IMG/VR virus record: IMGVR_UViG_3300022200_008215
Location: 1-53,868 of that record
Length of the DNA stretch: 53,868 nucleotides
Source: a virus
Reading direction: 5' to 3' (one strand)
In this document: in pieces, positions 1 through 53,868 of the stretch
How the letters are laid out: each line of letters begins with the position of its first letter
Position numbering within the stretch: the first letter of the stretch is position 1
Notes under the pieces: generated by a model
Told to the model about the DNA's origin: nothing
Database searches by the model: none
Seen by the model: the letters and a program-made list of their open reading frames with translations, nothing else
Translations under genes and position numbers: made by a program

Positions 1-331
1 TTCATTTGCTGATGCAGATACGTGTGTAGAGGTAGCTGGGTCATAAGCACCTGATACAATCCTAGTAACTAGTACTGAGCCTCCTCCTTGTTGAAAGTAG
101 TTTTTTACTGCTAGCGAAGTCATGAATTCATAACTTGTAGAGGCTGATGTAAATGTAACTCCAAATTTTCTAACATAATCGTTATATGAAGTAACCAATG
201 TTGGAGTTTCTACCGGTCCTTTAACTGTCGGTCCAATAATTGCTGCACCTGCTACTACTGGAGCTGGTTGGATAAATGAAATGTCATTTTCTCTTGTGAA
301 TACACCTGGAGAGATAATTGATTCTGCCATG
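1..331 (-). CDS. 18: Tail sheath protein (gp18-like), N-terminal part only
   Basis: The first 110 codons of a gene that runs off the left edge. Reading the minus strand from the ATG at 331 gives a start of MAESIISPGVFTREND, then a segment rich in the AAIIGPTVKGP and NDYVRKFG type patterns. SPGVxxxEND followed by a small-residue-rich GP..GP stretch is the usual N-terminus of T4-family contractile tail sheath proteins, which polymerise around the tail tube. An xFQQGGGSVLVTRIV segment near residue 84 also fits sheath proteins. It lies downstream of a hairpin region and of a TATTTATA motif 29 nt before the start. In T4 gene 18 directly follows gene 17; here it sits far from the terminase, beyond the glycan operon. 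The C-terminal two thirds or more are not in the window. Confidence 0.85.
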
Positions 332-360
332 TCTTGATAAGGTTTTTATTTAATGTCTTT

Positions 361-368
361 TATAAATA
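361..368 (-). promoter_or_regulatory. Candidate late promoter motif TATTTATA (before gp18)
   Basis: Minus strand reads GATATTTATAAAA, 29 nt upstream of the gp18 start and just after two hairpins. It is one of 13 intergenic copies of this octamer in the same orientation. Promoter function is inferred from the recurrence and position only. Confidence 0.4.
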
Positions 369-384
369 TCTGATTATTTTGTAA

Positions 385-411
385 ACCTTCCTTTATGTTT
401 CTTAGGAAGGT
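385..411 (-). other. Stem-loop upstream of gp18
   Basis: ACCTTCCT (385-392) pairs with AGGAAGGT (404-411), leaving an 11-nt loop. The stem is followed on the minus strand by TTTACAAAATAATC, so there is no strong U-tract. It may be a terminator accessory or an RNA-processing hairpin between the coiled-coil gene and gp18. Confidence 0.35.
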
Positions 412-418
412 GACTGTG

Positions 419-426
419 TATAAATA
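419..426 (-). promoter_or_regulatory. Second TATTTATA motif between 88-aa gene and gp18
   Basis: Minus strand reads CCTATTTATACAC. This copy lies between the hairpin at 431-450 and the hairpin at 385-411. It could be a second start point for gp18 transcription, or a chance copy in AT-rich DNA. Confidence 0.25.
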
Positions 427-430
427 GGAA

Positions 431-450
431 GAGAAGGGGCAAACCTTCTC
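431..450 (-). terminator. Possible terminator after the 88-aa gene
   Basis: GAGAAGG (431-437) and CCTTCTC (444-450) form a 7-bp stem with a 6-nt loop. On the minus strand it is followed by TTCCTATTTAT, only weakly U-rich, and on the plus strand by CTTTTCCTTT. It is a weak candidate for ending transcription before the gp18 unit. Confidence 0.35.
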
Positions 451-496
451 CTTTTCCTTTAACTTTCTTCTCGACTGTCTTATACTTTCCTGTAAG

Positions 497-763
497 TTAC
501 TTTTTGGTATTAGTTATCTCAGGTATGAATTCTCCTTTTTGTAAATTAATAGAACCTTTCCCATAAGCCTCCTCTAAGGAGCTAACCAACTCTCTTTCTG
601 CTCTACGAGTATCTTCTAAATAGTTTATCGCATTATCCCGACGTTTTTTTAAATCTAATTTTACCAATTCAACTTGCCCTAGTTCAACCTGTACTGCTTG
701 TATTCTAGATTCGATGTTAACAATTTTATCAATTTCTTCTTTTTTTAACTTTTTGTTTGCCAT
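497..763 (-). CDS. Small coiled-coil protein, function unknown
   Basis: An 88-residue, highly charged protein beginning MANKKLKKEEIDKIV. Residues about 5-70 read as a continuous amphipathic helix with hydrophobic residues at heptad spacing, suggesting a coiled coil; the C-terminal 20 residues are less regular. I do not recognise a family. It sits alone between the methyltransferase that ends the glycan operon and gp18. A TATTTATA motif lies only 2 nt before the ATG, too close to serve as the promoter of this start. A second type of upstream motif lies about 25 nt before the ATG (788-806). The position next to the sheath gene may mean a tail or assembly role, but that is only context. Confidence 0.65.
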   Translation of the reverse strand: MANKKLKKEEIDKIVNIESRIQAVQVELGQVELVKLDLKKRRDNAINYLEDTRRAERELVSSLEEAYGKGSINLQKGEFIPEITNTKK

Positions 764-787
764 TTTATAAATATGTTTAGTGTATAT

Positions 788-806
788 CCTAATGTATGAA
801 ATTATT
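788..806 (-). promoter_or_regulatory. Class-2 upstream motif (before 88-aa gene)
   Basis: Minus strand reads AATAATTTCATACATTAGG, 24 nt before the ATG of the 88-residue protein and overlapping the end of the methyltransferase gene. It matches the motif found before the glycan operon (6696-6713) and before 31572, 23772 and 12195. Confidence 0.3.
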
Positions 807-1992
807 TTTTAAAATCCAACTTCTCTAATTTAGGGAACGGGATAATGTACGGTATACCTAGGTGTTTTGTCTTCTCTATAATAATATCTGCAAAATTCCA
901 AGCAAATATAAGGATAGCTTCTGGTTTATCCTCTATGAGATGTTTTGGTGGTAATATTGGTATTTTACCATTTGCTGTCCATTTATTAAACCTCTCTGGT
1001 GATTCGTCTATAATATACTTTATTAGTGTTTGATCTAAATCTAGCAAGCTAGTCACTACATTAGCTCTACCTGAAGCTCCGTAACCTGCTATTTCTAAAT
1101 GTTTATTTTCTTGTAGGTAGTCGTATAACTGTTTTAGAGCTGTTGAGATACTTTTATTAAAATTAGAAAGATCTAGGTAGGGTTTCTCTTTTTTTATTTG
1201 GTTCAACACTTTCTGACTACTTTTTCCTGTTCCTATAACTACTCTTATCGACCCAGAATGAATAGGGATTCTTTCAAAATTTAAGATAGTTAATCCATGT
1301 GTTTTAAATAAGTTTTGAAGGCTTGTTAGGGTATAGTAGTATAGGTGTTCGTGATACATAAAGTCAAACTGAAATTTCTCTATTAGGTCAACTAAGTATT
1401 GTACTTCTATAATAAGTTTCCCTCTTGGTTTTAGTCCTATCTTTATCCCTTCTATTACCTCTTGAATATCTTCTATATGAGCAAAAGAATTACTAGAAAG
1501 TATATAGTCAAAGCAGTTATTCAGTGAGTTCTCTTTAATAAAATTACTATTAAAAAAATCATCTACGATAAGAAGATCTTTGTCTCTACCTAACTTTATA
1601 ATATTTGTTGCTGGGTCTACCCCTAGTGCTGTAATTCCTTTTTCTTTAAGAGCATAAAGCAAAGGCCCGTCATTACATCCAAATTCTAAAATAATATCCC
1701 TGGAGTCTATATTCTCTTTTTCTACTAACCAGTTTGCATACTGATTAAAATGTTTTTGCATACTGATAGAGGAAATATATCTGTAGTCTTTAAATAACTC
1801 TTCTGGGTTAATTAGGTAATTAGTTTGAACTAGTTTACAGTTTTCGCACATTATTACTGTAAGAGGGTACTTTGCTACTTTTCCTGGGGTTGTAGGGAAG
1901 CTACCGGCAAGAGGTACTTCTCCAAAATTATAAACTTGGCTGAAGTCTGTTCCGTTACAGCTTGCGCAGTTATCTCTCTTGTGGTTATGCAT
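802..1992 (-). CDS. Sugar C-methyltransferase, TylCIII/NovU type
   Basis: A 396-residue SAM-dependent methyltransferase with the three-part plan of deoxysugar C-methyltransferases. An N-terminal zinc-binding domain has CxxC pairs at 9/12 and 49/52, a Rossmann SAM site lies at 101-110 (ILEFGCNDGP), and a C-terminal domain holds the IAGYGASGRANV-type motif near 302-313. The YHEHLYYY segment (213-220) matches the catalytic Tyr/His/Glu region of this family. Known relatives methylate C3 or C5 of NDP-4-keto-6-deoxysugars, so the likely substrate is a nucleotide sugar, or less likely a glycan already on a protein. Its start overlaps the preceding glycosyltransferase by 8 bp, so it is the last gene of a tightly coupled glycan operon. 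Full length for the family; no key residue seems missing. Confidence 0.85.
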   Translation of the reverse strand: MHNHKRDNCASCNGTDFSQVYNFGEVPLAGSFPTTPGKVAKYPLTVIMCENCKLVQTNYLINPEELFKDYRYISSISMQKHFNQYANWLVEKENIDSRDIILEFGCNDGPLLYALKEKGITALGVDPATNIIKLGRDKDLLIVDDFFNSNFIKENSLNNCFDYILSSNSFAHIEDIQEVIEGIKIGLKPRGKLIIEVQYLVDLIEKFQFDFMYHEHLYYYTLTSLQNLFKTHGLTILNFERIPIHSGSIRVVIGTGKSSQKVLNQIKKEKPYLDLSNFNKSISTALKQLYDYLQENKHLEIAGYGASGRANVVTSLLDLDQTLIKYIIDESPERFNKWTANGKIPILPPKHLIEDKPEAILIFAWNFADIIIEKTKHLGIPYIIPFPKLEKLDFKK

Positions 1993-2941
1993 AGTTGATA
2001 GTGGTAAAAGTTTCTGTGGTGTAAGCTGTGGTTAAATCAAAATACTTGTTATTATAGGTATACCCTATAGAAGTTATTTCTGGGAGATTTTGTATTATAT
2101 CTGTTTCTATTAGGATTTCTTGATCATTTATATTTAAAGTTAGTCCCTGTGCTTTGTTATCATATATTACAATTCTGGGCGTAAAGGAGTTTGTATCTAT
2201 TCTCCTATGTGTGTTATTATTCTGTAAAAATATTTTAAATTCTGGATGTTCACTTTTATTGAAAAGTTTTGGATATTCAAAATTAGCTTTATCCTTGATA
2301 GGCTTTTCTATAATAAGATAATCAAAAATTGAAACCATATGCTCCCAATACTGTTCTACATCTCTATACTTTCCATTCTTGACGGACATATGTGTATCGC
2401 ATGTATATTCATCTTTTAGTAAGTTTGGTATAAGTCTCTGTAGAGAATGTTTAGAAAGTATATTAATCATAAGACTAGGAAACCTATATCCTTGAGGGTG
2501 TTCGTTATCCTGTACTTTACTACATACCAAATCTGCTGGCTCTCTTAACTCGTGTAAGATTTCTTTAGTAAACTCTATATCGTAGTTAATAAACGAATAG
2601 TGAGTGTAATCTAGAGGTAGAGTTAATTTTGAAGCATTTATAATTTGATTTATAACTGTCCATCCATAGTCAGGTGCGATATTTTGGAGTTTAATGCTTT
2701 GCCCTGCTACTTCTATATACTTCCAGTGTACCATTCCTCGAATCGGGAATGTAATTATAGGATTACTCTTATCGTATATAAAATAGTCTATTAGGTTTTG
2801 AATTTCTACATTAACCGGGATATGAGATACAACAAGTATATCGTGATTACTTTGCTTGAGAATAAGTATATTTTCTTTAAGAATCTCTTCTTTTTCAGGA
2901 GTATTGCAGTGACACAGTAGTATAATTAAGTTATTTCTCAT
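1985..2941 (-). CDS. Glycosyltransferase-like protein (GT-A type, unclassified)
   Basis: A 318-residue protein starting MRNNLIILLCHCNTPEK. The opening beta strand, then LKENILILKQSNHDILVVSH, is the beginning of a GT-A nucleotide-diphospho-sugar fold as seen in many viral and phage glycosyltransferases. NYDIEF near residue 119 lies where a metal-binding DxD-like motif would be expected. The C-terminal 70 residues are beta-rich and I do not recognise them. It overlaps the 1248-residue multi-enzyme gene by 11 bp upstream and the C-methyltransferase by 8 bp downstream, which suggests translational coupling in one glycan pathway. The donor and acceptor cannot be told from sequence. Glycosyltransferase-like is fairly sure; the precise family is not. 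Confidence 0.65.
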   Translation of the reverse strand: MRNNLIILLCHCNTPEKEEILKENILILKQSNHDILVVSHIPVNVEIQNLIDYFIYDKSNPIITFPIRGMVHWKYIEVAGQSIKLQNIAPDYGWTVINQIINASKLTLPLDYTHYSFINYDIEFTKEILHELREPADLVCSKVQDNEHPQGYRFPSLMINILSKHSLQRLIPNLLKDEYTCDTHMSVKNGKYRDVEQYWEHMVSIFDYLIIEKPIKDKANFEYPKLFNKSEHPEFKIFLQNNNTHRRIDTNSFTPRIVIYDNKAQGLTLNINDQEILIETDIIQNLPEITSIGYTYNNKYFDLTTAYTTETFTTINYA

Positions 2942-5900
2942 AACAGGCTATAAATGGAGTAATATCTTTTGATTCTTGATATCTTTGGATATCTTCGTAT
3001 TCTATATAATTTGTATTAGTGTTGTTACTTTTAAACCAGTCTCCGTTATTATTAAGAAGCTGGTCTATAATTTTTTTCTCCGATCTATATAATTTAAGAA
3101 TTTCTTTTTTCTTATCCAAGATATCTTTTGTTAATTTTTTTTCCGATTTACCGAATACATGCAGTATATCGTCTAAGATACCTTTATTAATATACTGTTT
3201 AATAAAGTTAAATACCGATCTATGTTGTGGATGTCCGTATTCCCCTATAGGGTTATGAGTAACTATTTTTTCCCAGTTTCTGCTTAGCAGAGTACATTCA
3301 ATATTGTAGACTTCTTCAGTTGAATATATACTATCCTCATAATCGTATATCTCCCAAGCACCTACTTTAAGTTCTTTCATTACTTTTTTAAACTCCTTAC
3401 TCCTTATCTTATTCGACTTATTAGTTAGGCATATTACCTTGTATTCTGGTCCATGTTTGATTAATTCTCCTCCTCCAAATATCATTTCATCATCTGGGTG
3501 TGCAATTATCATTAGTTTGCTTATTTGATAGTTCTCAAATGCTTTTTGTAGTGTATTAGCGTCTTTTTTCTTTATGGAAGGATCTGGTCCGTGAATAAAG
3601 TAGGGTTCTAGTTCATACTCATCGTACATAACATCAAATCCTTGTTTTAAAAAGTAATCAGATACGTTCCTCTCTTCTTTACTACTATAAAAATTATTCC
3701 AAGTAACCGGTAAGTAGGCAGTCTTATTTTCTAACCATAAGATACTGTTTGCAACTCTTTCTTCAGAAAATGCATTATCATCTACATATATCTTTATGCT
3801 GTAGTTGTTTAATTCTTTATTCCACTCTAAACATTGTTCAAAAAACGGCTTACTCCTTTTATCATAAAAATAGAAGCCTGTAGCAATTATCCTTTCATTA
3901 GGATTACGTTCTATTTTTTTTATATCTGCCAGCTCTACTCCATACGCACCAGTTAACTTTAAGTTGCCGTGTTTTTTCCACTGATTTATATCCTTATGAT
4001 AGTATCTCATAAAGAGAGGATAATCTTGCAGGAGAGTTATATGTTTAAGAGATTTGTCTATGTGTTGAGTTACAAAGGCATCCCCGTCTAGCCATGCATA
4101 GGTACTATAACCTTCCTTTAGTGATTGTATACTCGCAATATACTTAGCAAAATAGATAGAAAAGTCCTTATTAAATAAATCCGGTTCTCCTTGTTGTATT
4201 GGAGTAGGCTTTTTTCTGTAGTCTATTCTCCTATTGATAACATTAGGAAGATCAATAGTAGAATCACAATTGAACCCATATACAATTAACTTGTGTTTCG
4301 AGTATTTTAAAAGACTTATTGCTAGAACCTCTATCATTTTTAAATACTCCTCATCTCCTCCTGTAATCCAGGTGAAGCTGTTCGACTCTATTTTATTTAA
4401 TATACTAAGTGTATTATTATAGACCTGCTCTACTGTGATTGATTTTTGACATATATGCTGCAGATCAGTTCCCCGATGTCTTGGACACCAGTTCCAGTCT
4501 CCTGCATCAAATACATACTTCTTATCTACCCAGCAGTTATTACATACTGATTTATTTTCTACCTTGGTCAAATTAGTAGCAAATTCATATCCAAACGGAA
4601 TGAAATTGTTAATCATTAAGGTGTGTTTTCCTAACGCCCAATTCATCCAGGATAGTCCAGAGCCTAGTCCAATGAACAGTTCTGCATGATGCAAATAGTT
4701 CCACGTTTCTTCCCAGTTTAATTTCTCTTTATTAATAATACAAGGTCCTTGAAATCCCTCATATGATAAGTTAACTACTTTATACCCGTCCTTATGTAAC
4801 TTTTTTGCAAGAGCTCTCCATGATTCATGTGTCCACTCTTTTAACCCGGCTGTAGATCTGGGACCGATACATATGTACTTTTGTTTAATAGGCCGTTCTT
4901 TAGGGGTAAAATTGATACCGTAGTTCACTTCCCTATAAGGGAGTCCTAGTATGTCAGTTGCTGTTTGGATTAATGGAACTGTATTTGCCTGATTAGGATT
5001 TTTACTTCCAGTATCCCATTTATTATCTGTCTTAAACCAACCTACCCTGTAGTGTGCATAAGCAGGGCAAGGGGTATTAGGTTCTATAAACGTTATATCC
5101 TTATATGCTTCTAGTCCTTCAAACCATTCGTTATGGAAAGTAGAAACTACAATATCGCAATTATTTTTCTTTTTGAATTCTGCAACCTGAGGCATCCAGG
5201 CAATAGTATCCCCCACTGATTTAGAATCAAAGGATACTTTTACTTTCCTATTTTCAAGAGCGAATTGATGTATTACCTCTCCATCTACCTTTATAGTCCA
5301 TGGAATATAAAATTCTTTCTTACATTTTGTCCACATTCCATTTTTTATGGTAGAGGAATGTACTATTTCATTATTTGTTGAATTTATAAACTCTACAAAG
5401 TACTCTCTGTTTCGTTCTCCTGTTATCTCTACCTTAGGTCCGTACTCGAAGGAGACTTCTATAGTATTGTTGGGCAATTCTCTATATAGTTTAGTTAGTT
5501 CTTTATTAGCAAGCTGTGCTGCATTATCCCATGTAAATTGTTCTCTAATTAATTCAGATTCTTGTAACGCTTTTTCTCTATACGTGCTGTAATTTGTATA
5601 GACTTCCCTCATGACCTTCTTTAAGTCTTCAAAGTCGGGTTCATAAAATTCTCCTTCCATAAGGTGTCGGTGGAATGAATTGTATTCTCCAAACTGTGCT
5701 GGTACAACTTCTTTAATTTTAACTGGGTGTCCTTTCCCTTGGGCAAATTCAAGTTGTCCACTGCAGTTCGAATAAATCGAAGGAGTGCCGCATGCCATAG
5801 CTTCTATGAGCGGCAAATTCCATCCTTCAGATCTAGCACAAGATAAAAATACATGACCTTTTTGTAGGTACTTAATATATTCTTCACTAGTAGGAAAGTG

Positions 5901-6677
5901 TTTTACTTTTACTCTCGAATCTTTCAGATTATAGTTTTCTAATCTCTCTTCTGTAGAAGTGAATCCATCTTTGGCAAAACTATTATCGACTGATACAATT
6001 AAATCAACTGGTTCCTCCTTGCTAAATTCCTGTAAAAATGATTCTATTATTTCTTTAGTTGCTTTTCTGTAATCCCATCTTCCGAATAAGATAAACTTAA
6101 ATCTACTATCTTCATATTCCGGTAGAGTAGAAGTACTATCTGGTTTAAATATCGAGCTATCTACTGCTTCAGGGATTACCTTTACTTTACTAGGATTAAT
6201 GCCTTGTTCGATAGTACATTCTCTCTGCCAATTCGAAGCAACCCATATTTGATTATATTCCTTTAGTTTCTCAAAAAACTGCTTTGGTTGACGGGTGGTC
6301 TCCCATACATTGTAAGCTACCTTAACTCCTGTATACTCTTGGTAGAAGTAGTGGTGGTCGGTTTCATTCAATACAATATTGATATCGTGATCAATACTAT
6401 TTTCGAAATCCGTATAGATGGGGAAGTGGTGTATTTGATTTTTATCATCCCATAGTGTTTGTTCATATAGGAGAGTTTTATCTAGGGTATCTATATAGTG
6501 TTCATTATCGTGGGGAGTATCGGTATACCCATTCCATTTCGATCCTATAGTAAAATTACGTACTTTTATTGGAAGGTATTTTGATAGTGCTCTGAAAAAG
6601 TTACGAGTATGGTTATTGTACCCTGTTGTTCCTATATAGCTACCGTGAGCAAAGATATTAGGCTTTTTGCTACCCAT
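2931..6677 (-). CDS. Four-domain glycan enzyme: GT4, TibC-like heptosyltransferase, DxD glycosyltransferase, PIG-L deacetylase
   Basis: A 1248-residue fusion. Residues 1-400 are a GT4 (GT-B) glycosyltransferase with the E284-x7-E292 motif (SEGWNLPLIEAM). Residues 405-765 resemble the BAHT/TibC protein O-heptosyltransferases: FDSKSVGDTIAWMP (483-496), GPRSTAGLKEW (605-615) and a four-cysteine finger C712-x2-C715-x15-C731-x11-C743, like the iron finger of TibC. Residues 766-1048 form a GT-A-like domain with DxD at D864-G-D866. Residues 1053-1200 are a PIG-L/LmbE de-N-acetylase with AHPDDE (1059-1064) and HPQH (1149-1152). TibC-family enzymes add heptose to Ser of autotransporter adhesins. Here the acceptor may be the phage fibres. 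It follows a terminator and heads a three-gene operon with overlapping starts. Each domain looks intact; the joint substrate is unknown. Confidence 0.85.
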   Translation of the reverse strand: MGSKKPNIFAHGSYIGTTGYNNHTRNFFRALSKYLPIKVRNFTIGSKWNGYTDTPHDNEHYIDTLDKTLLYEQTLWDDKNQIHHFPIYTDFENSIDHDINIVLNETDHHYFYQEYTGVKVAYNVWETTRQPKQFFEKLKEYNQIWVASNWQRECTIEQGINPSKVKVIPEAVDSSIFKPDSTSTLPEYEDSRFKFILFGRWDYRKATKEIIESFLQEFSKEEPVDLIVSVDNSFAKDGFTSTEERLENYNLKDSRVKVKHFPTSEEYIKYLQKGHVFLSCARSEGWNLPLIEAMACGTPSIYSNCSGQLEFAQGKGHPVKIKEVVPAQFGEYNSFHRHLMEGEFYEPDFEDLKKVMREVYTNYSTYREKALQESELIREQFTWDNAAQLANKELTKLYRELPNNTIEVSFEYGPKVEITGERNREYFVEFINSTNNEIVHSSTIKNGMWTKCKKEFYIPWTIKVDGEVIHQFALENRKVKVSFDSKSVGDTIAWMPQVAEFKKKNNCDIVVSTFHNEWFEGLEAYKDITFIEPNTPCPAYAHYRVGWFKTDNKWDTGSKNPNQANTVPLIQTATDILGLPYREVNYGINFTPKERPIKQKYICIGPRSTAGLKEWTHESWRALAKKLHKDGYKVVNLSYEGFQGPCIINKEKLNWEETWNYLHHAELFIGLGSGLSWMNWALGKHTLMINNFIPFGYEFATNLTKVENKSVCNNCWVDKKYVFDAGDWNWCPRHRGTDLQHICQKSITVEQVYNNTLSILNKIESNSFTWITGGDEEYLKMIEVLAISLLKYSKHKLIVYGFNCDSTIDLPNVINRRIDYRKKPTPIQQGEPDLFNKDFSIYFAKYIASIQSLKEGYSTYAWLDGDAFVTQHIDKSLKHITLLQDYPLFMRYYHKDINQWKKHGNLKLTGAYGVELADIKKIERNPNERIIATGFYFYDKRSKPFFEQCLEWNKELNNYSIKIYVDDNAFSEERVANSILWLENKTAYLPVTWNNFYSSKEERNVSDYFLKQGFDVMYDEYELEPYFIHGPDPSIKKKDANTLQKAFENYQISKLMIIAHPDDEMIFGGGELIKHGPEYKVICLTNKSNKIRSKEFKKVMKELKVGAWEIYDYEDSIYSTEEVYNIECTLLSRNWEKIVTHNPIGEYGHPQHRSVFNFIKQYINKGILDDILHVFGKSEKKLTKDILDKKKEILKLYRSEKKIIDQLLNNNGDWFKSNNTNTNYIEYEDIQRYQESKDITPFIACYEK

Positions 6678-6695
6678 TTTACTTTATTTTTACAA

Positions 6696-6713
6696 CCAAT
6701 ATATGAATTTATT
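6696..6713 (-). promoter_or_regulatory. Class-2 upstream motif (before glycan operon)
   Basis: Minus strand reads AATAAATTCATATATTGG, ending 19 nt before the ATG of the 1248-residue enzyme. The same spacing and near-identical sequence occur before the nucleotidyltransferase gene at 31572. It lies just after a strong terminator, so a promoter is expected here. Confidence 0.4.
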
Positions 6714-6756
6714 CTGTATAATCCAAATATACTTTATAGTCCATACGGGAATTGCC

Positions 6757-6786
6757 TAAAAAAGAAAAGGCCCTAGTGGACCTTTT
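6757..6786 (-). terminator. Rho-independent terminator before the glycan operon
   Basis: On the minus strand AAAAGGTCC and GGGCCTTTT form a 9-bp stem (one G-U pair) with loop ACTA, followed by CTTTTTTA. It ends the transcript coming from the fibre and 57-residue genes and separates it from the glycan operon. Confidence 0.8.
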
Positions 6787-6788
6787 GC

Positions 6789-6962
6789 TTATTCGAGTGT
6801 TCTTATATGGTTTGATACTTTTTTGAATACTGTGTAGAATGTTTCGAATTCTTCTCCTTTGTATGTTGCTGATCTTAGTTTAACTAAGATAAATTCACAC
6901 TCTTTTTTCGTCAACCCTTCTTCTTCTACTTTCTTAGGTTTAATTTTATCTATTAATCCCAT
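6789..6962 (-). CDS. Small conserved-type phage protein, 57 residues
   Basis: A short open frame from ATG at 6962 to TAA at 6789. It encodes a charged protein starting MGLIDKIKPKKVEEEGLTKK and ending SNHIRTLE. It fills what would otherwise be a 314-bp gap, sits 29 nt after the fibre gene and ends directly before a strong terminator, all of which supports a real gene. The middle (residues 17-55) reads as two amphipathic helices. I have the impression that similar short proteins occur in other T4-like marine phages but cannot name a family or function. Codon use and lack of a Shine-Dalgarno site match its neighbours. Confidence 0.7.
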   Translation of the reverse strand: MGLIDKIKPKKVEEEGLTKKECEFILVKLRSATYKGEEFETFYTVFKKVSNHIRTLE

Positions 6963-6991
6963 ATTTTTTTATAACTGATTAATTTATATTC

Positions 6992-7843
6992 TTATACGTA
7001 GATAAAGATATCTCCACTCTCTACTCTAATGTTTCCTACGTGATCTGCTTTTGCTGTTGCTGCATTTACTTCTGTTCCTTCAAATACACCAGCGATATGG
7101 TAAGATGGAACTTGGTTTCCAATAGCGGTGGAAGCCATAGATCCAACTATCGCAAGACGTCCATCGTTCGAGTTATAGCTTGCATCCCAAATCATTGCTG
7201 ATCCTGATTGAGCTACACCTGTTGAACCACCAAATACAATTCCCGAATCTTGGGTTGCTGCTGATCCAGAACTTAGTAATACGAATTGATCTTCTATGTC
7301 AAGGTTTGTTGTGTTAATGGATGTTGTTGTCCCATTTACTGTTAGGTCTCCACCAATTGTTGTATCATTTGTAATAATAAGTCCACTAAAAGTAGGAGTA
7401 TCAGTTGTTTGCAGTCCTAAATCTACCGATGCTGCTGCTACGCCGTTTGTTGTAAGCCTTGCTTCCCCCTGATTCGGTGAATCTAATGATGATCCGGAAA
7501 CTACTAATGTTCCTAATAAGATAGTTGCAGCTGAAATTGAACCTCCAAGAGATGTTGATGTTCCTGCTATCGTTATTGCAGAATTAGCTAAACTAGCATT
7601 AGGAACTGCGGATAAACCGAAAGTAAGTGTATCGGTACCTGCATCTGCTGATATTGTTAATCCTTGTGCAGATGATGAAGCAAAGTTTAATACACCTTGA
7701 CTATCGTTTGCTATAATATTTACTCCGTTAAATGAAGCAGTTACGAATGCGTTGAGTGATGTTGCTGAGGTTAGATATCCTGCGTCGTTTACTAACTCGG
7801 ATACGTTAGATCCGGATACTATTATTTTTTTCCAAGTTGCCAT
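6992..7843 (-). CDS. Fibre-like virion protein
   Basis: A 283-residue Ser/Thr/Gly-rich protein. Its start, MATWKKIIVSGSNVSEL, resembles the start of the collagen-like fibre at 43913 (MPNWRKVITSGSDAVL), so both may dock to the same site. The centre has the DLTVNGTTTSINTTNLDIED type pattern common in tail-fibre-like proteins of T4-like cyanophages and other marine myoviruses, and repeats of short beta strands. No signal peptide or membrane segment. It follows the small fibre-like gene at 7886-8284 after 42 bp that contain a TATTTATA motif 31 nt before the ATG. Probable role: a virion fibre or decoration protein near the neck/tail genes. Confidence 0.65.
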   Translation of the reverse strand: MATWKKIIVSGSNVSELVNDAGYLTSATSLNAFVTASFNGVNIIANDSQGVLNFASSSAQGLTISADAGTDTLTFGLSAVPNASLANSAITIAGTSTSLGGSISAATILLGTLVVSGSSLDSPNQGEARLTTNGVAAASVDLGLQTTDTPTFSGLIITNDTTIGGDLTVNGTTTSINTTNLDIEDQFVLLSSGSAATQDSGIVFGGSTGVAQSGSAMIWDASYNSNDGRLAIVGSMASTAIGNQVPSYHIAGVFEGTEVNAATAKADHVGNIRVESGDIFIYV

Positions 7844-7874
7844 GTTTCTTTACTTTATCTATTTCTTTATTTTT

Positions 7875-7882
7875 TATAAATA
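7875..7882 (-). promoter_or_regulatory. Candidate late promoter motif TATTTATA (before 283-aa fibre)
   Basis: Minus strand reads CCTATTTATAAAA, 31 nt before the ATG at 7843. Same motif and orientation as at the other virion genes. Confidence 0.4.
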
Positions 7883-7885
7883 GGT

Positions 7886-8284
7886 TTAATTATTAAAACC
7901 GAGATAGAAATTATCATCATTACTAAGGTATAGTCCTCCTGTTATTGGTGTTGGCTCTCCCGACTGTGATACTATCTGTAGTATCCCCTGTGTATTTACT
8001 TTTAGTTTTTCAGAACCTCCTATACTTATTGTAAATTCATCTTCAATTCCATCTAATTCTATAAATAATGACCCTGTAATTTGTAAATCATTTGTAGTCG
8101 TCCAATATGACCCTGTTTCTTTAAATATTCCCGAGTGTTCTTCTATTATAGTGAGTATATCTATATTATCTAAAGTTAAGCCTCCCGAGATATTAAACGA
8201 GCCGGATAAATTAAGAGAACCTGTTAGGTGCTCTCCTAACTCTGGTAATGTATCTACTATTTGCTCCCAAAATACTTGTGCCAT
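7886..8284 (-). CDS. Small fibre-like virion protein
   Basis: A 132-residue protein with the ITGSL/LSGSF strand repeats seen in the larger fibres of this genome: LTGSLNLSGSFNISGGLTLD near residues 20-39 and LQITGSLFIELDG near 67-79. Its start codon shares one base with the stop of the gp15-like gene, so the two are co-translated. The N-terminal 15 residues (MAQVFWEQIVDTLPEL) are unlike the rest and may anchor it to the tail or neck. The short length suggests an adaptor or a truncated relative of the fibre genes. No family name can be given. Confidence 0.55.
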   Translation of the reverse strand: MAQVFWEQIVDTLPELGEHLTGSLNLSGSFNISGGLTLDNIDILTIIEEHSGIFKETGSYWTTTNDLQITGSLFIELDGIEDEFTISIGGSEKLKVNTQGILQIVSQSGEPTPITGGLYLSNDDNFYLGFNN

Positions 8285-9543
8285 TATACTATAAATTTAC
8301 CTGCTGCTACTATTTCCATCTGTTCTGTTATACTATATCCTAGTTCTGCATTAAATACTATTACAACATTCGATCCTACTTGAGATATAGATACTATGGC
8401 TGATGGTTCTGTCATTAATCCATTAATAAACACTTTAAAGTCATTAACTCCTAGTGCTGGGAATCCTGTTGGTGGTACTGCTATTGCGATATTAGTGAAT
8501 GTAATACTGTTATCTTCTGTATTTATCGTATTAGTTATTGTGTTGCTGTCTAGAAGTGCTGTTAGACTGATATAATCTCTCTCTTCTTCAGACATATTGC
8601 TTGTTACGTTTGTTATCTCTGTCTTTCCTGCTATTGCATCAAAGAATCTACCTTTTGGGTTTGCAGAAGCCTGTGTAGCTGCTTTTGCATTAAGTATCTC
8701 AGTTGTTCCAGCTAATTCTAATCCAAAGGTAATTGCTGATTTAGAATAAAATTTATTCATATTAGCTATCGATGTATTAATTGCATCTGGTACTATATGT
8801 CCCATCATAGTGATATTAAAAGAGGTCTTAACTGTTCTATCCTGTCCTTGGTTTAGTTCTGTTGAGGTAGTGTAGGTATCAATCATTGCTCGGAAACTAA
8901 ACCTCTCTGGATCACCCCAGTATGCATCTGAGGCGAAATTAATAGATTCTACAATTTTATTCATCTGTTCTACATACTCTGTAAAGATAATACATGAATA
9001 TGTTATGTTTACATAGTCAGGTATAATGACTCCGTATAGCTCTGTTACAGGAATCCTATTTGTAAGTGCTGCAAAGTTATCATATATGTTTTTTCTAGAG
9101 TACTTCTTTTGAAATATTGCAAAATTATTAGGGTTATTAGCGTCTAGCTTGTTTCCTAACGTTCTATTCTTTTCAATAGACTCTCTTTTAAACATAATAA
9201 GGGGAGTCTGTATTTTACCGTTTTTATCTCGGTAAAACCCGTCTTTTTGTACTGATGCCCACCTTTCTGGTGATCCGTACAGTATAGGTACAGCTATTCT
9301 CTTACCGTTCTGAGATACTGATGGTTTTATTACGTTATTAAAGTAGTATACAATGGTTTCGTCTATATCTTTTAATCCGATACTAAATTGCTTAACAGTA
9401 TCTCCTTTGACAGAGCGGTTATATGCACGATTCTTCTTAAGATCATCGGGTGTTGGCTGTTTTGCAGCATTATTATACGTATCTATGGAGTCTTGTGATA
9501 ATTCCGACTGTTTTTTAGGTACTATTTTACTACTATTTGCCAT
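8284..9543 (-). CDS. 15: Tail terminator / sheath-stabilising protein, gp15-like
   Basis: A 419-residue protein. Residues 80-95 contain RIAVPILYGSPERWAS, comparable to the RVPITYAS region of T4 gp15. The segment YSCIIFTEYVEQMNKIVESI (about 183-202) matches the gp15 pattern of an IFTxYxxxMxxIVExI helix, followed by a segment ending in a VNGWMYP-like equivalent (MMGHIVPDAI). T4 gp15 caps the contracted or extended tail and joins it to the neck. Here the protein is about 150 residues longer than T4 gp15, with an extra beta-rich C-terminal domain that includes FKVFINGLM. It follows the gp14-like gene with a 2-bp overlap, the same order as in T4 (13-14-15). Confidence 0.65.
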   Translation of the reverse strand: MANSSKIVPKKQSELSQDSIDTYNNAAKQPTPDDLKKNRAYNRSVKGDTVKQFSIGLKDIDETIVYYFNNVIKPSVSQNGKRIAVPILYGSPERWASVQKDGFYRDKNGKIQTPLIMFKRESIEKNRTLGNKLDANNPNNFAIFQKKYSRKNIYDNFAALTNRIPVTELYGVIIPDYVNITYSCIIFTEYVEQMNKIVESINFASDAYWGDPERFSFRAMIDTYTTSTELNQGQDRTVKTSFNITMMGHIVPDAINTSIANMNKFYSKSAITFGLELAGTTEILNAKAATQASANPKGRFFDAIAGKTEITNVTSNMSEEERDYISLTALLDSNTITNTINTEDNSITFTNIAIAVPPTGFPALGVNDFKVFINGLMTEPSAIVSISQVGSNVVIVFNAELGYSITEQMEIVAAGKFIV

Positions 9544-9544
9544 A

Positions 9545-10030
9545 TTATCGTACTTGTGTTACGCCTATCCTGTCTGCTCTTGTTAGATGGCAATCTACTA
9601 TTATAGATATTGATGATCCAAAGTTACTACCGTATTCAGTCAGGTTGTAGCTCTTGTCTCTACCTAGGAATAACTGGTTCTCTCTTACTGTATCTACCTC
9701 GTAGTAATCTTCTTGCCATAGTACTATGTCCCCTACTTCTGGTACGGTGTTTGCATCTACTAAATCTTCTCTTATGAAAGCAAATGATGCTTCTCTACCT
9801 AAATCCGGACCAAATTCACTTATATCTATTATTTGATCTCCCCTAGTTATTAAACAATTAAGTTTAACAGGGTTTAGGTATACTTTCTCTAGCGATTCCC
9901 CGTATATATTTGCTTGAGTATCGTCTAAAGACAGTTTATAATAGCCAATCTCTTGTTCTATTATATCTTTTAGTAACTCCCGGCTTATATTTACTAGGAG
10001 GTTAAAGTCTCTATTAGATCCAAACAGCAT
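9545..10030 (-). CDS. 14: Neck protein, gp14-like
   Basis: A 161-residue protein starting MLFGSNRDFNLLVNISRELL. The segment PEVGDIVLWQEDYYEVDTV (about 97-115) matches the pattern (GDxVxxxxxYYEIxxV) of T4-type gp14 head-closure proteins, which attach to the portal/gp13 complex and bind the tail. It is shorter than T4 gp14 (256 residues), lacking the T4-specific insertions. It is preceded by a small gene and a gp13-like gene and followed by the gp15-like gene, consistent with the T4 order. Similarity is by pattern and synteny, not alignment. Confidence 0.6.
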   Translation of the reverse strand: MLFGSNRDFNLLVNISRELLKDIIEQEIGYYKLSLDDTQANIYGESLEKVYLNPVKLNCLITRGDQIIDISEFGPDLGREASFAFIREDLVDANTVPEVGDIVLWQEDYYEVDTVRENQLFLGRDKSYNLTEYGSNFGSSISIIVDCHLTRADRIGVTQVR

Positions 10031-10033
10031 ATT

Positions 10034-10339
10034 TTATTTTTTCTTTTCTATTGTCTTTTCTGCAACTTCTATTTTCTTTACTTCAGGTATTCTTTGAATA
10101 GAAGTAGCTTTAAATGATGCAAACGCTTCACTAGGTGTCTTGGTTGTTAGTAATTTTACTTTTATTATTGCTGTATTATTATCTCCATTATGTGATACCT
10201 GGTTAATTGTTAACACCCCTGGCATTGCTCTAAGCATTTCCCCTACATCTTGTACTGTTATCCCTTCTGAATGTCCTACTCTTACCATTGCTTGGTAAAT
10301 TGAGAATTGTATTTCTGATATTATATTTGTAAGTTTCAT
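10034..10339 (-). CDS. Small head/neck-region protein with (I/L)xE leader
   Basis: A 101-residue protein that starts MKLTNIISE, one of the short N-termini ending in (I/L)xE that recur in this genome and resemble capsid-targeting peptides. Residues about 25-85 alternate strand and helix (RAMPGVLTINQVS..., then IIKVKLL, then IQRIPEVKKIEVAE), suggesting a small ferredoxin-like or ACT-like fold. The C-terminus is Lys-rich. It shares one base with the stop of the gp13-like gene and ends 3 bp before the gp14-like gene. Similar small proteins occur in this place in other T4-like marine phages as far as I recall, without known function. Confidence 0.6.
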   Translation of the reverse strand: MKLTNIISEIQFSIYQAMVRVGHSEGITVQDVGEMLRAMPGVLTINQVSHNGDNNTAIIKVKLLTTKTPSEAFASFKATSIQRIPEVKKIEVAEKTIEKKK

Positions 10340-11481
10340 TATCCTATGTATATCGTCATTGGTACCCCATTTAATGTCTTGGTTAGATAGTCACTTTCGC
10401 TGGCTTTTCTCTCTAATTGAGATGTTCTTGATGTTTGGTCTAACATCTCTCTTAAGTTTAAAAGTAGTGCTTCTTTTTCAGTTCTTGCATCCGCTAGTAA
10501 GTCTGCTTGATTTAATGTAGCTTCAGATCCAGGAACTGGTACTGTTGTATACTTTCCTCGTATGTATGCTAATAACTCTTTAGCTAAAGCTAGCGTGTAT
10601 CTGAATATCCACTGTCTTCCGACACTGTTTACAGTCTCGTACCTTGGATTATCATAAGGTACTTCCCCTATATTTGTAATTAGATCTCCGCCTTCTAAAA
10701 AACTTGCTGCTTTTTTGTCTGTTATTTTATAAAATTCAAACTTAAGACTGCCATTTGCTTTCGGTACAGGGAATATCTTCAATTTGTTATTAACTACCTC
10801 AAAGGAATATGCAGACCTTCGTATTTGGTCGTTAAATTCTATTGCCTGTATTTTCAGTATATCAAAAGAAGCTGGCATTAGTAGAAAGTTTACTCCTGGG
10901 CTATATGATCCAAAATCAAAAGCATCCATTAGGGACTGTAGTCCTGTTCCTGTACCTGCGTAAGGATCAAAGTACCTTAGGATTGCTGGTGGTGCTTCGT
11001 AGAAGACTCTTCTAATTTCTATTCCTCCTTCTATCCCCTGATCTATTGCCCATGCATCTAGGTCATAATTTTGTTGATTTAAAATAAGTTCAATAGATCC
11101 TGTATTTCTGTTCACATATCCCCCTACTTCGGTCTCTGTTCCGTAGTTTTTACTTATGTTTATAATCCTATCTAAAGTTGGATTGAGTATTTTCTTGTTT
11201 ACTAAACTTCCTGTCGAAGATCCTTCAAGAGATAAGTAATTTTCTCGTATTTTGTATTGAAATAGTTCGTTTCCGTATGTTGAGACAGCTTCTTCAAAGC
11301 AGGCAAAGAGGGAGCCTGATTGTAGTTCTACATCCATGAGTGGAAATCCTAATCTCGTACCACAGAATTTTGCTGCTTTTACAGCATCTATTTGAAAATC
11401 GGGATCACTGTCATAGAATCCAAATGGAGTCATTCCGGCACTAAAGTTTGCTGTACCGTCCCAGATAGTTATATTAGCCAT
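10339..11481 (-). CDS. Neck protein, probably gp13-like
   Basis: A 380-residue protein beginning MANITIWDGTANFSAG followed by TPFGFYDSDPDFQIDAVKAA. FGFYDxDxxFQxDAxKxAxxCxxRLGxPxxDVEL and a following FEEAVxxYGNE helix are typical of neck proteins of T4-like cyanophages, which I associate with gp13. T4 gp13 is part of the head-completion ring below the portal. The middle (residues 100-300) is beta-rich, and an FEFYKITDKKA segment precedes a C-terminal helical part. It is the first gene of the neck set (13, small gene, 14, 15) and is preceded by a TATTTATA motif 15 nt before its start. The gp13 label is by resemblance and synteny. Confidence 0.55.
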   Translation of the reverse strand: MANITIWDGTANFSAGMTPFGFYDSDPDFQIDAVKAAKFCGTRLGFPLMDVELQSGSLFACFEEAVSTYGNELFQYKIRENYLSLEGSSTGSLVNKKILNPTLDRIINISKNYGTETEVGGYVNRNTGSIELILNQQNYDLDAWAIDQGIEGGIEIRRVFYEAPPAILRYFDPYAGTGTGLQSLMDAFDFGSYSPGVNFLLMPASFDILKIQAIEFNDQIRRSAYSFEVVNNKLKIFPVPKANGSLKFEFYKITDKKAASFLEGGDLITNIGEVPYDNPRYETVNSVGRQWIFRYTLALAKELLAYIRGKYTTVPVPGSEATLNQADLLADARTEKEALLLNLREMLDQTSRTSQLERKASESDYLTKTLNGVPMTIYIG

Positions 11482-11496
11482 TTATATTAGTTTTCT

Positions 11497-11504
11497 TATA
11501 AATA
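11497..11504 (-). promoter_or_regulatory. Candidate late promoter motif TATTTATA (before neck genes)
   Basis: Minus strand reads GCTATTTATAAGA, 15 nt before the ATG at 11481, in the short gap after phoH. Confidence 0.4.
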
Positions 11505-11508
11505 GCAA

Positions 11509-12195
11509 TTAATCTCTGAAGGTTTGGTATACTTTAAGTATTGGAGCAACTATCTCATGTCTATGGTTATGTTCTAAGGCTATTGTTCTAAACCCGTCTA
11601 CTTGCTCCTCTATTCTCGAAAGAAAAGAGAATCCTGTTTCTCTTTTATCTTTTAAGTCTATTTGAGCCATATCTCCGCAAATGACCATTTTAGAGTGCTT
11701 CCCTAGGCGCCCTATGACAGTTTCCATTTGTGAATGCGTTACATTTTGCGCTTCATCTACAATAACAAAAGAGTTTAGGAATGTTCTCCCCCTCATAAAA
11801 GCAAATGGAACAATTTCTATAGTTCCGTTCTCTAATTCTTTTTTAATCTTCTCTTCAGTGTAGAGTAAGTATAAATTGTGGTAGATTGGTGCTAACCAAG
11901 GGTCCATTTTTGCTTGTAAGTCTCCTGGTAAGAATCCTATATCTTCTTTAGCAACAGTTGGACGTGTTATAACGATCTTTTTCACCTGTTTATTAAATAA
12001 CATATCTAAGGCTACTTGAGTTGCAACTAGAGTCTTACCTGATCCTGCCATTCCTTTTATAACAGTTATTGGAGATTCGAGTATTAAAGCTTTTGCAGTT
12101 TTCTGCTCTTCGTTAAGTTGGAGATTAAATTTAATTGGGTTTTTCGGTTTTCTTTTTTGGACGAATACATCATCAGTATGGTGGTTTGAAGCCAT
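11509..12195 (-). CDS. phoH: PhoH-like P-loop ATPase
   Basis: A 228-residue PhoH-family protein. Walker A is GMAGSGKT (48-55) and Walker B is VIVDEAQN (144-151), with the helicase-like ITRPTV motif (76-81) and a GDxxQID motif (174-180). PhoH-like proteins are common in marine T4-like phages and are thought to be RNA-binding ATPases or helicases, but their role in infection is not settled. The gene stands alone between gp23 and the neck genes. It follows a strong terminator and carries its own class-2 upstream motif, so it is probably expressed separately from the capsid genes. Length is normal for the short phage form. Confidence 0.93.
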   Translation of the reverse strand: MASNHHTDDVFVQKRKPKNPIKFNLQLNEEQKTAKALILESPITVIKGMAGSGKTLVATQVALDMLFNKQVKKIVITRPTVAKEDIGFLPGDLQAKMDPWLAPIYHNLYLLYTEEKIKKELENGTIEIVPFAFMRGRTFLNSFVIVDEAQNVTHSQMETVIGRLGKHSKMVICGDMAQIDLKDKRETGFSFLSRIEEQVDGFRTIALEHNHRHEIVAPILKVYQTFRD

Positions 12196-12217
12196 ATATT
12201 ATGAACGTTGAGTTTAT

Positions 12218-12235
12218 ACCTATACATATCAGAAA
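12218..12235 (-). promoter_or_regulatory. Class-2 upstream motif (before phoH)
   Basis: Minus strand reads TTTCTGATATGTATAGGT. It lies 22 nt before the phoH ATG, between the terminator of gp23 and phoH. It is the most divergent of the five copies. Confidence 0.3.
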
Positions 12236-12251
12236 ATAAAAGTATGTTCAT

Positions 12252-12275
12252 AAAAAAAGAGAGCCGAAGCTCTCT
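12252..12275 (-). terminator. Rho-independent terminator after major capsid gene
   Basis: Minus strand: AGAGAGC-TTCG-GCTCTCT followed by seven further T. A 7-bp stem closed by a UUCG tetraloop 25 nt after the gp23 stop. Very strong candidate. Confidence 0.92.
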
Positions 12276-12300
12276 AATTTTAATGTATACAGTTTAAATA

Positions 12301-13878
12301 CTATACTGTTTCTAGATCTGATACGAAAATACGACCGTAAAATTCTGGTCTAAGCATTTTCTTCGCATATCTGGTCATAATTCCTTTGCGGGGAGTAAAA
12401 GTATCTGGATCGTATACTAGTGGTGTCATCATTAATGGCACGTAAGGAGCATACACAGCACCTGTTTCCAAGAATTGAGAACCTCTGTAACCCATAAGGA
12501 TTGTGTTTTCAGTCATGTAAGGGTTTTTGTATACTTTGTAACGTCCGTTTAATGCACCTACTTTTTGTACACCAAATGCAAAATCCATTTTGTCACCGTC
12601 AGTGTTTGCAGCATATCCAGGAATTGATTCTAGGATTGTAGCTACAGTTGGAGAACATACTAAGAAGTTAGCTCCGCCACGTAAAGTTTTTTGGTGGATT
12701 TTGTTAGATACTTTTTGGATTTTAGTTCCTAAAGTTTGGAACCATTGTCCTTGGGTATTATAGAAATCTGAACTAGCTGTTGACCATGTAGTCCCATTCC
12801 ATAATTTATTATTAAGGGCTGACCATCTTTCAGTTGTTACAGCATCTTGTATTAACATATCTAAGATCTCTAAGTCAATCTCCATAGAGATATATTCAGA
12901 TAAGATAGATGTTAATTCAGCTTCTGCATCAATAGAATGATAAGCGTTAAGATCCTGAGCAAATTCTGGGGTCCATTGTGCTTTTAATTTTCTTGTTTTA
13001 GCAACAATTGATTCAGAAGCAAGCTGTACATTAATTTCTGGTATCACGATTGAACCACCTGGATTATCTTCGAAGTCACCTCTTGTGTTATCAGTTGGCT
13101 GGTTGTGGTATAATACAGATCCTGTTATAGAGGCAACTACTGTCAAAGCACTTCCTGTTACTACGAAAGTAACTGTATCTCCTGATACTGTAGTAAGCTC
13201 TGGGTTTGAAGTTACATCTACAGATGATGAGTAAAGACGGAAAGCTCTAACTGCTTCGTGATCGAAAGAAGAGACAGATGCCATATTTACTGCTACTGTT
13301 TTGAATCCTGATAATAGTAAATCATCGTTGTATGCGATAGAGGCTGAGGTTGCAGCTGCTGTTACTTGTTGTACTGCGAGTGATCCTGAGTTGATTGAGT
13401 ATCCGAAAGCTCCTGCACCGTAAAGGCCGCCAGAAACTTCTTCATCAACAGTCATCTTATCATTAGCAGTAGATACGTTACCGTATAAATTACTGTTAAG
13501 ATCTTTGGTACGTCCTCCAGTACCATATTTAAAATCTAAATAGAATACTAGTCCTGAAGGTAGATTCATTGGCTGTACAGATACGAAATCTTTAGCAGCA
13601 ATTTGAGCGAATACCTTACGCACTAGTGGTAGAGCTACTCCTGCCCACTGCTCACCTTGACCAGCGGAAAAACTACCTCCTCCTACGTTAGTACTTGATT
13701 GTTCTGATACAATCTGTTTTGCTTGATTCTCAAGAATCATAGCCATGTTGTTTCTTTCATTCTCATTAGAGAGTCCCTCTAATAAGCCTGTTTTAGTCCA
13801 CTTCCCAGCAAGTCTAGCTGAATCAGCTTGTAGAGACTTGTAGTTATTTGCACCTTCCAATAATTGATTTAATTCCAT
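12301..13878 (-). CDS. 23: Major capsid protein (gp23)
   Basis: A 525-residue T4-type major head protein. The N-terminus MELNQLLEG, then TKTGLLEGL (about 28-36) and NNMAMILENQAKQIV (about 43-57), is the pattern of gp23 precursors in T4-like phages. The core has the VFYLDFKYG, VAKTRKLKAQWTPEFAQDLNA (first 20 residues VAKTRKLKAQWTPEFAQDLN) and FLVCSPTVATIL elements. T4 gp23 loses its first 65 residues to the gp21 protease at an LxE-type site. Here (I/L)LE sites lie at residues 6-8, 32-34 and 49-51. It follows gp22 by 27 bp and ends before a UUCG terminator. The leader has no Shine-Dalgarno site but an A-run (AAAAAAACCACAC). Confidence 0.95.
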   Translation of the reverse strand: MELNQLLEGANNYKSLQADSARLAGKWTKTGLLEGLSNENERNNMAMILENQAKQIVSEQSSTNVGGGSFSAGQGEQWAGVALPLVRKVFAQIAAKDFVSVQPMNLPSGLVFYLDFKYGTGGRTKDLNSNLYGNVSTANDKMTVDEEVSGGLYGAGAFGYSINSGSLAVQQVTAAATSASIAYNDDLLLSGFKTVAVNMASVSSFDHEAVRAFRLYSSSVDVTSNPELTTVSGDTVTFVVTGSALTVVASITGSVLYHNQPTDNTRGDFEDNPGGSIVIPEINVQLASESIVAKTRKLKAQWTPEFAQDLNAYHSIDAEAELTSILSEYISMEIDLEILDMLIQDAVTTERWSALNNKLWNGTTWSTASSDFYNTQGQWFQTLGTKIQKVSNKIHQKTLRGGANFLVCSPTVATILESIPGYAANTDGDKMDFAFGVQKVGALNGRYKVYKNPYMTENTILMGYRGSQFLETGAVYAPYVPLMMTPLVYDPDTFTPRKGIMTRYAKKMLRPEFYGRIFVSDLETV

Positions 13879-13905
13879 AATTAATAGTGTGGTTTTTTTA
13901 GTTTT

Positions 13906-14973
13906 TTATTTTATAATTCCTGCTAACTTTTGCATTCTTAGTACAGTTTCATTAGCTTCTGTAATTATTTCTGGTCTTCTAGCAGTAATTCCAGTAGCTT
14001 TTGATGCCATACCTAATTTTGCTTCATTAACTTTTGATTTACTAGTTGTTCTAGCTATCACGTTTTCTGAAATTGTTTTGTAGACTAGTTTTGCTTCTTT
14101 AACAGTCTCTGCTTTGTCGAATGCAGTTATAATATTTACTTTTTGAGATTCTGTTAAGTTGTTTGCTTTAAATACTTTATTTAAGTAAAGTAATTTAGCA
14201 TTTAGCAAATTAGTTTCCTGAAGTTGTTTGCTAAGAGCTTTAATTGTTCTTAGTGCTTCGTTTAGTTCATAGATTTCTTCTTCATTACGCATTGCAGCAC
14301 CAGCACCAGCTCCTAAACTTTGCAAAGCAGCAAATGCTTGCTTAGCTATAGGACCTCCTTTTTTAGTTAATGCTCGTAGCCCGCTAATAATGTTATCTAA
14401 CCCTGCTGCTGCAGAATCAGATGGTTCACTCATTTTAGTAGATCCATACTCATCTACTTCATGAGACATTTCTCCAAGTTCTCTTAGAATTTCATCTAAA
14501 TCGATCTCTTCTTCACTATCCATTCCTACCATGTCGTCTGCTGGCATTTCTTCGCCGGGCATTTCTTCCCCAGCTTCGTCATTTCCAACTTCTTGAGCGA
14601 TGATATCGCGGATTAAGTTTTTAAGGTCTTCGACTTCCATGTCTTTTACCTCAATTTCTTCTGCTTCTTCCTCAGCTTCGTCTTCAGATTCTTCTGAATC
14701 ATTCTCAGCTTCTTCATCCTCTTCTTCGAAAGTGTATTCTTCCTCTAGTTGATCGAATGAGTTCTTTTCGTCAGCATCGATATTGCCTTGTGCTTCTGTT
14801 TTAACTACTCCTTCTTCTGATGCATCTTCCATCTCTTGAAGTTTAGCAGCTAACATATCTTTTAGATGAGGAGTTAAAGTCTCTTCCAAAGCTTGTTTAG
14901 CGTTTGCAATAGCGGCTTCACGAACAGATTTGGCTTCAGCAATAGCTTGCTTAAATAAATCTTTGTTTGCCAT
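13906..14973 (-). CDS. 22: Prohead core scaffold (gp22-like)
   Basis: A 355-residue protein placed directly before gp23, as gene 22 is in T4. Residues 1-60 are helical and charged (MANKDLFKQAIAEAKSVREA). Residues about 60-165 are extremely acidic with long Glu/Asp runs. Residues about 195-355 are helical with a basic C-terminus ending LRMQKLAGIIK. This acidic, helical plan fits the T4 internal scaffold that is destroyed by gp21 during maturation. AIAE|A near residue 13 and VNEA, ITEA in the last third are possible cleavage sites. A 246-bp leader with a terminator and a hairpin lies upstream. Assigned from order and composition. Confidence 0.75.
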   Translation of the reverse strand: MANKDLFKQAIAEAKSVREAAIANAKQALEETLTPHLKDMLAAKLQEMEDASEEGVVKTEAQGNIDADEKNSFDQLEEEYTFEEEDEEAENDSEESEDEAEEEAEEIEVKDMEVEDLKNLIRDIIAQEVGNDEAGEEMPGEEMPADDMVGMDSEEEIDLDEILRELGEMSHEVDEYGSTKMSEPSDSAAAGLDNIISGLRALTKKGGPIAKQAFAALQSLGAGAGAAMRNEEEIYELNEALRTIKALSKQLQETNLLNAKLLYLNKVFKANNLTESQKVNIITAFDKAETVKEAKLVYKTISENVIARTTSKSKVNEAKLGMASKATGITARRPEIITEANETVLRMQKLAGIIK

Positions 14974-14997
14974 TTTTAATAAAAATTTTTGTGTGTG

Positions 14998-15016
14998 TAC
15001 GATTATTTGAATCGTA
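14998..15016 (-). other. Hairpin in the leader of gp22
   Basis: TACGATT (14998-15004) pairs with AATCGTA (15010-15016) across a 5-nt loop, 24 nt before the gp22 start. It could influence translation or stability of the scaffold-capsid message. A GCATATTTATTATT element, close to the late motif, lies upstream near 15065-15078. Confidence 0.3.
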
Positions 15017-15114
15017 ATAGGAAAGTTTTTTTTTATAATGCGGTATAGTTGACCGTATATTTGTAATAATAAATATGCTGTTTAAATAAAAACAAGAAGT
15101 CCTTAGTTTTCTGC

Positions 15115-15157
15115 AAAAAAAAGACCCGTAAGCAGTTCTTATGTTATGCTTACAGGT
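15115..15157 (-). terminator. Rho-independent terminator before gp22
   Basis: Minus strand: ACCTGTAAGCA and TGCTTACGGGT form an 11-bp stem (one G-U pair) with a 12-nt loop, followed by CTTTTTTTT. It ends or attenuates the portal-protease transcript so that scaffold and capsid can be transcribed from their own start. Confidence 0.9.
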
Positions 15158-15219
15158 ACATCAATCCTGCGGTAGCGTCCGAGGAAATATTACTATGATT
15201 TTATCTTAATAGCTTTATT

Positions 15220-15879
15220 CTACTTTAAAGCTTTGAGAACTGCCTCTTTTACTACTCTTTCTCTCTTAGTTAGTCCTTCGTATAATGATTCGTAAGCTAA
15301 TTGGTGTATTTCATCACTCATCTCGTCATTGAGCTGATCTATCTCTTCATCTGTTAATGGGGTACCGTCTTCAAATTCGGCATACTCTATATAGGCATCA
15401 GAAAAGTCTGGGTAATCTGATGTATCTATGTTTGCTATGCTTATACTTCCTTTATCTACTCTAGAGCTTACCTTGTCTTCTTCCGATAAGTTATTTTTTG
15501 ATATATCAACTCCTTGAGTCATCTTGTTGAAATGTTCTGGTTCATGTTTTTTTAAAGCAGCAATATAGTGCTCCGTCTCACGTGGATTCATTTCTTCGAC
15601 TCCGTCTATATCATCGTAATCTGTTTCTCCGTAGGAACCTCCAGCATATCCCTTATATGCTTTTCCTGTACTTGGACTATATCCTAATAGCTCAACATCA
15701 TACCCTTCAAGATCATCTGAAGATTGGTCCATTTGGTTAAATGTACCCTGGCTAGCGGTTTGTTCGTCTTCATCTGTCCAAACTATATCGTTTGGAATAG
15801 TTTGTTCGTTTATTGTTCTTGAAGTAGAAGTCAACTTATTTTCTACTAAAAATTTTCTAAGGTCAAAATTGTTTTCCAT
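15220..15879 (-). CDS. Acidic head-assembly-region protein with (I/L)xE leader
   Basis: A 219-residue acidic protein between the prohead protease and the scaffold. It begins MENNFDLRKFLVEN, an (I/L)xE-terminated leader, with a second site at INEQ (about 24-27) and a third at LSEE. Residues about 60-120 are Gly/Tyr/Asp-rich, and the last 60 residues form acidic then basic helices (ending VVKEAVLKALK). In T4 the corresponding interval holds small prohead core proteins (gp67, gp68). The acidic nature and position suggest a core or internal head protein here too, but I see no sequence match. Its start lies 3 bp after the gp21 stop. Confidence 0.6.
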   Translation of the reverse strand: MENNFDLRKFLVENKLTSTSRTINEQTIPNDIVWTDEDEQTASQGTFNQMDQSSDDLEGYDVELLGYSPSTGKAYKGYAGGSYGETDYDDIDGVEEMNPRETEHYIAALKKHEPEHFNKMTQGVDISKNNLSEEDKVSSRVDKGSISIANIDTSDYPDFSDAYIEYAEFEDGTPLTDEEIDQLNDEMSDEIHQLAYESLYEGLTKRERVVKEAVLKALK

Positions 15880-15881
15880 TT

Positions 15882-16460
15882 CTATGCTCTTAATATTTCG
15901 TTGATTATTGAATTGATTTTTGTGTACTTATTTTCAGGGAGTTTTCCTTCGTTTAAGGATACTGGGTTCATGAAAGCTCCCTGTGTGGAAGGATTGGAGA
16001 CGAAATCCCAGCAGACTAATTCAAAGTCTTGCTGTACCTCTAATGTTCCTTCGTTTGTTTGTTGTACTGATCCTGTACCCCTAGAAGAGATTCCTATAGT
16101 ATGTCCTGCTTTTATAATTTCTTTGACAATATTTCCTACAGGTGTATTGAGTAGTTCAATTCTTCCTTTTAGCTCATCACCATCCCACCACAGGTCTTTT
16201 ACTACGTGGGAAGCATTTTTTAAAGATACTACAGCTGATTCCGGATGATCTAATTCTCCAAAAGCATTTCCATTTTTTACGAACTCATTCATATACTTCT
16301 TACACTCTCTTTCAAGCAAGGTCTTGTCGTATACTCGTCCGTTTTGGTTTTTAGCTCCTGCTCTTTGTAAAACTCCTTCTACTTCGTATACCCCCGGCCT
16401 TTCTTTAGACTCCCTGAGTATTGATTTAAATGGTGTTATTTCTACTAATAGGTTGTTCAT
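15882..16460 (-). CDS. 21: Prohead maturation protease (gp21)
   Basis: A 192-residue peptidase of the T4 gp21 type. Conserved blocks are RAGAKNQNGRVYDKTLLE (33-50), FGELDHPE (67-74) with the catalytic His72, GISSRGTGSV (123-132) with the catalytic Ser125/126, and WDFVSNPS (151-158). T4 gp21 cuts head proteins after (L/I)xE. I use the ATG at 16460, which falls 2 bp after the stop of the preceding gene; an upstream extension to 16547 would add 29 residues not seen in the family. It begins MNNLLVE and has SILRE, SLNEG and IINEI sites, so it may process itself as T4 gp21 does. It is the likely processor of all proposed cargo proteins. Confidence 0.92.
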   Translation of the reverse strand: MNNLLVEITPFKSILRESKERPGVYEVEGVLQRAGAKNQNGRVYDKTLLERECKKYMNEFVKNGNAFGELDHPESAVVSLKNASHVVKDLWWDGDELKGRIELLNTPVGNIVKEIIKAGHTIGISSRGTGSVQQTNEGTLEVQQDFELVCWDFVSNPSTQGAFMNPVSLNEGKLPENKYTKINSIINEILRA

Positions 16461-16461
16461 C

Positions 16462-17748
16462 TTAATTTTTTCTTTTAGTATATTTTGATTTCTTACCTTT
16501 ATTCTCATTAACCTTATACATAGAATTACCAGCTTGTGTAGGATCAATACCTAATTTTTCCAATTCTTCAGGAGATATTCTCTTAGACTTGGGAAGTTCT
16601 ATTGTCATATATTTACTTAATACTGGTTGTAAGTCTTTTTTAAATGCTACTGAAACGGCTGGAGCCATAAAGGAGCCAATATTTGCATAAATTGCTTCTA
16701 TTCCTTGTCTAGCATCTAAATGAGCTTTTTCTATTTTAGCAATATGTTCTGCTAATTCTGTAGCTCCTTTTCTAATACGTGCAGCTAAGTCTTCGTTATC
16801 TACGTTTTCGTAGTTAATAAACGATTCTAAGTTTTCTGCTTTAGCTTCTAGTAAGACTCTTTTTTCTTCTGTTAAAATTCCTCTGATTAATTTTTTAAAG
16901 CTCTCTTTTAAAGAGTTTTTAATTGCATTATCCCTAGCAGCTAGGTAATCGTTAGAGTCTATATCTCCGTCTTTATCTAAGTCTCTACCTTTCTTTTCTT
17001 CTAATCCCGCTTCGTCTAAGAAACTCTCATCTATTTCTTTTAGTTGATTTTTTAAGTAGTTAACTAGATCTGCTTTTGCAAAAGTAACCATTTCTGGTTC
17101 AGTCATAGGTCCGTTTTTCCATTCATTCCAAACTGCTTGGAGGTGTTTTACTACCTTATCAAGTTCGGGTCCCATAGATTCTACATACCCTCCTGTTTCG
17201 TAATCATTTTCTGTTACTACTTTACCACCTTTTATTTTAGCTCTTCTACCTTCTTGTAAAGCTTTTTTAACCAACTTATGGAGTGTTTCCCTTAATTCAG
17301 CTTTTTTCATTCCGTTAAAAGTATCTATTTCTTTTCCTTTTTTAGCTTCAACATACTTATCATGCTTATCAACATTTTTTGATTCTCCTGAAAGTAGGTT
17401 TAAGTAAAAGTTGAGATCTTTAGATAAGTTCTTAACTACTTTAGTTTTGGCTTTTTCTAATTCCTCATCGTTGGGCATCTCTAACGGTATGTTAATACCT
17501 TGTACTTGTAATTCGTAATCGACACCTCTCGATACTGCTTCTTCAGGAAATGAATCTTCAGATTTCATAGTCTCTTTTTTCTTAGTCTCATGAATCATTG
17601 ATCTATTCTTAAGAATAGTTACAGTATCCTCAAATCCATTGAAGTTACTTATTAGGTTAGGTAGCTCTAATCTAGCATCTCTAACAAACTGGGATTTAGA
17701 AAATTTGTTTTCTAAAATTGCGTTATATTTTTCTTGTAGTGTTCTCAT
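16462..17748 (-). CDS. Head-assembly-region protein with EF-hand-like loop
   Basis: A 428-residue helical protein between portal and gp21. It starts MRTLQEKYNAILEN, another (I/L)xE leader. An EF-hand or dockerin-like calcium loop, DLDKDGDIDSND (256-267), has Asp at positions 256, 258, 260, 262 and 264. Possible protease sites are VTEN (178-181), ILTEE (291-295) and VLLEA (298-302). Residues 300-380 resemble the small structural domain ESFINYENVDNEDLAARI. I recall similar proteins in this location in marine T4-like phages, unnamed. Overlaps the preceding 87-residue gene by 26 bp. A core or internal head protein that may be cut into pieces is a reasonable guess. Confidence 0.6.
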   Translation of the reverse strand: MRTLQEKYNAILENKFSKSQFVRDARLELPNLISNFNGFEDTVTILKNRSMIHETKKKETMKSEDSFPEEAVSRGVDYELQVQGINIPLEMPNDEELEKAKTKVVKNLSKDLNFYLNLLSGESKNVDKHDKYVEAKKGKEIDTFNGMKKAELRETLHKLVKKALQEGRRAKIKGGKVVTENDYETGGYVESMGPELDKVVKHLQAVWNEWKNGPMTEPEMVTFAKADLVNYLKNQLKEIDESFLDEAGLEEKKGRDLDKDGDIDSNDYLAARDNAIKNSLKESFKKLIRGILTEEKRVLLEAKAENLESFINYENVDNEDLAARIRKGATELAEHIAKIEKAHLDARQGIEAIYANIGSFMAPAVSVAFKKDLQPVLSKYMTIELPKSKRISPEELEKLGIDPTQAGNSMYKVNENKGKKSKYTKRKN

Positions 17749-17986
17749 CTAAGTAATCAAACATTTTAGTATTGTATGGCCTTTTTTTTTGCTTTACTAC
17801 TTTATACCCTAATTTTTCTCCGTATTTTGTAGCAGCATTTTTTCCTTTATTTTTACTGAAAGCGTTAGGTGTTGCGTATTGGGCTCCTGTTCCGGGCGTA
17901 AAGCTAGCTCCTGTTCCGGTTGCGCTTATTTCATAAAGCTCTTGCATTACCTCCTTAATTATTTCTCTTAATTGACTTATCTTCAT
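17723..17986 (-). CDS. Small head-region protein with (I/L)xE-type leader
   Basis: An 87-residue protein. Residues 1-20 form an amphipathic helix (MKISQLREIIKEVMQELYEI) with candidate gp21 sites at IIKE and VMQE. Then comes ATGTGASFTPGTGAQYATP (about 22-40), a Gly/Thr-rich motif I associate with small proteins of T4-like marine phages, and finally a basic tail. The start overlaps the stop of the preceding gene (ATGA) and the end overlaps the next start by 26 bp, so it is translated as part of the portal-to-protease operon. Function unknown; possibly an internal head protein. Confidence 0.6.
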   Translation of the reverse strand: MKISQLREIIKEVMQELYEISATGTGASFTPGTGAQYATPNAFSKNKGKNAATKYGEKLGYKVVKQKKRPYNTKMFDYLDENTTRKI

Positions 17987-18837
17987 AGTCTTCTTAATTC
18001 TTCAACTAATTCGTAGTATTGCATTATACTTACAAGGTGGTTATCAGTTACTTTTTTTGTTTTAGCTACTGGTTCTATTCCTTTAAGTACCTCTTGTAAT
18101 TTAATATTTAATATATCGTCAGTGACTTTTGCCTTGTGTGCAAGCACTAATTGTCTTAATTTTTCAAACTCTTCGTTCACTATGTTACGTAGCCTGGCAG
18201 AAGAATCTACAGATGTAATAAATTCCCGTAGTATATTTTTCTGCTCTGGTAGAAGAGAAGTATATTTTGAGTTGAACTTCTCTAAAAGTATTTTAAAAAT
18301 TAATAGCTGTAGGTCTTTGTCGTATTTTGAGTATTCCTCTATTAACGTTTCTCTAACATTTTCCTTATCTTGTTGAGATTTTGTGAGATGTTCTAGTAGA
18401 GTTGTTTTATTATCGATTAAGAATGAAGGAGCTACTATATGGTCTTCTTTATGAGCTTCTAGCAAGCAGTATAGAGCTGCTAGAGGTTTGTAGTCTTTTA
18501 CAGAAATAGAAAAGAATTCTTCGATATTATAATTTTCTTTAATTTCTTTAATTAACTTATACTTTTGAACTTTGAGCAGGTCTTTATTAACAGTTCGTGC
18601 TACTTCTATGATAGTAGATACAGTTGCTTCTGCTCTAGATTGTGAGACTGATTTGCTTTTAAGAATAAATTCATATAATTTAAACTCTCTTACTAATGCA
18701 GTCTTCCCTGTGTAAAAATTTCTCAAAATTTTAACTGCAGGAGAATCTTTTTTATTTAAGATGTCAGCAGCTATTTGCTTAACTAACAGTTCAAATATTA
18801 AACCTGTATTTTTATACTTGCTGTGTTTGATTTGCAT
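17983..18837 (-). CDS. Conserved-type protein between portal and protease, unknown function
   Basis: A 284-residue, mostly helical, charged protein beginning MQIKHSKYKNTGLIFELLVKQ. The N-terminal helix pattern KYKNTGxIFELLVxQ, followed by a long helical body, is familiar from this position in T4-like phages of marine origin, but I know no function. No P-loop, metal site or membrane segment was found. It does not have the (I/L)xE leader. It lies 52 bp after the portal gene, with a TATTTATA motif in between, and overlaps the next small gene by 4 bp. An assembly or portal-accessory role is suggested only by position. Confidence 0.6.
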   Translation of the reverse strand: MQIKHSKYKNTGLIFELLVKQIAADILNKKDSPAVKILRNFYTGKTALVREFKLYEFILKSKSVSQSRAEATVSTIIEVARTVNKDLLKVQKYKLIKEIKENYNIEEFFSISVKDYKPLAALYCLLEAHKEDHIVAPSFLIDNKTTLLEHLTKSQQDKENVRETLIEEYSKYDKDLQLLIFKILLEKFNSKYTSLLPEQKNILREFITSVDSSARLRNIVNEEFEKLRQLVLAHKAKVTDDILNIKLQEVLKGIEPVAKTKKVTDNHLVSIMQYYELVEELRRL

Positions 18838-18877
18838 TTCTATAGTGTTTTGGGGTATAGGTAATACACCTTACTTG

Positions 18878-18885
18878 TATAAATA
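18878..18885 (-). promoter_or_regulatory. Candidate late promoter motif TATTTATA (after portal gene)
   Basis: Minus strand reads ACTATTTATACAA, 40 nt before the ATG at 18837 and just after the portal stop codon. Confidence 0.35.
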
Positions 18886-18889
18886 GTGT

Positions 18890-20821
18890 TTAATTATCTA
18901 AATCTGTAATCTGGGATTCATTTAGTAAATTACTAGTGTCTTCTTCCTGTTTTTCGAAGATTATCTGCTTAGTATCTCTGAACATCTTTTGGTTTTGTAA
19001 AAACACTGTCTGTGCCATCGTATTATTTACCTCTCTCTCTTTCTGTATTTCATTTACATTTTCATTGTCAGAAGGATATCCTCCTTTCATTCCTTGTTTC
19101 CCTAGTGGATCCCTACCTCCCAGTCCGTCATTTGTTCCGTAATGTGATGCATGAGTTTTAGGTCTTCCTCCTTCAGGTCCGATCTCTCCTATTCGAGGCG
19201 GTGTAGGATGATCTTCATAGCCTGCAGGAACATCCCCGAAATATGTACCCTTATCTCCTTTTCCTGCTCTTCTACCGTATAGAGTAGCTAGATCATGAGG
19301 TGTACCGTATGACTTACCGGATTTAGCAGGATCGTTTCCTTCGTTTTCAATCTGACCCAGTCTAAATGTTCGCTTGTAGTCTTCAGTTACTAGGTTTCTC
19401 ATTTCCATGTACCTGTCTTCTGATAAGTTGAAAATATTATCATATATATAATCAGTAGGAAATAATTTAGTATTTAACATTTGTGCTGCTAAATCAACTT
19501 TCTCTTTCATTAATGCTACTTTCTCTTGTTCAAATATGATTGAAGGATTTGTAAGCTTAATTTCAAAGTTAGTTAACGATTCTCCTTTAAATCCTTGAGC
19601 ATATAAATGAACTAAAGCTATCTTAGTTAGCTCAGATTCCAGGATTTTCTGCAATCTCTCTACGGTTCTTGCAAACCTAATGTCTTCAGCTGCTAAAGTT
19701 GCTTTACCTGAAAGATCACCTTCGTATCCGAAATATGCTTTAGGTACCTTAAGTGCAGCAAACATCTTGTCTCTTAAGTACTCTACATCACTAATCCCGT
19801 CATACTGTAGTCCGGGGGTGCTTTCTATCTTAGTTTGCGTATCACCTCCTCTTACTGGAATATAAAAATCTTCCATCATATTCATCATATTGAAGCGTAG
19901 GTTGTACTCTCCTGTTTGAGGGTCAATATGCGGTGTTTTCTTCATAGTGTTGATAGTCTTCTGCATAAACTGCTCAACTTCATTTGGTGGAATTTGTCCT
20001 ACGTTTATATAGAAGGTTCTCTTATCTGGAGCTCTCATAACGCGGTGGATTAACATCGCATCTTCCATTAAGGTTAACTGTTTCCATACCTTTCTTGCAG
20101 GTTCGATATAAGAGCGTCCATAAGGTAGGTAGTTTGTATCTGATATTAGTCTAAAGTGTGCTATTTCGTAGTTGTCAAATTCTATAACTTTTCTATTATC
20201 TCTAGGAATGTAGTTCGGATCTTGTGAAGATGCTAATCCGTCAGGATCTAGTTGAAAAGTTACCTTAGCAGGTTCTGTTGGATCCATCCCCTCATGTCTT
20301 GTCATATGGTACACAGTGTACGGAAGTACATTATATACTCCAAATTCTTCAGCTATTTCTAATTTTAAGAAAAAGTCACCGTATTTGCACATATTCCTTG
20401 TCCAGGACCATAGGTTGAATTCTATATTTAAAATATCGTAGAATAAATTGTAAAGCACTCTTTGCATGTTTTCATCTGAGGACTTTATTGATAGAACTTC
20501 GTTTTGATCGTTCTTTAAAGTTGCTTCATCCGCTAAGATATCTAAAGTAGATGCAAGTAGGGGATCGGTGTCCATAGCTTCGTAATCAGAGTAGAGCTGT
20601 ATACGGAGTGTTTGATAGTTGAGATTTGGATTAAATACATTTTTATTATTGTAAATATATAATCTAGAAAATCTATCTATTAAAGAGTTTGTTTGATAGC
20701 GTCCTGTGGATTGTATTTGATTTACATCAGCTACCCTTAATTGGTCACCGCCTACGTTTCTTATTACTACGTCAGAAGAGAATAATCTCCCTAACCTTTT
20801 AAATAGTGAAGTATCTGCCAT
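18890..20821 (-). CDS. 20: Portal protein (gp20)
   Basis: A 643-residue T4-type portal vertex protein. Diagnostic segments are YRxYxxMDTDPxLASTLDILADE (here DYEAMDTDPLLASTLDILAD), RAPDKRTFYINVGQIPPNEVEQ (DKRTFYINVGQIPPNEVEQF within) and the FAALKVPKAYFGYEGDLSG block near residues 360-378. Twelve copies form the head vertex through which DNA enters and to which the neck binds. The C-terminal 130 residues are Gly/Pro-rich and probably disordered, ending with acidic residues. It follows the terminase gene by 26 bp, whereas in T4 genes 18 and 19 lie between. No Shine-Dalgarno site; a variant motif ATATTTATTAATAA precedes the ATG. Confidence 0.95.
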   Translation of the reverse strand: MADTSLFKRLGRLFSSDVVIRNVGGDQLRVADVNQIQSTGRYQTNSLIDRFSRLYIYNNKNVFNPNLNYQTLRIQLYSDYEAMDTDPLLASTLDILADEATLKNDQNEVLSIKSSDENMQRVLYNLFYDILNIEFNLWSWTRNMCKYGDFFLKLEIAEEFGVYNVLPYTVYHMTRHEGMDPTEPAKVTFQLDPDGLASSQDPNYIPRDNRKVIEFDNYEIAHFRLISDTNYLPYGRSYIEPARKVWKQLTLMEDAMLIHRVMRAPDKRTFYINVGQIPPNEVEQFMQKTINTMKKTPHIDPQTGEYNLRFNMMNMMEDFYIPVRGGDTQTKIESTPGLQYDGISDVEYLRDKMFAALKVPKAYFGYEGDLSGKATLAAEDIRFARTVERLQKILESELTKIALVHLYAQGFKGESLTNFEIKLTNPSIIFEQEKVALMKEKVDLAAQMLNTKLFPTDYIYDNIFNLSEDRYMEMRNLVTEDYKRTFRLGQIENEGNDPAKSGKSYGTPHDLATLYGRRAGKGDKGTYFGDVPAGYEDHPTPPRIGEIGPEGGRPKTHASHYGTNDGLGGRDPLGKQGMKGGYPSDNENVNEIQKEREVNNTMAQTVFLQNQKMFRDTKQIIFEKQEEDTSNLLNESQITDLDN

Positions 20822-20847
20822 TAATATGGTTTATTAATAAATATCGT

Positions 20848-22422
20848 TTATTTAAGTATCCACGACACATCTTCGTGTCCATATGGTGTCTTTACAATAT
20901 ACGGACTACTTTGCGAGTTATCAACTGAAAAGATTGCATTGTTTTTTGCATTTAAATTAGTGAAGGATGAGAGTTGGGCTCTAGCGAGGTCCATTCCTTG
21001 CTGTCTTAACCTTAAAGCTGTATCTCTCACGTATAGTGCAGTAGCACAAGACATTATTAGATCATCATTATAGTTTGTCTGTGCTTGAGCTCTTCCATTT
21101 TTCCAAACAAAAACTCTCATCTCTCCCATTGTTCGTTTTGATTGAATGATTACTGATTTTTCTCGCACATATTCCATCATTTTTGCTAGAACAAGAGGTC
21201 TTGTTTTCATAGACATTGTGAAGCCGGGTACTAGTTGGTCTCTTTCATACTTTGTCATATAAGATTCAACTGTGTCCATTTGACTCTTTGGACTATAGTA
21301 TAAGTTTCTATATTCTCTCTCCATTATCTGTTCGATAGTAGCCCACCCTATATTTGCATTTTCACAAACTAGAAGTGCATCATTATATTCAGAACTTATT
21401 CCTACAAGCACGTTCCCAAAATCTTTTGGAGATATTTTTCCTTTGTATTCCCCTACTTGTATAGCATCCTCTATGTTGAATATATGAAAAGCAGAGTAGT
21501 CGGCAGAATCCCCTCTAGCAACATCCGCTACAACCATATACGATTTCGTGTAGTCAGGTTGTTCCCATATCCATAGGTTACTGTCTACTCCTCTTTTTTC
21601 GATAGGGTCTCTTTGGTATGTTTGTTCGTAAAACATTAAGTCTTCTGGTTCGAATACTGTATCACCCGATGCTAGGAAATCACAGTCACATTCCTGTCCT
21701 GCCATTCTAGGTCCTAGGTCTTTATCTTGTTGCTCTCTCCAGGCCTGGTTTCTTTCTGGGTGTACTGTCCAGGGGAGTTTTATAGGGATAAAAGAGTTTT
21801 CTCCTGTTTCTGCTTTTTCCCAAGTCAGGTGGAACCAGTTACCAATACCGTTGGGAGTTGAGAGAGCCATACATTGACCTCCTGTAGCAAGTGTCTGCTG
21901 TGCAGCAGCGAAAGTTTCATCAATATTATCTATGAACGCTGCTTCATCTATAAGTAACAGGGAAACTGCTTCAGATCTAGCTGCATCCGAGTTGGATGAT
22001 TTAGCTTGTATTTTTGATCCGTTTTTGAGTCTCAGGGATAATTTATTTTTTTCTACTGATGGTAGTTTTAACCATTTAGGTAATTCATCATACATGAAAA
22101 TTACCTTTGTTACTAGGTTCCTTGCTGTAGCTTGGGTAGTTGCTAATGCTAGTACGTTTTTATCTTTATGGAAGAGCATTAGCCAAAGGGAGTATGCTGA
22201 TGCTAAGGTAGAGATTCCTAGTTGTCTAGATTTAAGAGTAATGAGGTATTGGTGATCTCTAAATAGATGTAGTACTTCTGCTTGGAATGGGTATAAATTA
22301 AATAAAATTCTACCCCTAGTTGGATGCTGTATATGGCAATACTTCTTCATGAAGTATGCAGGGTCTTTTGCACATTTAATATACTCTTGTGTGATTATTT
22401 TTTTGATATCACTATTCTGCAT
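20848..22422 (-). CDS. 17: Terminase large subunit (gp17)
   Basis: A 524-residue DNA-packaging motor. The ATPase has a Walker A variant SRQLGIST (65-72), Walker B LLLIDEAAF (155-163, with D159 and E160) and coupling motif STP (188-190). The nuclease domain has acidic residues D300 (VVADVARG), E354 (LVCENANIG) and D453/D454 (YNDDLIMS), in the order expected for T4 gp17 RNase H-type headful nucleases. Length is somewhat shorter than T4 gp17 (610 residues). It is the first gene after a terminator and a TATTTATA motif 19 nt before the start, so it begins the head operon. No small terminase (gp16) could be recognised upstream. Confidence 0.96.
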   Translation of the reverse strand: MQNSDIKKIITQEYIKCAKDPAYFMKKYCHIQHPTRGRILFNLYPFQAEVLHLFRDHQYLITLKSRQLGISTLASAYSLWLMLFHKDKNVLALATTQATARNLVTKVIFMYDELPKWLKLPSVEKNKLSLRLKNGSKIQAKSSNSDAARSEAVSLLLIDEAAFIDNIDETFAAAQQTLATGGQCMALSTPNGIGNWFHLTWEKAETGENSFIPIKLPWTVHPERNQAWREQQDKDLGPRMAGQECDCDFLASGDTVFEPEDLMFYEQTYQRDPIEKRGVDSNLWIWEQPDYTKSYMVVADVARGDSADYSAFHIFNIEDAIQVGEYKGKISPKDFGNVLVGISSEYNDALLVCENANIGWATIEQIMEREYRNLYYSPKSQMDTVESYMTKYERDQLVPGFTMSMKTRPLVLAKMMEYVREKSVIIQSKRTMGEMRVFVWKNGRAQAQTNYNDDLIMSCATALYVRDTALRLRQQGMDLARAQLSSFTNLNAKNNAIFSVDNSQSSPYIVKTPYGHEDVSWILK

Positions 22423-22441
22423 AACTTATAGACTTATATCT

Positions 22442-22449
22442 TATAAATA
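22442..22449 (-). promoter_or_regulatory. Candidate late promoter motif TATTTATA (before terminase)
   Basis: Minus strand reads TATATTTATAAGA, 19 nt before the ATG at 22422 and 10 nt after a terminator. The terminator-motif-gene order is the best single argument that this motif starts transcription. Confidence 0.45.
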
Positions 22450-22458
22450 TATAGATAT

Positions 22459-22484
22459 AAAAAAACCCACCTTTGTAGGATGGG
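22459..22484 (-). terminator. Rho-independent terminator before terminase
   Basis: Minus strand: CCCATCC-TACAAA-GGTGGG followed by TTTTTTTAT. Six base pairs with one bulged base and seven T residues. It separates the 405-residue gene from the head operon. Confidence 0.8.
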
Positions 22485-22554
22485 CTTGTTTGTTATACTA
22501 GTATTGCTACATAGTTTAATTTTTTGCAAAAGAGGCTAGTTAGGGAGGCTTACT

Positions 22555-23772
22555 TTAGTAGTTAAGTTTTAATGTAAGTATTCCGTTGGCAATCCTCTTT
22601 ACAGTCAACCTACTTCTATCCTCTTCTTTCCGCATATCTAATATGACCGTTTTTCCTCTATCGTATATCATAAGATAGTCTATACCTTGCAGCCCTTTAC
22701 TTTTTATTTCGTTAAGATTTTTCTTTAGTGCAGCTGATCCTCCTACTACCCATGGATGTTCCATTAACTTCCTTAGTTCAAACTCTTGCTTCTTTCCTAA
22801 TTCTGGTGAGGTTTCTGAGGATATTATCATTCCTTGCTGGTCAACTTTTAGTGTATATTCTTGATCTTTCTTCACTAGGTACTTCTTCCCTGCTATTTTC
22901 ACCTCTACGTACTCTTTACCTATACTTTTATCATCTAACGGGAAATTATCAAGGAGTCTGGTAAGTTCGTCTAAGTACATTTCAGGTATAGATGTAAGCT
23001 TCTCTACTCCCGGCAGTATGAACCTAAATTCAGGTACTTTGTTAAACGGTGCTACTTGGTTCCTAAATGTTTCGTAGTTTTTCAAGAAAATACTGCCTAG
23101 TGTACTGCCTCCAGTTGCAAGTGATATTTCGTTTCCTGATGAAAAGTCTTTTACTTCTAGTACTTTTCCGTTACTGTCTGTTATATCTTTCTCATTAGCT
23201 CCTCCGATACGTGCTCCTTTTATCGAAACTAACGGTAACAGTTCTCCCTTTCCCCCTTTTGGAATTTTATAATCATGTAAAAGTTCATAAAAAGCTTCCA
23301 TATATACCTTTATATCTTTTATAAACTCCTCAATATTGGATGCTCTCCTGTAATTATCATTTTGCTTTACCAAGTTAATCTCTCCATCACTTACTCCTGC
23401 TCTTGATAGAACTTTTTCAACTTCTTCTTCTTCTAGAACCTTCTTGTCTACTGCATTTATATTAACATACTTTGTAGCCGCCTTAGACTTACCTTTTCCG
23501 GAGCCAACTACTTTGTACAGTTCTACGGAAGGGTTAGGTTCACCTGTTTCTCTGTTTACGTCTTTCGCTCTAACGTACACGTTATCCTCACCTTCCACTC
23601 TTTCATAATCTCCATGGTCTTGTGAAATAACCTCTTCTTCTAACTTTACGCCAAACTCGGTATAAATCTCTTTAAGTATTTTTGAGTCTTCAGCGTTCAT
23701 TATATCCGGGTACCCTTTCTCGCACCTGTAAGCCCATTCCTGTACTATTTTATCGATTACGTCTGTTTTCAA
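22555..23772 (-). CDS. Unknown protein with PD-(D/E)xK-like motif
   Basis: A 405-residue protein that starts with TTG at 23772. The N-terminus (VIDKIVQEWAYRCEKGYPDI) is a helix of the EWxYRxxxGxPD type that I associate with uncharacterised proteins of T4-like marine phages. Residues about 178-216 read SIKGARIGGANEKDI then GKVLEVKDF, followed by a Gly/Ser-rich loop. The order D...E-x-K (EKDI, then EVK) is what a PD-(D/E)xK nuclease core would show, but the rest of that fold is not clear to me. It stands between a class-2 motif (22 nt upstream) and a terminator, so it may be a separate transcript. Function is unassigned; nuclease-like is a guess. Confidence 0.55.
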   Translation of the reverse strand: MKTDVIDKIVQEWAYRCEKGYPDIMNAEDSKILKEIYTEFGVKLEEEVISQDHGDYERVEGEDNVYVRAKDVNRETGEPNPSVELYKVVGSGKGKSKAATKYVNINAVDKKVLEEEEVEKVLSRAGVSDGEINLVKQNDNYRRASNIEEFIKDIKVYMEAFYELLHDYKIPKGGKGELLPLVSIKGARIGGANEKDITDSNGKVLEVKDFSSGNEISLATGGSTLGSIFLKNYETFRNQVAPFNKVPEFRFILPGVEKLTSIPEMYLDELTRLLDNFPLDDKSIGKEYVEVKIAGKKYLVKKDQEYTLKVDQQGMIISSETSPELGKKQEFELRKLMEHPWVVGGSAALKKNLNEIKSKGLQGIDYLMIYDRGKTVILDMRKEEDRSRLTVKRIANGILTLKLNY

Positions 23773-23791
23773 AGTTCTGTTATTTTAAATA

Positions 23792-23813
23792 GACCTAAAT
23801 ATACGAAATATAT
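23792..23813 (-). promoter_or_regulatory. Class-2 upstream motif (before 405-aa gene)
   Basis: Minus strand reads ATATATTTCGTATATTTAGG followed by TC, ending about 20 nt before the TTG start at 23772. It shares TATATTTAGGTC with the copy at 31589-31610. Confidence 0.4.
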
Positions 23814-23846
23814 ATTTAATAGCCAACTATTCTATCTCTCCGTACT

Positions 23847-24080
23847 CTATTCTAAGTTTGTATTTAACTCGTCTGTAAATAGTTTATAAGTATGCCTACC
23901 GTACTCATCTCTTAGAACTATTGCTACTGCTTTTGCAAAGTCTCCGTAACTCATACTGTCGTCAATACTAACTATTGCGCTGTTTATTTTAGCTGCTAGT
24001 TCTAGTACTTTTCTTGCCTCTGATGGCTTGTTTCCAAAGGGTAATTCTTCTCCCTCGTTTAAAATATCTATAAGTTTCAT
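23847..24080 (-). CDS. Small protein with capsid-targeting-like leader
   Basis: A 77-residue protein. The first nine residues, MKLIDILNE, followed by Gly, form an amphipathic leader ending in LNE, the same design as at 33831, 34175 and 10339. The rest is a small mixed alpha/beta domain (ARKVLELAAKINSAIVSIDD, then YGDFAKAVAIVL and a Tyr/Leu-rich end). No enzyme motif is visible. It follows the 205-residue gene after 5 bp and shares the same operon. If the leader is a targeting peptide cut by gp21, the mature product would be about 68 residues and carried in the head. Confidence 0.55.
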   Translation of the reverse strand: MKLIDILNEGEELPFGNKPSEARKVLELAAKINSAIVSIDDSMSYGDFAKAVAIVLRDEYGRHTYKLFTDELNTNLE

Positions 24081-24085
24081 ATATA

Positions 24086-24703
24086 CTATGCTTCTGGTTC
24101 TTCTCCTGCTTCAAAATCTATTTCTTCTCCTCCTAAATCAGCTCCTCCTGCTTCTTCTCCACCCTCTGGTGCTTCTGCTCCTGGCTCTGCAAATGCTGCA
24201 TCTTCTCCTCCTGGAAAATCTCCTGCTCCTCCTCCGGCTCCGGAACCTGTCTCTCCTTCTGCTCCAGGCTCTCCCTCTAACCCTGCTCCCGTTAAGGGCG
24301 CTTCTTGATATAGAACTCCTAATCTATCTAGAGCTTGTTGAAATTCACTAATCTTCCCTAATGCATAATTCTTTCCTTGGATTTGTGCATCGAAAGTCTT
24401 TCCTGTCCACTTAAGAGAAAAATCCTGCCCATTAGAGAGGTTGATTCTAAATGAAGTTGGTCGTGGTGATATCCAATCAACAGACTTAACGAACTCCTTG
24501 AAATCCTGTGTCATTAATTTAACTAGAGTTGCTTTTAGCGTTGGAAATTTTTCTAACATCGTATCCGTAGCATCTTCTAAAACTGTCTCCGGACCTGCAG
24601 TATCATCTCCTGTAAGGTCTTCTGGTGCTGGTTCTTTATCCTGTTCTAAAAGAACTTCGATGTATGCTTGTTCTATTAGTCTTTTGAGTTCGTTTATTCT
24701 CAT
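24086..24703 (-). CDS. Protein with (I/L)xE leader and Gly/Ala/Glu-rich tail
   Basis: A 205-residue protein in three parts. Residues 1-21 are an amphipathic helix (MRINELKRLIEQAYIEVLLE) with sites at LIE and LLE. Residues about 45-135 are a compact alpha/beta domain (WISPRPTSFRINLSNGQDF, then LKWTGKTFDAQIQGKNYALG). Residues 136-205 are a low-complexity Gly/Ala/Glu/Pro tail with an acidic end. The low-complexity tail raises local GC and gives antisense open frames with no meaning. It lies 3 bp after the 718-residue gene. No family recognised; a head-packaged protein is the favoured guess because of the leader. Confidence 0.55.
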   Translation of the reverse strand: MRINELKRLIEQAYIEVLLEQDKEPAPEDLTGDDTAGPETVLEDATDTMLEKFPTLKATLVKLMTQDFKEFVKSVDWISPRPTSFRINLSNGQDFSLKWTGKTFDAQIQGKNYALGKISEFQQALDRLGVLYQEAPLTGAGLEGEPGAEGETGSGAGGGAGDFPGGEDAAFAEPGAEAPEGGEEAGGADLGGEEIDFEAGEEPEA

Positions 24704-24706
24704 CTT

Positions 24707-26863
24707 TTACTTATTTTTGCAATGCTTTGGGTTACTTTTAGAAAGGTAAGGTTTTTTACATTCCGTTGATTTCTTGTGAACTCTTCCACATCTTCCACAA
24801 CAGGTTGCTTTTTCCTCGTTTAACTTCTGTTCTTTTTTTGAATCTCCTTCTAATAATTCTCCTCCTTCATAGGAAACTACTGTATTATCTGAATCATACC
24901 AATCTTCGACTCTATACCCACCATTAGGTAGTTTATTTACATGCTGTACATATCCTTGTTCGCTCTCTTTCCTAGCTAATTCTTTCATTTTACTTAAACT
25001 GTCTGAACTCTCTTCCTTAATTTCTTTATTTCTTTCTAATTTAACATCACCACTTGTAGTTAAAATCATTGATGCAGAGGTAGCACCATTTCCTTTATCA
25101 TATGATACAGAAACAAAATTTTCTACTGTTTTTGTTTTTGATTGTTTATTTTCTGCAAATAAGTCAAGATTTGTATCTACTACCTCTATATCATTTCCAC
25201 CAAAATCTTCTAATGCATCGTAGGCTGTTTCTTCTGAACTAAAGTAATAACTATCTGACCCGTTGTATATTACTTCTTTATAATATTTGTCATCTAAGAT
25301 CATTATAGCTTTTCTAGCATCTCTTACAGCTACCTTAATATAGTATACTCCTTTAGGGGCTTCGTTAATATTTCCAAGGTCTAACTTTATTCCTATTTTC
25401 TTTGCTGCTTTAAGAACTCCTGGTCTCAACCTGTCTTGATCAGACCTAGAAGCTTTTTTATATATATCAAATAAGGTAAGGTATCTCTGTCTTGGAGTCT
25501 CTTCACCAATTTCTGCTTCATTTATTTTTTTAGGTTTTTTCTCGGCTTTCAACATAGCTGTCATTTTTTTAATTTTTAGCTGTTGGTCCATTGGAAGTTG
25601 AGCTAATCTATCTTCTTCTTTTGCTTTAGCCCATTCTTCTTCAGACATACCCTCAGACATTTCTCTTTGAAGTTGATTAATGTAAGCATTAGCATCTCCT
25701 TCACTACCTTTAATGGTTTTTACTTTTTTACCATTTTTAAAAATATCGTATACACCTTTACTTAGGTATTTTTTAGTGTAAGTAGGTTTTTCTGGTTTGC
25801 TTTTCTCATATCCTTTTGGATCGTGAAACATTCCAATTTCATCTAAACTTACTATAGAATCGATTTCAGGTTCTTTAAGTTCAAAATCAAGGTAATGTTT
25901 AGCACCTACTATTGCAGTTTTAGCATTAGTAATTTTAGCCTGCCACCAAGCCGGAAAATCTACTTCACCAACACCCTCAAACTGATCTACCATTTTATAA
26001 AGTTCCATAGCATATTTTCCAATACGATATAGGTCTGCTTTTAACATATGTGGTTCGTTGTCTTCGTGTCCTAAATCTAGATCTTCATTTAAACCATAAG
26101 AACTAGCATTATCTATGAATCCTTGAAAGAATCCTTTTCTATATGCTTGGTGGTCTGGTTTGTTTTTAAATCTACCTTTAATTTTTTCAAATGCTTCTTC
26201 ACCAGCTTCATACCCCATTTCTTCAATATCAGCTAAGCCAATATTTTCTTCATATTCATCAGCTCCTACTTCGATATCTTTCGAATATTCCTGTTCGTTT
26301 AAAGAATTAAAGTATTTAACAAGATTATTTTTTACTAAATCTTTGTGAACTAGCGGCTCTCCAGATGGCTTAATTCCTACTTCGCCAATTTCTTTATCAA
26401 ATGAATCATCAACTAGGTGTAGAATACCTCCAGTTATGTAAAATGAAAACTCATCTTCAAAGTTGTTTTTGTACTCTATATAAATAGTAAATGAGTTAGA
26501 CATTATATCTTTTACTGTACCTCTTGCTACTTCATCTCCGACTTCTCTCAAAGCACTTACTAGTGTCTTTGCAATTTCCAGGGCTATAACTCTTGTCTCT
26601 TCGACTGAATATTCAATTTCCTGTTGCTCGCTTTTTAGCTTAACAGTCACATCAGGATTGTCTTTAGAGAATTCAGCTGCTTTTTTTTCATCTTCAAATT
26701 CTACAGCTTCTAGCTTTCTTTCTAAAGATTCTTTAAGTAGTTCTAATTTTTTTTTAGATATTAGCATACTTTGTTGTGAAAGTTTTCCTAACCCTCTGTC
26801 TTTAATTATATTTAGTGCAATTTTGCATTTTGATACACGTTCTTGAATTTCTTGATAAGTCAT
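24707..26863 (-). CDS. Large modular protein, possible gp21-processed polyprotein
   Basis: A 718-residue protein built of unlike modules joined by (I/L)NE or LLE motifs: LNE at 188-190, LNE at 258-260, INE|A at 447-450, INE|A at 499-502, LLE|G at 670-673 and LNE|E at 681-684. After 260 comes DLDLGHEDNEPHMLKADLYR (261-280) and a domain with WWQAKI, a block I recall as widespread in T4-like marine phages. The C-terminal 34 residues are a Cys-rich zinc-ribbon-like unit (CCGRCG at 688-693, C702, HC at 714-715). The N-terminal 115 residues are helical. The motifs match the T4 gp21 cleavage rule, so maturation into several peptides is proposed. Start chosen at ATG 26863, 26 nt after a TATTTATA motif. 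Function unknown. Confidence 0.65.
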   Translation of the reverse strand: MTYQEIQERVSKCKIALNIIKDRGLGKLSQQSMLISKKKLELLKESLERKLEAVEFEDEKKAAEFSKDNPDVTVKLKSEQQEIEYSVEETRVIALEIAKTLVSALREVGDEVARGTVKDIMSNSFTIYIEYKNNFEDEFSFYITGGILHLVDDSFDKEIGEVGIKPSGEPLVHKDLVKNNLVKYFNSLNEQEYSKDIEVGADEYEENIGLADIEEMGYEAGEEAFEKIKGRFKNKPDHQAYRKGFFQGFIDNASSYGLNEDLDLGHEDNEPHMLKADLYRIGKYAMELYKMVDQFEGVGEVDFPAWWQAKITNAKTAIVGAKHYLDFELKEPEIDSIVSLDEIGMFHDPKGYEKSKPEKPTYTKKYLSKGVYDIFKNGKKVKTIKGSEGDANAYINQLQREMSEGMSEEEWAKAKEEDRLAQLPMDQQLKIKKMTAMLKAEKKPKKINEAEIGEETPRQRYLTLFDIYKKASRSDQDRLRPGVLKAAKKIGIKLDLGNINEAPKGVYYIKVAVRDARKAIMILDDKYYKEVIYNGSDSYYFSSEETAYDALEDFGGNDIEVVDTNLDLFAENKQSKTKTVENFVSVSYDKGNGATSASMILTTSGDVKLERNKEIKEESSDSLSKMKELARKESEQGYVQHVNKLPNGGYRVEDWYDSDNTVVSYEGGELLEGDSKKEQKLNEEKATCCGRCGRVHKKSTECKKPYLSKSNPKHCKNK

Positions 26864-26889
26864 TGGTTTTGATATTTAAAAGCTATAAT

Positions 26890-26897
26890 TATAAATA
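26890..26897 (-). promoter_or_regulatory. Candidate late promoter motif TATTTATA (before 718-aa gene)
   Basis: Minus strand reads TATATTTATAATT, 26 nt before the ATG at 26863. Confidence 0.4.
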
Positions 26898-26900
26898 TAC

Positions 26901-27479
26901 CTATTTTATGTGTTCTGATAGGTGTGTTATATACTGCTTGATATTTTTTAATATTTTCTTTTTTTCTGAGTTGTTAGATTTCCAATCTTCTATATCCCCC
27001 TGTTCTGTAATAAAAGTATCTTGTGAATTAACTGTCTCTAGAGCCCACTGTTCTATATCTTTTACAAAGAGTTTCATACTGCCTTGCATCATTCTTTGTT
27101 CATACTGCTCAAATAGTCCTGCTTTCCTTAAGTCGGCTTCGTACTCTACAGTACATGGATCAAAACAAAACCCATGAATTTTGTACATTTTTTGAGCTAA
27201 GTGATGTTTCATCGGACCTCCGCAGTTAGGGCACCTTAGTGGTATACGAACAGCTTTTTTAGCTGCATCTAATTTTGTAACATTTTGTTTAATTCCGTTT
27301 TTAATTGTCCAATTTTTACCTGATTCTTCCCAAATATCACCCTCCTTGTATTTGCCTATTATTTTTTTGTAACCTGTTTGAGCTTTTGTTTTAGCTGTAT
27401 AGTCTTTATTAACTATATTCCTGACTCTCTGTACATCTCTTTGTTTAAATTCTTTCTTTAGTAACGATTCCTTACTCAT
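26901..27479 (-). CDS. Zinc-ribbon-like phage protein, unknown function
   Basis: A 192-residue basic protein. Residues about 80-115 hold CPNCGGPMKHHLAQKMYKIH then GFCFDPCTVEYEADL, giving Cys at two CxxC-like positions (CPNC and C-x3-C) that could bind zinc. The first 60 residues are Lys-rich and probably nucleic-acid contacting; the last 50 are acidic then basic helix. The pattern is one I associate with unnamed proteins of T4-like marine phages. It overlaps the HAD gene stop by 8 bp, so it is co-translated with it. Function not known; a late transcription or DNA-binding factor would fit but has no direct support. Confidence 0.6.
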   Translation of the reverse strand: MSKESLLKKEFKQRDVQRVRNIVNKDYTAKTKAQTGYKKIIGKYKEGDIWEESGKNWTIKNGIKQNVTKLDAAKKAVRIPLRCPNCGGPMKHHLAQKMYKIHGFCFDPCTVEYEADLRKAGLFEQYEQRMMQGSMKLFVKDIEQWALETVNSQDTFITEQGDIEDWKSNNSEKKKILKNIKQYITHLSEHIK

Positions 27480-28005
27480 ACTTTAATTCTTTTAATTTTT
27501 CTATAACATAATCTACATTTCCGTCTTTACATCTTATAGCAATTCCGCCTTTCGATATCCATTCTTCAATATTTGATTTTTTATCATCTATTAGAATTGA
27601 ATTCTCGTTAGCATATCTCTGCTTATCTTTTGAGTAAGCAAATATCACTTTTGGAGATGAAGGTATATTTTGTCTAACCCATAGGTTTTTTCCTAGTCTT
27701 GAGTTATTATGTCTTGAAGGAGATGTCAAAATTTGCGGGCTGTAAGGTTCTATAAAATTCCACAGTCTCTGTCCTTGAGGCATCCAGGGCATTTCTGACC
27801 AGAATTTGATACCTACTTCTCCGTCTATGATATTCCAAAAAGCTGCGGATCCAAATTCATCTTCATACTCTTTTGGATTGCTGTATCCTGTGTAGTGCTC
27901 AAACCTTGTTTCGAAGTCAGTTAATACTCCGTCCATATCACAGTAGATATTATACGGAGGCATAGTTTCTGATTTTTCTAATAACAAATCTTTTAGTTTT
28001 CCCAT
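27472..28005 (-). CDS. HAD-family phosphatase, 5'(3')-deoxyribonucleotidase-like
   Basis: A 177-residue HAD-fold hydrolase. Motif I is DMDGVLTDF (23-31) with nucleophile D23 and acid D25, motif II is probably LTSPS (93-97), and ILIDDKKSNIEEW holds the motif IV acidic pair. The overall plan matches small nucleotide phosphatases of the NT5C type, which dephosphorylate (deoxy)nucleoside monophosphates. A ten-residue extension, MGKLKDLLLE, precedes the domain and ends in LLE; ordinary NT5C-like enzymes start close to motif I. That leader is of the capsid-targeting type proposed here, so the enzyme may be carried in the virion. Overlaps the next gene by 8 bp and follows the 881-residue gene by 8 bp. 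Confidence 0.8.
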   Translation of the reverse strand: MGKLKDLLLEKSETMPPYNIYCDMDGVLTDFETRFEHYTGYSNPKEYEDEFGSAAFWNIIDGEVGIKFWSEMPWMPQGQRLWNFIEPYSPQILTSPSRHNNSRLGKNLWVRQNIPSSPKVIFAYSKDKQRYANENSILIDDKKSNIEEWISKGGIAIRCKDGNVDYVIEKLKELKYE

Positions 28006-28013
28006 ACCTTTTT

Positions 28014-30659
28014 TTACAGCAGTTGTCTTATTCCTAATGCTGGTAGTCTTTTACGCCATAGGGTAAGTATTTTTTCTTTTTGACTTGGTGTTATATCTTG
28101 TGAGTCTATATACCTGTTCACTACATCAGCAAAGGGTTTCTTTTCTTTTTTAGCCCTTAAGAGTAGTCCTTGTAAATTTGCATCTACCTCTTTTTCAAGC
28201 TCTAAATATTGATTAGCTCTTGATTTTTTTGATTTTATCCAAGCTCTTCTTTCAAGATCGTCTGCCATTCCTTTATTGGGGTTAGCAGTATCGCTTCCTA
28301 TGTTATGTGTTAGGTGTTCTATTTCATGTCTAACAATATCCTTTAATGTCATAGAAATCTCTTCCCATATTTCTGGTAGGAGTTGTTCATCTACTTCTAC
28401 ATCTATTCTAATGAAATCTCCTTCGTTGTCTGTACCTGCTCCTGTTGTCTCAATAACATCCATTGTCCCCGTATCGAATGTTAATTCTATTGTAGCTTCT
28501 ACATCGAAATTTGCTCCTAAACCTTCATAGTTGTCTTTATATTGAAACCCGTCTTCTCCTTCATCTACGGCTTGTTTCCATGCTTTGAAGATATTTGAGG
28601 ATATTGTATTTGTAAGTTTATCGTATTTACCTTCTGCCATCACTTCTTTTTTTTTACCATTTTTAATCTCATCTTCCCAGTTCCTGAAAGTTATATTCCC
28701 TTCTAAGTATGCTTCTTTTTCTATCTCTATTAAGTTACTATCTTCATTTGTATTAGTAGTTCCTACGGAACCTAATCTACCTTCTAAATTCTGTTTATGA
28801 TGAATCATCTCATGTGTAAAAGATCTCATTACATCTTTAGGGTGTCTTCCTTCTACGTAGAGAACTACTTCTTTCTTATTAGGGTCGTAGAATGCTGTAC
28901 GTCCAAAGAAATCACTTGATTCTGCTATATCTCTCCTAATTTTGACTTCAGGTAAGGGAGTTACTTTCATCTTTTGATCTATCATATACTCTAAAATAGA
29001 GCCCATATATGGTGTGTAATCAAAGCCAACTCTTTCTCCTTCTTTTTTATTCCGAACTGTTATACTATCTCCATTGAATACTATATCGTAGTACTCGTCC
29101 CCGAGTAGGGTAAGTAGTTTCTTATATACGGTAACTAGCATTGCTCTATCTTTTGACGCAATAACGCTTTTTGGAGCTATTGCTGTTCCGGAAGAACCTT
29201 CTTTAACTAATTGATTAGTGTTAAAAAGTTCGTGTAGTGTTTTATCTAAAGCTTCTTGCATTTGTATCTCTTTTTCTGATGGTGCACGCATTGCTGCTAT
29301 GTTTATACTTCTTTCTTTATCTGAGTTGTTTATTTCCTGTGGTGTCCATTCCCCGCTTTTTAAGTACCTGACAGAATTTCTTATTGAGTTAGCAGAAAAT
29401 TTACTGTCCTCTTCTCCTTCTCTTGGTAACTCTAATATTTCAACTGTTGGATATTTTTCTTTATTTTTTATAAAATAGTCAAACCTTTTTGCTTCTTCGG
29501 GAAGAGTTCCTGTTATGATTTTAGAATAGCTATTTTGATTATCATCTACAAAAGTATAAATGTCTCTTATGGGGGTTACTTCTGATAGGATTATATCAAC
29601 CGGTATCGGAAGGTATTTGGCATAAATTTCCCAAATACTCTTAGATTGTTCAGCGCTAATTCTTACTCCTTCTCGTACTTTAGGTCCTATAAATATAACC
29701 AACCTGTCTACTTTATCTGCTAAAAATTTTGCATTATTAAAATGAGCTTTGTGAGGTGGTTTAAATCCTCCGGCGTATAGTCCTACTGTTTTACCTTGCT
29801 CATCCTCTAGTATAGTATTTACTGTCTGTAGTGCTTTTTCTTTCCCTGCTCCTTTAGGTGTCCCCACTTCCCCTGATTTTACTGATACCATACTATTAAA
29901 AACACCTTTAATTCTTTCTTTTGATCTTGGATTTTTTACTTTAGATTTAATATCTTGTAGTAAATCTTCGAATGTTCCGTCTATGTTATAGTTTTTAAAA
30001 AGTTCTCTTATTAGTCCCCAATTTGTTGTACTCCATAGATCTTCTCTAGCAACTGTTTTGAAATCTTTTAATTTTACTTTCCTTAAAGTTAGTTTATTTG
30101 AACTTAAATTGAACTCTAATTCTTCATCTGGTGTAAGCTGTGGTACATCATTTATGCTTAATCTCTTGAGCAGTTCAACTGGGTTTTCTTCTAGTAGAAT
30201 AACTTTTACTAGTCCTAATAACAGTCCTTGTTTTTCGGCTGGTAGATCTAAGAAGCTATTTTTAAATGCATGTTCTTCGTCTGATAGTGATATGATATTA
30301 TCTACTTGTATGTATTTATCTTGCTGACCTGTAATTGGAAAGAGGATAGTAATTATTTCTCCAGAGTTGTAGTATTTTTTACCTGAATATTTTTCACTCT
30401 TAAAAGGAACTATAACGCTATCAGGTTCCGAAGTTACTGTTTTAATTATTCTCTGTTTAACTTCTTTCTTATCTTCTCCTTCGAATTGAACAATTAAGTC
30501 GAGGTCTCCAAAATCCGGCTTACTTCCTGCTTTAACACTTCCAGATAGTGATGCTTTTTTGAATCCTGGTATCTTTTCTAGAACATCTTTTACGTACTTA
30601 TCGAAAGTACGTTTAACATCTTTCTTTTCTATTCTCTGACCTCCGGCTACACCTGACAT
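28014..30659 (-). CDS. Multi-enzyme protein: nucleotidyltransferase, NMNAT-like adenylyltransferase, two HExxH domains
   Basis: An 881-residue protein. Residues 1-270 hold a pol-beta-type nucleotidyltransferase, GS (40-41) with D52-x-D54 and a third Asp near 120. Residues 291-435 are a cytidylyltransferase/NMNAT-like domain with GGFKPPHKAH (297-306) and SANSIR (422-427), close to the signature of NMN or pantetheine-phosphate adenylyltransferases. Residues about 490-660 carry a zinc-protease-like HEMIH (616-620). Residues 677-881 carry a second HEIEH (778-782). The boundaries coincide with ILE|D (283-286), LVKE|G (484-488) and VMAE|G (673-677), which look like gp21 sites, most convincingly the first. 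A phage NMNAT could rebuild NAD+ against NAD-depleting defences, but substrate is not proven. Domains intact; polyprotein status inferred. Confidence 0.75.
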   Translation of the reverse strand: MSGVAGGQRIEKKDVKRTFDKYVKDVLEKIPGFKKASLSGSVKAGSKPDFGDLDLIVQFEGEDKKEVKQRIIKTVTSEPDSVIVPFKSEKYSGKKYYNSGEIITILFPITGQQDKYIQVDNIISLSDEEHAFKNSFLDLPAEKQGLLLGLVKVILLEENPVELLKRLSINDVPQLTPDEELEFNLSSNKLTLRKVKLKDFKTVAREDLWSTTNWGLIRELFKNYNIDGTFEDLLQDIKSKVKNPRSKERIKGVFNSMVSVKSGEVGTPKGAGKEKALQTVNTILEDEQGKTVGLYAGGFKPPHKAHFNNAKFLADKVDRLVIFIGPKVREGVRISAEQSKSIWEIYAKYLPIPVDIILSEVTPIRDIYTFVDDNQNSYSKIITGTLPEEAKRFDYFIKNKEKYPTVEILELPREGEEDSKFSANSIRNSVRYLKSGEWTPQEINNSDKERSINIAAMRAPSEKEIQMQEALDKTLHELFNTNQLVKEGSSGTAIAPKSVIASKDRAMLVTVYKKLLTLLGDEYYDIVFNGDSITVRNKKEGERVGFDYTPYMGSILEYMIDQKMKVTPLPEVKIRRDIAESSDFFGRTAFYDPNKKEVVLYVEGRHPKDVMRSFTHEMIHHKQNLEGRLGSVGTTNTNEDSNLIEIEKEAYLEGNITFRNWEDEIKNGKKKEVMAEGKYDKLTNTISSNIFKAWKQAVDEGEDGFQYKDNYEGLGANFDVEATIELTFDTGTMDVIETTGAGTDNEGDFIRIDVEVDEQLLPEIWEEISMTLKDIVRHEIEHLTHNIGSDTANPNKGMADDLERRAWIKSKKSRANQYLELEKEVDANLQGLLLRAKKEKKPFADVVNRYIDSQDITPSQKEKILTLWRKRLPALGIRQLL

Positions 30660-30660
30660 T

Positions 30661-31572
30661 TTATACTGTTTTATATTTAGTTAAATTCGATTCATCCGGT
30701 AGGAATTTACCTTTAAGTGTTAATCTGTCTTGGTTTTCTATCCAATACGATTGTAAATCTTCGGGAATATCTGCTCTAGTACTGTCTAATATTTTTAAGT
30801 ACCTGTCGTATACACCATTCAAATCCTCTGTAGATAATCCCGCTTCTAATGTCTCTATTAATTTAAAGTAATCTCCAGCAGTCTCTTTATCTAACTTAAT
30901 ATTATATAACTTATTTAAAAGTTCTATAGCCTGTTGTGGACTATTAGCTACTATCTCTTGAGTTTCTTTATCTTTAACTCCATAATTGTGTGAAAAGGTA
31001 TATCCCTTATGTGAAAATAGAGCAACAATAAGTTGAGTTCTATGTAATCCTTTTACATTTCCTGAATAGGTAGTGGAGTGGTATGCAAAGGAAAGCCAGT
31101 CTACGTCTCCCACGTTTATATCTATCTGTACGTTATCACCTACTTCTTCTTTATTTTCATCAAACTGTGGAAATAAGAGGAATAATGCTCCTGCTCCTGA
31201 GCCTTTCACATCGGCTAAGATATCGGTATTACTTTCCTCAATTTTTTGAGCTACAGAAACTATAACAGCTCTCTTCATTAGTTGATCATCAGACGATGTT
31301 CTAGCTCGTTTTTTGAAACCATCGAATAGTTTATTAATATGGTCTTGATCTAATCCCCAATCGTTAATATCGTCAAAAGATTTTCCTGATAGGGCTAAGT
31401 CAATATCCCCTGAGTAGTCTTTTTTCCCTACAGATCCTAAAGTTTTCATCTCTCTAAAAAATGGTTCTGCTTTAGGAAAAATTGCTTTAAATTGCTTGAA
31501 AAATTCAAACAATGTAGGTTTTATATTCTCTTTTTTAATTGAAGCAGTATTATTAAAAACGTTACCTCCCAT
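30661..31572 (-). CDS. Pol-beta-type nucleotidyltransferase
   Basis: A 303-residue protein with the nucleotidyltransferase signature: TLGSVGKKDYSGDIDLALSG (44-63), that is GS followed by D56-x-D58, and a third acidic strand VQIDINVGDVDW near residue 149. A His-rich segment, FAYHSTTYSGNVKGLHR, follows. The next gene starts with a second domain of the same superfamily, so this is a tandem pair. Members transfer nucleotides to tRNA, antibiotics or proteins, and the MNT group includes toxin-antitoxin proteins; the substrate here is unknown. Upstream lies a class-2 motif ending 19 nt before the ATG and, further up, a TATTTATA motif. No (I/L)xE leader at the start. Confidence 0.75.
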   Translation of the reverse strand: MGGNVFNNTASIKKENIKPTLFEFFKQFKAIFPKAEPFFREMKTLGSVGKKDYSGDIDLALSGKSFDDINDWGLDQDHINKLFDGFKKRARTSSDDQLMKRAVIVSVAQKIEESNTDILADVKGSGAGALFLLFPQFDENKEEVGDNVQIDINVGDVDWLSFAYHSTTYSGNVKGLHRTQLIVALFSHKGYTFSHNYGVKDKETQEIVANSPQQAIELLNKLYNIKLDKETAGDYFKLIETLEAGLSTEDLNGVYDRYLKILDSTRADIPEDLQSYWIENQDRLTLKGKFLPDESNLTKYKTV

Positions 31573-31588
31573 ACTAATTTATTTTATT

Positions 31589-31610
31589 GACCTAAATATA
31601 TGAATTTATT
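31589..31610 (-). promoter_or_regulatory. Class-2 upstream motif (before nucleotidyltransferase)
   Basis: Minus strand reads AATAAATTCATATATTTAGG then TC, ending about 17-19 nt before the ATG at 31572. It is the fullest copy of the motif and nearly identical to the one at 6696-6713, with the same spacing. Confidence 0.45.
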
Positions 31611-31633
31611 TTAGATCTACCAACTATTTTATT

Positions 31634-31641
31634 TATAAATA
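31634..31641 (-). promoter_or_regulatory. TATTTATA motif (upstream of nucleotidyltransferase)
   Basis: Minus strand reads ACTATTTATAAAT, 61 nt before the ATG at 31572. The sequence is nearly palindromic here (TATTTATAAATA). The nucleotidyltransferase unit may thus have both motif classes. Confidence 0.3.
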
Positions 31642-31644
31642 GTA

Positions 31645-32427
31645 TTAAAGTTTAATGGAAGTAGGGTAAGACTTATATTTAGGTTTAACAGATGGGTTTT
31701 CTAATAAGTATAGTTTCTGTATTAGCTTAAATAATTCAAAATTTTCTTCAATTTCATCTATTACTTTAATCTGCCATCCTGCCCCTTGTATAACTTCCTT
31801 TTGTTTTGAAGGTCCCCTAGTACTTGCTTTTAACCAAATAATTCCTGTCCTTTGTATTTTAATTCCTTTCATCTCTTCTAGTGCTCTTGCATAAGCGGAT
31901 AATTGAAGATCATAGGATTTATGTAAGCTGTTGGATGTTTTTATATCCAGCAACCAAACTTCGCCGTGCATTTTAACAACTAGATCCGCTGTTCCTGCAT
32001 ACTTATGGGTATCAGAGTATACGAAGTCTTCTGCTGATATTAATTCTGGTTTATTTTCTTTCCAGAATTCTGTAAATTTAAGGATCATGCTCCAGACTAA
32101 TTCGCTGTACTTAGCTTTGCCGTAATCATCCATCCAGTGTACTTCTTCTCCTAGTACTAACCTTTCGGCAGCTTCGTGTACCTGGGTCCCTTCTTTACCT
32201 GCTTTCTGCATAATAATATCAGAATTATGTCCTACATCTTTTAGCCAAGTTTCAAAGAATCTATTTTTTGGCATATACTGTAGTATCGTCGTAACTGATG
32301 GATAGTAAGTATCTTCTCTTCTTTTGTAAACTCTGTTATCTAAGAAGTTGATTTGTTGTAATTTCCCATCAAAAGTTAACCGGTCTTTGGCATGTTCTTT
32401 TAAAATGTCTGTACCTTGTTTGATCAT
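31645..32427 (-). CDS. RecB/Cas4-like PD-(D/E)xK nuclease
   Basis: A 260-residue exonuclease-like protein. Motifs in order are GTQVH (80-84), GTADLVV (145-151, with D148), LLDIKTS (159-165, with D161 and K163) and LQLSAYA (174-180). This is the RecB-type nuclease set: metal-binding His, Asp, Asp and catalytic Lys, then the QxxxY-like helix. It suggests a DNA end-processing or recombination role. The ATG overlaps the stop of the primase gene (ATGA), so the two are translated together as a replication pair within a mostly structural region. No helicase domain is attached. Confidence 0.88.
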   Translation of the reverse strand: MIKQGTDILKEHAKDRLTFDGKLQQINFLDNRVYKRREDTYYPSVTTILQYMPKNRFFETWLKDVGHNSDIIMQKAGKEGTQVHEAAERLVLGEEVHWMDDYGKAKYSELVWSMILKFTEFWKENKPELISAEDFVYSDTHKYAGTADLVVKMHGEVWLLDIKTSNSLHKSYDLQLSAYARALEEMKGIKIQRTGIIWLKASTRGPSKQKEVIQGAGWQIKVIDEIEENFELFKLIQKLYLLENPSVKPKYKSYPTSIKL

Positions 32428-33350
32428 AGGGCATTAATTTTGTGCACCATTAGACCTGTAAAGTCTAATTCTTTTGCGGATTGAATAAGTTTAGTAAAAT
32501 TTCTAAACCCTACTTCACTTGGGTCTTTTTCTTTTAAGTCAATTAGAAAGACCCTTTTTCCTGAATTTAATAAATTTTCTGCTATCTCTAATGCATCTTT
32601 TTGTGCATCTTGATCCAGAGCTATATAAATGTCATCTACTTTTGACGTTATTATTCTTTTCATTAGAGAGTGGGAAAGACTTTTTCCTAGTATGGGAACA
32701 GCGTTTCTCCGTATTGCCATTGCATCAAATACACCTTCACATAGTATTATCGGTTTATCCCAATTGATCATGTTTTCGAAGAATACTATGTCTTTAGAAG
32801 TTTCTGGGTTTTTGTATTTAAAATACGCTCTTTCGTAAGTTCTTCCAATAAAATAATTGAGCCTACCCGACTCAGAATAACTTGGTATAATGATTCGACC
32901 TCCATAGTCTCCATCTGTCGTATATCCAATAGAGTATTTAATAAAATCATTGTCGGTAAGTCCTCGTTCATATAAGTACTTTCTTATCTTATTGGCAGTG
33001 ATAGATTTTGTTGTAGCTGAATGTAGAGGTTGGTATTCTTTAGGAAGCTCTGTGATTTCATCATTACTATATTCGTATTTTTTACCTTTCTTTATGTATT
33101 TGAGAACCTCCTGTGCTTCTCCTTTAGGTATTTTTAATTGCTTTAGTAGCGAGTATATAGTAGTTCCTCTGGATTTACATACCCAGCACTCCCAGTGGTT
33201 TTTACCTTCTTCATTAGTTGCTAGATTAATTTCTAACTTAGGTTTTCGGTGATTGCAGAAAGGACAATTAAAAGCGTAGTTATCTCTAGCTCTTTTATGA
33301 CTTTTTCCCAATACGTTTTCTATAGATCCTAATAAAAAAGTATACTCCAT
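32424..33350 (-). CDS. DNA primase (DnaG type, gp61-like role)
   Basis: A 308-residue primase. The N-terminal zinc ribbon has CPFC (29-32) and CWVC (55-58). The TOPRIM domain has GRIIIPSY (151-158), CEGVFDAM (204-211, with E205) and ALDQDAQKDA (244-253, with D246 and D248). This is the phage primase plan, which makes RNA primers for lagging-strand synthesis together with a helicase (not in the window). It starts a replication pair with the RecB-like nuclease and follows a strong terminator at 33378-33401, implying a separate promoter in the 48-bp gap (33351-33398). An AT-rich CTTATATTAAG stretch there is the only candidate. Confidence 0.92.
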   Translation of the reverse strand: MEYTFLLGSIENVLGKSHKRARDNYAFNCPFCNHRKPKLEINLATNEEGKNHWECWVCKSRGTTIYSLLKQLKIPKGEAQEVLKYIKKGKKYEYSNDEITELPKEYQPLHSATTKSITANKIRKYLYERGLTDNDFIKYSIGYTTDGDYGGRIIIPSYSESGRLNYFIGRTYERAYFKYKNPETSKDIVFFENMINWDKPIILCEGVFDAMAIRRNAVPILGKSLSHSLMKRIITSKVDDIYIALDQDAQKDALEIAENLLNSGKRVFLIDLKEKDPSEVGFRNFTKLIQSAKELDFTGLMVHKINAL

Positions 33351-33377
33351 ACTTAACAGTTATTATCTTAATATAAG

Positions 33378-33401
33378 AAAAAAGTTGCAATTAAGCAACT
33401 T
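33378..33401 (-). terminator. Rho-independent terminator before primase
   Basis: Minus strand: AAGTTGC-TTAATT-GCAACTT followed by TTTTC. The stem overlaps the stop codon of the kinase-like gene. Strong candidate. Confidence 0.88.
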
Positions 33402-33831
33402 ATACGTCTGTCATTTTTAATTTCCCAGATTTAGGGTTGATCATAAAATTATCCGGCCTTATATCTAATTCATCAGAAGGTATTCCTAATCTTTTTGCTT
33501 CCGCTTCTAAGGCATCTATAAAGTCTTCAGGAATTTCTCCTTTAAATTCCCCCATAACGTCCATTGTAATTACTCCTAACTTATCCCCTAACCTACTAAC
33601 ATCGTAAATGAAGACAAAATTATTTGTTTTTTTTCCTTTAAGCAGCTCAGCATGATCTAATTCAACTTCGTCAGTTGTTACCTTTACCGCTTTACCGTCA
33701 AGTAGATATACAGAACCGTAATCCCCTGAGCCTAAGTATTTTCCTCCTCTATCTTGTATTTTATCTATCTGTTTATTAAAAGCAGGATCATATTCTATCG
33801 GACCTTCTAATATTATTTGCGATAGTTTCAC
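33400..33831 (-). CDS. Miniature protein-kinase-like protein with capsid-targeting-like leader
   Basis: A 143-residue protein. It starts MKLSQIILE then Gly, an (I/L)xE leader. The body carries protein kinase landmarks in order: a glycine-rich loop GSGDYGSVY (34-42), a VAIK-type AVKVT with K50, a hinge-like VITMDVMGE (87-95), a catalytic-loop-like LDIRPDNFMIN (122-132, with D123 and N128) and a terminal TD (141-142) where DFG would be. No activation loop or C-lobe follows; the protein ends there. It may be a minimal kinase, a kinase-derived binding module or a degenerate relative. Overlaps the 114-residue gene by 1 bp and ends in a terminator. The leader suggests packaging in the head and delivery into the host. 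Confidence 0.6.
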   Translation of the reverse strand: MKLSQIILEGPIEYDPAFNKQIDKIQDRGGKYLGSGDYGSVYLLDGKAVKVTTDEVELDHAELLKGKKTNNFVFIYDVSRLGDKLGVITMDVMGEFKGEIPEDFIDALEAEAKRLGIPSDELDIRPDNFMINPKSGKLKMTDV

Positions 33832-34175
33832 TACAGGTCTCTTAAATTAAAATTAAAACCAATTGACGGGTATATTCTCCTCTCTCCTGGTTCATTTTCA
33901 TAAGTACTAGTTGTACTTGTAATTGCAAAATGCTTATCTTCTAAGAATCTTGTTATTTCATTGAATAGCTCTTTCGGAAGGTCTTCCCGTACTATAAATT
34001 CTAGTTTTCCAAACCCTTTTCCAAGTAATTTATCTCCTTTTTCACGATCTTGTGAATACTGGTTCATTGTTAAGTTAGGTTTGTACTGTCCGTACCTTTT
34101 TGTTAGTTCGGCCTGCAGCATTTCTAAAGTATTGTCAGATTCCCCGTACTCTAGTATTATTTTTACTAATTTCAT
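33831..34175 (-). CDS. Small protein with capsid-targeting-like leader
   Basis: A 114-residue protein starting MKLVKIILE then Tyr, almost the same leader as its downstream neighbour (MKLSQIILE). The remainder is an alpha/beta domain: LEMLQAELTKRYGQYKPN, GFGKLEFIVREDLPKELFNEI and a final strand IGFNFNLRDL. No catalytic motif is recognised. Its start overlaps the 45-residue gene (ATGA) and its stop overlaps the kinase-like gene. If the leader is cleaved after ILE, the mature protein would be 105 residues. Function unknown; the pairing with the kinase-like gene suggests a shared fate in the virion. Confidence 0.55.
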   Translation of the reverse strand: MKLVKIILEYGESDNTLEMLQAELTKRYGQYKPNLTMNQYSQDREKGDKLLGKGFGKLEFIVREDLPKELFNEITRFLEDKHFAITSTTSTYENEPGERRIYPSIGFNFNLRDL

Positions 34176-34309
34176 GATCCTTGTCCTTTATAAAGCTTTT
34201 TATAATTCTTAGAATTTTTAAGCTTTGATGTTTTTGATTTTGCGTGAACTCCTGGTCTTTTTCTTTTGGTCTTTTCGTGAGCACCTCCAGTTACGTTATT
34301 TTTAGCCAA
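34172..34309 (-). CDS. Small basic phage protein, 45 residues
   Basis: A short frame from TTG at 34309 to TGA at 34172. The protein starts MAKNNVTGGAHEKTKRKRPG and continues with a Lys/Ser-rich stretch to KLYKGQGS. The motif GAHxKTKRKRPGVHAKxKTSK followed by KNYKKxYxGQG is one I have seen as a separate small conserved protein in many T4-like phages of marine origin. It overlaps its upstream neighbour by 8 bp and its downstream neighbour by 4 bp (ATGA), which supports real translation despite the TTG start. Highly basic, so probably DNA- or RNA-binding; a DNA-condensing head protein is possible. No function is established to my knowledge. Confidence 0.75.
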   Translation of the reverse strand: MAKNNVTGGAHEKTKRKRPGVHAKSKTSKLKNSKNYKKLYKGQGS

Positions 34310-34568
34310 TTTTTATTACTCTTAATTTTAAATTACCGTTTCCTTTTATGAGACGATGGTAGGTCTCTTTAGGTATAAATAGATCTTTTTCTGATAATAC
34401 TTCAGGTGTCTGGTTGTCAAATTGAAATTTCCAATCTGTAGAGTGTAACGTTTGTAGGATCCTGTCTTCTTTATCTCTATGCCATACCAACTCTTCTTCA
34501 GATATATTCTGAGTAAAGGTTCTTACTTCTCCTTCTTCTATGTATGGCCTGTTTACAGTTTCTTCCAT
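34302..34568 (-). CDS. Small cupin-like or uncharacterised phage protein
   Basis: About 88 residues from the ATG at 34568, with a longer alternative from TTG at 34598 (98 residues). I prefer the ATG because it is preceded by GGGGG at close spacing and the upstream extension overlaps the preceding gene. The body has WHRDKEDR (about 29-36), FQFDNQTP and a final KGNGNLKLRVIKIG strand. The HRDxEDR and FQFD pattern recurs in unnamed T4-like phage proteins and is compatible with a small cupin-type beta barrel, but no metal site is proven. It is placed between the 184-residue gene and the 45-residue gene. Function unknown. Confidence 0.6.
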   Translation of the reverse strand: MEETVNRPYIEEGEVRTFTQNISEEELVWHRDKEDRILQTLHSTDWKFQFDNQTPEVLSEKDLFIPKETYHRLIKGNGNLKLRVIKIG

Positions 34569-34591
34569 ATACCCCCTTTTACTGTCAATAC

Positions 34592-35146
34592 CTACCAATA
34601 ACCTGAATAATTCTTTTTCATTCCTAAGGATTTGGCATATCTGGTCAATCTACAGCTCCAGTACCCTGGTTTACTTTTGTCTTTCTTTTGATCACAGTTA
34701 TGACGATCAGCAAATGCTTTTCTTCTTTTTGGATCATCCAACTTTACTGATAGATTCTGTCCTCCATCTACTGCTCCAAAGGATACTTTTACTACGTTTC
34801 CTTTTTTATTCTTTGTATAAACATAGAACTTTTTAGATCCTCCCCGTTTAGGTTTGTTTAGTGCTACTTCCCTACCTTGGTATTCTGCTTCATAAACCAT
34901 GGGTAGGTCTAAAGGTATTTTTTCACCTTCAAATATTCCATATTCACCGATATCTGTAGATTCCAATAACTCTAAATCCTGTTCGTTTAACTGTATATTA
35001 CCGTCCCTAAGAGCTTGTCTTGCTTCTGTAAATAGTTGTATAAAGCTTTCGCTGGAGTACCGGTAGACATTCTCATATAAGGAGAGTTTATTGTCTAGGT
35101 GGTACTGGAGTGATGGGCATCCTATTATGTCTCTAATTCTTATCAT
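34592..35146 (-). CDS. Conserved phage protein with RHNCDQKKDKxxPGYWSCR motif
   Basis: A 184-residue protein. The C-terminal half contains KKFYVYTKNKKGNVVKVSFG (about 105-124), KLDDPKRRKAFADRHNCDQK and KPGYWSCRLTRYAKSLG. This block is very common in T4-like and other environmental phages as an uncharacterised domain. The order basic strand, FG, DDPxxRxAFxxRHNCD, YWSCR suggests a small Cys-containing fold, maybe metal-binding. The N-terminal half is helical and has (I/L)xE-type sites at SLYEN and QLNEQ, so it may be processed. It is preceded by TATTTATA 27 nt before the start. Head or internal protein is a guess. Confidence 0.7.
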   Translation of the reverse strand: MIRIRDIIGCPSLQYHLDNKLSLYENVYRYSSESFIQLFTEARQALRDGNIQLNEQDLELLESTDIGEYGIFEGEKIPLDLPMVYEAEYQGREVALNKPKRGGSKKFYVYTKNKKGNVVKVSFGAVDGGQNLSVKLDDPKRRKAFADRHNCDQKKDKSKPGYWSCRLTRYAKSLGMKKNYSGYW

Positions 35147-35173
35147 TTGAAAATTATTATTAAGTACTCCTCT

Positions 35174-35181
35174 TATAAATA
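35174..35181 (-). promoter_or_regulatory. Candidate late promoter motif TATTTATA (before 184-aa gene)
   Basis: Minus strand reads ACTATTTATAAGA, 27 nt before the ATG at 35146. An inverted copy (TATAAATA on the minus strand) lies at 35184-35191, so the two form an imperfect palindrome. Confidence 0.35.
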
Positions 35182-35236
35182 GTTATTTATATTGGAAGTA
35201 TACTACTCTTTTTAGTTATGTCCTACATTATTAAAA

Positions 35237-35932
35237 TTATACTCCTATAATATTACTAATATTAGCTGTTGCTACACCTATTACATTAGTAATACTATCT
35301 GGTATAACTTCTGTTACTATATTTCCGTACCCTGGTGGTGTGTAGGTAATGTCTAGGTATATTGGATATGTTACATTTTTAAACCATGCTCCTGCAGATC
35401 TAGATATAGCTGAAAGAGGTTCATTATTACTATAATCATAATCATTTCCTAAAACTACAACATTTAATACTCCATTAGTGTTTGCATCCGAAATAGCAGT
35501 ACTATTTAATGTTAGTGTATTATAGGTATCTATAGCCCAGGCTAGTGAAGAAGCCATGTATGCTGTAGGAGAGGAAGGGCTCCAATTATTAAAATCAGCA
35601 GATTGAAAATTGTTTCCATCATCTGAAAATGCTGTACTCTTACCTACCATTACATCGATGGAATCGTAATTAGTTCCGTAGATTTTTAAATCCATAGAAG
35701 TTATAGTTCCGCCTACCCCTGATACATCAAATAAGAAAAATCCTCTACTTACTTCATAGAGTCCTCCTCCTCTTCCCGTTGAATATACTTCCGAGGTAAG
35801 TCCGGTAGTTGTAGATGTAGTAAATTGTGTAAAGCTGTCTGCTGATGTAGCGTCTCTAGCGGCTGCCCAGGAAGTAGTAACTGCACTGTATGCTCTTACT
35901 TCTTTAGAGGCTGTTACTGTTGTTGTTGCCAT
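35237..35932 (-). CDS. Fibre-associated beta-sandwich-like virion protein
   Basis: A 231-residue Ser/Thr/Asn-rich protein without charged clusters. FLFDVSGVGGTITSMDLKIY (about 67-86) and a YLDITYTPP segment (about 193-201) look like a beta-sandwich of the type found in surface proteins with DNRLRE-like repeats. The last 25 residues, YGNIVTEVIPDSITNVIGV then ATANISNIIGV, contain two copies of xxISNxIGV, a short repeat also seen at C-termini of marine phage surface proteins as far as I recall. It closes the host-contact cluster. It follows the small methyltransferase with a 3-bp gap. Likely surface exposed; precise role unknown. Confidence 0.5.
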   Translation of the reverse strand: MATTTVTASKEVRAYSAVTTSWAAARDATSADSFTQFTTSTTTGLTSEVYSTGRGGGLYEVSRGFFLFDVSGVGGTITSMDLKIYGTNYDSIDVMVGKSTAFSDDGNNFQSADFNNWSPSSPTAYMASSLAWAIDTYNTLTLNSTAISDANTNGVLNVVVLGNDYDYSNNEPLSAISRSAGAWFKNVTYPIYLDITYTPPGYGNIVTEVIPDSITNVIGVATANISNIIGV

Positions 35933-35935
35933 ATC

Positions 35936-36499
35936 TTAAAACTGCTTTTTAGGTAAAAAATATTTACTATTATTATAGTATGAATTTTTAGGGGGTGTAA
36001 TATCGAATTCTTGATATTCTACATCTGGTATGTTGTGTAGATTAGAAGATGTTGTTAACATATTCCACCAGGTTGCTACCCCTCTAGGTTTTATAAGCTG
36101 TGTTAATGAGGAGGATAGGTACCTAAGGCTTTCATCACCATATGTATCGTGAAATATTCCATCATAGGTTGATAAAGTATTTAAATTATCATACCAACTT
36201 CCTTCTATTATAGTAACATTAGGTTTATCAGAGGCCCATTCTTTAGCACGTGGTATAATGTCAGGATGATTTTCAACTATTGTATGAGTGGAGATTTTGT
36301 TTGATTGAATATATCCTGCTGATATACCCATACCAAATCCTATCTCTAAGATATCTCCTCCATTTTGAGTAACATATGCGGCTGACCCAGACATTAATTC
36401 ATCCTCCCAATCCATCATCACTTCTCTTTCGAACCCATCATTACCCATAAAGTATATTCTATTAGATTCAAATGTAAGGCTTTGCGATAAGTAAGTCAT
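35936..36499 (-). CDS. SAM-dependent methyltransferase, GAMT/RMT2-like
   Basis: A 187-residue class I methyltransferase. MMDWEDELM (28-36), then DILEIGFGMGISAGYIQ (49-65) as the SAM site, then HTIVENHPDIIPRAKEWA (72-89), are close in order to guanidinoacetate and RMT2-type arginine N-methyltransferases. A YDGIFHDTYGDE segment (about 111-122) is the usual motif IV region. The acceptor could be a small guanidino compound or an arginine in a protein. It lies between a collagen-like fibre and a surface protein, so a virion protein could be the target, but that is context only. Full-length for the family; start at ATG 36499, 14 bp after the fibre stop. Confidence 0.7.
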   Translation of the reverse strand: MTYLSQSLTFESNRIYFMGNDGFEREVMMDWEDELMSGSAAYVTQNGGDILEIGFGMGISAGYIQSNKISTHTIVENHPDIIPRAKEWASDKPNVTIIEGSWYDNLNTLSTYDGIFHDTYGDESLRYLSSSLTQLIKPRGVATWWNMLTTSSNLHNIPDVEYQEFDITPPKNSYYNNSKYFLPKKQF

Positions 36500-36513
36500 A
36501 TTGGTTTTTTATT

Positions 36514-38076
36514 TTATGTTATTTGTACCCAAGTACTGTCTGGATTAAAGTATATTATATTATTACCATCATCTATCATATTTCCTACAAGTCTAACTAT
36601 ATTACCACTCCCACTAGGAACAGCTGTTTGTAAATCACCAGCAGTAGTAGAAACATATAAATTATTTCCTTTTCCTGTTTGTGTAAATACAGAACTCTTA
36701 GCCCAACCTCTTAAAAGTATCCCATTACTAGATGCAGTGCCCATAGCAATACCTAACATTTTTGTTCCGTATGTTGCATTGTTTGCGGAAGCTCTAAACC
36801 ACCCAGAATTCAGTCCTGCTGTAGTAAATACAATTAAATCCCCTTCTGCTATTGTACCATTAGTAGTATAAAAAGTTCCATAAAATGTAACTTCACCAGA
36901 ATTATCGGGAGTACCAGTAATTCCTGAGTCATATACTAGATATGAACCTTCATCAAATTGTAAGTATTTTCCAGTAAATGTTAAGGCTGATTCTACTTGT
37001 AGATTATTAGTGGCGTTGATATAAGTTAAGACACCGTTAGCAGTTGTACCAGTAATGCTTCCTGCAAAAGAACTGCCTGAAGTGCCACTTGTACCAGATG
37101 TTCCTGATGATCCTGAAGTACCAGAGGAACCGGAAGTACCGTTTATTCCTGAAGTTCCTGATGAACCTGAGTTACCTGAAGTACCAGAGGAACCGGAAGT
37201 ACCGTTTATTCCTGATGTTCCTGATGAACCTGAGTTACCTGAAGAACCTGATGTTCCGTCTATACCTGAAGTACCAGAGGAACCGGAAGTACCGTTTATT
37301 CCTGAAGTTCCTGATGAACCTGAGTTACCTGAAGTTCCTGATGAACCTGAGTTACCTGAAGTTCCTGATGAACCTGAAGTTCCTGAAGTACCGTTTATAC
37401 CTGAAGTTCCTGATGAACCTGAGTTACCTGAAGTTCCTGATGAACCTGAAGTTCCTGAAGTACCGTTTATTCCTGAAGTTCCTGATGAACCTGAGTTACC
37501 TGAAGTTCCTGATGAACCTGAAGTTCCTGAAGTACCGTTTATTCCTGAAGTTCCTGATGAACCTGAGTTACCGGAAGAACCTGATGAACCTGAAGATCCC
37601 GAAGAACCGGAAGAGCCTGAAGTACCTGAAGAACCTGAAGAACCGGAAGAGCCTGAAGTTCCGGAAGTGCCTGAAGTAGCGGCTGCTTCTTTAGTTCCTA
37701 CTTTTCCGTTACTGTCTATGACTAGTACAGTATCATCAGCTATAGCAGTTAAGTTTGGTAGTTTTAAATCTGATCCGGATACAATTAGTGCTAGTGCACC
37801 AAAGGTTCCCATAGTTACAGTGTTGTCTGCAAATGCTTCTATTACCGGAAGTCCGGCTATGGTATTTACCGAGAATAAAGAATCAGATAAATCATCGTCT
37901 ATTGAAAATAATCTTCCGTTATTTCCATCTACTGCAAATATGTTGGTTCTTCCTTCTGATCCGGAACCCTGTAAAACGATTGATCCTGATACATCTTGTG
38001 TTATGGTCTCTACGTAGTTCAAAGAACTGGTAAAGGACATAATACTTGATCCTGGGGTTATTCTAATATCTGCCAT
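36514..38076 (-). CDS. Collagen-like repeat fibre protein
   Basis: A 520-residue fibre. Residues 1-130 are a beta-rich N-terminal part that ends with IADDTVLVIDSNGKVGTKEA. About 134-335 are unbroken Gly-X-Y triplets, almost all GTS, GSS, GNS, GIN or GID, which would form a collagen-type triple helix even without proline. Residues 336-520 are a C-terminal beta domain, probably the knob. The junction ADDTVLV-D-xGxxGTKEAAATSGTSG is shared with the 783-residue fibre at 41562, so the two are paralogues with different tips. Over half of the repeat residues that are not Gly are Ser or Thr, so the rod is a rich potential O-glycosylation target. Role: tail-fibre or surface adhesin. Confidence 0.8.
   Translation of the reverse strand: MADIRITPGSSIMSFTSSLNYVETITQDVSGSIVLQGSGSEGRTNIFAVDGNNGRLFSIDDDLSDSLFSVNTIAGLPVIEAFADNTVTMGTFGALALIVSGSDLKLPNLTAIADDTVLVIDSNGKVGTKEAAATSGTSGTSGSSGSSGSSGTSGSSGSSGSSGSSGSSGNSGSSGTSGINGTSGTSGSSGTSGNSGSSGTSGINGTSGTSGSSGTSGNSGSSGTSGINGTSGTSGSSGTSGNSGSSGTSGNSGSSGTSGINGTSGSSGTSGIDGTSGSSGNSGSSGTSGINGTSGSSGTSGNSGSSGTSGINGTSGSSGTSGSSGTSGTSGTSGSSFAGSITGTTANGVLTYINATNNLQVESALTFTGKYLQFDEGSYLVYDSGITGTPDNSGEVTFYGTFYTTNGTIAEGDLIVFTTAGLNSGWFRASANNATYGTKMLGIAMGTASSNGILLRGWAKSSVFTQTGKGNNLYVSTTAGDLQTAVPSGSGNIVRLVGNMIDDGNNIIYFNPDSTWVQIT
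37075..37676 (-). repeat. Coding tandem repeat (Gly-X-Y triplets, fibre 2)
   Basis: About 600 bp of 9-bp-phased coding repeats (two codon sets for GTS/GSS/GNS) with longer units that contain GINGTSG or GIDGTSG about every 25-35 residues. Unit copy number is likely to vary by slippage or recombination. Confidence 0.85.
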
Positions 38077-38077
38077 A

Positions 38078-38419
38078 TTATTGTATTATTTCTTCTATTG
38101 GTATTGTCCACTCCTCTGTTGCAAGAAGTGTTAGTATTTCTTCATGATTATATTCCGGGTATTCTTCTGAGTATATTAAAGGTCTTCCGTAGATTCCTGC
38201 TAAAACAGTATTTGTTGTTTCTTCTTCAGTTTCAGGATTAATTACTGTGTATGTTTGATCCTCTAAAACTTCATTTATTTCATATTTGATAAATGTTTTA
38301 GAACCATCCACAGAAAGTCTTAAACTCTCTAAAGAGTTTTCATGTATATTATTGAAATCAATTGATCCTGTTGTACTTGTTGGGATTACCAACCATCTTC
38401 TATTTGGGAATGTGCTCAT
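38078..38419 (-). CDS. Small protein of the fibre cluster, unknown function
   Basis: A 113-residue protein between a collagen-like fibre and a lectin-like protein. It begins MSTFPNRRWLVIPTSTTGSI, then LRLSVDGSKTFIKYEINEVL, and ends in acidic helix (EEWTIPIEEIIQ). Beta-strand-rich with a short acidic C-terminus, no enzyme motif. A TATTTATA motif lies only 4 nt before the ATG, too near to act on this start. Small proteins placed next to tail fibres are often fibre-assembly chaperones, so that is one possibility, but nothing in the sequence proves it. Confidence 0.5.
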   Translation of the reverse strand: MSTFPNRRWLVIPTSTTGSIDFNNIHENSLESLRLSVDGSKTFIKYEINEVLEDQTYTVINPETEEETTNTVLAGIYGRPLIYSEEYPEYNHEEILTLLATEEWTIPIEEIIQ

Positions 38420-38423
38420 ATGT

Positions 38424-38431
38424 TATAAATA
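38424..38431 (-). promoter_or_regulatory. TATTTATA motif (next to 113-aa gene start)
   Basis: Minus strand reads AATATTTATAACA, 4 nt before the ATG at 38419. Too close for a promoter of this start; reported because it matches the series. Confidence 0.25.
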
Positions 38432-39736
38432 TTAACTTAAATTGAATCTTGTTTTATACTGGTTAAAGTTTTGTTTTACTTCGGCTGCAGTGAGTGCTCT
38501 GGTATATACTTTAAATACATCAATACTGCCTCTATAATATGCGTTCAAATTTGTTGCCACACCAATCTTAAAATCTCCTAATGTTATATTCCCGTTTGTA
38601 GTTCTAGAATCTGATAAGATTCCATTTATGTAAACTAGTTTTTTATTATTAACATTGTCCCAAACTAAAACATAGTGATTCCATCCATATTTAAGATTAG
38701 TATTTGGGATTTCATTCCACGAGCCATTTACATTCCAGTGCATACCAACAGACCATCTTGTTCCAAAATGAATACGTGCACTTATCCAATCTCCGAATGC
38801 ACTTTCATTTCTTGTTTTTGTATTTAATGTAGGGTCATCAAAAAATCCCGTAAATTCAAATGTAATTTGAGAATAGGTTCCGGTTAGGTTTGTTTGTATA
38901 TAATCATTCGTACCATCAAAAGTCATTTGAGCATTTGAATCAAAAGATACATTTGATAAATCTATTGTTGAATTTCCTACCAATGGTAAAAGTCCTTGTG
39001 TTGCTGATCTTTCATAGCTTAGAGAGAATTGTGCAGGATGGCTTCCCCATGTAAATTGCACGTCTGCTATTTTTACAGTGGCTCTAACATTGTAGTATCC
39101 GTACATGTAGATAGATAGATATGTACTATTCAGGTCTCGGACTGTTGAGGTGGTGTAGGTTTGGTAGACTCTCTGCCAGGTATGTGTTTTTGTATTATAT
39201 GAGGATGAACTGTTTGCTTGACCGTCGTGAAACCCGTTGGCTCCTTCTGTAGTTTTACAGTATAGTCCTGCTTTGGCGTTTTTACTTAGGTTATCCACCC
39301 ACTGCAACCATGAAATTGTATAGGTGTCTCCGTATCCTTTCCCGTAGGAAGTCCAAGAACCCATCCCTGTGCCGAACCATTTTGCTTTCCACTGCCCGGA
39401 TACGTCGTTCATTACAACGACTGGTTTTTTTAAGACCGGGTCGTATTGCCAGTGAGCGTGGTATGTATTTGCTGCATCTCCGACTCCTCCATTATAGTAA
39501 CCTGTTATATCACCGCCTGCAGCATTGTATGCTCGGATAGCGTTAGGGTGTTTAGTGTTCCATGTTCCGCTAGAAGTAGCGGAGTATGTCGTATAACTAT
39601 CTTGGGCTACTGCGTTCTGGTGGTGTATATAGTTAATGGTAGGTTCTCCTTTAAAAGAATTTCTAGTATCTCCTATATCGTAAGCAAACACCGATCCTGA
39701 TGTTATTGTTCTTCCGTATCCTTGTGCTACTGCCAT
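38432..39736 (-). CDS. LamG/concanavalin-like lectin-domain virion protein
   Basis: A 434-residue protein in two parts. Residues 1-245 are beta-rich, Tyr/Trp-rich and aromatic, resembling carbohydrate-binding modules. Residues 250-434 carry a LamG-like concanavalin fold: MTFDGTNDYI (about 271-280), then NHYVLVWDNVNNKKLVYING and GSIDVFKVYTRALTAAEVKQ, the usual terminal segment of phage LamG domains. A 106-bp stretch is identical to one in the next lectin gene. The final KQNFNQYKTRFNLS matches the endings of the other lectins (QQNYQQYKTRFNLS). It probably binds host or environmental glycans on the fibre complex. Confidence 0.75.
   Translation of the reverse strand: MAVAQGYGRTITSGSVFAYDIGDTRNSFKGEPTINYIHHQNAVAQDSYTTYSATSSGTWNTKHPNAIRAYNAAGGDITGYYNGGVGDAANTYHAHWQYDPVLKKPVVVMNDVSGQWKAKWFGTGMGSWTSYGKGYGDTYTISWLQWVDNLSKNAKAGLYCKTTEGANGFHDGQANSSSSYNTKTHTWQRVYQTYTTSTVRDLNSTYLSIYMYGYYNVRATVKIADVQFTWGSHPAQFSLSYERSATQGLLPLVGNSTIDLSNVSFDSNAQMTFDGTNDYIQTNLTGTYSQITFEFTGFFDDPTLNTKTRNESAFGDWISARIHFGTRWSVGMHWNVNGSWNEIPNTNLKYGWNHYVLVWDNVNNKKLVYINGILSDSRTTNGNITLGDFKIGVATNLNAYYRGSIDVFKVYTRALTAAEVKQNFNQYKTRFNLS
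38898..39003. repeat. 106-bp exact direct repeat, copy 1
   Basis: Identical base for base to 40234-40339. It encodes the linker QGLLPLVGNSTIDLSNVSFD plus the first strand of the LamG domain (MTFDGTNDYI). Sequences on both sides differ. Confidence 0.95.
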
Positions 39737-39737
39737 A

Positions 39738-40913
39738 TTAACTTAAATTAAAACGTGTTTTGTATTGTTGGTAGTTTTGTTGTACTTCCTGTGCTGTTAG
39801 TGCTTTGTTATAGAGTTTAGCTACTGGTATTTCTCCGGTAAAGTACCTGCTGTATCCTCCATTATGTTCATATCTTCCGATATATCTAGTTTTAAGAGCG
39901 CTGTAGGCTGCTGTCCAAACGTTCCCTACATGGTCCCCTCCTTCAGCAATACCGTTTACATAAAACCTCATGTTTGTTCCTCCAGCATCTTGTATGAAAG
40001 CTACATGATAGTATTGGTTTGAATTAAAAGCTGTACTTCCATACCTCCAATATCCAGGAGATACGTTCCAAACAGCTAACTTTCCGTTGAGTAAAGCTAA
40101 CCAGTTGGCGTTAAAGTCATCCGCTTCTGCTGAATTAAAATGCTGTAATGTTCCAGCAGAATTTGTTTTAAATACATATTCAGCAGTCCATCCTTGATTA
40201 GTTGGTGAAATTGTACTATCCGATCCTAAGTCAATATAATCATTCGTACCATCAAAAGTCATTTGAGCATTTGAATCAAAAGATACATTTGATAAATCTA
40301 TTGTTGAATTTCCTACCAATGGTAAAAGTCCTTGTGTTGATGATCGAGTACTGGTAAGGTCTATTGCAGGTGTCGGGTGGCCTTTTTTTTCTAATTGCCA
40401 TCCACTTAGATAGTATCTAGTATTTGCTACTAGGTTAGTAAATCCTACTAAACTAACATAATTAGCTGCTGTGGAGACAGTTCTAGAAACCCTATACCAA
40501 CCATCTCCTGCATCCTGTATAGTCCCTACTCCTGTATTACTTCCTATATTGTACATGTAGACGGTTATATTACTTATAGGAGCTCTGTCTTCTCTTCTAA
40601 GGTAACAAGAAAATGTCCATATGGTTGAGGTTTGATCATAATACAATGGACTTGGTCCGTTTAAGTAACAGTTTCTACTAGTTCCAGGTGCCCATAATAC
40701 TGTATGTAGCCCTTTATATTGTTCAGTTGGATCTGTTATAACGACTTTTCCTTTTGTAATTAATGTCTGGTTTGTACCATCTCCACCCCACAAGTCGTTT
40801 TTAATAAAAGTAGTAGTAGGTTCTCCAATATAGGAATTACTTACATCACCTGTATCGTAAGCGAATACTAAATTATCTTCTCCTGTTGTATTTGGTCCTG
40901 AATGTGATGGCAT
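39738..40913 (-). CDS. LamG/concanavalin-like lectin-domain virion protein (paralogue)
   Basis: A 391-residue protein from the ATG at 40913, which follows the stop of the previous lectin gene by 1 bp. A longer reading from 41015 would overlap that gene and adds residues not of this type, so I reject it. Residues 1-190 form a carbohydrate-binding-like beta domain that differs from its paralogue. Residues 195-391 are the LamG domain with the same MTFDGTNDYI, VNGIAEGGDHVGNVWT and AKLYNKALTAQEVQQ elements. The shared 106-bp DNA block marks the seam between the variable N-terminal module and the lectin module. Probable glycan-binding tail component. Confidence 0.75.
   Translation of the reverse strand: MPSHSGPNTTGEDNLVFAYDTGDVSNSYIGEPTTTFIKNDLWGGDGTNQTLITKGKVVITDPTEQYKGLHTVLWAPGTSRNCYLNGPSPLYYDQTSTIWTFSCYLRREDRAPISNITVYMYNIGSNTGVGTIQDAGDGWYRVSRTVSTAANYVSLVGFTNLVANTRYYLSGWQLEKKGHPTPAIDLTSTRSSTQGLLPLVGNSTIDLSNVSFDSNAQMTFDGTNDYIDLGSDSTISPTNQGWTAEYVFKTNSAGTLQHFNSAEADDFNANWLALLNGKLAVWNVSPGYWRYGSTAFNSNQYYHVAFIQDAGGTNMRFYVNGIAEGGDHVGNVWTAAYSALKTRYIGRYEHNGGYSRYFTGEIPVAKLYNKALTAQEVQQNYQQYKTRFNLS
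40234..40339. repeat. 106-bp exact direct repeat, copy 2
   Basis: Identical to 38898-39003. The repeats are about 1.3 kb apart in direct orientation, so recombination between them would fuse the two genes and delete one lectin domain. Confidence 0.95.
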
Positions 40914-40914
40914 A

Positions 40915-41562
40915 TTATAGTCCGAATCTTGTTTTAGTTGCGTTATAGTTTTGGAGTATTTCTTGTGCTGATAATGTTCGGTTATATATTTGCACTGTTG
41001 ATATTTTCCCATCAAATAAGTTAGAAGAATCTGTATAAGCTGCTATTCTAACCGCAGTACCTCCTGTAAATGTTGCTGTACTTGAACTAGTATTTACTAA
41101 ATTTCCGTTTAGGTATAATTTCCAACCTGATGTTGTATTAAAAGTAACTGCACCGCACCACCATTTTCCTGTCATCACTCCTGCATTATAAGCAACTGTA
41201 CTCCAAGAACCATTATGTCCCGCTTGTAAAGTAGTGTTGGTTCCAGCCATCCAAAAAGCGTGTTGTCCGTCACCACCTCCACTAATAATATTATTAGTAT
41301 TACCGTCCGGGTTAAACCATGCTATTTTGGTGTAAGACGTTGTTGAGAGCGACACGCTACTTAATTGACACCAGTCGTTGCTTCCATCAAATACAATACT
41401 TCTGTCTGAGTAAGAAGGCCCATTTATTAAAGTTCCATTATTCCCATTCCCGCTTACATCATTCCAAACCGTCCCTGATCCTGGATATGAATTTCTATCA
41501 GCAGCATCTAGATTAAGTATCAATCCGTCCCTAACTATTTTTGGTCCATGAATTTCAGCCAT
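40915..41562 (-). CDS. LamG-like lectin-domain protein, single domain
   Basis: A 215-residue protein made of one concanavalin/LamG domain with almost no extra N-terminus. The start MAEIHGPKIVRDGLILNLDA, followed by SYPGSGTVWNDVSGNGNNGT and DRSIVFDGSNDWCQL, is a standard phage LamG opening. The end is the STVQIYNRTLSAQEILQNYN motif. It differs from the two larger lectins by lacking the aromatic N-terminal module. Its start shares one base with the stop of the collagen-like fibre, so the fibre and this lectin are translated together and may be assembled together. Probable glycan-binding tip or accessory. Confidence 0.8.
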   Translation of the reverse strand: MAEIHGPKIVRDGLILNLDAADRNSYPGSGTVWNDVSGNGNNGTLINGPSYSDRSIVFDGSNDWCQLSSVSLSTTSYTKIAWFNPDGNTNNIISGGGDGQHAFWMAGTNTTLQAGHNGSWSTVAYNAGVMTGKWWCGAVTFNTTSGWKLYLNGNLVNTSSSTATFTGGTAVRIAAYTDSSNLFDGKISTVQIYNRTLSAQEILQNYNATKTRFGL

Positions 41563-43913
41563 TACTTATCAAATTCTGTAACTAGTTTTTCTATATCTTT
41601 TCTTTCAGCAAATACTGAGTAGTAGCAGTCTATTGATGTTTTAGATCCTACTATAATACCGTTTGAGGTTACTTTTTCAACCCATAAATCTTGTTTCTTC
41701 CCTATTGAAGTTAAGTTTACAGTAGTTGTATTCTGGTCTACTAGAGCATGCCAGTGATCTGGTAATACAATGGTATTCTCATTGGTTAACCTTCCTCTTA
41801 CGTATACTGAATGTTCTGGTCCCTCTAATACTCCGTATTGAAGTTTTTTACCTTGTTTGGTTGGGTGATCAATAATAAATGATTTTACAGTTGCTGTAAG
41901 TGTTCCTGTTACATTTAAAATTGAACCGTCAAATGTTAAGTTTGATTCTACCGTACCTGTTCCATCACCATCATAGGTTATAACTCCATTTGTAGTTGTT
42001 CCTGTTAATGGAAGTATCCCACTGGTACCTGATGATCCGGAAGAACCTGATGAGCCTGAAGTTCCTGAAGAACCTGATGAGCCTGAAGATCCGGAAGTAC
42101 CGTCTATACCTGAAGTTCCTGAAGAACCTGAGTTACCGGAAGAACCTGATGAACCGGAAGATCCGGAAGTACCGTTTATACCTGAAGTTCCTGAAGAACC
42201 TGAGTTACCGGAAGAACCTGATGATCCGGAAGATCCGGAAGTACCGTCTATACCTGAAGTTCCTGAAGAACCTGAGGTACCTGAAGAACCTGATGAACCG
42301 GAAGAACCTGATGTTCCATCTATACCTGAAGTTCCTGAAGAACCTGAGTTACCGGAAGAACCTGATGAACCGGAAGATCCGGAAGTACCGTTTATACCTG
42401 AAGTTCCTGAAGAACCTGAGCTACCTGAAGAACCGGATGAACCGGAAGAACCTGATGTTCCATCTATACCTGAAGTTCCTGAAGAACCTGAGTTACCGGA
42501 AGAACCTGATGATCCGGAAGATCCGGAAGTACCGTCTATACCTGAAGTTCCTGAAGAACCGGAGGAACCGGAAGAACCGGAGGAACCGGAAGAACCTGAT
42601 GTTCCATCTATACCTGAAGTTCCTGAAGAACCTGATGTTCCATCTATACCTGAAGTTCCTGAAGAACCTGATGAACCGGAAGAACCAGAGGAGCCGGAAG
42701 AACCGGAGGAACCGGAAGAACCTGATGTTCCATCTATACCTGAAGTTCCTGAAGAACCTGAGGAACCGGAAGAACCTGATGAACCGGAAGAGCCTGATGA
42801 TCCGGAAGAACCTGATGTTCCTGAAGAACCTGATGTTCCATCTATACCTGAAGTTCCTGAAGAACCTGAGGTACCTGAAGAACCTGATGAGCCTGAAGTA
42901 CCGTCAGTACCACTTGATCCTGAAGAGCCTGAAGTTCCAGATGTACCGGCAATTTGTCCAACAGACGTTATGACGTAAGAATAATTTGAACTACCTTCAG
43001 TATAAAATATAACATCACGTGATGGTGCATCTAAATTAGTTAAATAAATTCTACAAATCATTCTATTCGTAGGGTCTATTGAAATTGTTGTTAATACAAT
43101 ATCAACGTCTACTTGCCCTGGATTAACTGCATCTACATAAGGTATTTTAAAAATATTTGAAGATATTGAAGAACCTATCGGAGTACCTGAAGAATCTGTC
43201 AATTGTATTTCAACGTAAGCTTCAACATCCGCATTTGCTGCTGGTAATAAACAATATACAATAAAATTTTGAAAACCAGCTGGTATAATTGAATAACCAA
43301 GCTCTGGTGATAAAAATGATTCAACCAAAACATCAGATGCACTACCACTTAAAGATGTTAATTTTGTTACTTCACCAGTTGTTGTTGGTACCAAACTTAA
43401 TTCTTTATAACCAGAAATATCTGAATTTATACTTTCATTAAAATAATATATTTGACCTCTAGATATACCGTCAACTCCGCTAGAACCTGATGAGCCAGAG
43501 CTTCCGCTTGTACCATCTGTACCGGATGTTCCATCTGTCCCGCTAGTACCATTAGTTCCTGAACTACCTGAAGTACCGTTGGTTCCACTAGTTCCGTTTG
43601 TGCCTGATGTTCCTGAAGAACCGGAAGTACCTGACGACCCCGAAGTTCCACTTGATCCTGAAGAGCCGGAAGTACCGTCTATACCTGAAGTGCCAGAGGT
43701 AGCTGCTGCTTCTTTAGTTCCTATATTACCGCTTGCATCTACTACCAGGACTGTATCATCAGCTATGGCCGGTAGATTTGTAAGTTGTAAGTTTGAGCCA
43801 GTTATACTATTTGTTATATTGATTGAACCTGTTAGTTCAATATAATCTGTTATACGGAGAGAATTTAACACAGCGTCAGATCCGCTGGTTATAACTTTAC
43901 GCCAATTAGGCAT
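41562..43913 (-). CDS. Large collagen-like repeat fibre protein
   Basis: A 783-residue fibre. The N-terminus MPNWRKVITSGSDAVLN is like that of the 283-residue fibre at 6992. Residues 73-150 are a first block of Gly-X-Y triplets (GTS, GSS, GTN, GTD). About 150-320 form a compact beta domain. About 320-634 are a second, longer block of GTS/GSS/GNS/GID/GIN triplets. The C-terminal 150 residues include HPTKQGKKLQYGVLEGPEHS then VYVRGRL and YYSVFAERKDIEKLVTE, a terminal domain shared by many T4-like cyanophage fibre proteins and probably a trimerisation or receptor tip. Its start overlaps the HNH gene stop by 8 bp. Role: receptor-binding or surface fibre. Confidence 0.85.
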   Translation of the reverse strand: MPNWRKVITSGSDAVLNSLRITDYIELTGSINITNSITGSNLQLTNLPAIADDTVLVVDASGNIGTKEAAATSGTSGIDGTSGSSGSSGTSGSSGTSGSSGTSGTNGTSGTNGTSGSSGTNGTSGTDGTSGTDGTSGSSGSSGSSGVDGISRGQIYYFNESINSDISGYKELSLVPTTTGEVTKLTSLSGSASDVLVESFLSPELGYSIIPAGFQNFIVYCLLPAANADVEAYVEIQLTDSSGTPIGSSISSNIFKIPYVDAVNPGQVDVDIVLTTISIDPTNRMICRIYLTNLDAPSRDVIFYTEGSSNYSYVITSVGQIAGTSGTSGSSGSSGTDGTSGSSGSSGTSGSSGTSGIDGTSGSSGTSGSSGSSGSSGSSGSSGSSGSSGTSGIDGTSGSSGSSGSSGSSGSSGSSGSSGTSGIDGTSGSSGTSGIDGTSGSSGSSGSSGSSGSSGTSGIDGTSGSSGSSGSSGNSGSSGTSGIDGTSGSSGSSGSSGSSGSSGTSGINGTSGSSGSSGSSGNSGSSGTSGIDGTSGSSGSSGSSGTSGSSGTSGIDGTSGSSGSSGSSGNSGSSGTSGINGTSGSSGSSGSSGNSGSSGTSGIDGTSGSSGSSGSSGTSGSSGSSGSSGTSGILPLTGTTTNGVITYDGDGTGTVESNLTFDGSILNVTGTLTATVKSFIIDHPTKQGKKLQYGVLEGPEHSVYVRGRLTNENTIVLPDHWHALVDQNTTTVNLTSIGKKQDLWVEKVTSNGIIVGSKTSIDCYYSVFAERKDIEKLVTEFDK
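42012..42952 (-). repeat. Coding tandem repeat (Gly-X-Y triplets, fibre 1, block 2)
   Basis: About 940 bp of collagen-like coding repeats with longer units of about 25-35 residues that end in GIDGTSG or GINGTSG. Gives long antisense frames of Pro/Glu repeats that are not genes. Confidence 0.85.
43464..43697 (-). repeat. Coding tandem repeat (Gly-X-Y triplets, fibre 1, block 1)
   Basis: About 230 bp of Gly-Ser/Thr-rich triplet coding repeats (residues 73-150 of the fibre), separated from block 2 by a beta domain. Confidence 0.8.
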
Positions 43914-44280
43914 TTGCTACCTCCTTTCTTACTTTACAGTTATTAAAGTGCCATCTTAACATAGCATTTTTTTGCCCTTCTTCTAAACAGTGGGGGCATT
44001 TTGCCCGTAAGTGATTGCCTGTAAAGTTATCACCTCTGTTTAATGCTGATTTTCTCATTTTTTCTCTAGATTCTTCACTTCTAGGTGGGGCAGCTAATCT
44101 AGCTCGTCTAATGGCTTGTTTATGTTTAGCTGTAAGTAAAACGAGATTGAAGGTGTCGTCGGAGCCTCCTAGACTTTTTGGGATAATGTGATGACTCTCA
44201 TAATATGTAGAATCATTTCTGTGTCTTCTAAGAGATTGTCTTCCAGAGCAGAGCGCTCTGCAGTGTTCCATGTAGTTCAT
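43906..44280 (-). CDS. HNH homing-type endonuclease
   Basis: A 124-residue HNH nuclease. SHHIIPKSLGGS (29-40) supplies the HH pair, N45 lies in FNLVLL and H53 is in AKHKQAI; this is the HNH beta-beta-alpha-metal motif. A NUMOD-like segment, REKMRKSALNRGDN (72-85), and a CCHC zinc-finger-like tail (C95, C98, H111, C115) follow, as in T-even and other phage homing endonucleases. It is free-standing, not in an intron. It lies between a GIY-YIG endonuclease gene and the collagen-like fibre, overlapping the fibre start by 8 bp. Its leader (44281-44395) is unusually GC-rich and structured. No key residue is missing. Confidence 0.88.
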   Translation of the reverse strand: MNYMEHCRALCSGRQSLRRHRNDSTYYESHHIIPKSLGGSDDTFNLVLLTAKHKQAIRRARLAAPPRSEESREKMRKSALNRGDNFTGNHLRAKCPHCLEEGQKNAMLRWHFNNCKVRKEVANA

Positions 44281-44284
44281 ATTT

Positions 44285-44345
44285 ATTTAAATTATGGTTG
44301 GATACACCGAATGTGCGGTGCCCACTTCCCTTGAGGACCTATAAT
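44285..44345 (-). other. GC-rich structured leader of the HNH gene
   Basis: Between the GIY-YIG gene and the HNH gene lies a region with a GC-rich core near 44295-44340. It contains CACCG (44309-44313) and CGGTG (44320-44324) around a 6-nt loop, and the block GGTCCTCAAGGGAAGTGGGC on the minus strand. A late-like motif variant TAATATTTATTAAAG lies upstream at about 44347-44361. A structured leader controlling endonuclease translation, as in T4 endonuclease genes, is one reading. Confidence 0.35.
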
Positions 44346-44395
44346 ACTTTAATAAATATTAGCTTTTTTATATTTCTCTAATTTAACCAGTCTTT

Positions 44396-44872
44396 TTACT
44401 CAAAAAAATCTTTTCTATAAAATTTACCTAGGATGTTATCATTGATGTAGTTGTCTCTATTTTCTAATACCTCTTTTGTAAACAGGTACTTACATTCGAA
44501 GTATGTCAATCTTTTCTTATCTTGAACGTATTTTAATATTTCTCTTTTAAAGTCTTCTTTTTTACCTTCTTTTACTAATTCTAAGATTTCTTTTTGAGAT
44601 CCGTGATAAGTTTTCCAATCCGACTCTGTTATTACTTTCTTTTTTAAAGGTGTTCTCCCCCCTACTCCTTTGCTTTTTCTCTCCTCTTTGAGAGTTTCTA
44701 ACTCTTTTTTACCTAACCTCTTACTTCTTTCAAAATAAAGTACTTTTTTACCTATGTACTTTTTCCCTGTCGGTATGTGAGTTACTTCGTAAATAAACCC
44801 GTAAGTATCTTCTGGTATACTTTCTATGTTAGTTACAGGATTTCCTTGGTATATCCATAATTTTTCTGTCAT
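44396..44872 (-). CDS. GIY-YIG-like nuclease
   Basis: A 158-residue protein with a GIY-YIG-type start: GFIYEVTHIPTGKKYIGKK (25-43), where Y28 and Y39-I-G41 correspond to the two motif tyrosines and the core Gly. A basic region (KKVLYFERSKRLGKKELE) follows, and residues 88-92 (TYHGS) and the FECKYLFTKE segment match the catalytic and C-terminal region of phage Seg-like nucleases. It overlaps the glycosyltransferase stop (ATGA). Such genes are usually mobile homing endonucleases that sit beside variable genes. Function as an active nuclease is likely but not certain, since the canonical Arg and Glu are not obvious to me. Confidence 0.7.
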   Translation of the reverse strand: MTEKLWIYQGNPVTNIESIPEDTYGFIYEVTHIPTGKKYIGKKVLYFERSKRLGKKELETLKEERKSKGVGGRTPLKKKVITESDWKTYHGSQKEILELVKEGKKEDFKREILKYVQDKKRLTYFECKYLFTKEVLENRDNYINDNILGKFYRKDFFE

Positions 44873-45747
44873 GATTTTAGTGATTTTATAATTTGATCAT
44901 CGTCAAAGACATCTTCTTGTTTGAAATACGCGCATGAGGAGATATCTTGAGATAGTGCAAATGGTTGATATAAGTTTTTTTGAAAATCAACCTGTAGTGT
45001 AAATTGATTTGCTTTAATATTTTTATGTAAAGTATATCCGTATATTTCTGGTTTAGTGGTGATCCAGCAAACTGTTGATGGTAGAGCAAAGGATGCTGCT
45101 AAGTGTTGGGAGAAAGAATCAATAAGAAGCCTTTTTTCTGCAAGTTGGAGAAGGATTGCTATGCTTCTAAATCCGTCTAGTGCCTGTAAAGTGTTTGGGT
45201 ATATTTTTTGATCTTTTCTTTTTATATGTACTATCGAGTAATCATCTTTAAACTCCTCTATAACTCTCAATACAGTTGATTCTGGTATATCTCTTGTCCA
45301 AGAGTAATTATATTCTTGACCTACTGGACCTCCGTTTGGTTGGATTGCTAGTATTGGTTTTTCTGTTTTATAGAAAGGTCTAAAGTAATCTATTTCTGCT
45401 TGTGTAAGGTATATTTGAGGAGCTTCTCCATTATATTTTAACTCCCACTGCTTGCACCATATATTTAATAAATGATCTTGTTCTAAGATAAAATCCGTAT
45501 GTGTGTAAGGATCTGTAAAATATAGCTTACAATCTGCTTCTCTGTTGTAGATATATGTTTTATAGAAAGGTCCATGTTCTCCGTTTTGATGAACGTAGTC
45601 TACTGCTGGGTTGTGTTTAAATACATCTGGGTAGTTGCATACTACATGTATTATATCTTTAGGATGTGCTTTCCTAATTACTTTTAAAATAGCTGTTGCT
45701 AGTATATGCTTACCTAATCCTCCATCTATGTGAAATACTACTGTCAT
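44869..45747 (-). CDS. GT9-like glycosyltransferase (heptosyltransferase family)
   Basis: A 292-residue GT-B-type protein. The N-terminus FHIDGGLGKHILATAILKVI (5-24) is the GT9 (ADP-heptose heptosyltransferase) opening, and PILAIQPNGGPVGQ (about 134-147), FRSIAILLQLAEKRLLIDS and FSQHLAASFALPSTVCW (about 217-233) match the nucleotide-sugar-binding C-terminal half of that family. It resembles the central domain of the 1248-residue enzyme in fold, but lacks its Cys4 finger. It sits directly between the fibre genes and the endonucleases, so a fibre is its nearest plausible target. Donor sugar unknown; heptose is suggested only by family. Confidence 0.75.
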   Translation of the reverse strand: MTVVFHIDGGLGKHILATAILKVIRKAHPKDIIHVVCNYPDVFKHNPAVDYVHQNGEHGPFYKTYIYNREADCKLYFTDPYTHTDFILEQDHLLNIWCKQWELKYNGEAPQIYLTQAEIDYFRPFYKTEKPILAIQPNGGPVGQEYNYSWTRDIPESTVLRVIEEFKDDYSIVHIKRKDQKIYPNTLQALDGFRSIAILLQLAEKRLLIDSFSQHLAASFALPSTVCWITTKPEIYGYTLHKNIKANQFTLQVDFQKNLYQPFALSQDISSCAYFKQEDVFDDDQIIKSLKS

Positions 45748-45800
45748 AAGTTCATTGAATCAGAAAGATAGTAAAAATATAGATAGTAAACTACTATATA

Positions 45801-47159
45801 CTATGGATTAATCTTAACCCAACCTCCGTCTGTATAGAAATACAAGTTAGGAGCACTATCAGATCCGGATACCATTAGCATTCCAGCTTCAGAACCGGAA
45901 GGAGTTGAATCTCTATTTACAAGCTGTATAATACCTGTGTAATTTCCAGTGATGTCTCCTGTATTTCCTGTTACTGTTAAGCTTTGAACAACTGCTTGGT
46001 AGTCTCTACTTGAGCTTATATTAGTTCCTCCTAGTACTACTGATCCTGTGTGTGCTGTATAATTACTAATACCCCCCACTATTGCGCTATCTCTTCCAGA
46101 TATTATGTTACTTTCTCCTCCAATAATAGCTGAGCTTATTCCTGTTGCTGTTATTATATTCTCTCCTCCTCCAATAATAGCTGCTGTGCTTCCAGATACT
46201 ATGCTTCCTTTTCCCCCGAGTAAGATTGAGCAATTCCCTAATGTCGTGCCCCCTGATCCTCCAATAGTAACTGAGTTATCCCCTGATGTGGTATTACATA
46301 TGCCGAGAGCTATAGCTCCTACTCCTGTAGCTGTGCTTCGCTGTCCGCCGGCGAGAGCATAGGTTTGTGTAGCTTTATTACATGATCCTCCTAATACTGT
46401 TGCATAATCTGCTGAAGCAGTTGCATTATTTCCCCCTATAACTGTTGAATACTGTCCTGATGATATAGAATTAAAATTAAGATTATTTGGTTTAATAGCA
46501 CCTGTGTTTGAACCTGTTTGAAAAATCTCTCCTGTTGCTGTTGCTGTTACTCCTGTTAACCCTGATCCGTCTCCTGTAAAAGATCCTGTGAAAGATCCTG
46601 TAAATGGGTTTGCTAGGGATATAAACTGTGCTGAAGATGAAATAATATTGGCAGGAATATTTGTAATTCCTGTATATGAAATTTGTCCTGATCCTGATAC
46701 TAGGTTAGATGGTAAAGTAAGACTTGTTAACCCTGATCCGTCTCCTACAAAAGATCCTGTGAAAGATCCTGTGAAAGGGTTTGTTAGAGTTATAAACTGT
46801 GCTGAGGAAGAAACGATATTAGCAGGAATATCGGTAATTCCTGTATATGAAATTTGTCCTGATCCTGATACTATATTAGGTGGTAAAGAGAAAGAAAGAT
46901 TAGTAAGTTCTGAACCATCACCTGAAAATGATCCACTAAATGAACCGCTAACTCCTGTAGTATTTATAAAATCAACATTAACGCTTGACCCGCTTATAAT
47001 TAAAGAGCCCGTAATAGATGCATCACCGTTTCTAGATCCATCCCACTCAGCTACTGCTGTTATACCTGTTAGACCTGTTCCATCTCCATAAAAACCAGCT
47101 GATGCTGATACACTACCAGTGATTATTAAGGAGTTATTTAATACGTGTTGATTAGCCAT
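45801..47159 (-). CDS. Fibre protein with YadA-head-like repeats
   Basis: A 452-residue fibre. The first 210 residues contain three copies of a module GDGSGLTxLxLPxxxVSGSGQISYTGITxIPANI and one EWDGSRNGDASITGSLIISG unit that recurs in the next fibre. Residues about 240-385 are a left-handed beta-roll-like series of xAxxIGGxNxxSxx repeats (TVIGGNNATASADYATVLGG and onward) that resemble the head domain of YadA-type trimeric adhesins. The C-terminal 60 residues end in GMLMVSGSDSAPNLYFYTDG then GWVKINP, a common fibre ending. It probably trimerises and projects from the tail. Starts at ATG 47159. Confidence 0.75.
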   Translation of the reverse strand: MANQHVLNNSLIITGSVSASAGFYGDGTGLTGITAVAEWDGSRNGDASITGSLIISGSSVNVDFINTTGVSGSFSGSFSGDGSELTNLSFSLPPNIVSGSGQISYTGITDIPANIVSSSAQFITLTNPFTGSFTGSFVGDGSGLTSLTLPSNLVSGSGQISYTGITNIPANIISSSAQFISLANPFTGSFTGSFTGDGSGLTGVTATATGEIFQTGSNTGAIKPNNLNFNSISSGQYSTVIGGNNATASADYATVLGGSCNKATQTYALAGGQRSTATGVGAIALGICNTTSGDNSVTIGGSGGTTLGNCSILLGGKGSIVSGSTAAIIGGGENIITATGISSAIIGGESNIISGRDSAIVGGISNYTAHTGSVVLGGTNISSSRDYQAVVQSLTVTGNTGDITGNYTGIIQLVNRDSTPSGSEAGMLMVSGSDSAPNLYFYTDGGWVKINP

Positions 47160-47171
47160 GTTTTGATTTAT

Positions 47172-49598
47172 TTATACTTGTCGTTTAAATGCTGTGATTA
47201 ACATATTTACTTCGTAAGTACCGCTGGCAGCGTCTAACTGCAAGGTTGCAGTTGAACCATCAGAAGTGATATTAAATGATGTGAGGTTAATACCATCGGT
47301 TGTTTCGGTATGAGAATCGTTAATTGTAGTTCCTCCTGATTGATCCCAAGCTCCTAATAGAGTTCCAATTTTCTTTTCATCTTCACCGGTATTAGTTAAA
47401 GAATAATCTGCTTTAAATCCTGTATACCCGGTACCTGATATTGAAAATTGTTTTATATTGTGAGTTCCTGATAAGGAGCTTGAATGAAAGTGAATTAATT
47501 CTACTCCTGGAGCTCCTGGAAATCCTGTTGAACTTACTGTAATTGTATTAGAAACATCTAATGCTCCCGATACTATCAAGGATCCTGTAATAGATGCATC
47601 ACCATCTCTAGATCCATCCCATTCTGAGGTTATTCCTGTTAGCCCTGTTCCGTCTCCTACAAAAGATCCTGAAAATATAGAGCCTGATATAGAGGCTACT
47701 TTTGTAAAGTCAACTATATTATTAGAACCTGATACTATAAAGGAGCCGGTAATGTTTGCATTTCCATTATGAGTTCCATCCCATTCAACCCCTGTTAAGT
47801 TAGATCCATCCCCGTAATAAGATGTAGCTACTACTGACTGACTTACTAATAACGAACCGCTTATAGTTACGGTATTTATAGAGAAGTCACCACCGATTAG
47901 AGGATTACCTGATCCGGATGCTATATAAAGTCGGTTGTTTTCAGTTGTGTTTGGCGTTGATGGGCCTGCTGTATTACCTATGTATATATTGCTTTGTCCG
48001 CTTTTAAGATTGAGTCCTGCACAAGTTCCTATTGCAGTATTAAAGTTACCACCAACTGTACTTACATTGAAAAGGTTAGTAAGTGTGCGATAACCTACTC
48101 CTGTATTGTATCCGTTTCCTGCTACGCTTTTCAAAGAATCATAACCCAAACTAGTGTTCCCAGTACCTGTTGTTAATACACAGAGTGTACTAAACCCAAT
48201 ACCAGTATTTCCAGATCCATCTCCTATAGCTGATGCCATAGCGCAAGATCCTATTACAGTGTTAGCATTTCCAGTATGGGTTTGTGCTGCTTTGAACCCT
48301 ACTGCTGTAGTGTCTCCTCCTATACATTTTCCTGCACAGGAACCTATTGCAATATGTCTGTACGATACTGTAGGGGTATTTGCTGCTGCGCAGTATCCTA
48401 TAGCTATACTATCTGTTGGGGTCCCTATAGAACTACTATAATTCTGATAACCTAGTGAAAGGGTAGATGTAGCTTTATTAAAAATACTTATATTTGTATC
48501 TACGGTTACTCTTCCATTAAGGTCAGATTCTCCATATACTGTAAGTGATCCGGTTACTGTAGAAGATCCTGATACTATTATTGGACCTACTAGAGTAAGG
48601 CTTCCTGTAATGCCAGCTGAGCCTGTATATGGGAATGTGTCTGCAGATACTCCGGTTAAACCAGAGCCATCTCCTACAAAAGAGCCACTAAATATAGATC
48701 CTGATATAGCTGTTACGTTTGTAAAATCTATATTAATATCCGATCCACTTATAATAAGGGATCCTGTAATAGATGCATCACCATCTCTAGATCCATCCCA
48801 TTCTTGTGTTACGGTTAGTCCTGTTAAGTTAGTTCCATCTCCATGAAATGAACCTGAAAAGATAGAGGCTGATACCTGACTGCTAAAGGTAATCTGACCT
48901 GTTCCAAAATCCCCGTACATTAACGGTGTGTCCGATCCTGTATTATGAATGTAAAGTTTATTTGATTGAGCTGTATTTATTTCAGGACCTGCCTGGTATC
49001 CAATGTATATATTATCATCTCCAGAGGTGAGGGTAATCCCAGCTTCTTTCCCGATTGCAATATTGTTATTACCGCTGGCTGCACCACCTAACGCTCCATA
49101 ACCTATTACTGTAGATCCAGATGCATCGGTTGCGTTATCTAGGGATTGGTATCCAATTGCTATGTTATCTACTCCTATTAAATTTTCTCCTGATTGGTAT
49201 CCTATTAATATGTTTTTATTAGCTCCTGAAATATTTCCTCCAGCCTGTTCTCCTATAAGTATATTTTCATTCGTATCATCTAAGTATAAACTCCCTGATA
49301 GTCTAAGAACTGTCCCGTCAAAATTAAAATTAGGCTCCCCCTGTAGAGACCCACTTAATCCAGTAGCAGTCAGCATGTACCCGCTTACATTATTTGTTAT
49401 AGAAACTGAGCCTGTTGATCCAGCACCAATAGGTATAGTGTAGAAGTCCCCTGCAGTTGTATCGAAATGGAGTCTTAGTGTAGCTCCATCATCATGAATC
49501 GAACTTGAATAAAATACAGAGCGGAAGTTATCATCCATCTGTTGATGTGAAAGAGAGGTACCTAATTCTAACCTATATGTAATTCCCGGGATTGCCAT
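47172..49598 (-). CDS. Large fibre protein with YadA-head-like repeats
   Basis: An 808-residue fibre. Residues 1-45 (LGTSLSHQQMDDNFRSVFYS and SIHDDGATLRLHFD) share a pattern with the start of the 428-residue fibre at 49640, probably the tail-docking module. Residues about 112-235 and 365-560 are YadA-head-like repeats (NILIGYQSGENL, NIAIGYQSLDN, TVIGYGALGG and similar). Between and after them stand EWDGSRDGDASITGSLIISG modules, each followed by a GSIFSGSFVGDGSGLTG strand. The last 110 residues form a beta-rich tip (HFHSSSLSGTHNIKQFSISG). A 45-bp exact DNA repeat encodes the EWDGSRDGDASITGS unit twice. Likely a trimeric tail fibre. Confidence 0.75.
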   Translation of the reverse strand: MAIPGITYRLELGTSLSHQQMDDNFRSVFYSSSIHDDGATLRLHFDTTAGDFYTIPIGAGSTGSVSITNNVSGYMLTATGLSGSLQGEPNFNFDGTVLRLSGSLYLDDTNENILIGEQAGGNISGANKNILIGYQSGENLIGVDNIAIGYQSLDNATDASGSTVIGYGALGGAASGNNNIAIGKEAGITLTSGDDNIYIGYQAGPEINTAQSNKLYIHNTGSDTPLMYGDFGTGQITFSSQVSASIFSGSFHGDGTNLTGLTVTQEWDGSRDGDASITGSLIISGSDINIDFTNVTAISGSIFSGSFVGDGSGLTGVSADTFPYTGSAGITGSLTLVGPIIVSGSSTVTGSLTVYGESDLNGRVTVDTNISIFNKATSTLSLGYQNYSSSIGTPTDSIAIGYCAAANTPTVSYRHIAIGSCAGKCIGGDTTAVGFKAAQTHTGNANTVIGSCAMASAIGDGSGNTGIGFSTLCVLTTGTGNTSLGYDSLKSVAGNGYNTGVGYRTLTNLFNVSTVGGNFNTAIGTCAGLNLKSGQSNIYIGNTAGPSTPNTTENNRLYIASGSGNPLIGGDFSINTVTISGSLLVSQSVVATSYYGDGSNLTGVEWDGTHNGNANITGSFIVSGSNNIVDFTKVASISGSIFSGSFVGDGTGLTGITSEWDGSRDGDASITGSLIVSGALDVSNTITVSSTGFPGAPGVELIHFHSSSLSGTHNIKQFSISGTGYTGFKADYSLTNTGEDEKKIGTLLGAWDQSGGTTINDSHTETTDGINLTSFNITSDGSTATLQLDAASGTYEVNMLITAFKRQV
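47581..47625. repeat. 45-bp exact direct repeat, copy 1
   Basis: Same sequence as 48760-48804 in the same gene; it encodes the EWDGSRDGDASITGS module. A diverged copy occurs in the neighbouring fibre near 47006-47050. Confidence 0.85.
48760..48804. repeat. 45-bp exact direct repeat, copy 2
   Basis: Identical to 47581-47625, about 1.2 kb away in direct orientation. Recombination between copies would shorten the fibre in frame. Confidence 0.85.
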
Positions 49599-49611
49599 GT
49601 TATGTCTTTAT

Positions 49612-49619
49612 TATAAATA
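49612..49619 (-). promoter_or_regulatory. Candidate late promoter motif TATTTATA (before 808-aa fibre)
   Basis: Minus strand reads GATATTTATAATA, 13 nt before the ATG at 49598, in the gap between two fibre genes. Confidence 0.4.
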
Positions 49620-49639
49620 TCTTTATATTAATTACTTTT

Positions 49640-50926
49640 CTAACCTAGATAAGTTGTTCTACTAGTTTCATACCAGTAGTTTCCATCAGATACAAAACTA
49701 ATTGTATATGTTTTACTTTTTGCCACTGTTAAGTTTCCTTGTACTTTAAAATTAGTATCAAATGATACCGTATTTGTAGATAATATGTTAGGTTCTATAA
49801 TCACTGTTGCCTCTATCCCTGATATTATTTCTCCTGAAGTAAATGTAATATCTCCAGTGATTGGAGCTTTTACAATTTTGCTTGTGGCAATACCCAGGTC
49901 TTGTGTGTCTACAGGGTTTATGGTATACTTTCCTCTCATCTGTCCGTTAACATCTAAGGTTACGGAAGGGGCATTTGTTGCAATACCGACTCTTTGGTTT
50001 GATTTAAATGTTGCAATAGAAGTTGCACTAGCGTAGGTTTCGTCAGTAGATGATATAATTGAAAAAGAATTCTCCCCTGTGGTTGGGGTTCTGCTACTGT
50101 ATTCTGATAAGCTAATTACTACGTGTCCTCCTTTAGAGTTTGTGCTTGTAAGAGGGCCAGAGAGCATTACTCCATATTCGTTAATATTACTGCCTAGTAC
50201 ATTACTTTGGTAAACTGTAGATGGAATAGGTCTTATAATAGACTGTGTACCCCTATCTCCTGTTTTCTGAACACCTATTCCTTCAGCTCCTAGAACGGAT
50301 AGTTGTCTATTTGTGTTACTATCAAATATACCTAAACCTATTGAGGTAAGTGTTGAAATAGTGTTACTATTAATTTGTAAATTGAGCTTATTTACAGCCT
50401 CTAGGTATATGTTACTTCCTTGGGTATCGGTTGTATCGGTTTTTCCTATCTGTCCAAGTCTAGTTGTCCCATTATAGAATACTATTTGAGCTTTGTTGGT
50501 TGGAGTACTTACTCCTGATGTTGCAAGTCTTATCGTTGCTGTGTTATTAATATCACTAACTATATGAAGTCTGTCGTTCACTAAGTCTGTTCCTATACCT
50601 ACACGGAAACGAGTATTATCGTAATACAGCCTAGAGCTTCCTCCGAAGACTCCGTTATTATTATATTGAATAGCTCCGTTAGGTCCGTCAGGATTGCTTC
50701 CTGATATAACTGTAGTGGTTGTTCCTCCGTTAATACTCACTGATTGATACCGGTCAGGTCCGTAATCTTCTGTTCCTGTATCTAAGGAATCACTTCCGGT
50801 ATAGTGAAGTCTGAGTTCTGATCCGCTATTGTGAATAGAGCTTGAATAGAAGAGTTGGGACATGTTTCTGTCCATTTCTTCATACGTTAATGCTGATCCT
50901 TTAAGTGTTCTTAAAATAATACTCAT
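49640..50926 (-). CDS. Tail fibre-like protein
   Basis: A 428-residue fibre. Residues 1-45 (LKGSALTYEEMDRNMSQLFY, SSIHNSGSELRLHYTGS) match the N-terminal module of the 808-residue fibre and suggest the same docking site. Residues about 85-210 contain the RVGIGTDLVNDRLHIVSD type motif common to phage and bacterial fibre proteins. Residues about 310-345 contain a second RVGIATNAPSVTLDVNGQMR motif. The C-terminus is beta-rich with repeated polar strands and ends YETSRTTYLG. No peptidase S74 or other self-cleaving chaperone domain is evident. Placed between structural tail proteins and the larger fibre. Confidence 0.7.
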   Translation of the reverse strand: MSIILRTLKGSALTYEEMDRNMSQLFYSSSIHNSGSELRLHYTGSDSLDTGTEDYGPDRYQSVSINGGTTTTVISGSNPDGPNGAIQYNNNGVFGGSSRLYYDNTRFRVGIGTDLVNDRLHIVSDINNTATIRLATSGVSTPTNKAQIVFYNGTTRLGQIGKTDTTDTQGSNIYLEAVNKLNLQINSNTISTLTSIGLGIFDSNTNRQLSVLGAEGIGVQKTGDRGTQSIIRPIPSTVYQSNVLGSNINEYGVMLSGPLTSTNSKGGHVVISLSEYSSRTPTTGENSFSIISSTDETYASATSIATFKSNQRVGIATNAPSVTLDVNGQMRGKYTINPVDTQDLGIATSKIVKAPITGDITFTSGEIISGIEATVIIEPNILSTNTVSFDTNFKVQGNLTVAKSKTYTISFVSDGNYWYETSRTTYLG

Positions 50927-50940
50927 TTTTTATATCTTTA

Positions 50941-52059
50941 TTAGGTATAGTCTTCTAATTGTTTAAATCTATTTACTCCAAAGTTCATATCTAACTTTAC
51001 AATAATTGACATATCTGTATCTGCTGATGTAGGTAAGGGTTGTCCCATCTTTGCTACAGCTACTAGTTCGTGTACATCATTGTAAAGCCCGACAGTAGTT
51101 ATATACGGTTGGAAGTATGAACCTGATATATTTGCTTTTTTCTCACCTGTTGTAGTATCTAAAGCTGTTTTGTTTAATGTATGGTTAAATTCTGCAGTTT
51201 TAATCTTACAGTGGTAGTTGTGAGTATAAATAGGTTGATTTGATTTCCAGCTTATAATTGCGTTAACGTAATAGTTGTAGTACATTGCAATTTCATCATC
51301 GGTGATTATTATTTGACCGTGAGAGTATATTACATTTCCTACTACCCTGTTTCGGAAGTTTTGTACAGGTTCTTGATCTAGGTACTGTCCTGGTATTGGT
51401 TCTGTTTCTATTACGTACTCTGATTCGTTTTCAATATAGTCAAATTCGTTTTCATTATATTGTAGGTAGAGGTTACCTTCTCCATCATCTACTATTACTC
51501 CTAAGGTGGATAAAATAGAGTCGTATATGTTTTCTATATATAAGTTATCTTCCGGGTCAGATGAGGTTCCGTTTGGATCAGTTTCAGCGTCTGTTACGTA
51601 ATTATTTAGAATATAGTTGCTTCCTGTCCCTGGTAGGAGATCAGGTCTTATTGATACAGATCCTGGTTCAATGTGAGTACCGTACATCTCTTTGGGTAGA
51701 GAAAGTACTGCAATTCTTTCATTCAAATATCTTGATCCACTTATGTTGTATGAGGATTGAAGGTAGTTTTCATAGGAGCTGCTTGTGAGTATTTCTGAGT
51801 TATTAAATAGGCTGTAGTAGAGGTGGTGGGTGCTATGGAATGTTAACCTTCTGTTGAAGGAGGATGTTACTATACTGTTTACACCTCCACCGTAAACTAT
51901 ATCTTGAAGTTCAGAGTAGTACGGACGAGAGCCAGATAAACCAACTATGTTAAGTATTCCTAAATCTCCGTACTGGCTTCCGCTAGCAATCCATGATTTG
52001 CGAGCGGTATACGTCGTAATAAAAGCATCTTGTTGATTTAGTTTTTTGTAAGCGCTCAT
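50941..52059 (-). CDS. Tail structural protein, paralogue of its upstream neighbour
   Basis: A 372-residue protein that shares with the 340-residue neighbour the C-terminal motif YITTVGLYNDxxxLVAVAK followed by a P-rich link and a final IxVKLDM/IRIKLDY strand. Both start with a short xYKKLNQQD/FKRLDQED opening, so they are tandem duplicates that have diverged in the middle. Residues about 40-230 are Ser/Tyr-rich beta. The TVGLYNDNNDLVAVAKxxxP motif is one I associate with virion proteins of T4-like marine phages; no T4 gene number can be given. Likely baseplate- or tail-associated by position. Gap of only 3 bp to the upstream gene. Confidence 0.65.
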   Translation of the reverse strand: MSAYKKLNQQDAFITTYTARKSWIASGSQYGDLGILNIVGLSGSRPYYSELQDIVYGGGVNSIVTSSFNRRLTFHSTHHLYYSLFNNSEILTSSSYENYLQSSYNISGSRYLNERIAVLSLPKEMYGTHIEPGSVSIRPDLLPGTGSNYILNNYVTDAETDPNGTSSDPEDNLYIENIYDSILSTLGVIVDDGEGNLYLQYNENEFDYIENESEYVIETEPIPGQYLDQEPVQNFRNRVVGNVIYSHGQIIITDDEIAMYYNYYVNAIISWKSNQPIYTHNYHCKIKTAEFNHTLNKTALDTTTGEKKANISGSYFQPYITTVGLYNDVHELVAVAKMGQPLPTSADTDMSIIVKLDMNFGVNRFKQLEDYT

Positions 52060-52062
52060 TCA

Positions 52063-53085
52063 TTAATAGTCAAGTTTGATTCTAATTAAAGCTTCTTTTG
52101 TAAAATCTTTAAGTAACGGTCTTGATAATTTTGCTACTGCTACTAGGTCATTATTATCATTATACAGTCCAACTGTTGTAATATAAGCCTGTGGTGAATT
52201 AATCATTACATCATGAGTAATTTCTCCTGAACCGGTAATATTAGAGGGATTAGTAGAATAGTTAAATTCACTATTTCTTACTCGAACAAATACGTAATTA
52301 GAACTAATCGTTTCTTCAGACTGTAGACTAAAAGATTCTCCTTGTTTAATTGAGTTATAAATTTTAGCTGGATTGTTTACAGTACCTGTTACTCCATCTA
52401 CATTTACAGTACTTATTATATTTTCTGCTTCTATAGCTAATCTATTTAAAATAATTACCCCTACGTCTGGTAGAAATTTTCCGTAACTTCCATTAGCGGC
52501 TGAATATCCATCTCCTCCTTCGTCTACATTATAGGCGCTTCCTGCTGAGCCGCTTATAATTTCGTAGACTCGGCCTGCATCTACATAAGATATGGTTGTA
52601 GTATCGTTGCTGTTATCTGTTAAGTGAAGTATATTTGAACCGCTAGCTAGTATGAGTTCAAATGTACCGGGGAAAAGTTTTTCTTTATACCTACTTCTAT
52701 TAATGTTAATGAAGTAGAATGAGTCTGATGTTGTTGTTCCGAAAGTAAAAGCTGAATCTTCGTCTCCAAATACAAGGTTTCTGTATTGTCCGTATAGAGT
52801 AGTGGTGGGAGAAACTCCTGGTACGTTAGTATTATAGGGTGCTTCTCCTCTTCCTAACCTATCTCCATACCCTACAGCCATTTGACTTCTTGCAGTACTG
52901 TTGAACTGTACTGTATTAATATCTTGATCGTATATTGAATAGTAGTAATTTCCTGTGTTACTAGCTATTTGGGCAGAAGAAGTAAAAAAGGTGGTAAGTT
53001 CGATAGCATTTGTCGACCACAGGGGTGCTACAATTGAATCTGCACTTATTGAAATATCTTCTTGGTCTAATCTTTTAAATGACAT
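52063..53085 (-). CDS. Tail structural protein (paralogue pair)
   Basis: A 340-residue beta-rich protein starting MSFKRLDQEDISISADSIVA. The C-terminus carries AYITTVGLYNDNNDLVAVAK then LSRPLLKDFTKEALIRIKLD, nearly the same as its downstream paralogue. A SDSFYFININRSRYKEKLFP segment (about 120-139) is followed by FELILASGSNILHLTDNSND, which resembles a repeat-like outer beta domain. No enzyme motif. Co-transcribed with the 220-residue gene (gap 6 bp). Role probably a baseplate or tail-tip structural component; the T4 equivalent is not clear. Confidence 0.65.
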   Translation of the reverse strand: MSFKRLDQEDISISADSIVAPLWSTNAIELTTFFTSSAQIASNTGNYYYSIYDQDINTVQFNSTARSQMAVGYGDRLGRGEAPYNTNVPGVSPTTTLYGQYRNLVFGDEDSAFTFGTTTSDSFYFININRSRYKEKLFPGTFELILASGSNILHLTDNSNDTTTISYVDAGRVYEIISGSAGSAYNVDEGGDGYSAANGSYGKFLPDVGVIILNRLAIEAENIISTVNVDGVTGTVNNPAKIYNSIKQGESFSLQSEETISSNYVFVRVRNSEFNYSTNPSNITGSGEITHDVMINSPQAYITTVGLYNDNNDLVAVAKLSRPLLKDFTKEALIRIKLDY

Positions 53086-53091
53086 ATCTTA

Positions 53092-53754
53092 TTAGTTGTT
53101 TACTTTTACGATTGTGATTGGAATGGTAACTCTTGCTCCTGAGTCTCTTCCTATTACTGTAATGGTTGTTTGAAGAGTAGTTCTATCGGTTCCAAAGAGA
53201 GTGTTAACTGTAGTTGCAGCTAGGTTAATTGAGGTTCCAATAACTGTTTTAGATACATTTGTACCTAAGGTTGTTGTTGAATTTAATTGTTCTGCTGCTG
53301 GTGTGTTTACTCCTACTCCGTTATATGTTTGCATTGTTCTAGCGTCAGCGATAGTAGCTACATATCCTCCTGCTTCGAAAGTTTGAGAAGATCCTAAATA
53401 ATTTAAAGTTTGTGGAGTGATAGCTAAAGATGCTCCTTGCTTTAATCTTATTGCTGTATATCCTAAATCTAATATAGGAAGCTTAGCTGTTCCTCTTGGG
53501 AGAGTTGTAATCTTATATTTCATTATCTGGGTTTCGTCTGGAAAAGCTTCAAGTAGAGGAAGGTTTTCTATAGCCTGCCCGTAATAAGCAGAACCTAAAG
53601 GATGTAAAGGATTATATAGTGTATAGTCTATTTCATCATCCCCTAAGGCAAATTGTGTAATACTGAAGGAGCCATCTCCTCTAGCTAAAAGCTCTCTTCC
53701 TTTTTTAGTCAATATAGCATCGACTGTTACGATTGAATTATCTAAATATCCCAT
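53092..53754 (-). CDS. Tail structural protein, unknown T4 equivalent
   Basis: A 220-residue protein. The opening MGYLDNSIVTVDAILTKKGR then ELLARGDGSFSITQFALGDDEIDY is a strongly conserved start (xLTKxGRELLARGdgsF, xFALGDDEIDY) that I know from virion proteins of T4-like marine phages, without an assigned T4 gene. The C-terminal half consists of short polar beta strands (TVIGTSINLAATTVNTLFG, TTLQTTITVIGRDSGARVTI). It follows the end of a probable upstream gene by 55 bp that contain a TATTTATA motif 20 nt before the ATG. Likely baseplate or tail fibre adaptor by its place before the fibre genes. Confidence 0.7.
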   Translation of the reverse strand: MGYLDNSIVTVDAILTKKGRELLARGDGSFSITQFALGDDEIDYTLYNPLHPLGSAYYGQAIENLPLLEAFPDETQIMKYKITTLPRGTAKLPILDLGYTAIRLKQGASLAITPQTLNYLGSSQTFEAGGYVATIADARTMQTYNGVGVNTPAAEQLNSTTTLGTNVSKTVIGTSINLAATTVNTLFGTDRTTLQTTITVIGRDSGARVTIPITIVKVNN

Positions 53755-53774
53755 GTTTGTTTTATTCTATATAG

Positions 53775-53782
53775 TATAAATA
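53775..53782 (-). promoter_or_regulatory. Candidate late promoter motif TATTTATA (before 220-aa gene)
   Basis: Minus strand reads GATATTTATACTA, 20 nt before the ATG at 53754. Confidence 0.4.
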
Positions 53783-53809
53783 TCTTATTTTTATGTTTTA
53801 CTTTTAATT

Positions 53810-53868
53810 TTATGGCTCTACTCCTGTGAAGTATAGAACCTGTGGGCAAAGTGAGCTTGAATATACTG
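53810..53868 (-). CDS. Possible 3' end of an upstream gene
   Basis: The last 18 codons of a minus-strand frame entering from the right edge, ending SSSLCPQVLYFTGVEP then TAA at 53810-53812. The other two minus frames are less gene-like at this edge: one stops after 16 codons, the other stays open through the leader. The frame choice rests only on plausible composition and on the stop lying just before the AT-rich leader of the next gene. Confidence 0.3.
   Translation of the reverse strand, partial: VYSSSLCPQVLYFTGVEP

What the first reader, a model, noticed from the sequence alone, without database searches (positions are those of the whole stretch)
2931..6677. Four-enzyme fusion including a TibC-like protein O-heptosyltransferase with its Cys4 finger
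Seen: GT4, a BAHT/TibC-like domain with C712, C715, C731, C743, a DxD (864-866) GT-A-like domain and a PIG-L AHPDDE deacetylase in one 1248-residue chain. Known: TibC and relatives heptosylate serines of strand-loop-strand autotransporter adhesins using an iron-binding Cys finger. PIG-L enzymes remove acetyl from GlcNAc-type sugars. Inference: the phage builds a multi-sugar O-glycan on protein in one assembly line. I know of no described phage enzyme with this four-domain layout.
Basis: partly seen in the sequence, partly recalled or inferred. Interest (0 to 1): 0.85.

Follow-up and report, generated by a model that had tools for sequence, protein, structure and literature searches.

The report
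Phage enzyme line sugar-coating serine-glycine fibres
A marine phage carries a single protein joining four sugar-handling enzymes, one of them a relative of the bacterial TibC enzyme that puts sugars on serines; gene neighbourhoods in phages and bacteria suggest that this branch of the TibC family decorates long serine-glycine (collagen-like) fibres rather than the autotransporter adhesins its database name implies.

Summary
Window 2931-6677 (minus strand) is one intact 1248-aa ORF: GT4 (1-398), TibC-like (404-762, Cys 712/715/731/743), DxD GT-A-like (765-1046) and PIG-L (1049-1248). The four-domain form recurs in at least ten other viral loci and interconverts with split genes; GT4-TibC alone is the commoner form, and over 500 viral loci encode relatives. 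The TibC domain keeps the catalytic residues and iron-finger cysteines but lacks the beta-hairpin thumb TibC needs for its ring and the arginine that contacts ADP. It belongs to a deep sister clade (100/100) of the true autotransporter heptosyltransferases. True members sit beside AIDA-like strand-loop-strand proteins (5 of 5 loci). The sister clade sits beside Ser/Thr-rich Gly-X-Y proteins: 11 of 11 first-found bacterial loci, 4 of 5 new ones, 20 of 33 TibC-bearing viral records versus 0 of 11 related records without TibC. The window carries two such fibres. Best reading: a late cassette that builds an O-glycan on virion fibre serines, most likely the proline-free Gly-X-Ser repeats. Protein glycosylation is well supported; the acceptor is inferred from linkage; a heptose donor is unproven.

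The parts
2931..6677 (-). four-domain gene, 1248 aa (P0001)
   Evidence: ORF; full-length homologues
5484..6677 (-). GT4 (GT-B) domain, residues 1-398, EGWNLPLIE = EX7E motif
   Evidence: PF20706, PF00534, PF13692; motif
4392..5468 (-). TibC-like domain, residues 404-762 (N-terminal barrel region plus GT9-like core)
   Evidence: TIGR04414 214.5 bits; 4rap E 3e-34
4449..4544 (-). Cys4 iron-finger-like segment, C712, C715, C731, C743
   Evidence: aligned to C339/342/358/370 of TibC, invariant in relatives
3540..4385 (-). GT-A/GT8-like domain, residues 765-1046, DGD at 864-866
   Evidence: alignment A2; model and PDB match to LgtC/UGGT/glycogenin
2934..3533 (-). PIG-L deacetylase-like domain, residues 1049-1248, AHPDDE and HPQH
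   Evidence: PF02585 E 1.8e-12; sequence
1985..2941 (-). partner protein, 318 aa, GT-A-like plus C-terminal beta region, overlaps the four-domain gene by 11 bp; fused to D3 or placed inside GT-TibC genes in other phages
   Evidence: model pLDDT 89.6, PDB GT-A-like matches
802..1992 (-). sugar C-methyltransferase-like protein (Methyltransf_13/23/14), overlaps the partner gene by 8 bp
497..763 (-). 88-aa coiled-coil-like protein at the end of the cassette
44869..45747 (-). GT9-like protein P0006; its homologue lies directly upstream of the GT4-TibC or four-domain gene in L003 and L010-L013
41562..43913 (-). collagen-like Gly-X-Ser fibre P0002, 783 aa, Ser 27% (candidate acceptor)
   Evidence: PF01391 E 9e-55; PHROG tail fibre
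42012..42947 (-). longest Gly-X-Y tract, 104 triplets
43461..43694 (-). second Gly-X-Y tract of P0002, 26 triplets
36514..38076 (-). collagen-like Gly-X-Ser fibre P0003, 520 aa, Ser 22% (candidate acceptor)
37069..37671 (-). Gly-X-Y tract of P0003, 67 triplets
45801..47159 (-). fibre P0004 with YadA-like IGG..N beta-roll repeats (alternative acceptor)
   Evidence: weak PHROG hit
6992..7843 (-). fibre-like structural protein directly upstream of the cassette; N-terminus resembles that of the Gly-X-Ser fibre P0002
1..330 (-). start of the tail sheath gene, downstream border of the cassette (runs off the window)
   Evidence: phrog_23 tail sheath
6765..6786 (-). terminator-like hairpin between fibre and cassette
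   Evidence: 6 found, 4.2 expected by shuffling: weak
429..452 (-). terminator-like hairpin between cassette and sheath
   Evidence: weak

Best explanation
The gene encodes a virion-glycosylation assembly line. The TibC-like domain is a protein O-glycosyltransferase that puts the first sugar on serines of a repetitive fibre, most likely the Y-position serines of the proline-free Gly-Ser/Thr-Ser repeats of fibres P0002 and P0003. The GT4 domain, the GT8-like domain and the partner GT-A protein extend the sugar; the PIG-L domain removes an N-acetyl group from a HexNAc-type unit; the C-methyltransferase makes or finishes a branched deoxysugar. The cassette lies in the late structural module, so fibres would be modified during assembly, plausibly to stiffen a repeat that lacks hydroxyproline or to change how the fibre binds or is recognised. 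Shown: domains, conserved residues, clade position, gene linkage, late-module location. Inferred: acceptor, donor sugar, order of steps, purpose.
For: TibC homology with D110, T226, K230, W305 and all four Cys conserved in the complete phage and bacterial sequences examined. In bacteria the gene next to a TibC-family enzyme tracks its clade: true-clade members beside AIDA-like strand-loop-strand proteins in 5 of 5 loci, sister-clade members beside Gly-X-Ser proteins in 11 of 11 first-found loci, 8 within 180 bp, and in 4 of 5 further loci at 44-157 bp; the split is supported 100/100. In those bacterial genomes the Gly-[S/T]-[S/T] tracts listed lie mostly in the TibC locus. Class control: 1 of 274 genomes has an over-cut-off TIGR04414 hit, and its listed tract matches flank that gene. 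Viral records: tracts in 20 of 33 with TibC versus 0 of 11 terminase-matched records without it, Fisher p 3e-4; Flavobacterium phage immuto, in which no TibC was found, has 0 tracts, Mel-JY01 has 17. Y position is Ser in 86% (window), 89% (phage loci), 79% (bacteria), proline below 1%; TibC modifies Ser and not Thr (PMC4358343). The cassette lies between fibre or neck genes and the tail sheath in the window, L003, L010, L012, L015, L017, L023 and L024. Domains fuse and split repeatedly.
Against: No glycan or activity is shown. In the window the Gly-X-Ser fibres are 30-35 kb from the cassette. Among four-domain members with long records, L015, L017 and L018 show no Gly-X-Ser tract, so their acceptor may be another fibre. 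13 of 33 TibC-bearing records lack tracts, and one bacterial locus (L202) lacks a partner. Records are fragments and related, so p-values are nominal. R286, the ADP contact, is replaced by T658 and is variable in the clade, so the donor may not be ADP-heptose. Gly-X-Ser tracts also occur in some genomes without TibC.
Confidence: 0.6

Rival explanations
1. The cassette glycosylates virion protein, but the acceptor is a beta-roll or beta-helix fibre (YadA-like repeats, as in P0004 or the L003 fibre), as TibC does with AIDA-like passengers; Gly-X-Ser linkage only reflects shared fibre modules.
For: L003 has a YadA-like, S74-ending fibre just upstream of the cassette; P0004 sits beside the GT9-like gene P0006; L015, L017 and L018 lack Gly-X-Ser tracts.
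Against: Bacterial sister-clade genes sit beside small exported Gly-X-Ser proteins that have no beta-roll; the thumb and ring features tied to beta-helix substrates are missing.
Confidence: 0.17
2. The enzymes modify the host's surface polysaccharide (O-antigen), for example to block superinfection, as proposed for glycosyltransferases in the fibre region of pelagimyophages.
For: That reading is published for such genes (PMC7029224); GT9-, GT25- and PseB/FnlA-like genes are typical of polysaccharide pathways.
Against: TibC acts on protein (PMC4358343); bacterial relatives are paired with repeat proteins; placement in the late structural module.
Confidence: 0.13
3. A true TibC-type heptosyltransferase: ADP-heptose from the host, dodecameric ring, same chemistry as in bacteria.
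For: TIGR04414 above its cut-off; D110, T226, K230, W305 and Cys4 conserved.
Against: No thumb motif in any of 96 phage and sister-clade sequences, R286 lost, P300 to Gly; scores 203-327 bits for the sister clade versus 658 for a true-clade member.
Confidence: 0.06
4. DNA-modifying glycosyltransferases.
For: Phage glycosyltransferases often glucosylate DNA (general knowledge; also stated in PMC12619734).
Against: Domain families, late-module placement and linkage to fibres.
Confidence: 0.02

Closest known systems
TibC / AAH, bacterial autotransporter heptosyltransferases (BAHT; PDB 4rap, TIGR04414)
   Same: Same family by sequence, catalytic D/T/K/W residues and the Cys4 iron finger; gene placed beside a Ser-rich repeat protein in bacteria
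   Different: No beta-hairpin thumb, ADP-contact Arg replaced, sister clade (100/100), linked to Gly-X-Ser proteins instead of strand-loop-strand autotransporters, fused to GT4, GT-A and PIG-L in phages
BclA-type glycosylated collagen-like proteins of Bacillus
   Same: Collagen-like Gly-X-Y repeats carrying glycans (PMC8968730)
   Different: Proline-containing repeats and, as far as I know, unrelated enzymes; here proline-free Gly-X-Ser and TibC-like enzymes
Mycobacteriophage virion glycosylation (Freeman et al. 2023, cited in PMC12619734)
   Same: Phage structural proteins carrying glycans
   Different: Capsid and tail-tube targets there; here fibre repeats and a TibC-like enzyme (inferred)
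Mimivirus collagen hydroxylation and glycosylation
   Same: A virus that modifies its own collagen-like proteins (PMC8968730)
   Different: Giant virus of amoebae with hydroxylated collagen; here serine-linked (inferred) in a tailed phage
Glycosyltransferases in the host-recognition cluster of pelagimyophages (PMC7029224)
   Same: Sugar-transfer genes placed with tail fibres in aquatic T4-like phages
   Different: Interpreted there as O-antigen modification; no TibC and no link to collagen-like fibres in the passages read

Membership tests
TibC/BAHT autotransporter O-heptosyltransferase | match to TIGR04414 above its curated cut-off | tested here: met
   214.5 bits against 200; sister clade 203-327, true-clade member L200 658
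TibC/BAHT autotransporter O-heptosyltransferase | catalytic base D110 and donor residues T226, K230, W305 | tested here: met
   D490, T609, K613, W677; invariant apart from gapped fragments
TibC/BAHT autotransporter O-heptosyltransferase | four iron-finger cysteines | tested here: met
   C712/715/731/743 aligned to C339/342/358/370; iron itself not testable
TibC/BAHT autotransporter O-heptosyltransferase | R286 contacting adenine | tested here: not met
   T658; R in 6 of 6 true-clade rows, variable in the sister clade
TibC/BAHT autotransporter O-heptosyltransferase | beta-hairpin thumb needed for ring assembly | tested here: not met
   WNxIPxGAED motif only in TibC among 97 domain sequences; segment shortened in the sister clade; thumb role from PMC4358343. 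Two hydrophobic residues remain at the tip position in most phage rows
TibC/BAHT autotransporter O-heptosyltransferase | strand-loop-strand autotransporter beside the gene | tested here: not met
   not in the window; seen in 5 of 5 true-clade loci
TibC/BAHT autotransporter O-heptosyltransferase | heptose transfer and dodecamer | not testable with these tools
   needs protein
GT4 glycosyltransferase | Pfam above cut-off and EX7E motif | tested here: met
   PF00534 43.1 bits, PF20706 43.9; EGWNLPLIE
PIG-L deacetylase | PF02585 above cut-off with AHPDDE and HxxH | tested here: met
   48.3 bits against 28.2; motifs
GT8 (LgtC/glycogenin-like) | GT-A fold with DxD | tested here: inconclusive
   DGD conserved; LgtC match E 5.6e-6 but TM 0.42 on a pLDDT 61 model; no Pfam hit
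collagen-like protein (P0002) | Gly-X-Y repeats matching PF01391 | tested here: met
   E 9.1e-55; triple helix not testable

The most novel reading that the evidence does not exclude
A previously unnamed clade of TibC-like enzymes, spread over bacteria and hundreds of aquatic phages, O-glycosylates serines of proline-free Gly-X-Ser collagen-like fibres and so stabilises a triple helix without hydroxyproline; in some phages it has grown into a multi-enzyme line that builds a complex glycan on the tail fibres.
Probability: 0.4. Interest if true: 0.85.

Novelty: new variant of a known kind. Interest (0 to 1): 0.72.

Why it matters
If right, it gives Gly-X-Ser collagen-like phage fibres a dedicated modifying enzyme and makes their chemistry testable. 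It corrects a database name that calls these enzymes autotransporter heptosyltransferases, shows a substrate switch inside the TibC family, and suggests that many aquatic phages carry sugar-coated fibres, which bears on host binding, immunity and biomaterials.

Tried and rejected
Searched the literature for phage O-heptosyltransferases and phage autotransporter heptosyltransferases: nothing relevant. Looked for TibC in the nearest cultured phage, Flavobacterium phage immuto: not found in the stretches fetched, and the record has no Gly-X-Ser tract. Considered that the fusion was a misassembly: rejected, since it recurs in independent contigs. Considered that Gly-X-Ser linkage was chance: tested by whole-genome, class, order and terminase-matched viral controls. 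Considered an ADP-heptose synthase in Mel-JY01 (annotated cytidylyltransferase-like, 639 aa): only a weak CTP_transf_like hit, left open. Extra Gly-X-Ser proteins away from TibC in G002, G007 and G005 have no TibC paralogue in the stretches fetched. The promoter scan was uninformative, at the shuffled expectation. The TibC domain was not modelled, since the sequence match to a crystal structure was decisive; clustering of the Cys in three dimensions therefore rests on that alignment.

Full report
What is there. Window 2931-6677 on the minus strand is one open frame of 1248 aa. Pfam gives GT4 families over residues 182-388, a GT9 hit over the TibC core and PIG-L at 1055-1162. NCBIfam TIGR04414, the TibC family, scores 214.5 bits against a cut-off of 200, and phmmer finds TibC as the only strong match among solved structures (E 3e-34). 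The four cysteines 712/715/731/743 align with the iron ligands of TibC. The third domain has a conserved DGD; its model is of modest quality (pLDDT 61) and best matches LgtC, UGGT and glycogenin, so GT-A/GT8-like with moderate confidence. The window is an IMG/VR virus record. Its terminase is 75% identical to Flavobacterium phage immuto and 51% to Microcystis phage Mel-JY01.

The cassette. The gene overlaps the next one (1985-2941) by 11 bp, and that one overlaps a C-methyltransferase-like gene (802-1992) by 8 bp. The partner is confidently modelled (pLDDT 90) and resembles GT-A nucleotide-sugar enzymes. In related phages the same slot, between neck or fibre genes and the tail sheath, holds the same cassette. 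L023 also carries a PseB/FnlA-like UDP-GlcNAc 4,6-dehydratase and an RmlD-like gene, and similar-looking genes stand in L015 and L017; this fits a deoxy-aminosugar in the glycan and gives the PIG-L domain a plausible substrate (inference). In L010-L013 and L021 GT4-TibC and D3-PIG-L are separate genes, and in L022 and L025 D3 is fused to the partner. On a TibC-domain tree the four-domain state needs five changes, so genes in this pathway fuse and split repeatedly. The two-domain GT4-TibC form is the common one in the 80 viral loci kept; 536 viral stretches encode a relative. Mel-JY01 has GT4, a partner-like region, a methyltransferase-like region and TibC in one gene.

Not a strict TibC. [quoted passage not shown] In 96 phage and bacterial domains D, T, K, W and the four Cys are invariant apart from gapped fragments, but R286 is mostly replaced in phages (T658 here) and P300 becomes Gly or Ser. 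The thumb sequence is absent from all 96. True-clade genes found in the order of Methylobacter (L197-L201) keep the thumb and the arginine, and a careful tree puts them with TibC against all phage and Gly-X-Ser-linked genes at 100/100. TIGR04414 gives 658 bits to a true-clade member and 203-327 to the sister clade, so its low cut-off spreads the autotransporter name to enzymes that probably do something else.

What it acts on. In bacteria, the neighbour of a TibC-family gene tracks its clade. True-clade genes lie beside AIDA-like repeat proteins (5 of 5). Sister-clade genes lie near exported, often lipoprotein-like, proteins with (Gly-Thr/Ser-Ser)n tracts: 11 of 11 first-found loci, 8 within 180 bp, then 4 of 5 newly fetched loci at 44-157 bp. 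In most of the bacterial genomes searched the tracts listed lie wholly or mainly in the TibC locus; G002 is the clear exception, with 15 of 16 matches elsewhere. Among 274 genomes of one class only the one with an over-cut-off TibC gene showed a long array of true Ser/Thr tracts among the matches listed. In viral records of about 20 kb or more with TibC, 20 of 33 hold such tracts; in 11 terminase-matched records without TibC, none do (Fisher p 3e-4, nominal because records are related fragments). The gene in L036-L039, L046, L072 and L075 starts about 70 bp after a Gly-X-Ser fibre gene. The window holds two such fibres, P0002 and P0003; P0002 matches the collagen family, and both match tail-fibre families. 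Their Y position is Ser in 86% of triplets and proline is absent. TibC modifies Ser and not Thr.

How it would work. Inferred: the TibC-like domain adds the first sugar to Y-position serines; GT4, GT8-like and partner GT-A enzymes extend; PIG-L deacetylates a HexNAc; the C-methyltransferase tailors a sugar. Glycosylation of threonine stabilises collagen (Bann et al. 2000, cited in PMC3368898), so a sugar on serine could stiffen a helix that lacks hydroxyproline. Without the thumb a ring is not expected.

Limits. The Gly-X-Ser fibres of the window are 30-35 kb from the cassette. L015, L017 and L018, also four-domain, have no tract in their records, so a different fibre, for example of the YadA-like kind (P0004, L003), may be their acceptor. 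One sister-clade bacterial locus (L202) has no Gly-X-Ser partner. No activity, glycan or donor is shown. A rival published for similar gene clusters is O-antigen modification (PMC7029224).

Verdict. Observation confirmed; interpretation partly supported; a new variant of a known kind, with a testable acceptor hypothesis that reaches beyond this phage.

Noticed in passing
NCBIfam TIGR04414: The cut-off of 200 bits lies just below the sister clade (203-327) and far below a true-clade member (658), so phage and Gly-X-Ser-linked bacterial proteins are likely to be named autotransporter O-heptosyltransferases.
   Followed up: yes
L004 (Mel-JY01) 739-2298: The annotated hypothetical protein on the minus strand (VPEVPSVPELPEVPR...) is the antisense of a Gly-X-Ser fibre on the plus strand; the TibC gene WWT39291 is annotated as FkbM methyltransferase.
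   Followed up: yes
window 37055-38017 + and 41996-42973 +: Long plus-strand ORFs that are antisense shadows of the Gly-X-Ser tracts, probably not genes.
   Followed up: partly
window 46554-46888: 171-bp tandem duplication (89% matches) inside fibre gene P0004.
   Followed up: no
window 43906-44872: Two small genes between the GT9-like gene and fibre P0002 look like homing endonucleases (HNH-like and GIY-YIG-like by eye).
   Followed up: no
L049, L056, L058, L068, L074: A second, shorter ORF (292-297 aa) matching the TibC query lies directly after GT4-TibC.
   Followed up: no
L005 (735 kb phage LR756501): GT4-TibC lies beside a 1140-aa glycosyltransferase-like protein containing a partner-like region and near an opposite-strand Gly-X-Ser protein.
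   Followed up: partly
L023 7370-8193: APS-kinase-like and cytidylyltransferase-like genes directly before the four-domain gene.
   Followed up: partly
L003 3013-3732: PhyH-type dioxygenase inside the cassette, next to a GT25 protein.
   Followed up: no

What the first reader, a model, noticed from the sequence alone, without database searches (positions are those of the whole stretch)
24707..26863. 718-residue modular protein with repeated (I/L)NE linkers: second candidate polyprotein
Seen: LNE at 188-190 and 258-260, INE|A at 447-450 and 499-502, LLE|G at 670-673, LNE|E at 681-684. These separate unlike modules: a helical part, the HEDNEPHMLKADLYR domain, an INEA-bounded domain and a Cys-rich end. 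The repeated asparagine at the middle position is not required for T4 gp21, so it may be a specificity of this phage's protease. SLNE|G and IINE|I also occur in gp21 itself and INE|Q in the 219-residue head-region protein.
Basis: partly seen in the sequence, partly recalled or inferred. Interest (0 to 1): 0.7.

Follow-up and report, generated by a model that had tools for sequence, protein, structure and literature searches.

The report
Phage head cargo polyprotein, shuffled modules
An aquatic T4-like phage encodes a 718-residue chain of interchangeable small protein modules whose joints look like cutting sites for the phage's own head protease, so the phage probably packs the chain into its head, cuts it up there and may inject the pieces into the bacterium.

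Summary
All five (I/L)NE motifs and LLE are where stated; shuffling the protein gives a mean of 0.54 (I/L)NE and P=0.00014 for five. Related phages show what the motifs mark. The module after LNE258 recurs in 76 genes behind varied sequence; among 50 distinct upstream contexts the preceding residue is Glu in 48, with Leu/Ile/Val/Met at P3 in 40: the L/I-x-E rule of T4 gp21 (PMC9026906). Across 357 mosaic proteins, module boundaries lie at [ILVM]NE 2.4 times more often than chance (z 19.6); reversed and P3-altered motifs do not. Codon use at the motif is close to background, so selection acts on protein, not DNA. Neighbouring genes appear fused in relatives at such joints. AlphaFold puts most joints in low-confidence coil. 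A gp21-type protease lies 8 kb away. Best reading: a head-internal cargo polyprotein of the 'polyvalent protein' kind, cut in trans by the prohead protease. Asn at P2 is a preference shared by this phage group, not a requirement. Cleavage, packaging and injection are inferred. The cultured Flavobacterium phage immuto has a homologue and could test it.

The parts
24707..26863 (-). 718-aa candidate cargo polyprotein
   Evidence: Single ORF, five (I/L)NE joints; shared only in pieces with other phages
26303..26863 (-). Module 1 (residues 1-187)
   Evidence: Homologous N-terminal part in L005 and immuto gp079; confident core in the model
26294..26302 (-). Joint SLNE|Q (188-190)
   Evidence: Conserved as ALNE|Q in L005; confidence falls from 82 to 39 right after it, but it lies in a predicted helix
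26093..26293 (-). Module 2 (191-257)
   Evidence: Recurs in L003 directly after NMNE and in L075 without module 3
26084..26092 (-). Joint GLNE|D (258-260)
   Evidence: P1 Glu in 48 and aliphatic P3 in 40 of 50 distinct upstream contexts of the next module
25844..26083 (-). Module 3a (261-340), HEDNEPHMLKADLYR domain
   Evidence: Found in 76 genes at varying positions
25526..25843 (-). Module 3b (341-446)
   Evidence: Shared with L004 and partly L008; small beta region of higher confidence at about 361-400
25517..25525 (-). Joint KINE|A (447-449)
   Evidence: Low-confidence stretch between modules; module 4 follows EINE in L005
25370..25516 (-). Module 4 (450-498)
   Evidence: Two-helix domain, pLDDT 84-91; elsewhere in the order in L005, bounded by EINE and QLNE
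25361..25369 (-). Joint NINE|A (499-501)
   Evidence: Module 5a is preceded by [ILM][ND]E in each of its seven contexts
25148..25360 (-). Module 5a (502-572)
   Evidence: Alpha/beta domain, pLDDT 86-96; recurs in L005, L016, L037, L053, L063, L067
24857..25147 (-). Segment 573-669
   Evidence: No reliable relative found; low model confidence
24848..24856 (-). Possible joint LLE|G (670-672)
   Evidence: Fits L/I-x-E; low-confidence coil
24815..24823 (-). Joint KLNE|E (681-683)
   Evidence: Module 6 follows ALNE in immuto and LIKE in L005
24710..24814 (-). Module 6 (684-718), Cys-rich
   Evidence: C-terminal in L005, internal in immuto, N-terminal in L024
24086..24703 (-). Adjacent 205-aa gene
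   Evidence: Lies next to the module 3a gene in the listed loci; fused to the end of the polyprotein in immuto
23847..24080 (-). 77-aa gene with N-terminal ILNE|G
   Evidence: First part of longer proteins in L003, L008, L020, followed by INE or LNE
15882..16547 (-). gp21-type prohead protease, the proposed cutter
   Evidence: phrog_207, E 4.5e-55; 73% identical to immuto protease
12301..13878 (-). gp23-type major capsid protein, likely site IVSE|Q
   Evidence: phrog_138, E 7e-77; IVSE kept in immuto

Best explanation
The 718-aa protein is a head-internal cargo polyprotein of a T4-like aquatic phage. Six or more small modules are strung together with aliphatic-x-Glu sites at the joints, mostly (I/L)NE. 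It enters the prohead core, where the phage's gp21-like protease cuts it after each joint Glu. The separate modules stay in the head with the DNA and are probably ejected into the host early in infection, as T4 Alt and the IP proteins are. Because the modules are released, they can be gained, lost, reordered or encoded as separate genes, which explains the mosaic seen in relatives. Shown by sequence: the modules, their mobility and the motif at joints. Inferred: cleavage, packaging and injection.
For: Motif excess in the protein. Modules recur in other orders and proteins. P1 Glu in 48/50 and aliphatic P3 in 40/50 distinct contexts before module 3a; [ILM][ND]E in 7/7 before module 5a. Module boundaries lie at [ILVM]NE 352 times against 149 expected, z 19.6; KE, DE, EE, TE, SE, QE and AE are also raised; EN, ED, ES, EA, ND and [DSK]NE are not. 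P3 L>M>I>V, P1 Glu not Asp, P1' Ala/Ser favoured, as for T4 gp21 L/I-X-E (PMC9026906). Protein-level constraint. gp21-type protease in the window and in 17 of 26 contigs of relatives, which are fragments. In immuto, [LI]xE[AGSN] exceeds its reversed control only in the head/cargo block, 52 vs 27. Gene fusion at joints.
Against: No proteomic or biochemical evidence. LNE188 is in the last turns of a predicted helix. The full-length model is poor (mean pLDDT 52.6). Sequences are related, so z-scores overstate independence. In immuto the control [ILVM]EN is as frequent as [ILVM]NE in the head block. Two of the 50 contexts lack the Glu (L005, immuto). Packaging rests on gene position and analogy.
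Confidence: 0.7

Rival explanations
1. An uncut polyvalent protein: packaged and injected as one chain, with the (I/L)NE joints as relics of fused genes that each began with a capsid-targeting start ending in xNE.
For: Some polyvalent proteins, such as N4 virion RNA polymerase, are packaged unprocessed (PMC5512222). Several modules exist as genes whose start carries xNE, such as the 77-aa gene and the MLNE/MINE starts.
Against: Relics would decay, yet P1 and P3 persist while P2 and P4 vary freely, and modules also end on the motif.
Confidence: 0.15
2. A polyprotein cut not by gp21 but by the zincin-like metallopeptidase modules of the neighbouring 881-aa protein or its relatives, as proposed for polyvalent proteins.
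For: The 881-aa neighbour has two HExxH-type stretches; such zincin modules occur in 45 ORFs of the loci. Iyer et al. propose zincin processing.
Against: The joint motif matches the known gp21 rule at P3 and P1, and the same rule fits the capsid and scaffold proteins. No specificity is known for these zincins.
Confidence: 0.06
3. Structural coincidence: aliphatic-Asn-Glu is a helix N-cap pattern that tends to occur where domains begin, and has nothing to do with proteolysis.
For: Asn, Asp, Ser and Thr are good N-cap residues and Glu is favoured just after; Asn is the strongest P2 residue.
Against: Asp in place of the Glu is not enriched (0.9; [ILVM]ND z -0.7), while Lys, Glu, Gln and Ala, poor N-caps, are enriched at P2 at boundaries. 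Modules also end exactly on the motif. Most sites here are in coil.
Confidence: 0.05
4. A DNA-level recombination or shuffling signal that happens to encode LNE.
For: Modules are exchanged and the motif lies at the exchange points.
Against: Codons at the motif follow the background (Asn AAT 0.73 vs 0.72; Glu GAA 0.89 vs 0.88; Leu TTA 0.74 vs 0.61) and the flanking bases show no consensus. Variation at P2 changes the DNA but keeps aliphatic-x-Glu.
Confidence: 0.02

Closest known systems
T4 internal head proteins (IPI-III, Alt) and other gp21 substrates (gp22, gp67, gp68)
   Same: Encoded in a phage with gp21/gp23-type head genes; L/I-x-E sites; short N-terminal stretches ending in such a site are common in the same gene block. 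T4 scaffold proteins are cut several times.
   Different: T4 internal proteins are single cargo proteins with terminal propeptides; here many modules are strung together with a site at each joint. No sequence similarity to T4 IPs was found by PHROGs.
Polyvalent proteins (Iyer et al. 2017, PMC5512222)
   Same: Mosaic multidomain proteins near virion genes, with zincin, nucleotidyltransferase, ParB-like and possibly ADP-ribosyltransferase modules in neighbouring or related proteins.
   Different: The 718-aa protein itself has no recognised domain. Joints carry gp21-type sites; the published proposal is processing by zincins or by an assemblin-like peptidase in the same chain.
Flavobacterium phage vB_FspM_immuto gp079 (YP_010114604.1)
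   Same: Syntenic homologue, 841 aa, modules 1, 3a and 6, with ELNE, KLNE, MMNE, DMNE, SVNE, SLNE and ALNE along the chain.
   Different: Different set and order of modules; the window's next gene (205 aa) is fused at its C-terminus. Annotated only as hypothetical protein.
Giant-phage head proteins cut by SPN3US gp245 (PMC10052503)
   Same: Head proteins cut after a short x-x-Glu motif by a gp21-related protease, some at several sites.
   Different: There the motif is A-x-E and the cuts mainly remove N-terminal propeptides rather than separating cargo modules.

Membership tests
Substrate of a gp21-type prohead protease | Phage encodes a gp21-type protease | tested here: met
   phrog_207, E 4.5e-55 in the window; 17 of 26 contigs of relatives, many of them fragments
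Substrate of a gp21-type prohead protease | L/I-x-E sites at positions that separate mature parts | tested here: met
   Five (I/L)NE and one LLE; boundaries enriched in the motif across relatives
Substrate of a gp21-type prohead protease | Cut at those sites in the prohead | not testable with these tools
   Needs virion N-terminomics or in vitro cleavage
Substrate of a gp21-type prohead protease | Sites accessible, not buried in a fold | tested here: inconclusive
   258, 447, 499, 670 and 681 at low or reduced confidence in coil; 188 at the end of a predicted helix
T4-type internal (IP) protein | N-terminal capsid-targeting sequence ending in a gp21 site | tested here: inconclusive
   718-aa protein starts MTYQEIQE with an I-x-E at 6-8; 10 of 14 genes of the block have such a site at 6-25 against 3.8 expected
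T4-type internal (IP) protein | Found inside the mature head and ejected | not testable with these tools
   No virion proteome found
T4-type internal (IP) protein | Sequence homology to T4 IPs or Alt | tested here: not met
   No significant PHROGs or Pfam match; it is therefore not filed as an IP family member
Polyvalent protein | Several unlike domains in one chain, in varying combinations | tested here: met
   Modules reordered and exchanged between phages
Polyvalent protein | Contains domains of the published polyvalent set | tested here: not met
   No recognised domain in the 718-aa protein; such domains appear only in neighbours and relatives
Polyvalent protein | Encoded near virion genes | tested here: met
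   Between terminase/portal/protease/capsid and primase, syntenic in immuto

The most novel reading that the evidence does not exclude
A whole group of aquatic T4-like phages carries its injected cargo as true polyproteins: chains of interchangeable effector modules joined by prohead-protease sites with an Asn-favouring P2 position, cut inside the head so that one gene delivers many separate proteins. New cargo can be added by inserting a module between two sites.
Probability: 0.6. Interest if true: 0.82.

Novelty: new variant of a known kind. Interest (0 to 1): 0.7.

Why it matters
Prohead proteases are known to trim head proteins and destroy scaffolds, and polyvalent proteins are known as mosaic injected proteins. 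If the protease also separates strings of cargo modules, it explains how such mosaics remain functional whatever their order. It also gives a sequence rule for splitting many unannotated viral proteins into their true functional units, some of them likely host-takeover or anti-defence factors. It can be tested in a cultured phage.

Tried and rejected
Domain annotation of the 718-aa protein by Pfam and PHROGs gave nothing significant. Foldseek against the PDB found no match below E 0.001 for either model; the best hits (Lrp/AsnC regulators, PmtCD basket domain, SPO1 Acb4) are not credible assignments. Separate scans for modules 1 and 4-6 gave no new phage beyond L005 and near-identical contigs. 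The cellular genome collection gave no relative. Several mixed-module alignments misplaced short modules and were not used. The iterated profile for module 3b drifted into another protein family and is not counted. DNA recombination signal rejected by codon use; helix N-cap judged unlikely. Literature: no paper found describing prohead-protease-processed cargo polyproteins, and no virion proteome located for immuto; the library is incomplete, so absence there is weak evidence of novelty.

Full report
What is in the sequence. The ORF at 24707-26863 on the minus strand encodes 718 residues. (I/L)NE occurs at 188, 258, 447, 499 and 681, and LLE at 670; 100,000 shuffles of the protein give a mean of 0.54 (I/L)NE and five or more in 0.014%. 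The window is a T4-like head/tail region. The gp21-type protease (phrog_207, E 4.5e-55) and gp23-type capsid protein (phrog_138, E 7e-77) lie at 15882-16547 and 12301-13878. The region is syntenic with the genome of the cultured Flavobacterium phage vB_FspM_immuto. The window itself is a 53.9-kb virus record.

The modules are real. One scan of IMG/VR gave 76 loci with relatives. Two contigs, essentially identical to the window, share the whole protein; the others share pieces. L005 is a 670-aa relative with the order M1 - M5a-like - M4 - M3a - M6 instead of M1 - M2 - M3 - M4 - M5 - M6. Module 2 occurs in L003 directly after NMNE, and in L075 without module 3. Module 6 is C-terminal here, internal in immuto and N-terminal in L024. 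Module 5a sits in other proteins of L016, L037, L053, L063 and L067. Neighbouring genes join in. The 205-aa gene that follows the polyprotein here is fused to its C-terminus in immuto. The 77-aa gene (MKLIDILNE|G...) is the first part of longer proteins in L003, L008 and L020, followed by INE or LNE.

The joints carry a protease-like motif. For module 3a, 50 distinct eight-residue upstream contexts have P1 Glu in 48 and P3 L/V/M/I in 40, with free P2 and P4. For module 5a, the residues before the module are [ILM][ND]E in all seven contexts seen. Without choosing modules by eye, I took interior ends of local alignments between non-redundant ORFs of the loci as boundaries. 352 of 2201 lie within 8 residues of [ILVM]NE, against 149 +/- 10 when boundaries are shifted at random within each protein. 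[ILVM]KE, DE, EE, TE, SE, QE and AE are also raised. The reversed motifs, [DSK]NE and [ILVM]ND are not. The ends peak on the motif itself, both where modules start and where they stop. Over 590 non-redundant ORFs [ILVM]NE is 2.7 times expectation and [ILVM]EN 1.05. P3 prefers L, M, I, V in that order; P1 accepts Glu but not Asp; P1' favours Ala and Ser and avoids Lys. This is the specificity of T4 gp21, which cuts C-terminal to L/I-X-E (PMC9026906), with Asn favoured at P2.

Location. In the complete immuto genome, [LI]xE[AGSN] exceeds its reversed control only in the head/cargo block (52 vs 27) and not in replication, baseplate or tail blocks (74/85, 13/12, 13/16). [ILVM]NE is 2.0 times expectation there and 1.25, 0.7 and 0.5 elsewhere; note that [ILVM]EN is also frequent in that block. 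In the window, head plus cargo genes have 20 [ILVM]NE against 8.9 expected, and the other two blocks 4 against 7.1. Ten of 14 genes in the cargo block have an [LI]xE at residues 6-25 (3.8 expected), as T4 internal proteins do; tail-fibre genes do not.

Structure. AlphaFold on residues 444-718 gives two confident domains: a two-helix domain (module 4) and a small alpha/beta domain (module 5a). INE447 lies before the first, INE499 in the lower-confidence gap between them, and LLE670 and LNE681 in low-confidence coil. The full-length model is poor overall (mean pLDDT 52.6) but shows a confident module 1 core that ends at LNE188; that site is in the last confident turns of a helix.

Interpretation. 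The best reading is a head-internal cargo polyprotein of the polyvalent-protein kind, cut by the prohead protease acting in trans. Other proteins of these phages support the cargo idea. The 881-aa neighbour combines nucleotidyltransferase-like, cytidylyltransferase-like and two zincin-like parts (by motif and weak Pfam matches). A 1337-aa protein in L073 strings a NadM-like module, DUF6934, a ParB-like stretch and a zincin together across nine [ILVM]NE sites. A protein in L066 has a weak ADP-ribosyltransferase match. Iyer et al. proposed that polyvalent proteins are processed by zincins or by an assemblin-like peptidase in the same chain. The joint motif here points instead to the separate gp21-type enzyme.

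What remains inferred: cutting, packaging and injection. The 718-aa protein itself has no recognised domain, so the function of its modules is unknown beyond being probable cargo. The statistical tests use related sequences, so z-scores overstate independence; the variety of contexts around module 3a is the cleaner evidence. Asn at P2 is a preference of the group, not a rule of this one phage, and the capsid protein's likely site (IVSE|Q) lacks it.

Noticed in passing
window 28014-30659 (-): 881-aa neighbour looks like a polyvalent protein: nucleotidyltransferase-like start, a GGFKPP cytidylyltransferase/NadM-like part behind TILE, and two HExxH-type zincin-like stretches; 57% identical to an immuto protein over its whole length.
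   Followed up: partly
window 22555-35146 (-): Ten of 14 genes in this block have an [LI]xE within residues 6-25 (3.8 expected), such as MKLSQIILE|G and MGKLKDLLLE|K, as if many small proteins, a HAD-type nucleotidase among them, carried capsid-targeting starts.
   Followed up: partly
L073:756-4769: 1337-aa protein with nine [ILVM]NE (1.8 expected) stringing together NadM-like, DUF6934, ParB-like and zincin parts.
   Followed up: partly
L066:464-3892: 1142-aa protein with seven [ILVM]NE and a below-cutoff Tox-ART-HYD1 match (E 1.9e-4), a possible ADP-ribosyltransferase module like T4 Alt.
   Followed up: no
Proteins with module 3a in L003-L072, and window 16462-17748: About half (39 of 76) of module 3a genes have an EF-hand/dockerin-like D-x-D-x-DG loop upstream of the module, in interchangeable versions.
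   Followed up: no
window 15882-16547 (-): The listed TTG start of the protease ORF overlaps the upstream gene; alignment with immuto suggests the real start is the internal ATG of MNNLLVEITPFK.
   Followed up: no
immuto genome 35542-36093: A 183-aa ORF annotated as thymidylate kinase, far from the head block, has three [ILVM]NE (0.16 expected); unexplained.
   Followed up: no

What the first reader, a model, noticed from the sequence alone, without database searches (positions are those of the whole stretch)
28014..30659. An 881-residue phage polyprotein joining nucleotidyltransferase, NMNAT-like and two HExxH domains
Seen: a pol-beta nucleotidyltransferase signature (GS 40-41, D52xD54), an adenylyltransferase GGFKPPHKAH/SANSIR pair (297-306, 422-427), HEMIH (616-620) and HEIEH (778-782) in one frame. 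Possible protease sites ILE|D (285/286), LVKE|G (487/488) and VMAE|G (676/677) fall at the domain borders. Known: (I/L)xE is the T4 gp21 rule; NMNAT domains make NAD+, and phage NAD+ salvage counters NAD-depleting immunity. Inference: a head-packaged or late-made precursor that yields several effectors.
Basis: partly seen in the sequence, partly recalled or inferred. Interest (0 to 1): 0.8.

Follow-up and report, generated by a model that had tools for sequence, protein, structure and literature searches.

The report
Phage head polyprotein of shuffled enzymes
A T4-like virus of (probably) marine Bacteroidetes fuses four enzyme-like domains into one 881-residue chain, and the joints look like cutting sites of the virus's own head-assembly protease, which suggests that it packs several proteins into its head as one precursor and delivers them into the next bacterium.

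Summary
The ORF is real: 881 aa on the MINUS strand (28014-30659), full-length orthologues in Flavobacterium phage immuto (57% identity), partial ones in about 75 viral contigs. Domains: Pol-beta-type NTase (1-285), HxxH adenylyl/cytidylyltransferase-superfamily domain (~290-475), small GSSGT module plus HEMIHH zincin-like domain (488-667), HEIEH zincin-like domain (677-881). Two of the three proposed sites are well supported by comparison. E285 is kept as [IL]xE in 9 of 10 fusions, and six stand-alone relatives begin with a leader ending there. E676 is [LVM]xE|G in 11 of 11 relatives, including a stand-alone C-domain. E487|G lies at a real module border, but its P3 residue is hydrophobic in only about half of relatives. 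Across 162 mosaic relatives homology starts and stops at hydrophobic-x-E (81/554 against 13.7 expected; non-head control 1/187). Leaders ending in [IL]xE cluster in the head block of immuto (19/34 against 25/189 genes). Stand-alone cyanophage relatives carry T4-like leaders; such proteins have been found in virions. Best reading: a head-packaged precursor cut by the phage's gp21. Cleavage itself is unshown. The NAD/anti-immunity role is unsupported: NMNAT specificity is unproven, and the HxGH glycine is replaced in this clade.

The parts
28014..30659 (-). 881-aa mosaic precursor gene
   Evidence: orthologue in immuto 57% over 100%
29805..30659 (-). domain 1, residues 1-285: Pol-beta-type nucleotidyltransferase (GS, DxD, D120)
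   Evidence: invariant residues; DNA_pol_B_palm 2e-4 in relative L042, 1e-4 in L026; MTPAP-like 0.042 in the window protein
29802..29813 (-). site A, ILE285|D286, candidate prohead-protease site / internal leader end
   Evidence: [IL]xE in 9 of 10 distinct fusions; six stand-alone relatives with a leader ending here
29199..29801 (-). domain 2, residues 287-487: HxxH...SxxxxR adenylyl/cytidylyltransferase-superfamily domain (annotated NadR/NMNAT in immuto)
   Evidence: TIGR00125 above cut-off in relative L042 (35 bits against 27.7); PDB profile hit NadD 2h29 E=7e-5
29196..29201 (-). site C, VKE487|G488, module border, weaker protease site
   Evidence: E|GSxGT conserved, hydrophobic P3 in about half; module absent in L020, L029, L081
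28659..29198 (-). residues 488-667: GSSGT module and HEMIHH zincin-like domain
   Evidence: stand-alone relatives L050, L051, L067
28629..28634 (-). site B, MAE676|G677
   Evidence: [LVM]xE|G[KR]Y in 11 of 11; stand-alone C-domain L082 begins MGISFLLESEKLTE|GRYD
28017..28631 (-). domain 4, residues 677-881: HEIEH zincin-like domain
15882..16460 (-). gp21-type prohead protease (candidate processing enzyme), C-terminal SLNE|GK
   Evidence: Peptidase_S77 4e-35; H and S motifs kept
24707..26863 (-). 718-aa neighbouring mosaic polyprotein with INE|A, LNE|D, LNE|E module joints
27472..28005 (-). 5'-deoxyribonucleotidase-like protein with leader MGKLKDLLLE|K
   Evidence: phrog_2643 2e-26
30661..31572 (-). 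NTase-like protein starting MGGNVF; relative in L042 starts MIKLIDLLREIIIVE|GGNVF
33400..33831 (-). protein with leader (GTG start) MKLSQIILE|G
33831..34175 (-). protein with leader MKLVKIILE|Y
23847..24080 (-). protein with leader MKLIDILNE|G
15220..15879 (-). protein with leader MENNFDLRKFLVE|NKLT (family recurrent in immuto)
12301..13878 (-). major capsid protein gp23 with propeptide ending IVSE|
   Evidence: Gp23 1.7e-83

Best explanation
The 881-aa protein is a late, head-packaged precursor (polyprotein) of a T4-like phage. It is drawn into the prohead core through leader-like segments of the capsid-targeting type, which here lie inside the chain (around 270-285 and probably 460-487), and is cut by the phage's gp21 protease after hydrophobic-x-E at least at 285 and 676, probably near 487 too. 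This would release a nucleotidyltransferase, an adenylyl/cytidylyltransferase-superfamily enzyme and two zincin-like domains of about 21-32 kDa, which are ejected with the DNA as early effectors. The family evolves by joining and swapping modules at these cut sites. Shown: domains, conservation of the sites, homology borders at the sites, clustering of leaders in the head block. Inferred: packaging, cleavage, ejection and activities.
For: Site A kept in 9 of 10 fusions at one position in an otherwise variable linker; six stand-alone relatives start with leaders ending in LxE just before the module (MKKLVESLVNAVLE|A, MNKLSKFLLIGLLE|N etc.); fusions L009/L026/L042 keep a second leader inside. 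Site B 11 of 11, incl. stand-alone L082. Homology borders in 162 mosaic proteins fall on [ILVMF]xE: starts 81/554 (13.7 expected), ends 79/600 (14.8); after redundancy removal 12/153 (3.8) and 17/172 (4.3); E alone enriched to this degree; non-head control 1/187 (2.9) and 1/38 (0.6). Leaders: immuto head block 19/34 against 25/189 genes, p=2.5e-7; leader similarity between genes of one contig confined to residues 2-12 (77 pairs against 0-3 beyond residue 26); MKKSELRQIIREE-type leader on several genes of L049. gp21 and gp23 present. In cyanophages the relatives carry T4-type leaders in 5 of 5 cyanomyoviruses examined (MKNFHQFITE|A etc.) and such proteins were found by MS in virions (PMC9602691, PMC10665884). 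A T4-rule leader pattern finds 4 of 222 ORFs of S-CREM2 and all 4 are virion proteins.
Against: No virion proteomics or cleavage data for this phage or immuto. About 17 stand-alone relatives start directly with MIALYPGAFKPPHRGH and have no N-terminal leader. The window protein itself has no N-terminal leader and internal targeting sequences are not described for T4. Site 487 lacks the hydrophobic P3 in half of relatives. In S-SCSM1 only 1 of 5 leader-pattern ORFs was in the virion. The cyanophage MS papers themselves warn of carry-over of abundant proteins.
Confidence: 0.68

Rival explanations
1. Polyvalent-type protein: packaged or cytoplasmic, stays intact or is cut in cis by its own zincin-like domains rather than by gp21.
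For: Polyvalent proteins combine zincins, Pol-beta NTases and other enzymes, and cis processing by zincins is proposed (PMC5512222). Two HExxH domains with conserved third ligands are present.
Against: The joints carry the hydrophobic-x-E motif, which is the gp21 rule (PMC9026906), and the same motif ends leaders of neighbouring proteins without any zincin domain. Many mosaic relatives of the 718-aa type share the joints.
Confidence: 0.17
2. Ordinary multifunctional late enzyme that is neither packaged nor cleaved; the E residues are just linker residues left over from gene fusion.
For: Presence alone of three sites has a chance of about 0.03; no direct proteolysis data; leaderless stand-alone relatives exist.
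Against: Conservation of P3 and P1 at sites A and B over diverged relatives and coincidence of homology borders with the motif only in head-block proteins.
Confidence: 0.12
3. NAD+ salvage enzyme (NMNAT) used against NAD-depleting immunity (this concerns the activity of one domain and does not exclude packaging).
For: Best profile hits of domain 2 are nicotinate/nicotinamide mononucleotide adenylyltransferases; immuto annotation NadR; NMNAT-like proteins in cyanophage virions (PMC9602691).
Against: No NMNAT equivalog model reaches its cut-off; pantetheine-phosphate adenylyltransferase models score equally in relatives. HxGH reads HKAH/HLAH/HKMH in this clade. No NAD-salvage partner gene was recognised in the immuto annotation; the gene called NAD synthetase there looks wrong. 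No PADLOC hit.
Confidence: 0.15

Closest known systems
T4 internal proteins (IPI-III, Alt) with capsid targeting sequences cut by gp21
   Same: short N-terminal leaders ending in (I/L)xE on many unrelated proteins of the head block; gp21 present; diverse cargo
   Different: T4 cargo is one protein per gene with the leader at the N-terminus; here several domains in one chain with the leader-like segments inside; no packaging shown
Polyvalent proteins (Iyer et al. 2017, PMC5512222)
   Same: many disparate enzymatic domains in one phage polypeptide, incl. Pol-beta NTase and zincin peptidase, thought to be injected
   Different: NMNAT-like domain not mentioned there; processing there is assigned to built-in zincins (or a fused assemblin-like peptidase), here the joints match a separate prohead protease
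Cyanophage virion cytidylyltransferase/NMNAT (S-SCSM1 ORF91, S-CREM2 gp154)
   Same: same nucleotidylyltransferase superfamily, T4-type leader MKSFLQFLKE|A / MKNFSSFLTE|A, found in virions; in S-SRM01 a small HExxH gene lies just upstream
   Different: stand-alone genes, not fused to NTase and zincin domains; homology is remote
Flavobacterium phage immuto gene 183 (QQO91862.1)
   Same: orthologue over its whole length, 57% identity, same gene order
   Different: annotated only as NMN adenylyltransferase; its sites differ in detail (VVKE|G and VMAE|G against LVKE|G and VMAE|G)
phiKZ/SPN3US head proteins cut by a gp21-like protease
   Same: Glu-directed processing of many packaged proteins
   Different: long propeptides removed; no chain of independent enzymes described in the papers read

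Membership tests
T4-type CTS internal protein | N-terminal 10-19-residue leader ending in (I/L)xE | tested here: not met
   The 881-aa protein starts MSGVAGGQRIEKKD; leader-like segment only inside. Met in stand-alone relatives of domain 2 and of the C-domain
T4-type CTS internal protein | (I/L)xE cleavage motif before the mature part | tested here: met
   sites at 285 and 676, conserved; window's own 676 site has M at P3
T4-type CTS internal protein | gp21-type protease encoded by the same phage | tested here: met
   Peptidase_S77 4e-35
T4-type CTS internal protein | found processed inside virions | not testable with these tools
   needs virion proteomics
Polyvalent proteins | two or more disparate effector/enzymatic domains in one phage polypeptide | tested here: met
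Polyvalent proteins | zincin-like metallopeptidase domain with HExxH and downstream Glu | tested here: inconclusive
   motifs invariant but no fold evidence; Pfam only weak DUF6782/M91 hits in relatives
Polyvalent proteins | delivered with the DNA at infection | not testable with these tools
   inference only
NMNAT / NadR (NAD biosynthesis) | nucleotidylyltransferase superfamily motifs HxGH and SxxxxR | tested here: inconclusive
   HxxH and R427 kept; HxGH is HKAH/HLAH/HKMH in this clade, HxGH or TxGH in most relatives
NMNAT / NadR (NAD biosynthesis) | score above curated NMNAT equivalog cut-off | tested here: not met
   17.7 bits against 181 for TIGR01527
NMNAT / NadR (NAD biosynthesis) | NMN adenylylation activity | not testable with these tools
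   enzyme assay needed
Pol-beta superfamily nucleotidyltransferase | GS...DxD...D catalytic signature | tested here: met
   invariant G40 S41 D52 D54 D120; weak Pfam palm hits in relatives

The most novel reading that the evidence does not exclude
These Bacteroidetes T4-like phages use the prohead protease motif as a universal joint: effector modules are strung into polyproteins, packaged through internal targeting segments, cut apart by gp21 inside the prohead, and shuffled between genes by recombination exactly at the cut sites, so that the injected cocktail changes quickly while assembly stays the same.
Probability: 0.55. Interest if true: 0.85.

Novelty: new variant of a known kind. Interest (0 to 1): 0.72.

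Why it matters
Phage polyproteins cut by a separate prohead protease are hardly described. If true, the hydrophobic-x-E joints would let one read from sequence which proteins such phages pack and inject, would give a list of unknown early effectors (NTases, nucleotidylyltransferases, zeta-toxin-like kinases, zincins), and would explain why NMNAT-like proteins keep turning up in cyanophage virions.

Tried and rejected
PDB profiles for the NTase, HEMIHH and HEIEH domains gave no meaningful match. PADLOC: none. Rfam in 22000-36000: none. tRNA: none. A first control for the breakpoint test (618 other proteins) was also enriched (28/311, 21/316); inspection showed that nearly all came from other head-block proteins, so a control limited to relatives of genes outside the head block was made. 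A broad leader pattern did not predict virion proteins in two cyanophages; the stricter T4-position pattern, chosen afterwards, did in S-CREM2 (p=0.0025) but not in S-SCSM1 (combined p=0.017). The NAD+ role was considered and left as a low-probability rival.

Full report
Observation. The ORF is real and intact, but on the minus strand (28014-30659). All motifs and candidate sites are at the stated residues. It lies in the late/head block of a T4-like phage: gp17 (terminase, 20848-22422), gp20 (18890-20821), gp21 (15882-16460, Peptidase_S77 E=4e-35) and gp23 (12301-13878, E=1.7e-83) are within 18 kb. The nearest isolate is Flavobacterium phage immuto, with a 57% identical protein over the full length, annotated as NMN adenylyltransferase, in the same gene order. 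The window is an IMG/VR fragment of 53,868 bases.

Domains. Residues 1-285 carry the Pol-beta NTase signature with G40, S41, D52, D54 and a third carboxylate D120 invariant; Pfam palm models hit weakly in relatives. Residues ~290-475 belong to the adenylyl/cytidylyltransferase superfamily: TIGR00125 is above its cut-off in relative L042, Pfam CTP_transf_like 9e-6, and the best PDB profile match is NadD 2h29 at 7e-5, followed by MJ0541 and phosphopantetheine adenylyltransferases. No NMNAT equivalog model comes near its cut-off. In the immuto-type clade the HxGH glycine is Ala or Met (HKAH, HLAH, HKMH). HEMIHH (616-621) with E645/E647 and HEIEH (778-782) with a downstream Glu are invariant in their families but have no solved-structure match. 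A small GSSGT module (488 to ~545) between domain 2 and the HEMIHH domain is absent in L020, L029 and L081.

The relatives are a mosaic. Of 75 viral-contig loci, some match all 881 residues, some end at about 667, many contain only 292-667, some only the HEMIHH module (down to ~140-aa stand-alone genes), and others insert hundreds of residues between modules. Natural borders therefore lie at ~285-292, ~487, ~545 and ~667-677.

Site A (285/286). In 9 of 10 distinct NTase-fusion proteins the sequence at this position is ILE, LLE or LAE, although the following linker varies in length from 5 to ~45 residues. Six stand-alone relatives begin with a leader whose LxE comes shortly before the module: MNKLSKFLLIGLLE|NES, MNRLAKSLLVGLLE|QES, MKKLVESLVNAVLE|ADE (two), MNSLTRSLISSFLTE|ATQ, MNSLVKSLISPFLNE|EEI; L049 has MNQLIQELIFPFLTE|DKI. 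Fusions such as L026 and L042 keep a second leader-like copy inside the linker (NKLCKGLVESLILPFLIE|N in L026). Site B (676/677): 11 of 11 distinct C-domains are preceded by [LVM]xE|G[KR]Y, including the stand-alone gene L082, MGISFLLESEKLTE|GRYD. Site C (487/488): E|GSxGT is conserved, but P3 is hydrophobic in only about half of the 21 sequences; leaderless relatives have another conserved site (IIAE, IVSE, IMRE) about 20 residues upstream. The three sites together could occur by chance with p about 0.03; the conservation is the argument.

Borders and sites. In 162 mosaic proteins related to this gene and to its 718-aa neighbour (24707-26863), local homologies start with the hydrophobic residue of [ILVMF]xE in 81 of 554 border clusters (13.7 expected) and end on its E in 79 of 600 (14.8 expected). 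No other residue in place of E is enriched to this degree; after removing similar contexts 12/153 (3.8) and 17/172 (4.3) remain. Relatives of genes outside the head block give 1/187 (2.9) and 1/38 (0.6). A broader control was itself enriched because it contained other head-block proteins with the same kind of joint. The counts are not fully independent because the proteins are related.

Leaders. In the complete immuto genome an [IL]xE with E at residue 7-16 occurs in 19 of 34 genes of the head block against 25 of 189 elsewhere (p=2.5e-7); [IL]xD/Q/N/S show nothing, [IL]xK a weaker effect (p=0.005). In the window: MKLSQIILE|G, MKLVKIILE|Y, MKLIDILNE|G, MGKLKDLLLE|K, MENNFDLRKFLVE|N. Within single contigs unrelated genes share their first residues: 77 pairs at residues 2-12, 13 at 14-24, 0-3 further in; L049 has the MKKSELRQIIREE-type leader on several genes. 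The neighbour 30661-31572 starts MGGNVF; its relative in L042 starts MIKLIDLLREIIIVE|GGNVF, so a leader was added or lost exactly at E|G. gp23 of window and immuto agree up to IVSE and differ directly after it; gp21 has SLNE|GK near its C-terminus.

Literature. T4 gp21 cuts after L/I-x-E; internal proteins enter the head through short leaders; the IPIII leader needs residues 4 and 7 for targeting and 8 and 10 for processing (PMC9026906). Internal proteins are a diverse set with only the leader conserved (PMC3012670). [quoted passage not shown] PMC10665884); the authors do not rule out carry-over, and the passages read do not mention targeting leaders. The five cyanomyovirus genes examined start MKNFHQFITE|A, MKSFLNFFSE|A, MAMRSFLTFLTE|A, MKKFSAFLTE|A, MRFLDFIKE|A; in S-SRM01 a small HExxH gene lies just upstream. 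A pattern built on the T4 positions finds 4 of 222 ORFs in S-CREM2, all four in its virion proteome (p=0.0025), but 1 of 5 in S-SCSM1 (combined p=0.017); the pattern was chosen after a broader one failed.

Mechanism. Most likely the chain is incorporated into the prohead core through leader-like internal segments, cut by gp21 at 285 and 676 and probably near 487, and the pieces (32.1, 23.2, 21.6 and 23.4 kDa) are ejected with the DNA. Packaging, cleavage and ejection are inferred. What the pieces do in the cell is unknown; modification of host proteins or RNA by the NTase and nucleotide/cofactor chemistry by domain 2 are guesses from the superfamilies.

Known or new. The protein fits the general idea of polyvalent proteins (PMC5512222), whose processing is ascribed to built-in zincins or a fused assemblin-like peptidase, and of T4 internal proteins, which are single cargo proteins with N-terminal leaders. 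The combination seen here, several modules in one chain with prohead-protease motifs as joints and as recombination borders, was not found in the literature searched. It is filed as a new variant of a known kind, not as a member of the T4 internal proteins, because the N-terminal leader is missing.

Noticed in passing
window 24707-26863 (-): 718-aa neighbour is itself a mosaic; its module ~258-340 (LNE|DLDLGHEDNEP...) occurs in about 75 viral contigs in ever-changing contexts, with a C-terminal zinc-like module E|EKATCCGRCGRVHKK.
   Followed up: partly
window 34592-35146 (-): Module YE|AEYQGREVALNKPK is shared by different proteins of many contigs, again starting right after hydrophobic-x-E in relatives.
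   Followed up: partly
L058:7183-7977, L049:4859-5815: At the place of the window's 30661 NTase gene, relatives carry a zeta-toxin-like kinase (Pfam 2e-20 and 1e-10) with a leader MISLVSLLKE| or MISLIKLLKE|; possibly a packaged kinase.
   Followed up: partly
window 33400-33831 (-): Leader-bearing small protein with a weak match to the T7-type protein kinase family (phrog_15752, E=0.002).
   Followed up: no
window 44396-44872 (-); immuto 100836-101273: The immuto relative is annotated NAD synthetase, but the sequence (GFIYEVTHIPTGKKYIGKK) looks like a GIY-YIG protein; the annotation is doubtful.
   Followed up: no
L163:2995-3618 (Prevotella phage Lak-B2): Lak megaphages hold a stand-alone relative of domain 2 (MSKNILLFPGGFKPFHDGH) without leader.
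   Followed up: partly
S-CREM2 record (L176, L177): 3837-5081, 10310-10546, 107301-108014: Virion-detected SAM hydrolase and two hypothetical proteins of cyanophage S-CREM2 start with T4-type leaders MKDFDSFLEE, MKDLHSFLTE, MQTFSMFFSE.
   Followed up: yes
window 36514-38076 and 41562-43913 (-): Tail-type proteins with long GTSGSSGTSG repeats.
   Followed up: no
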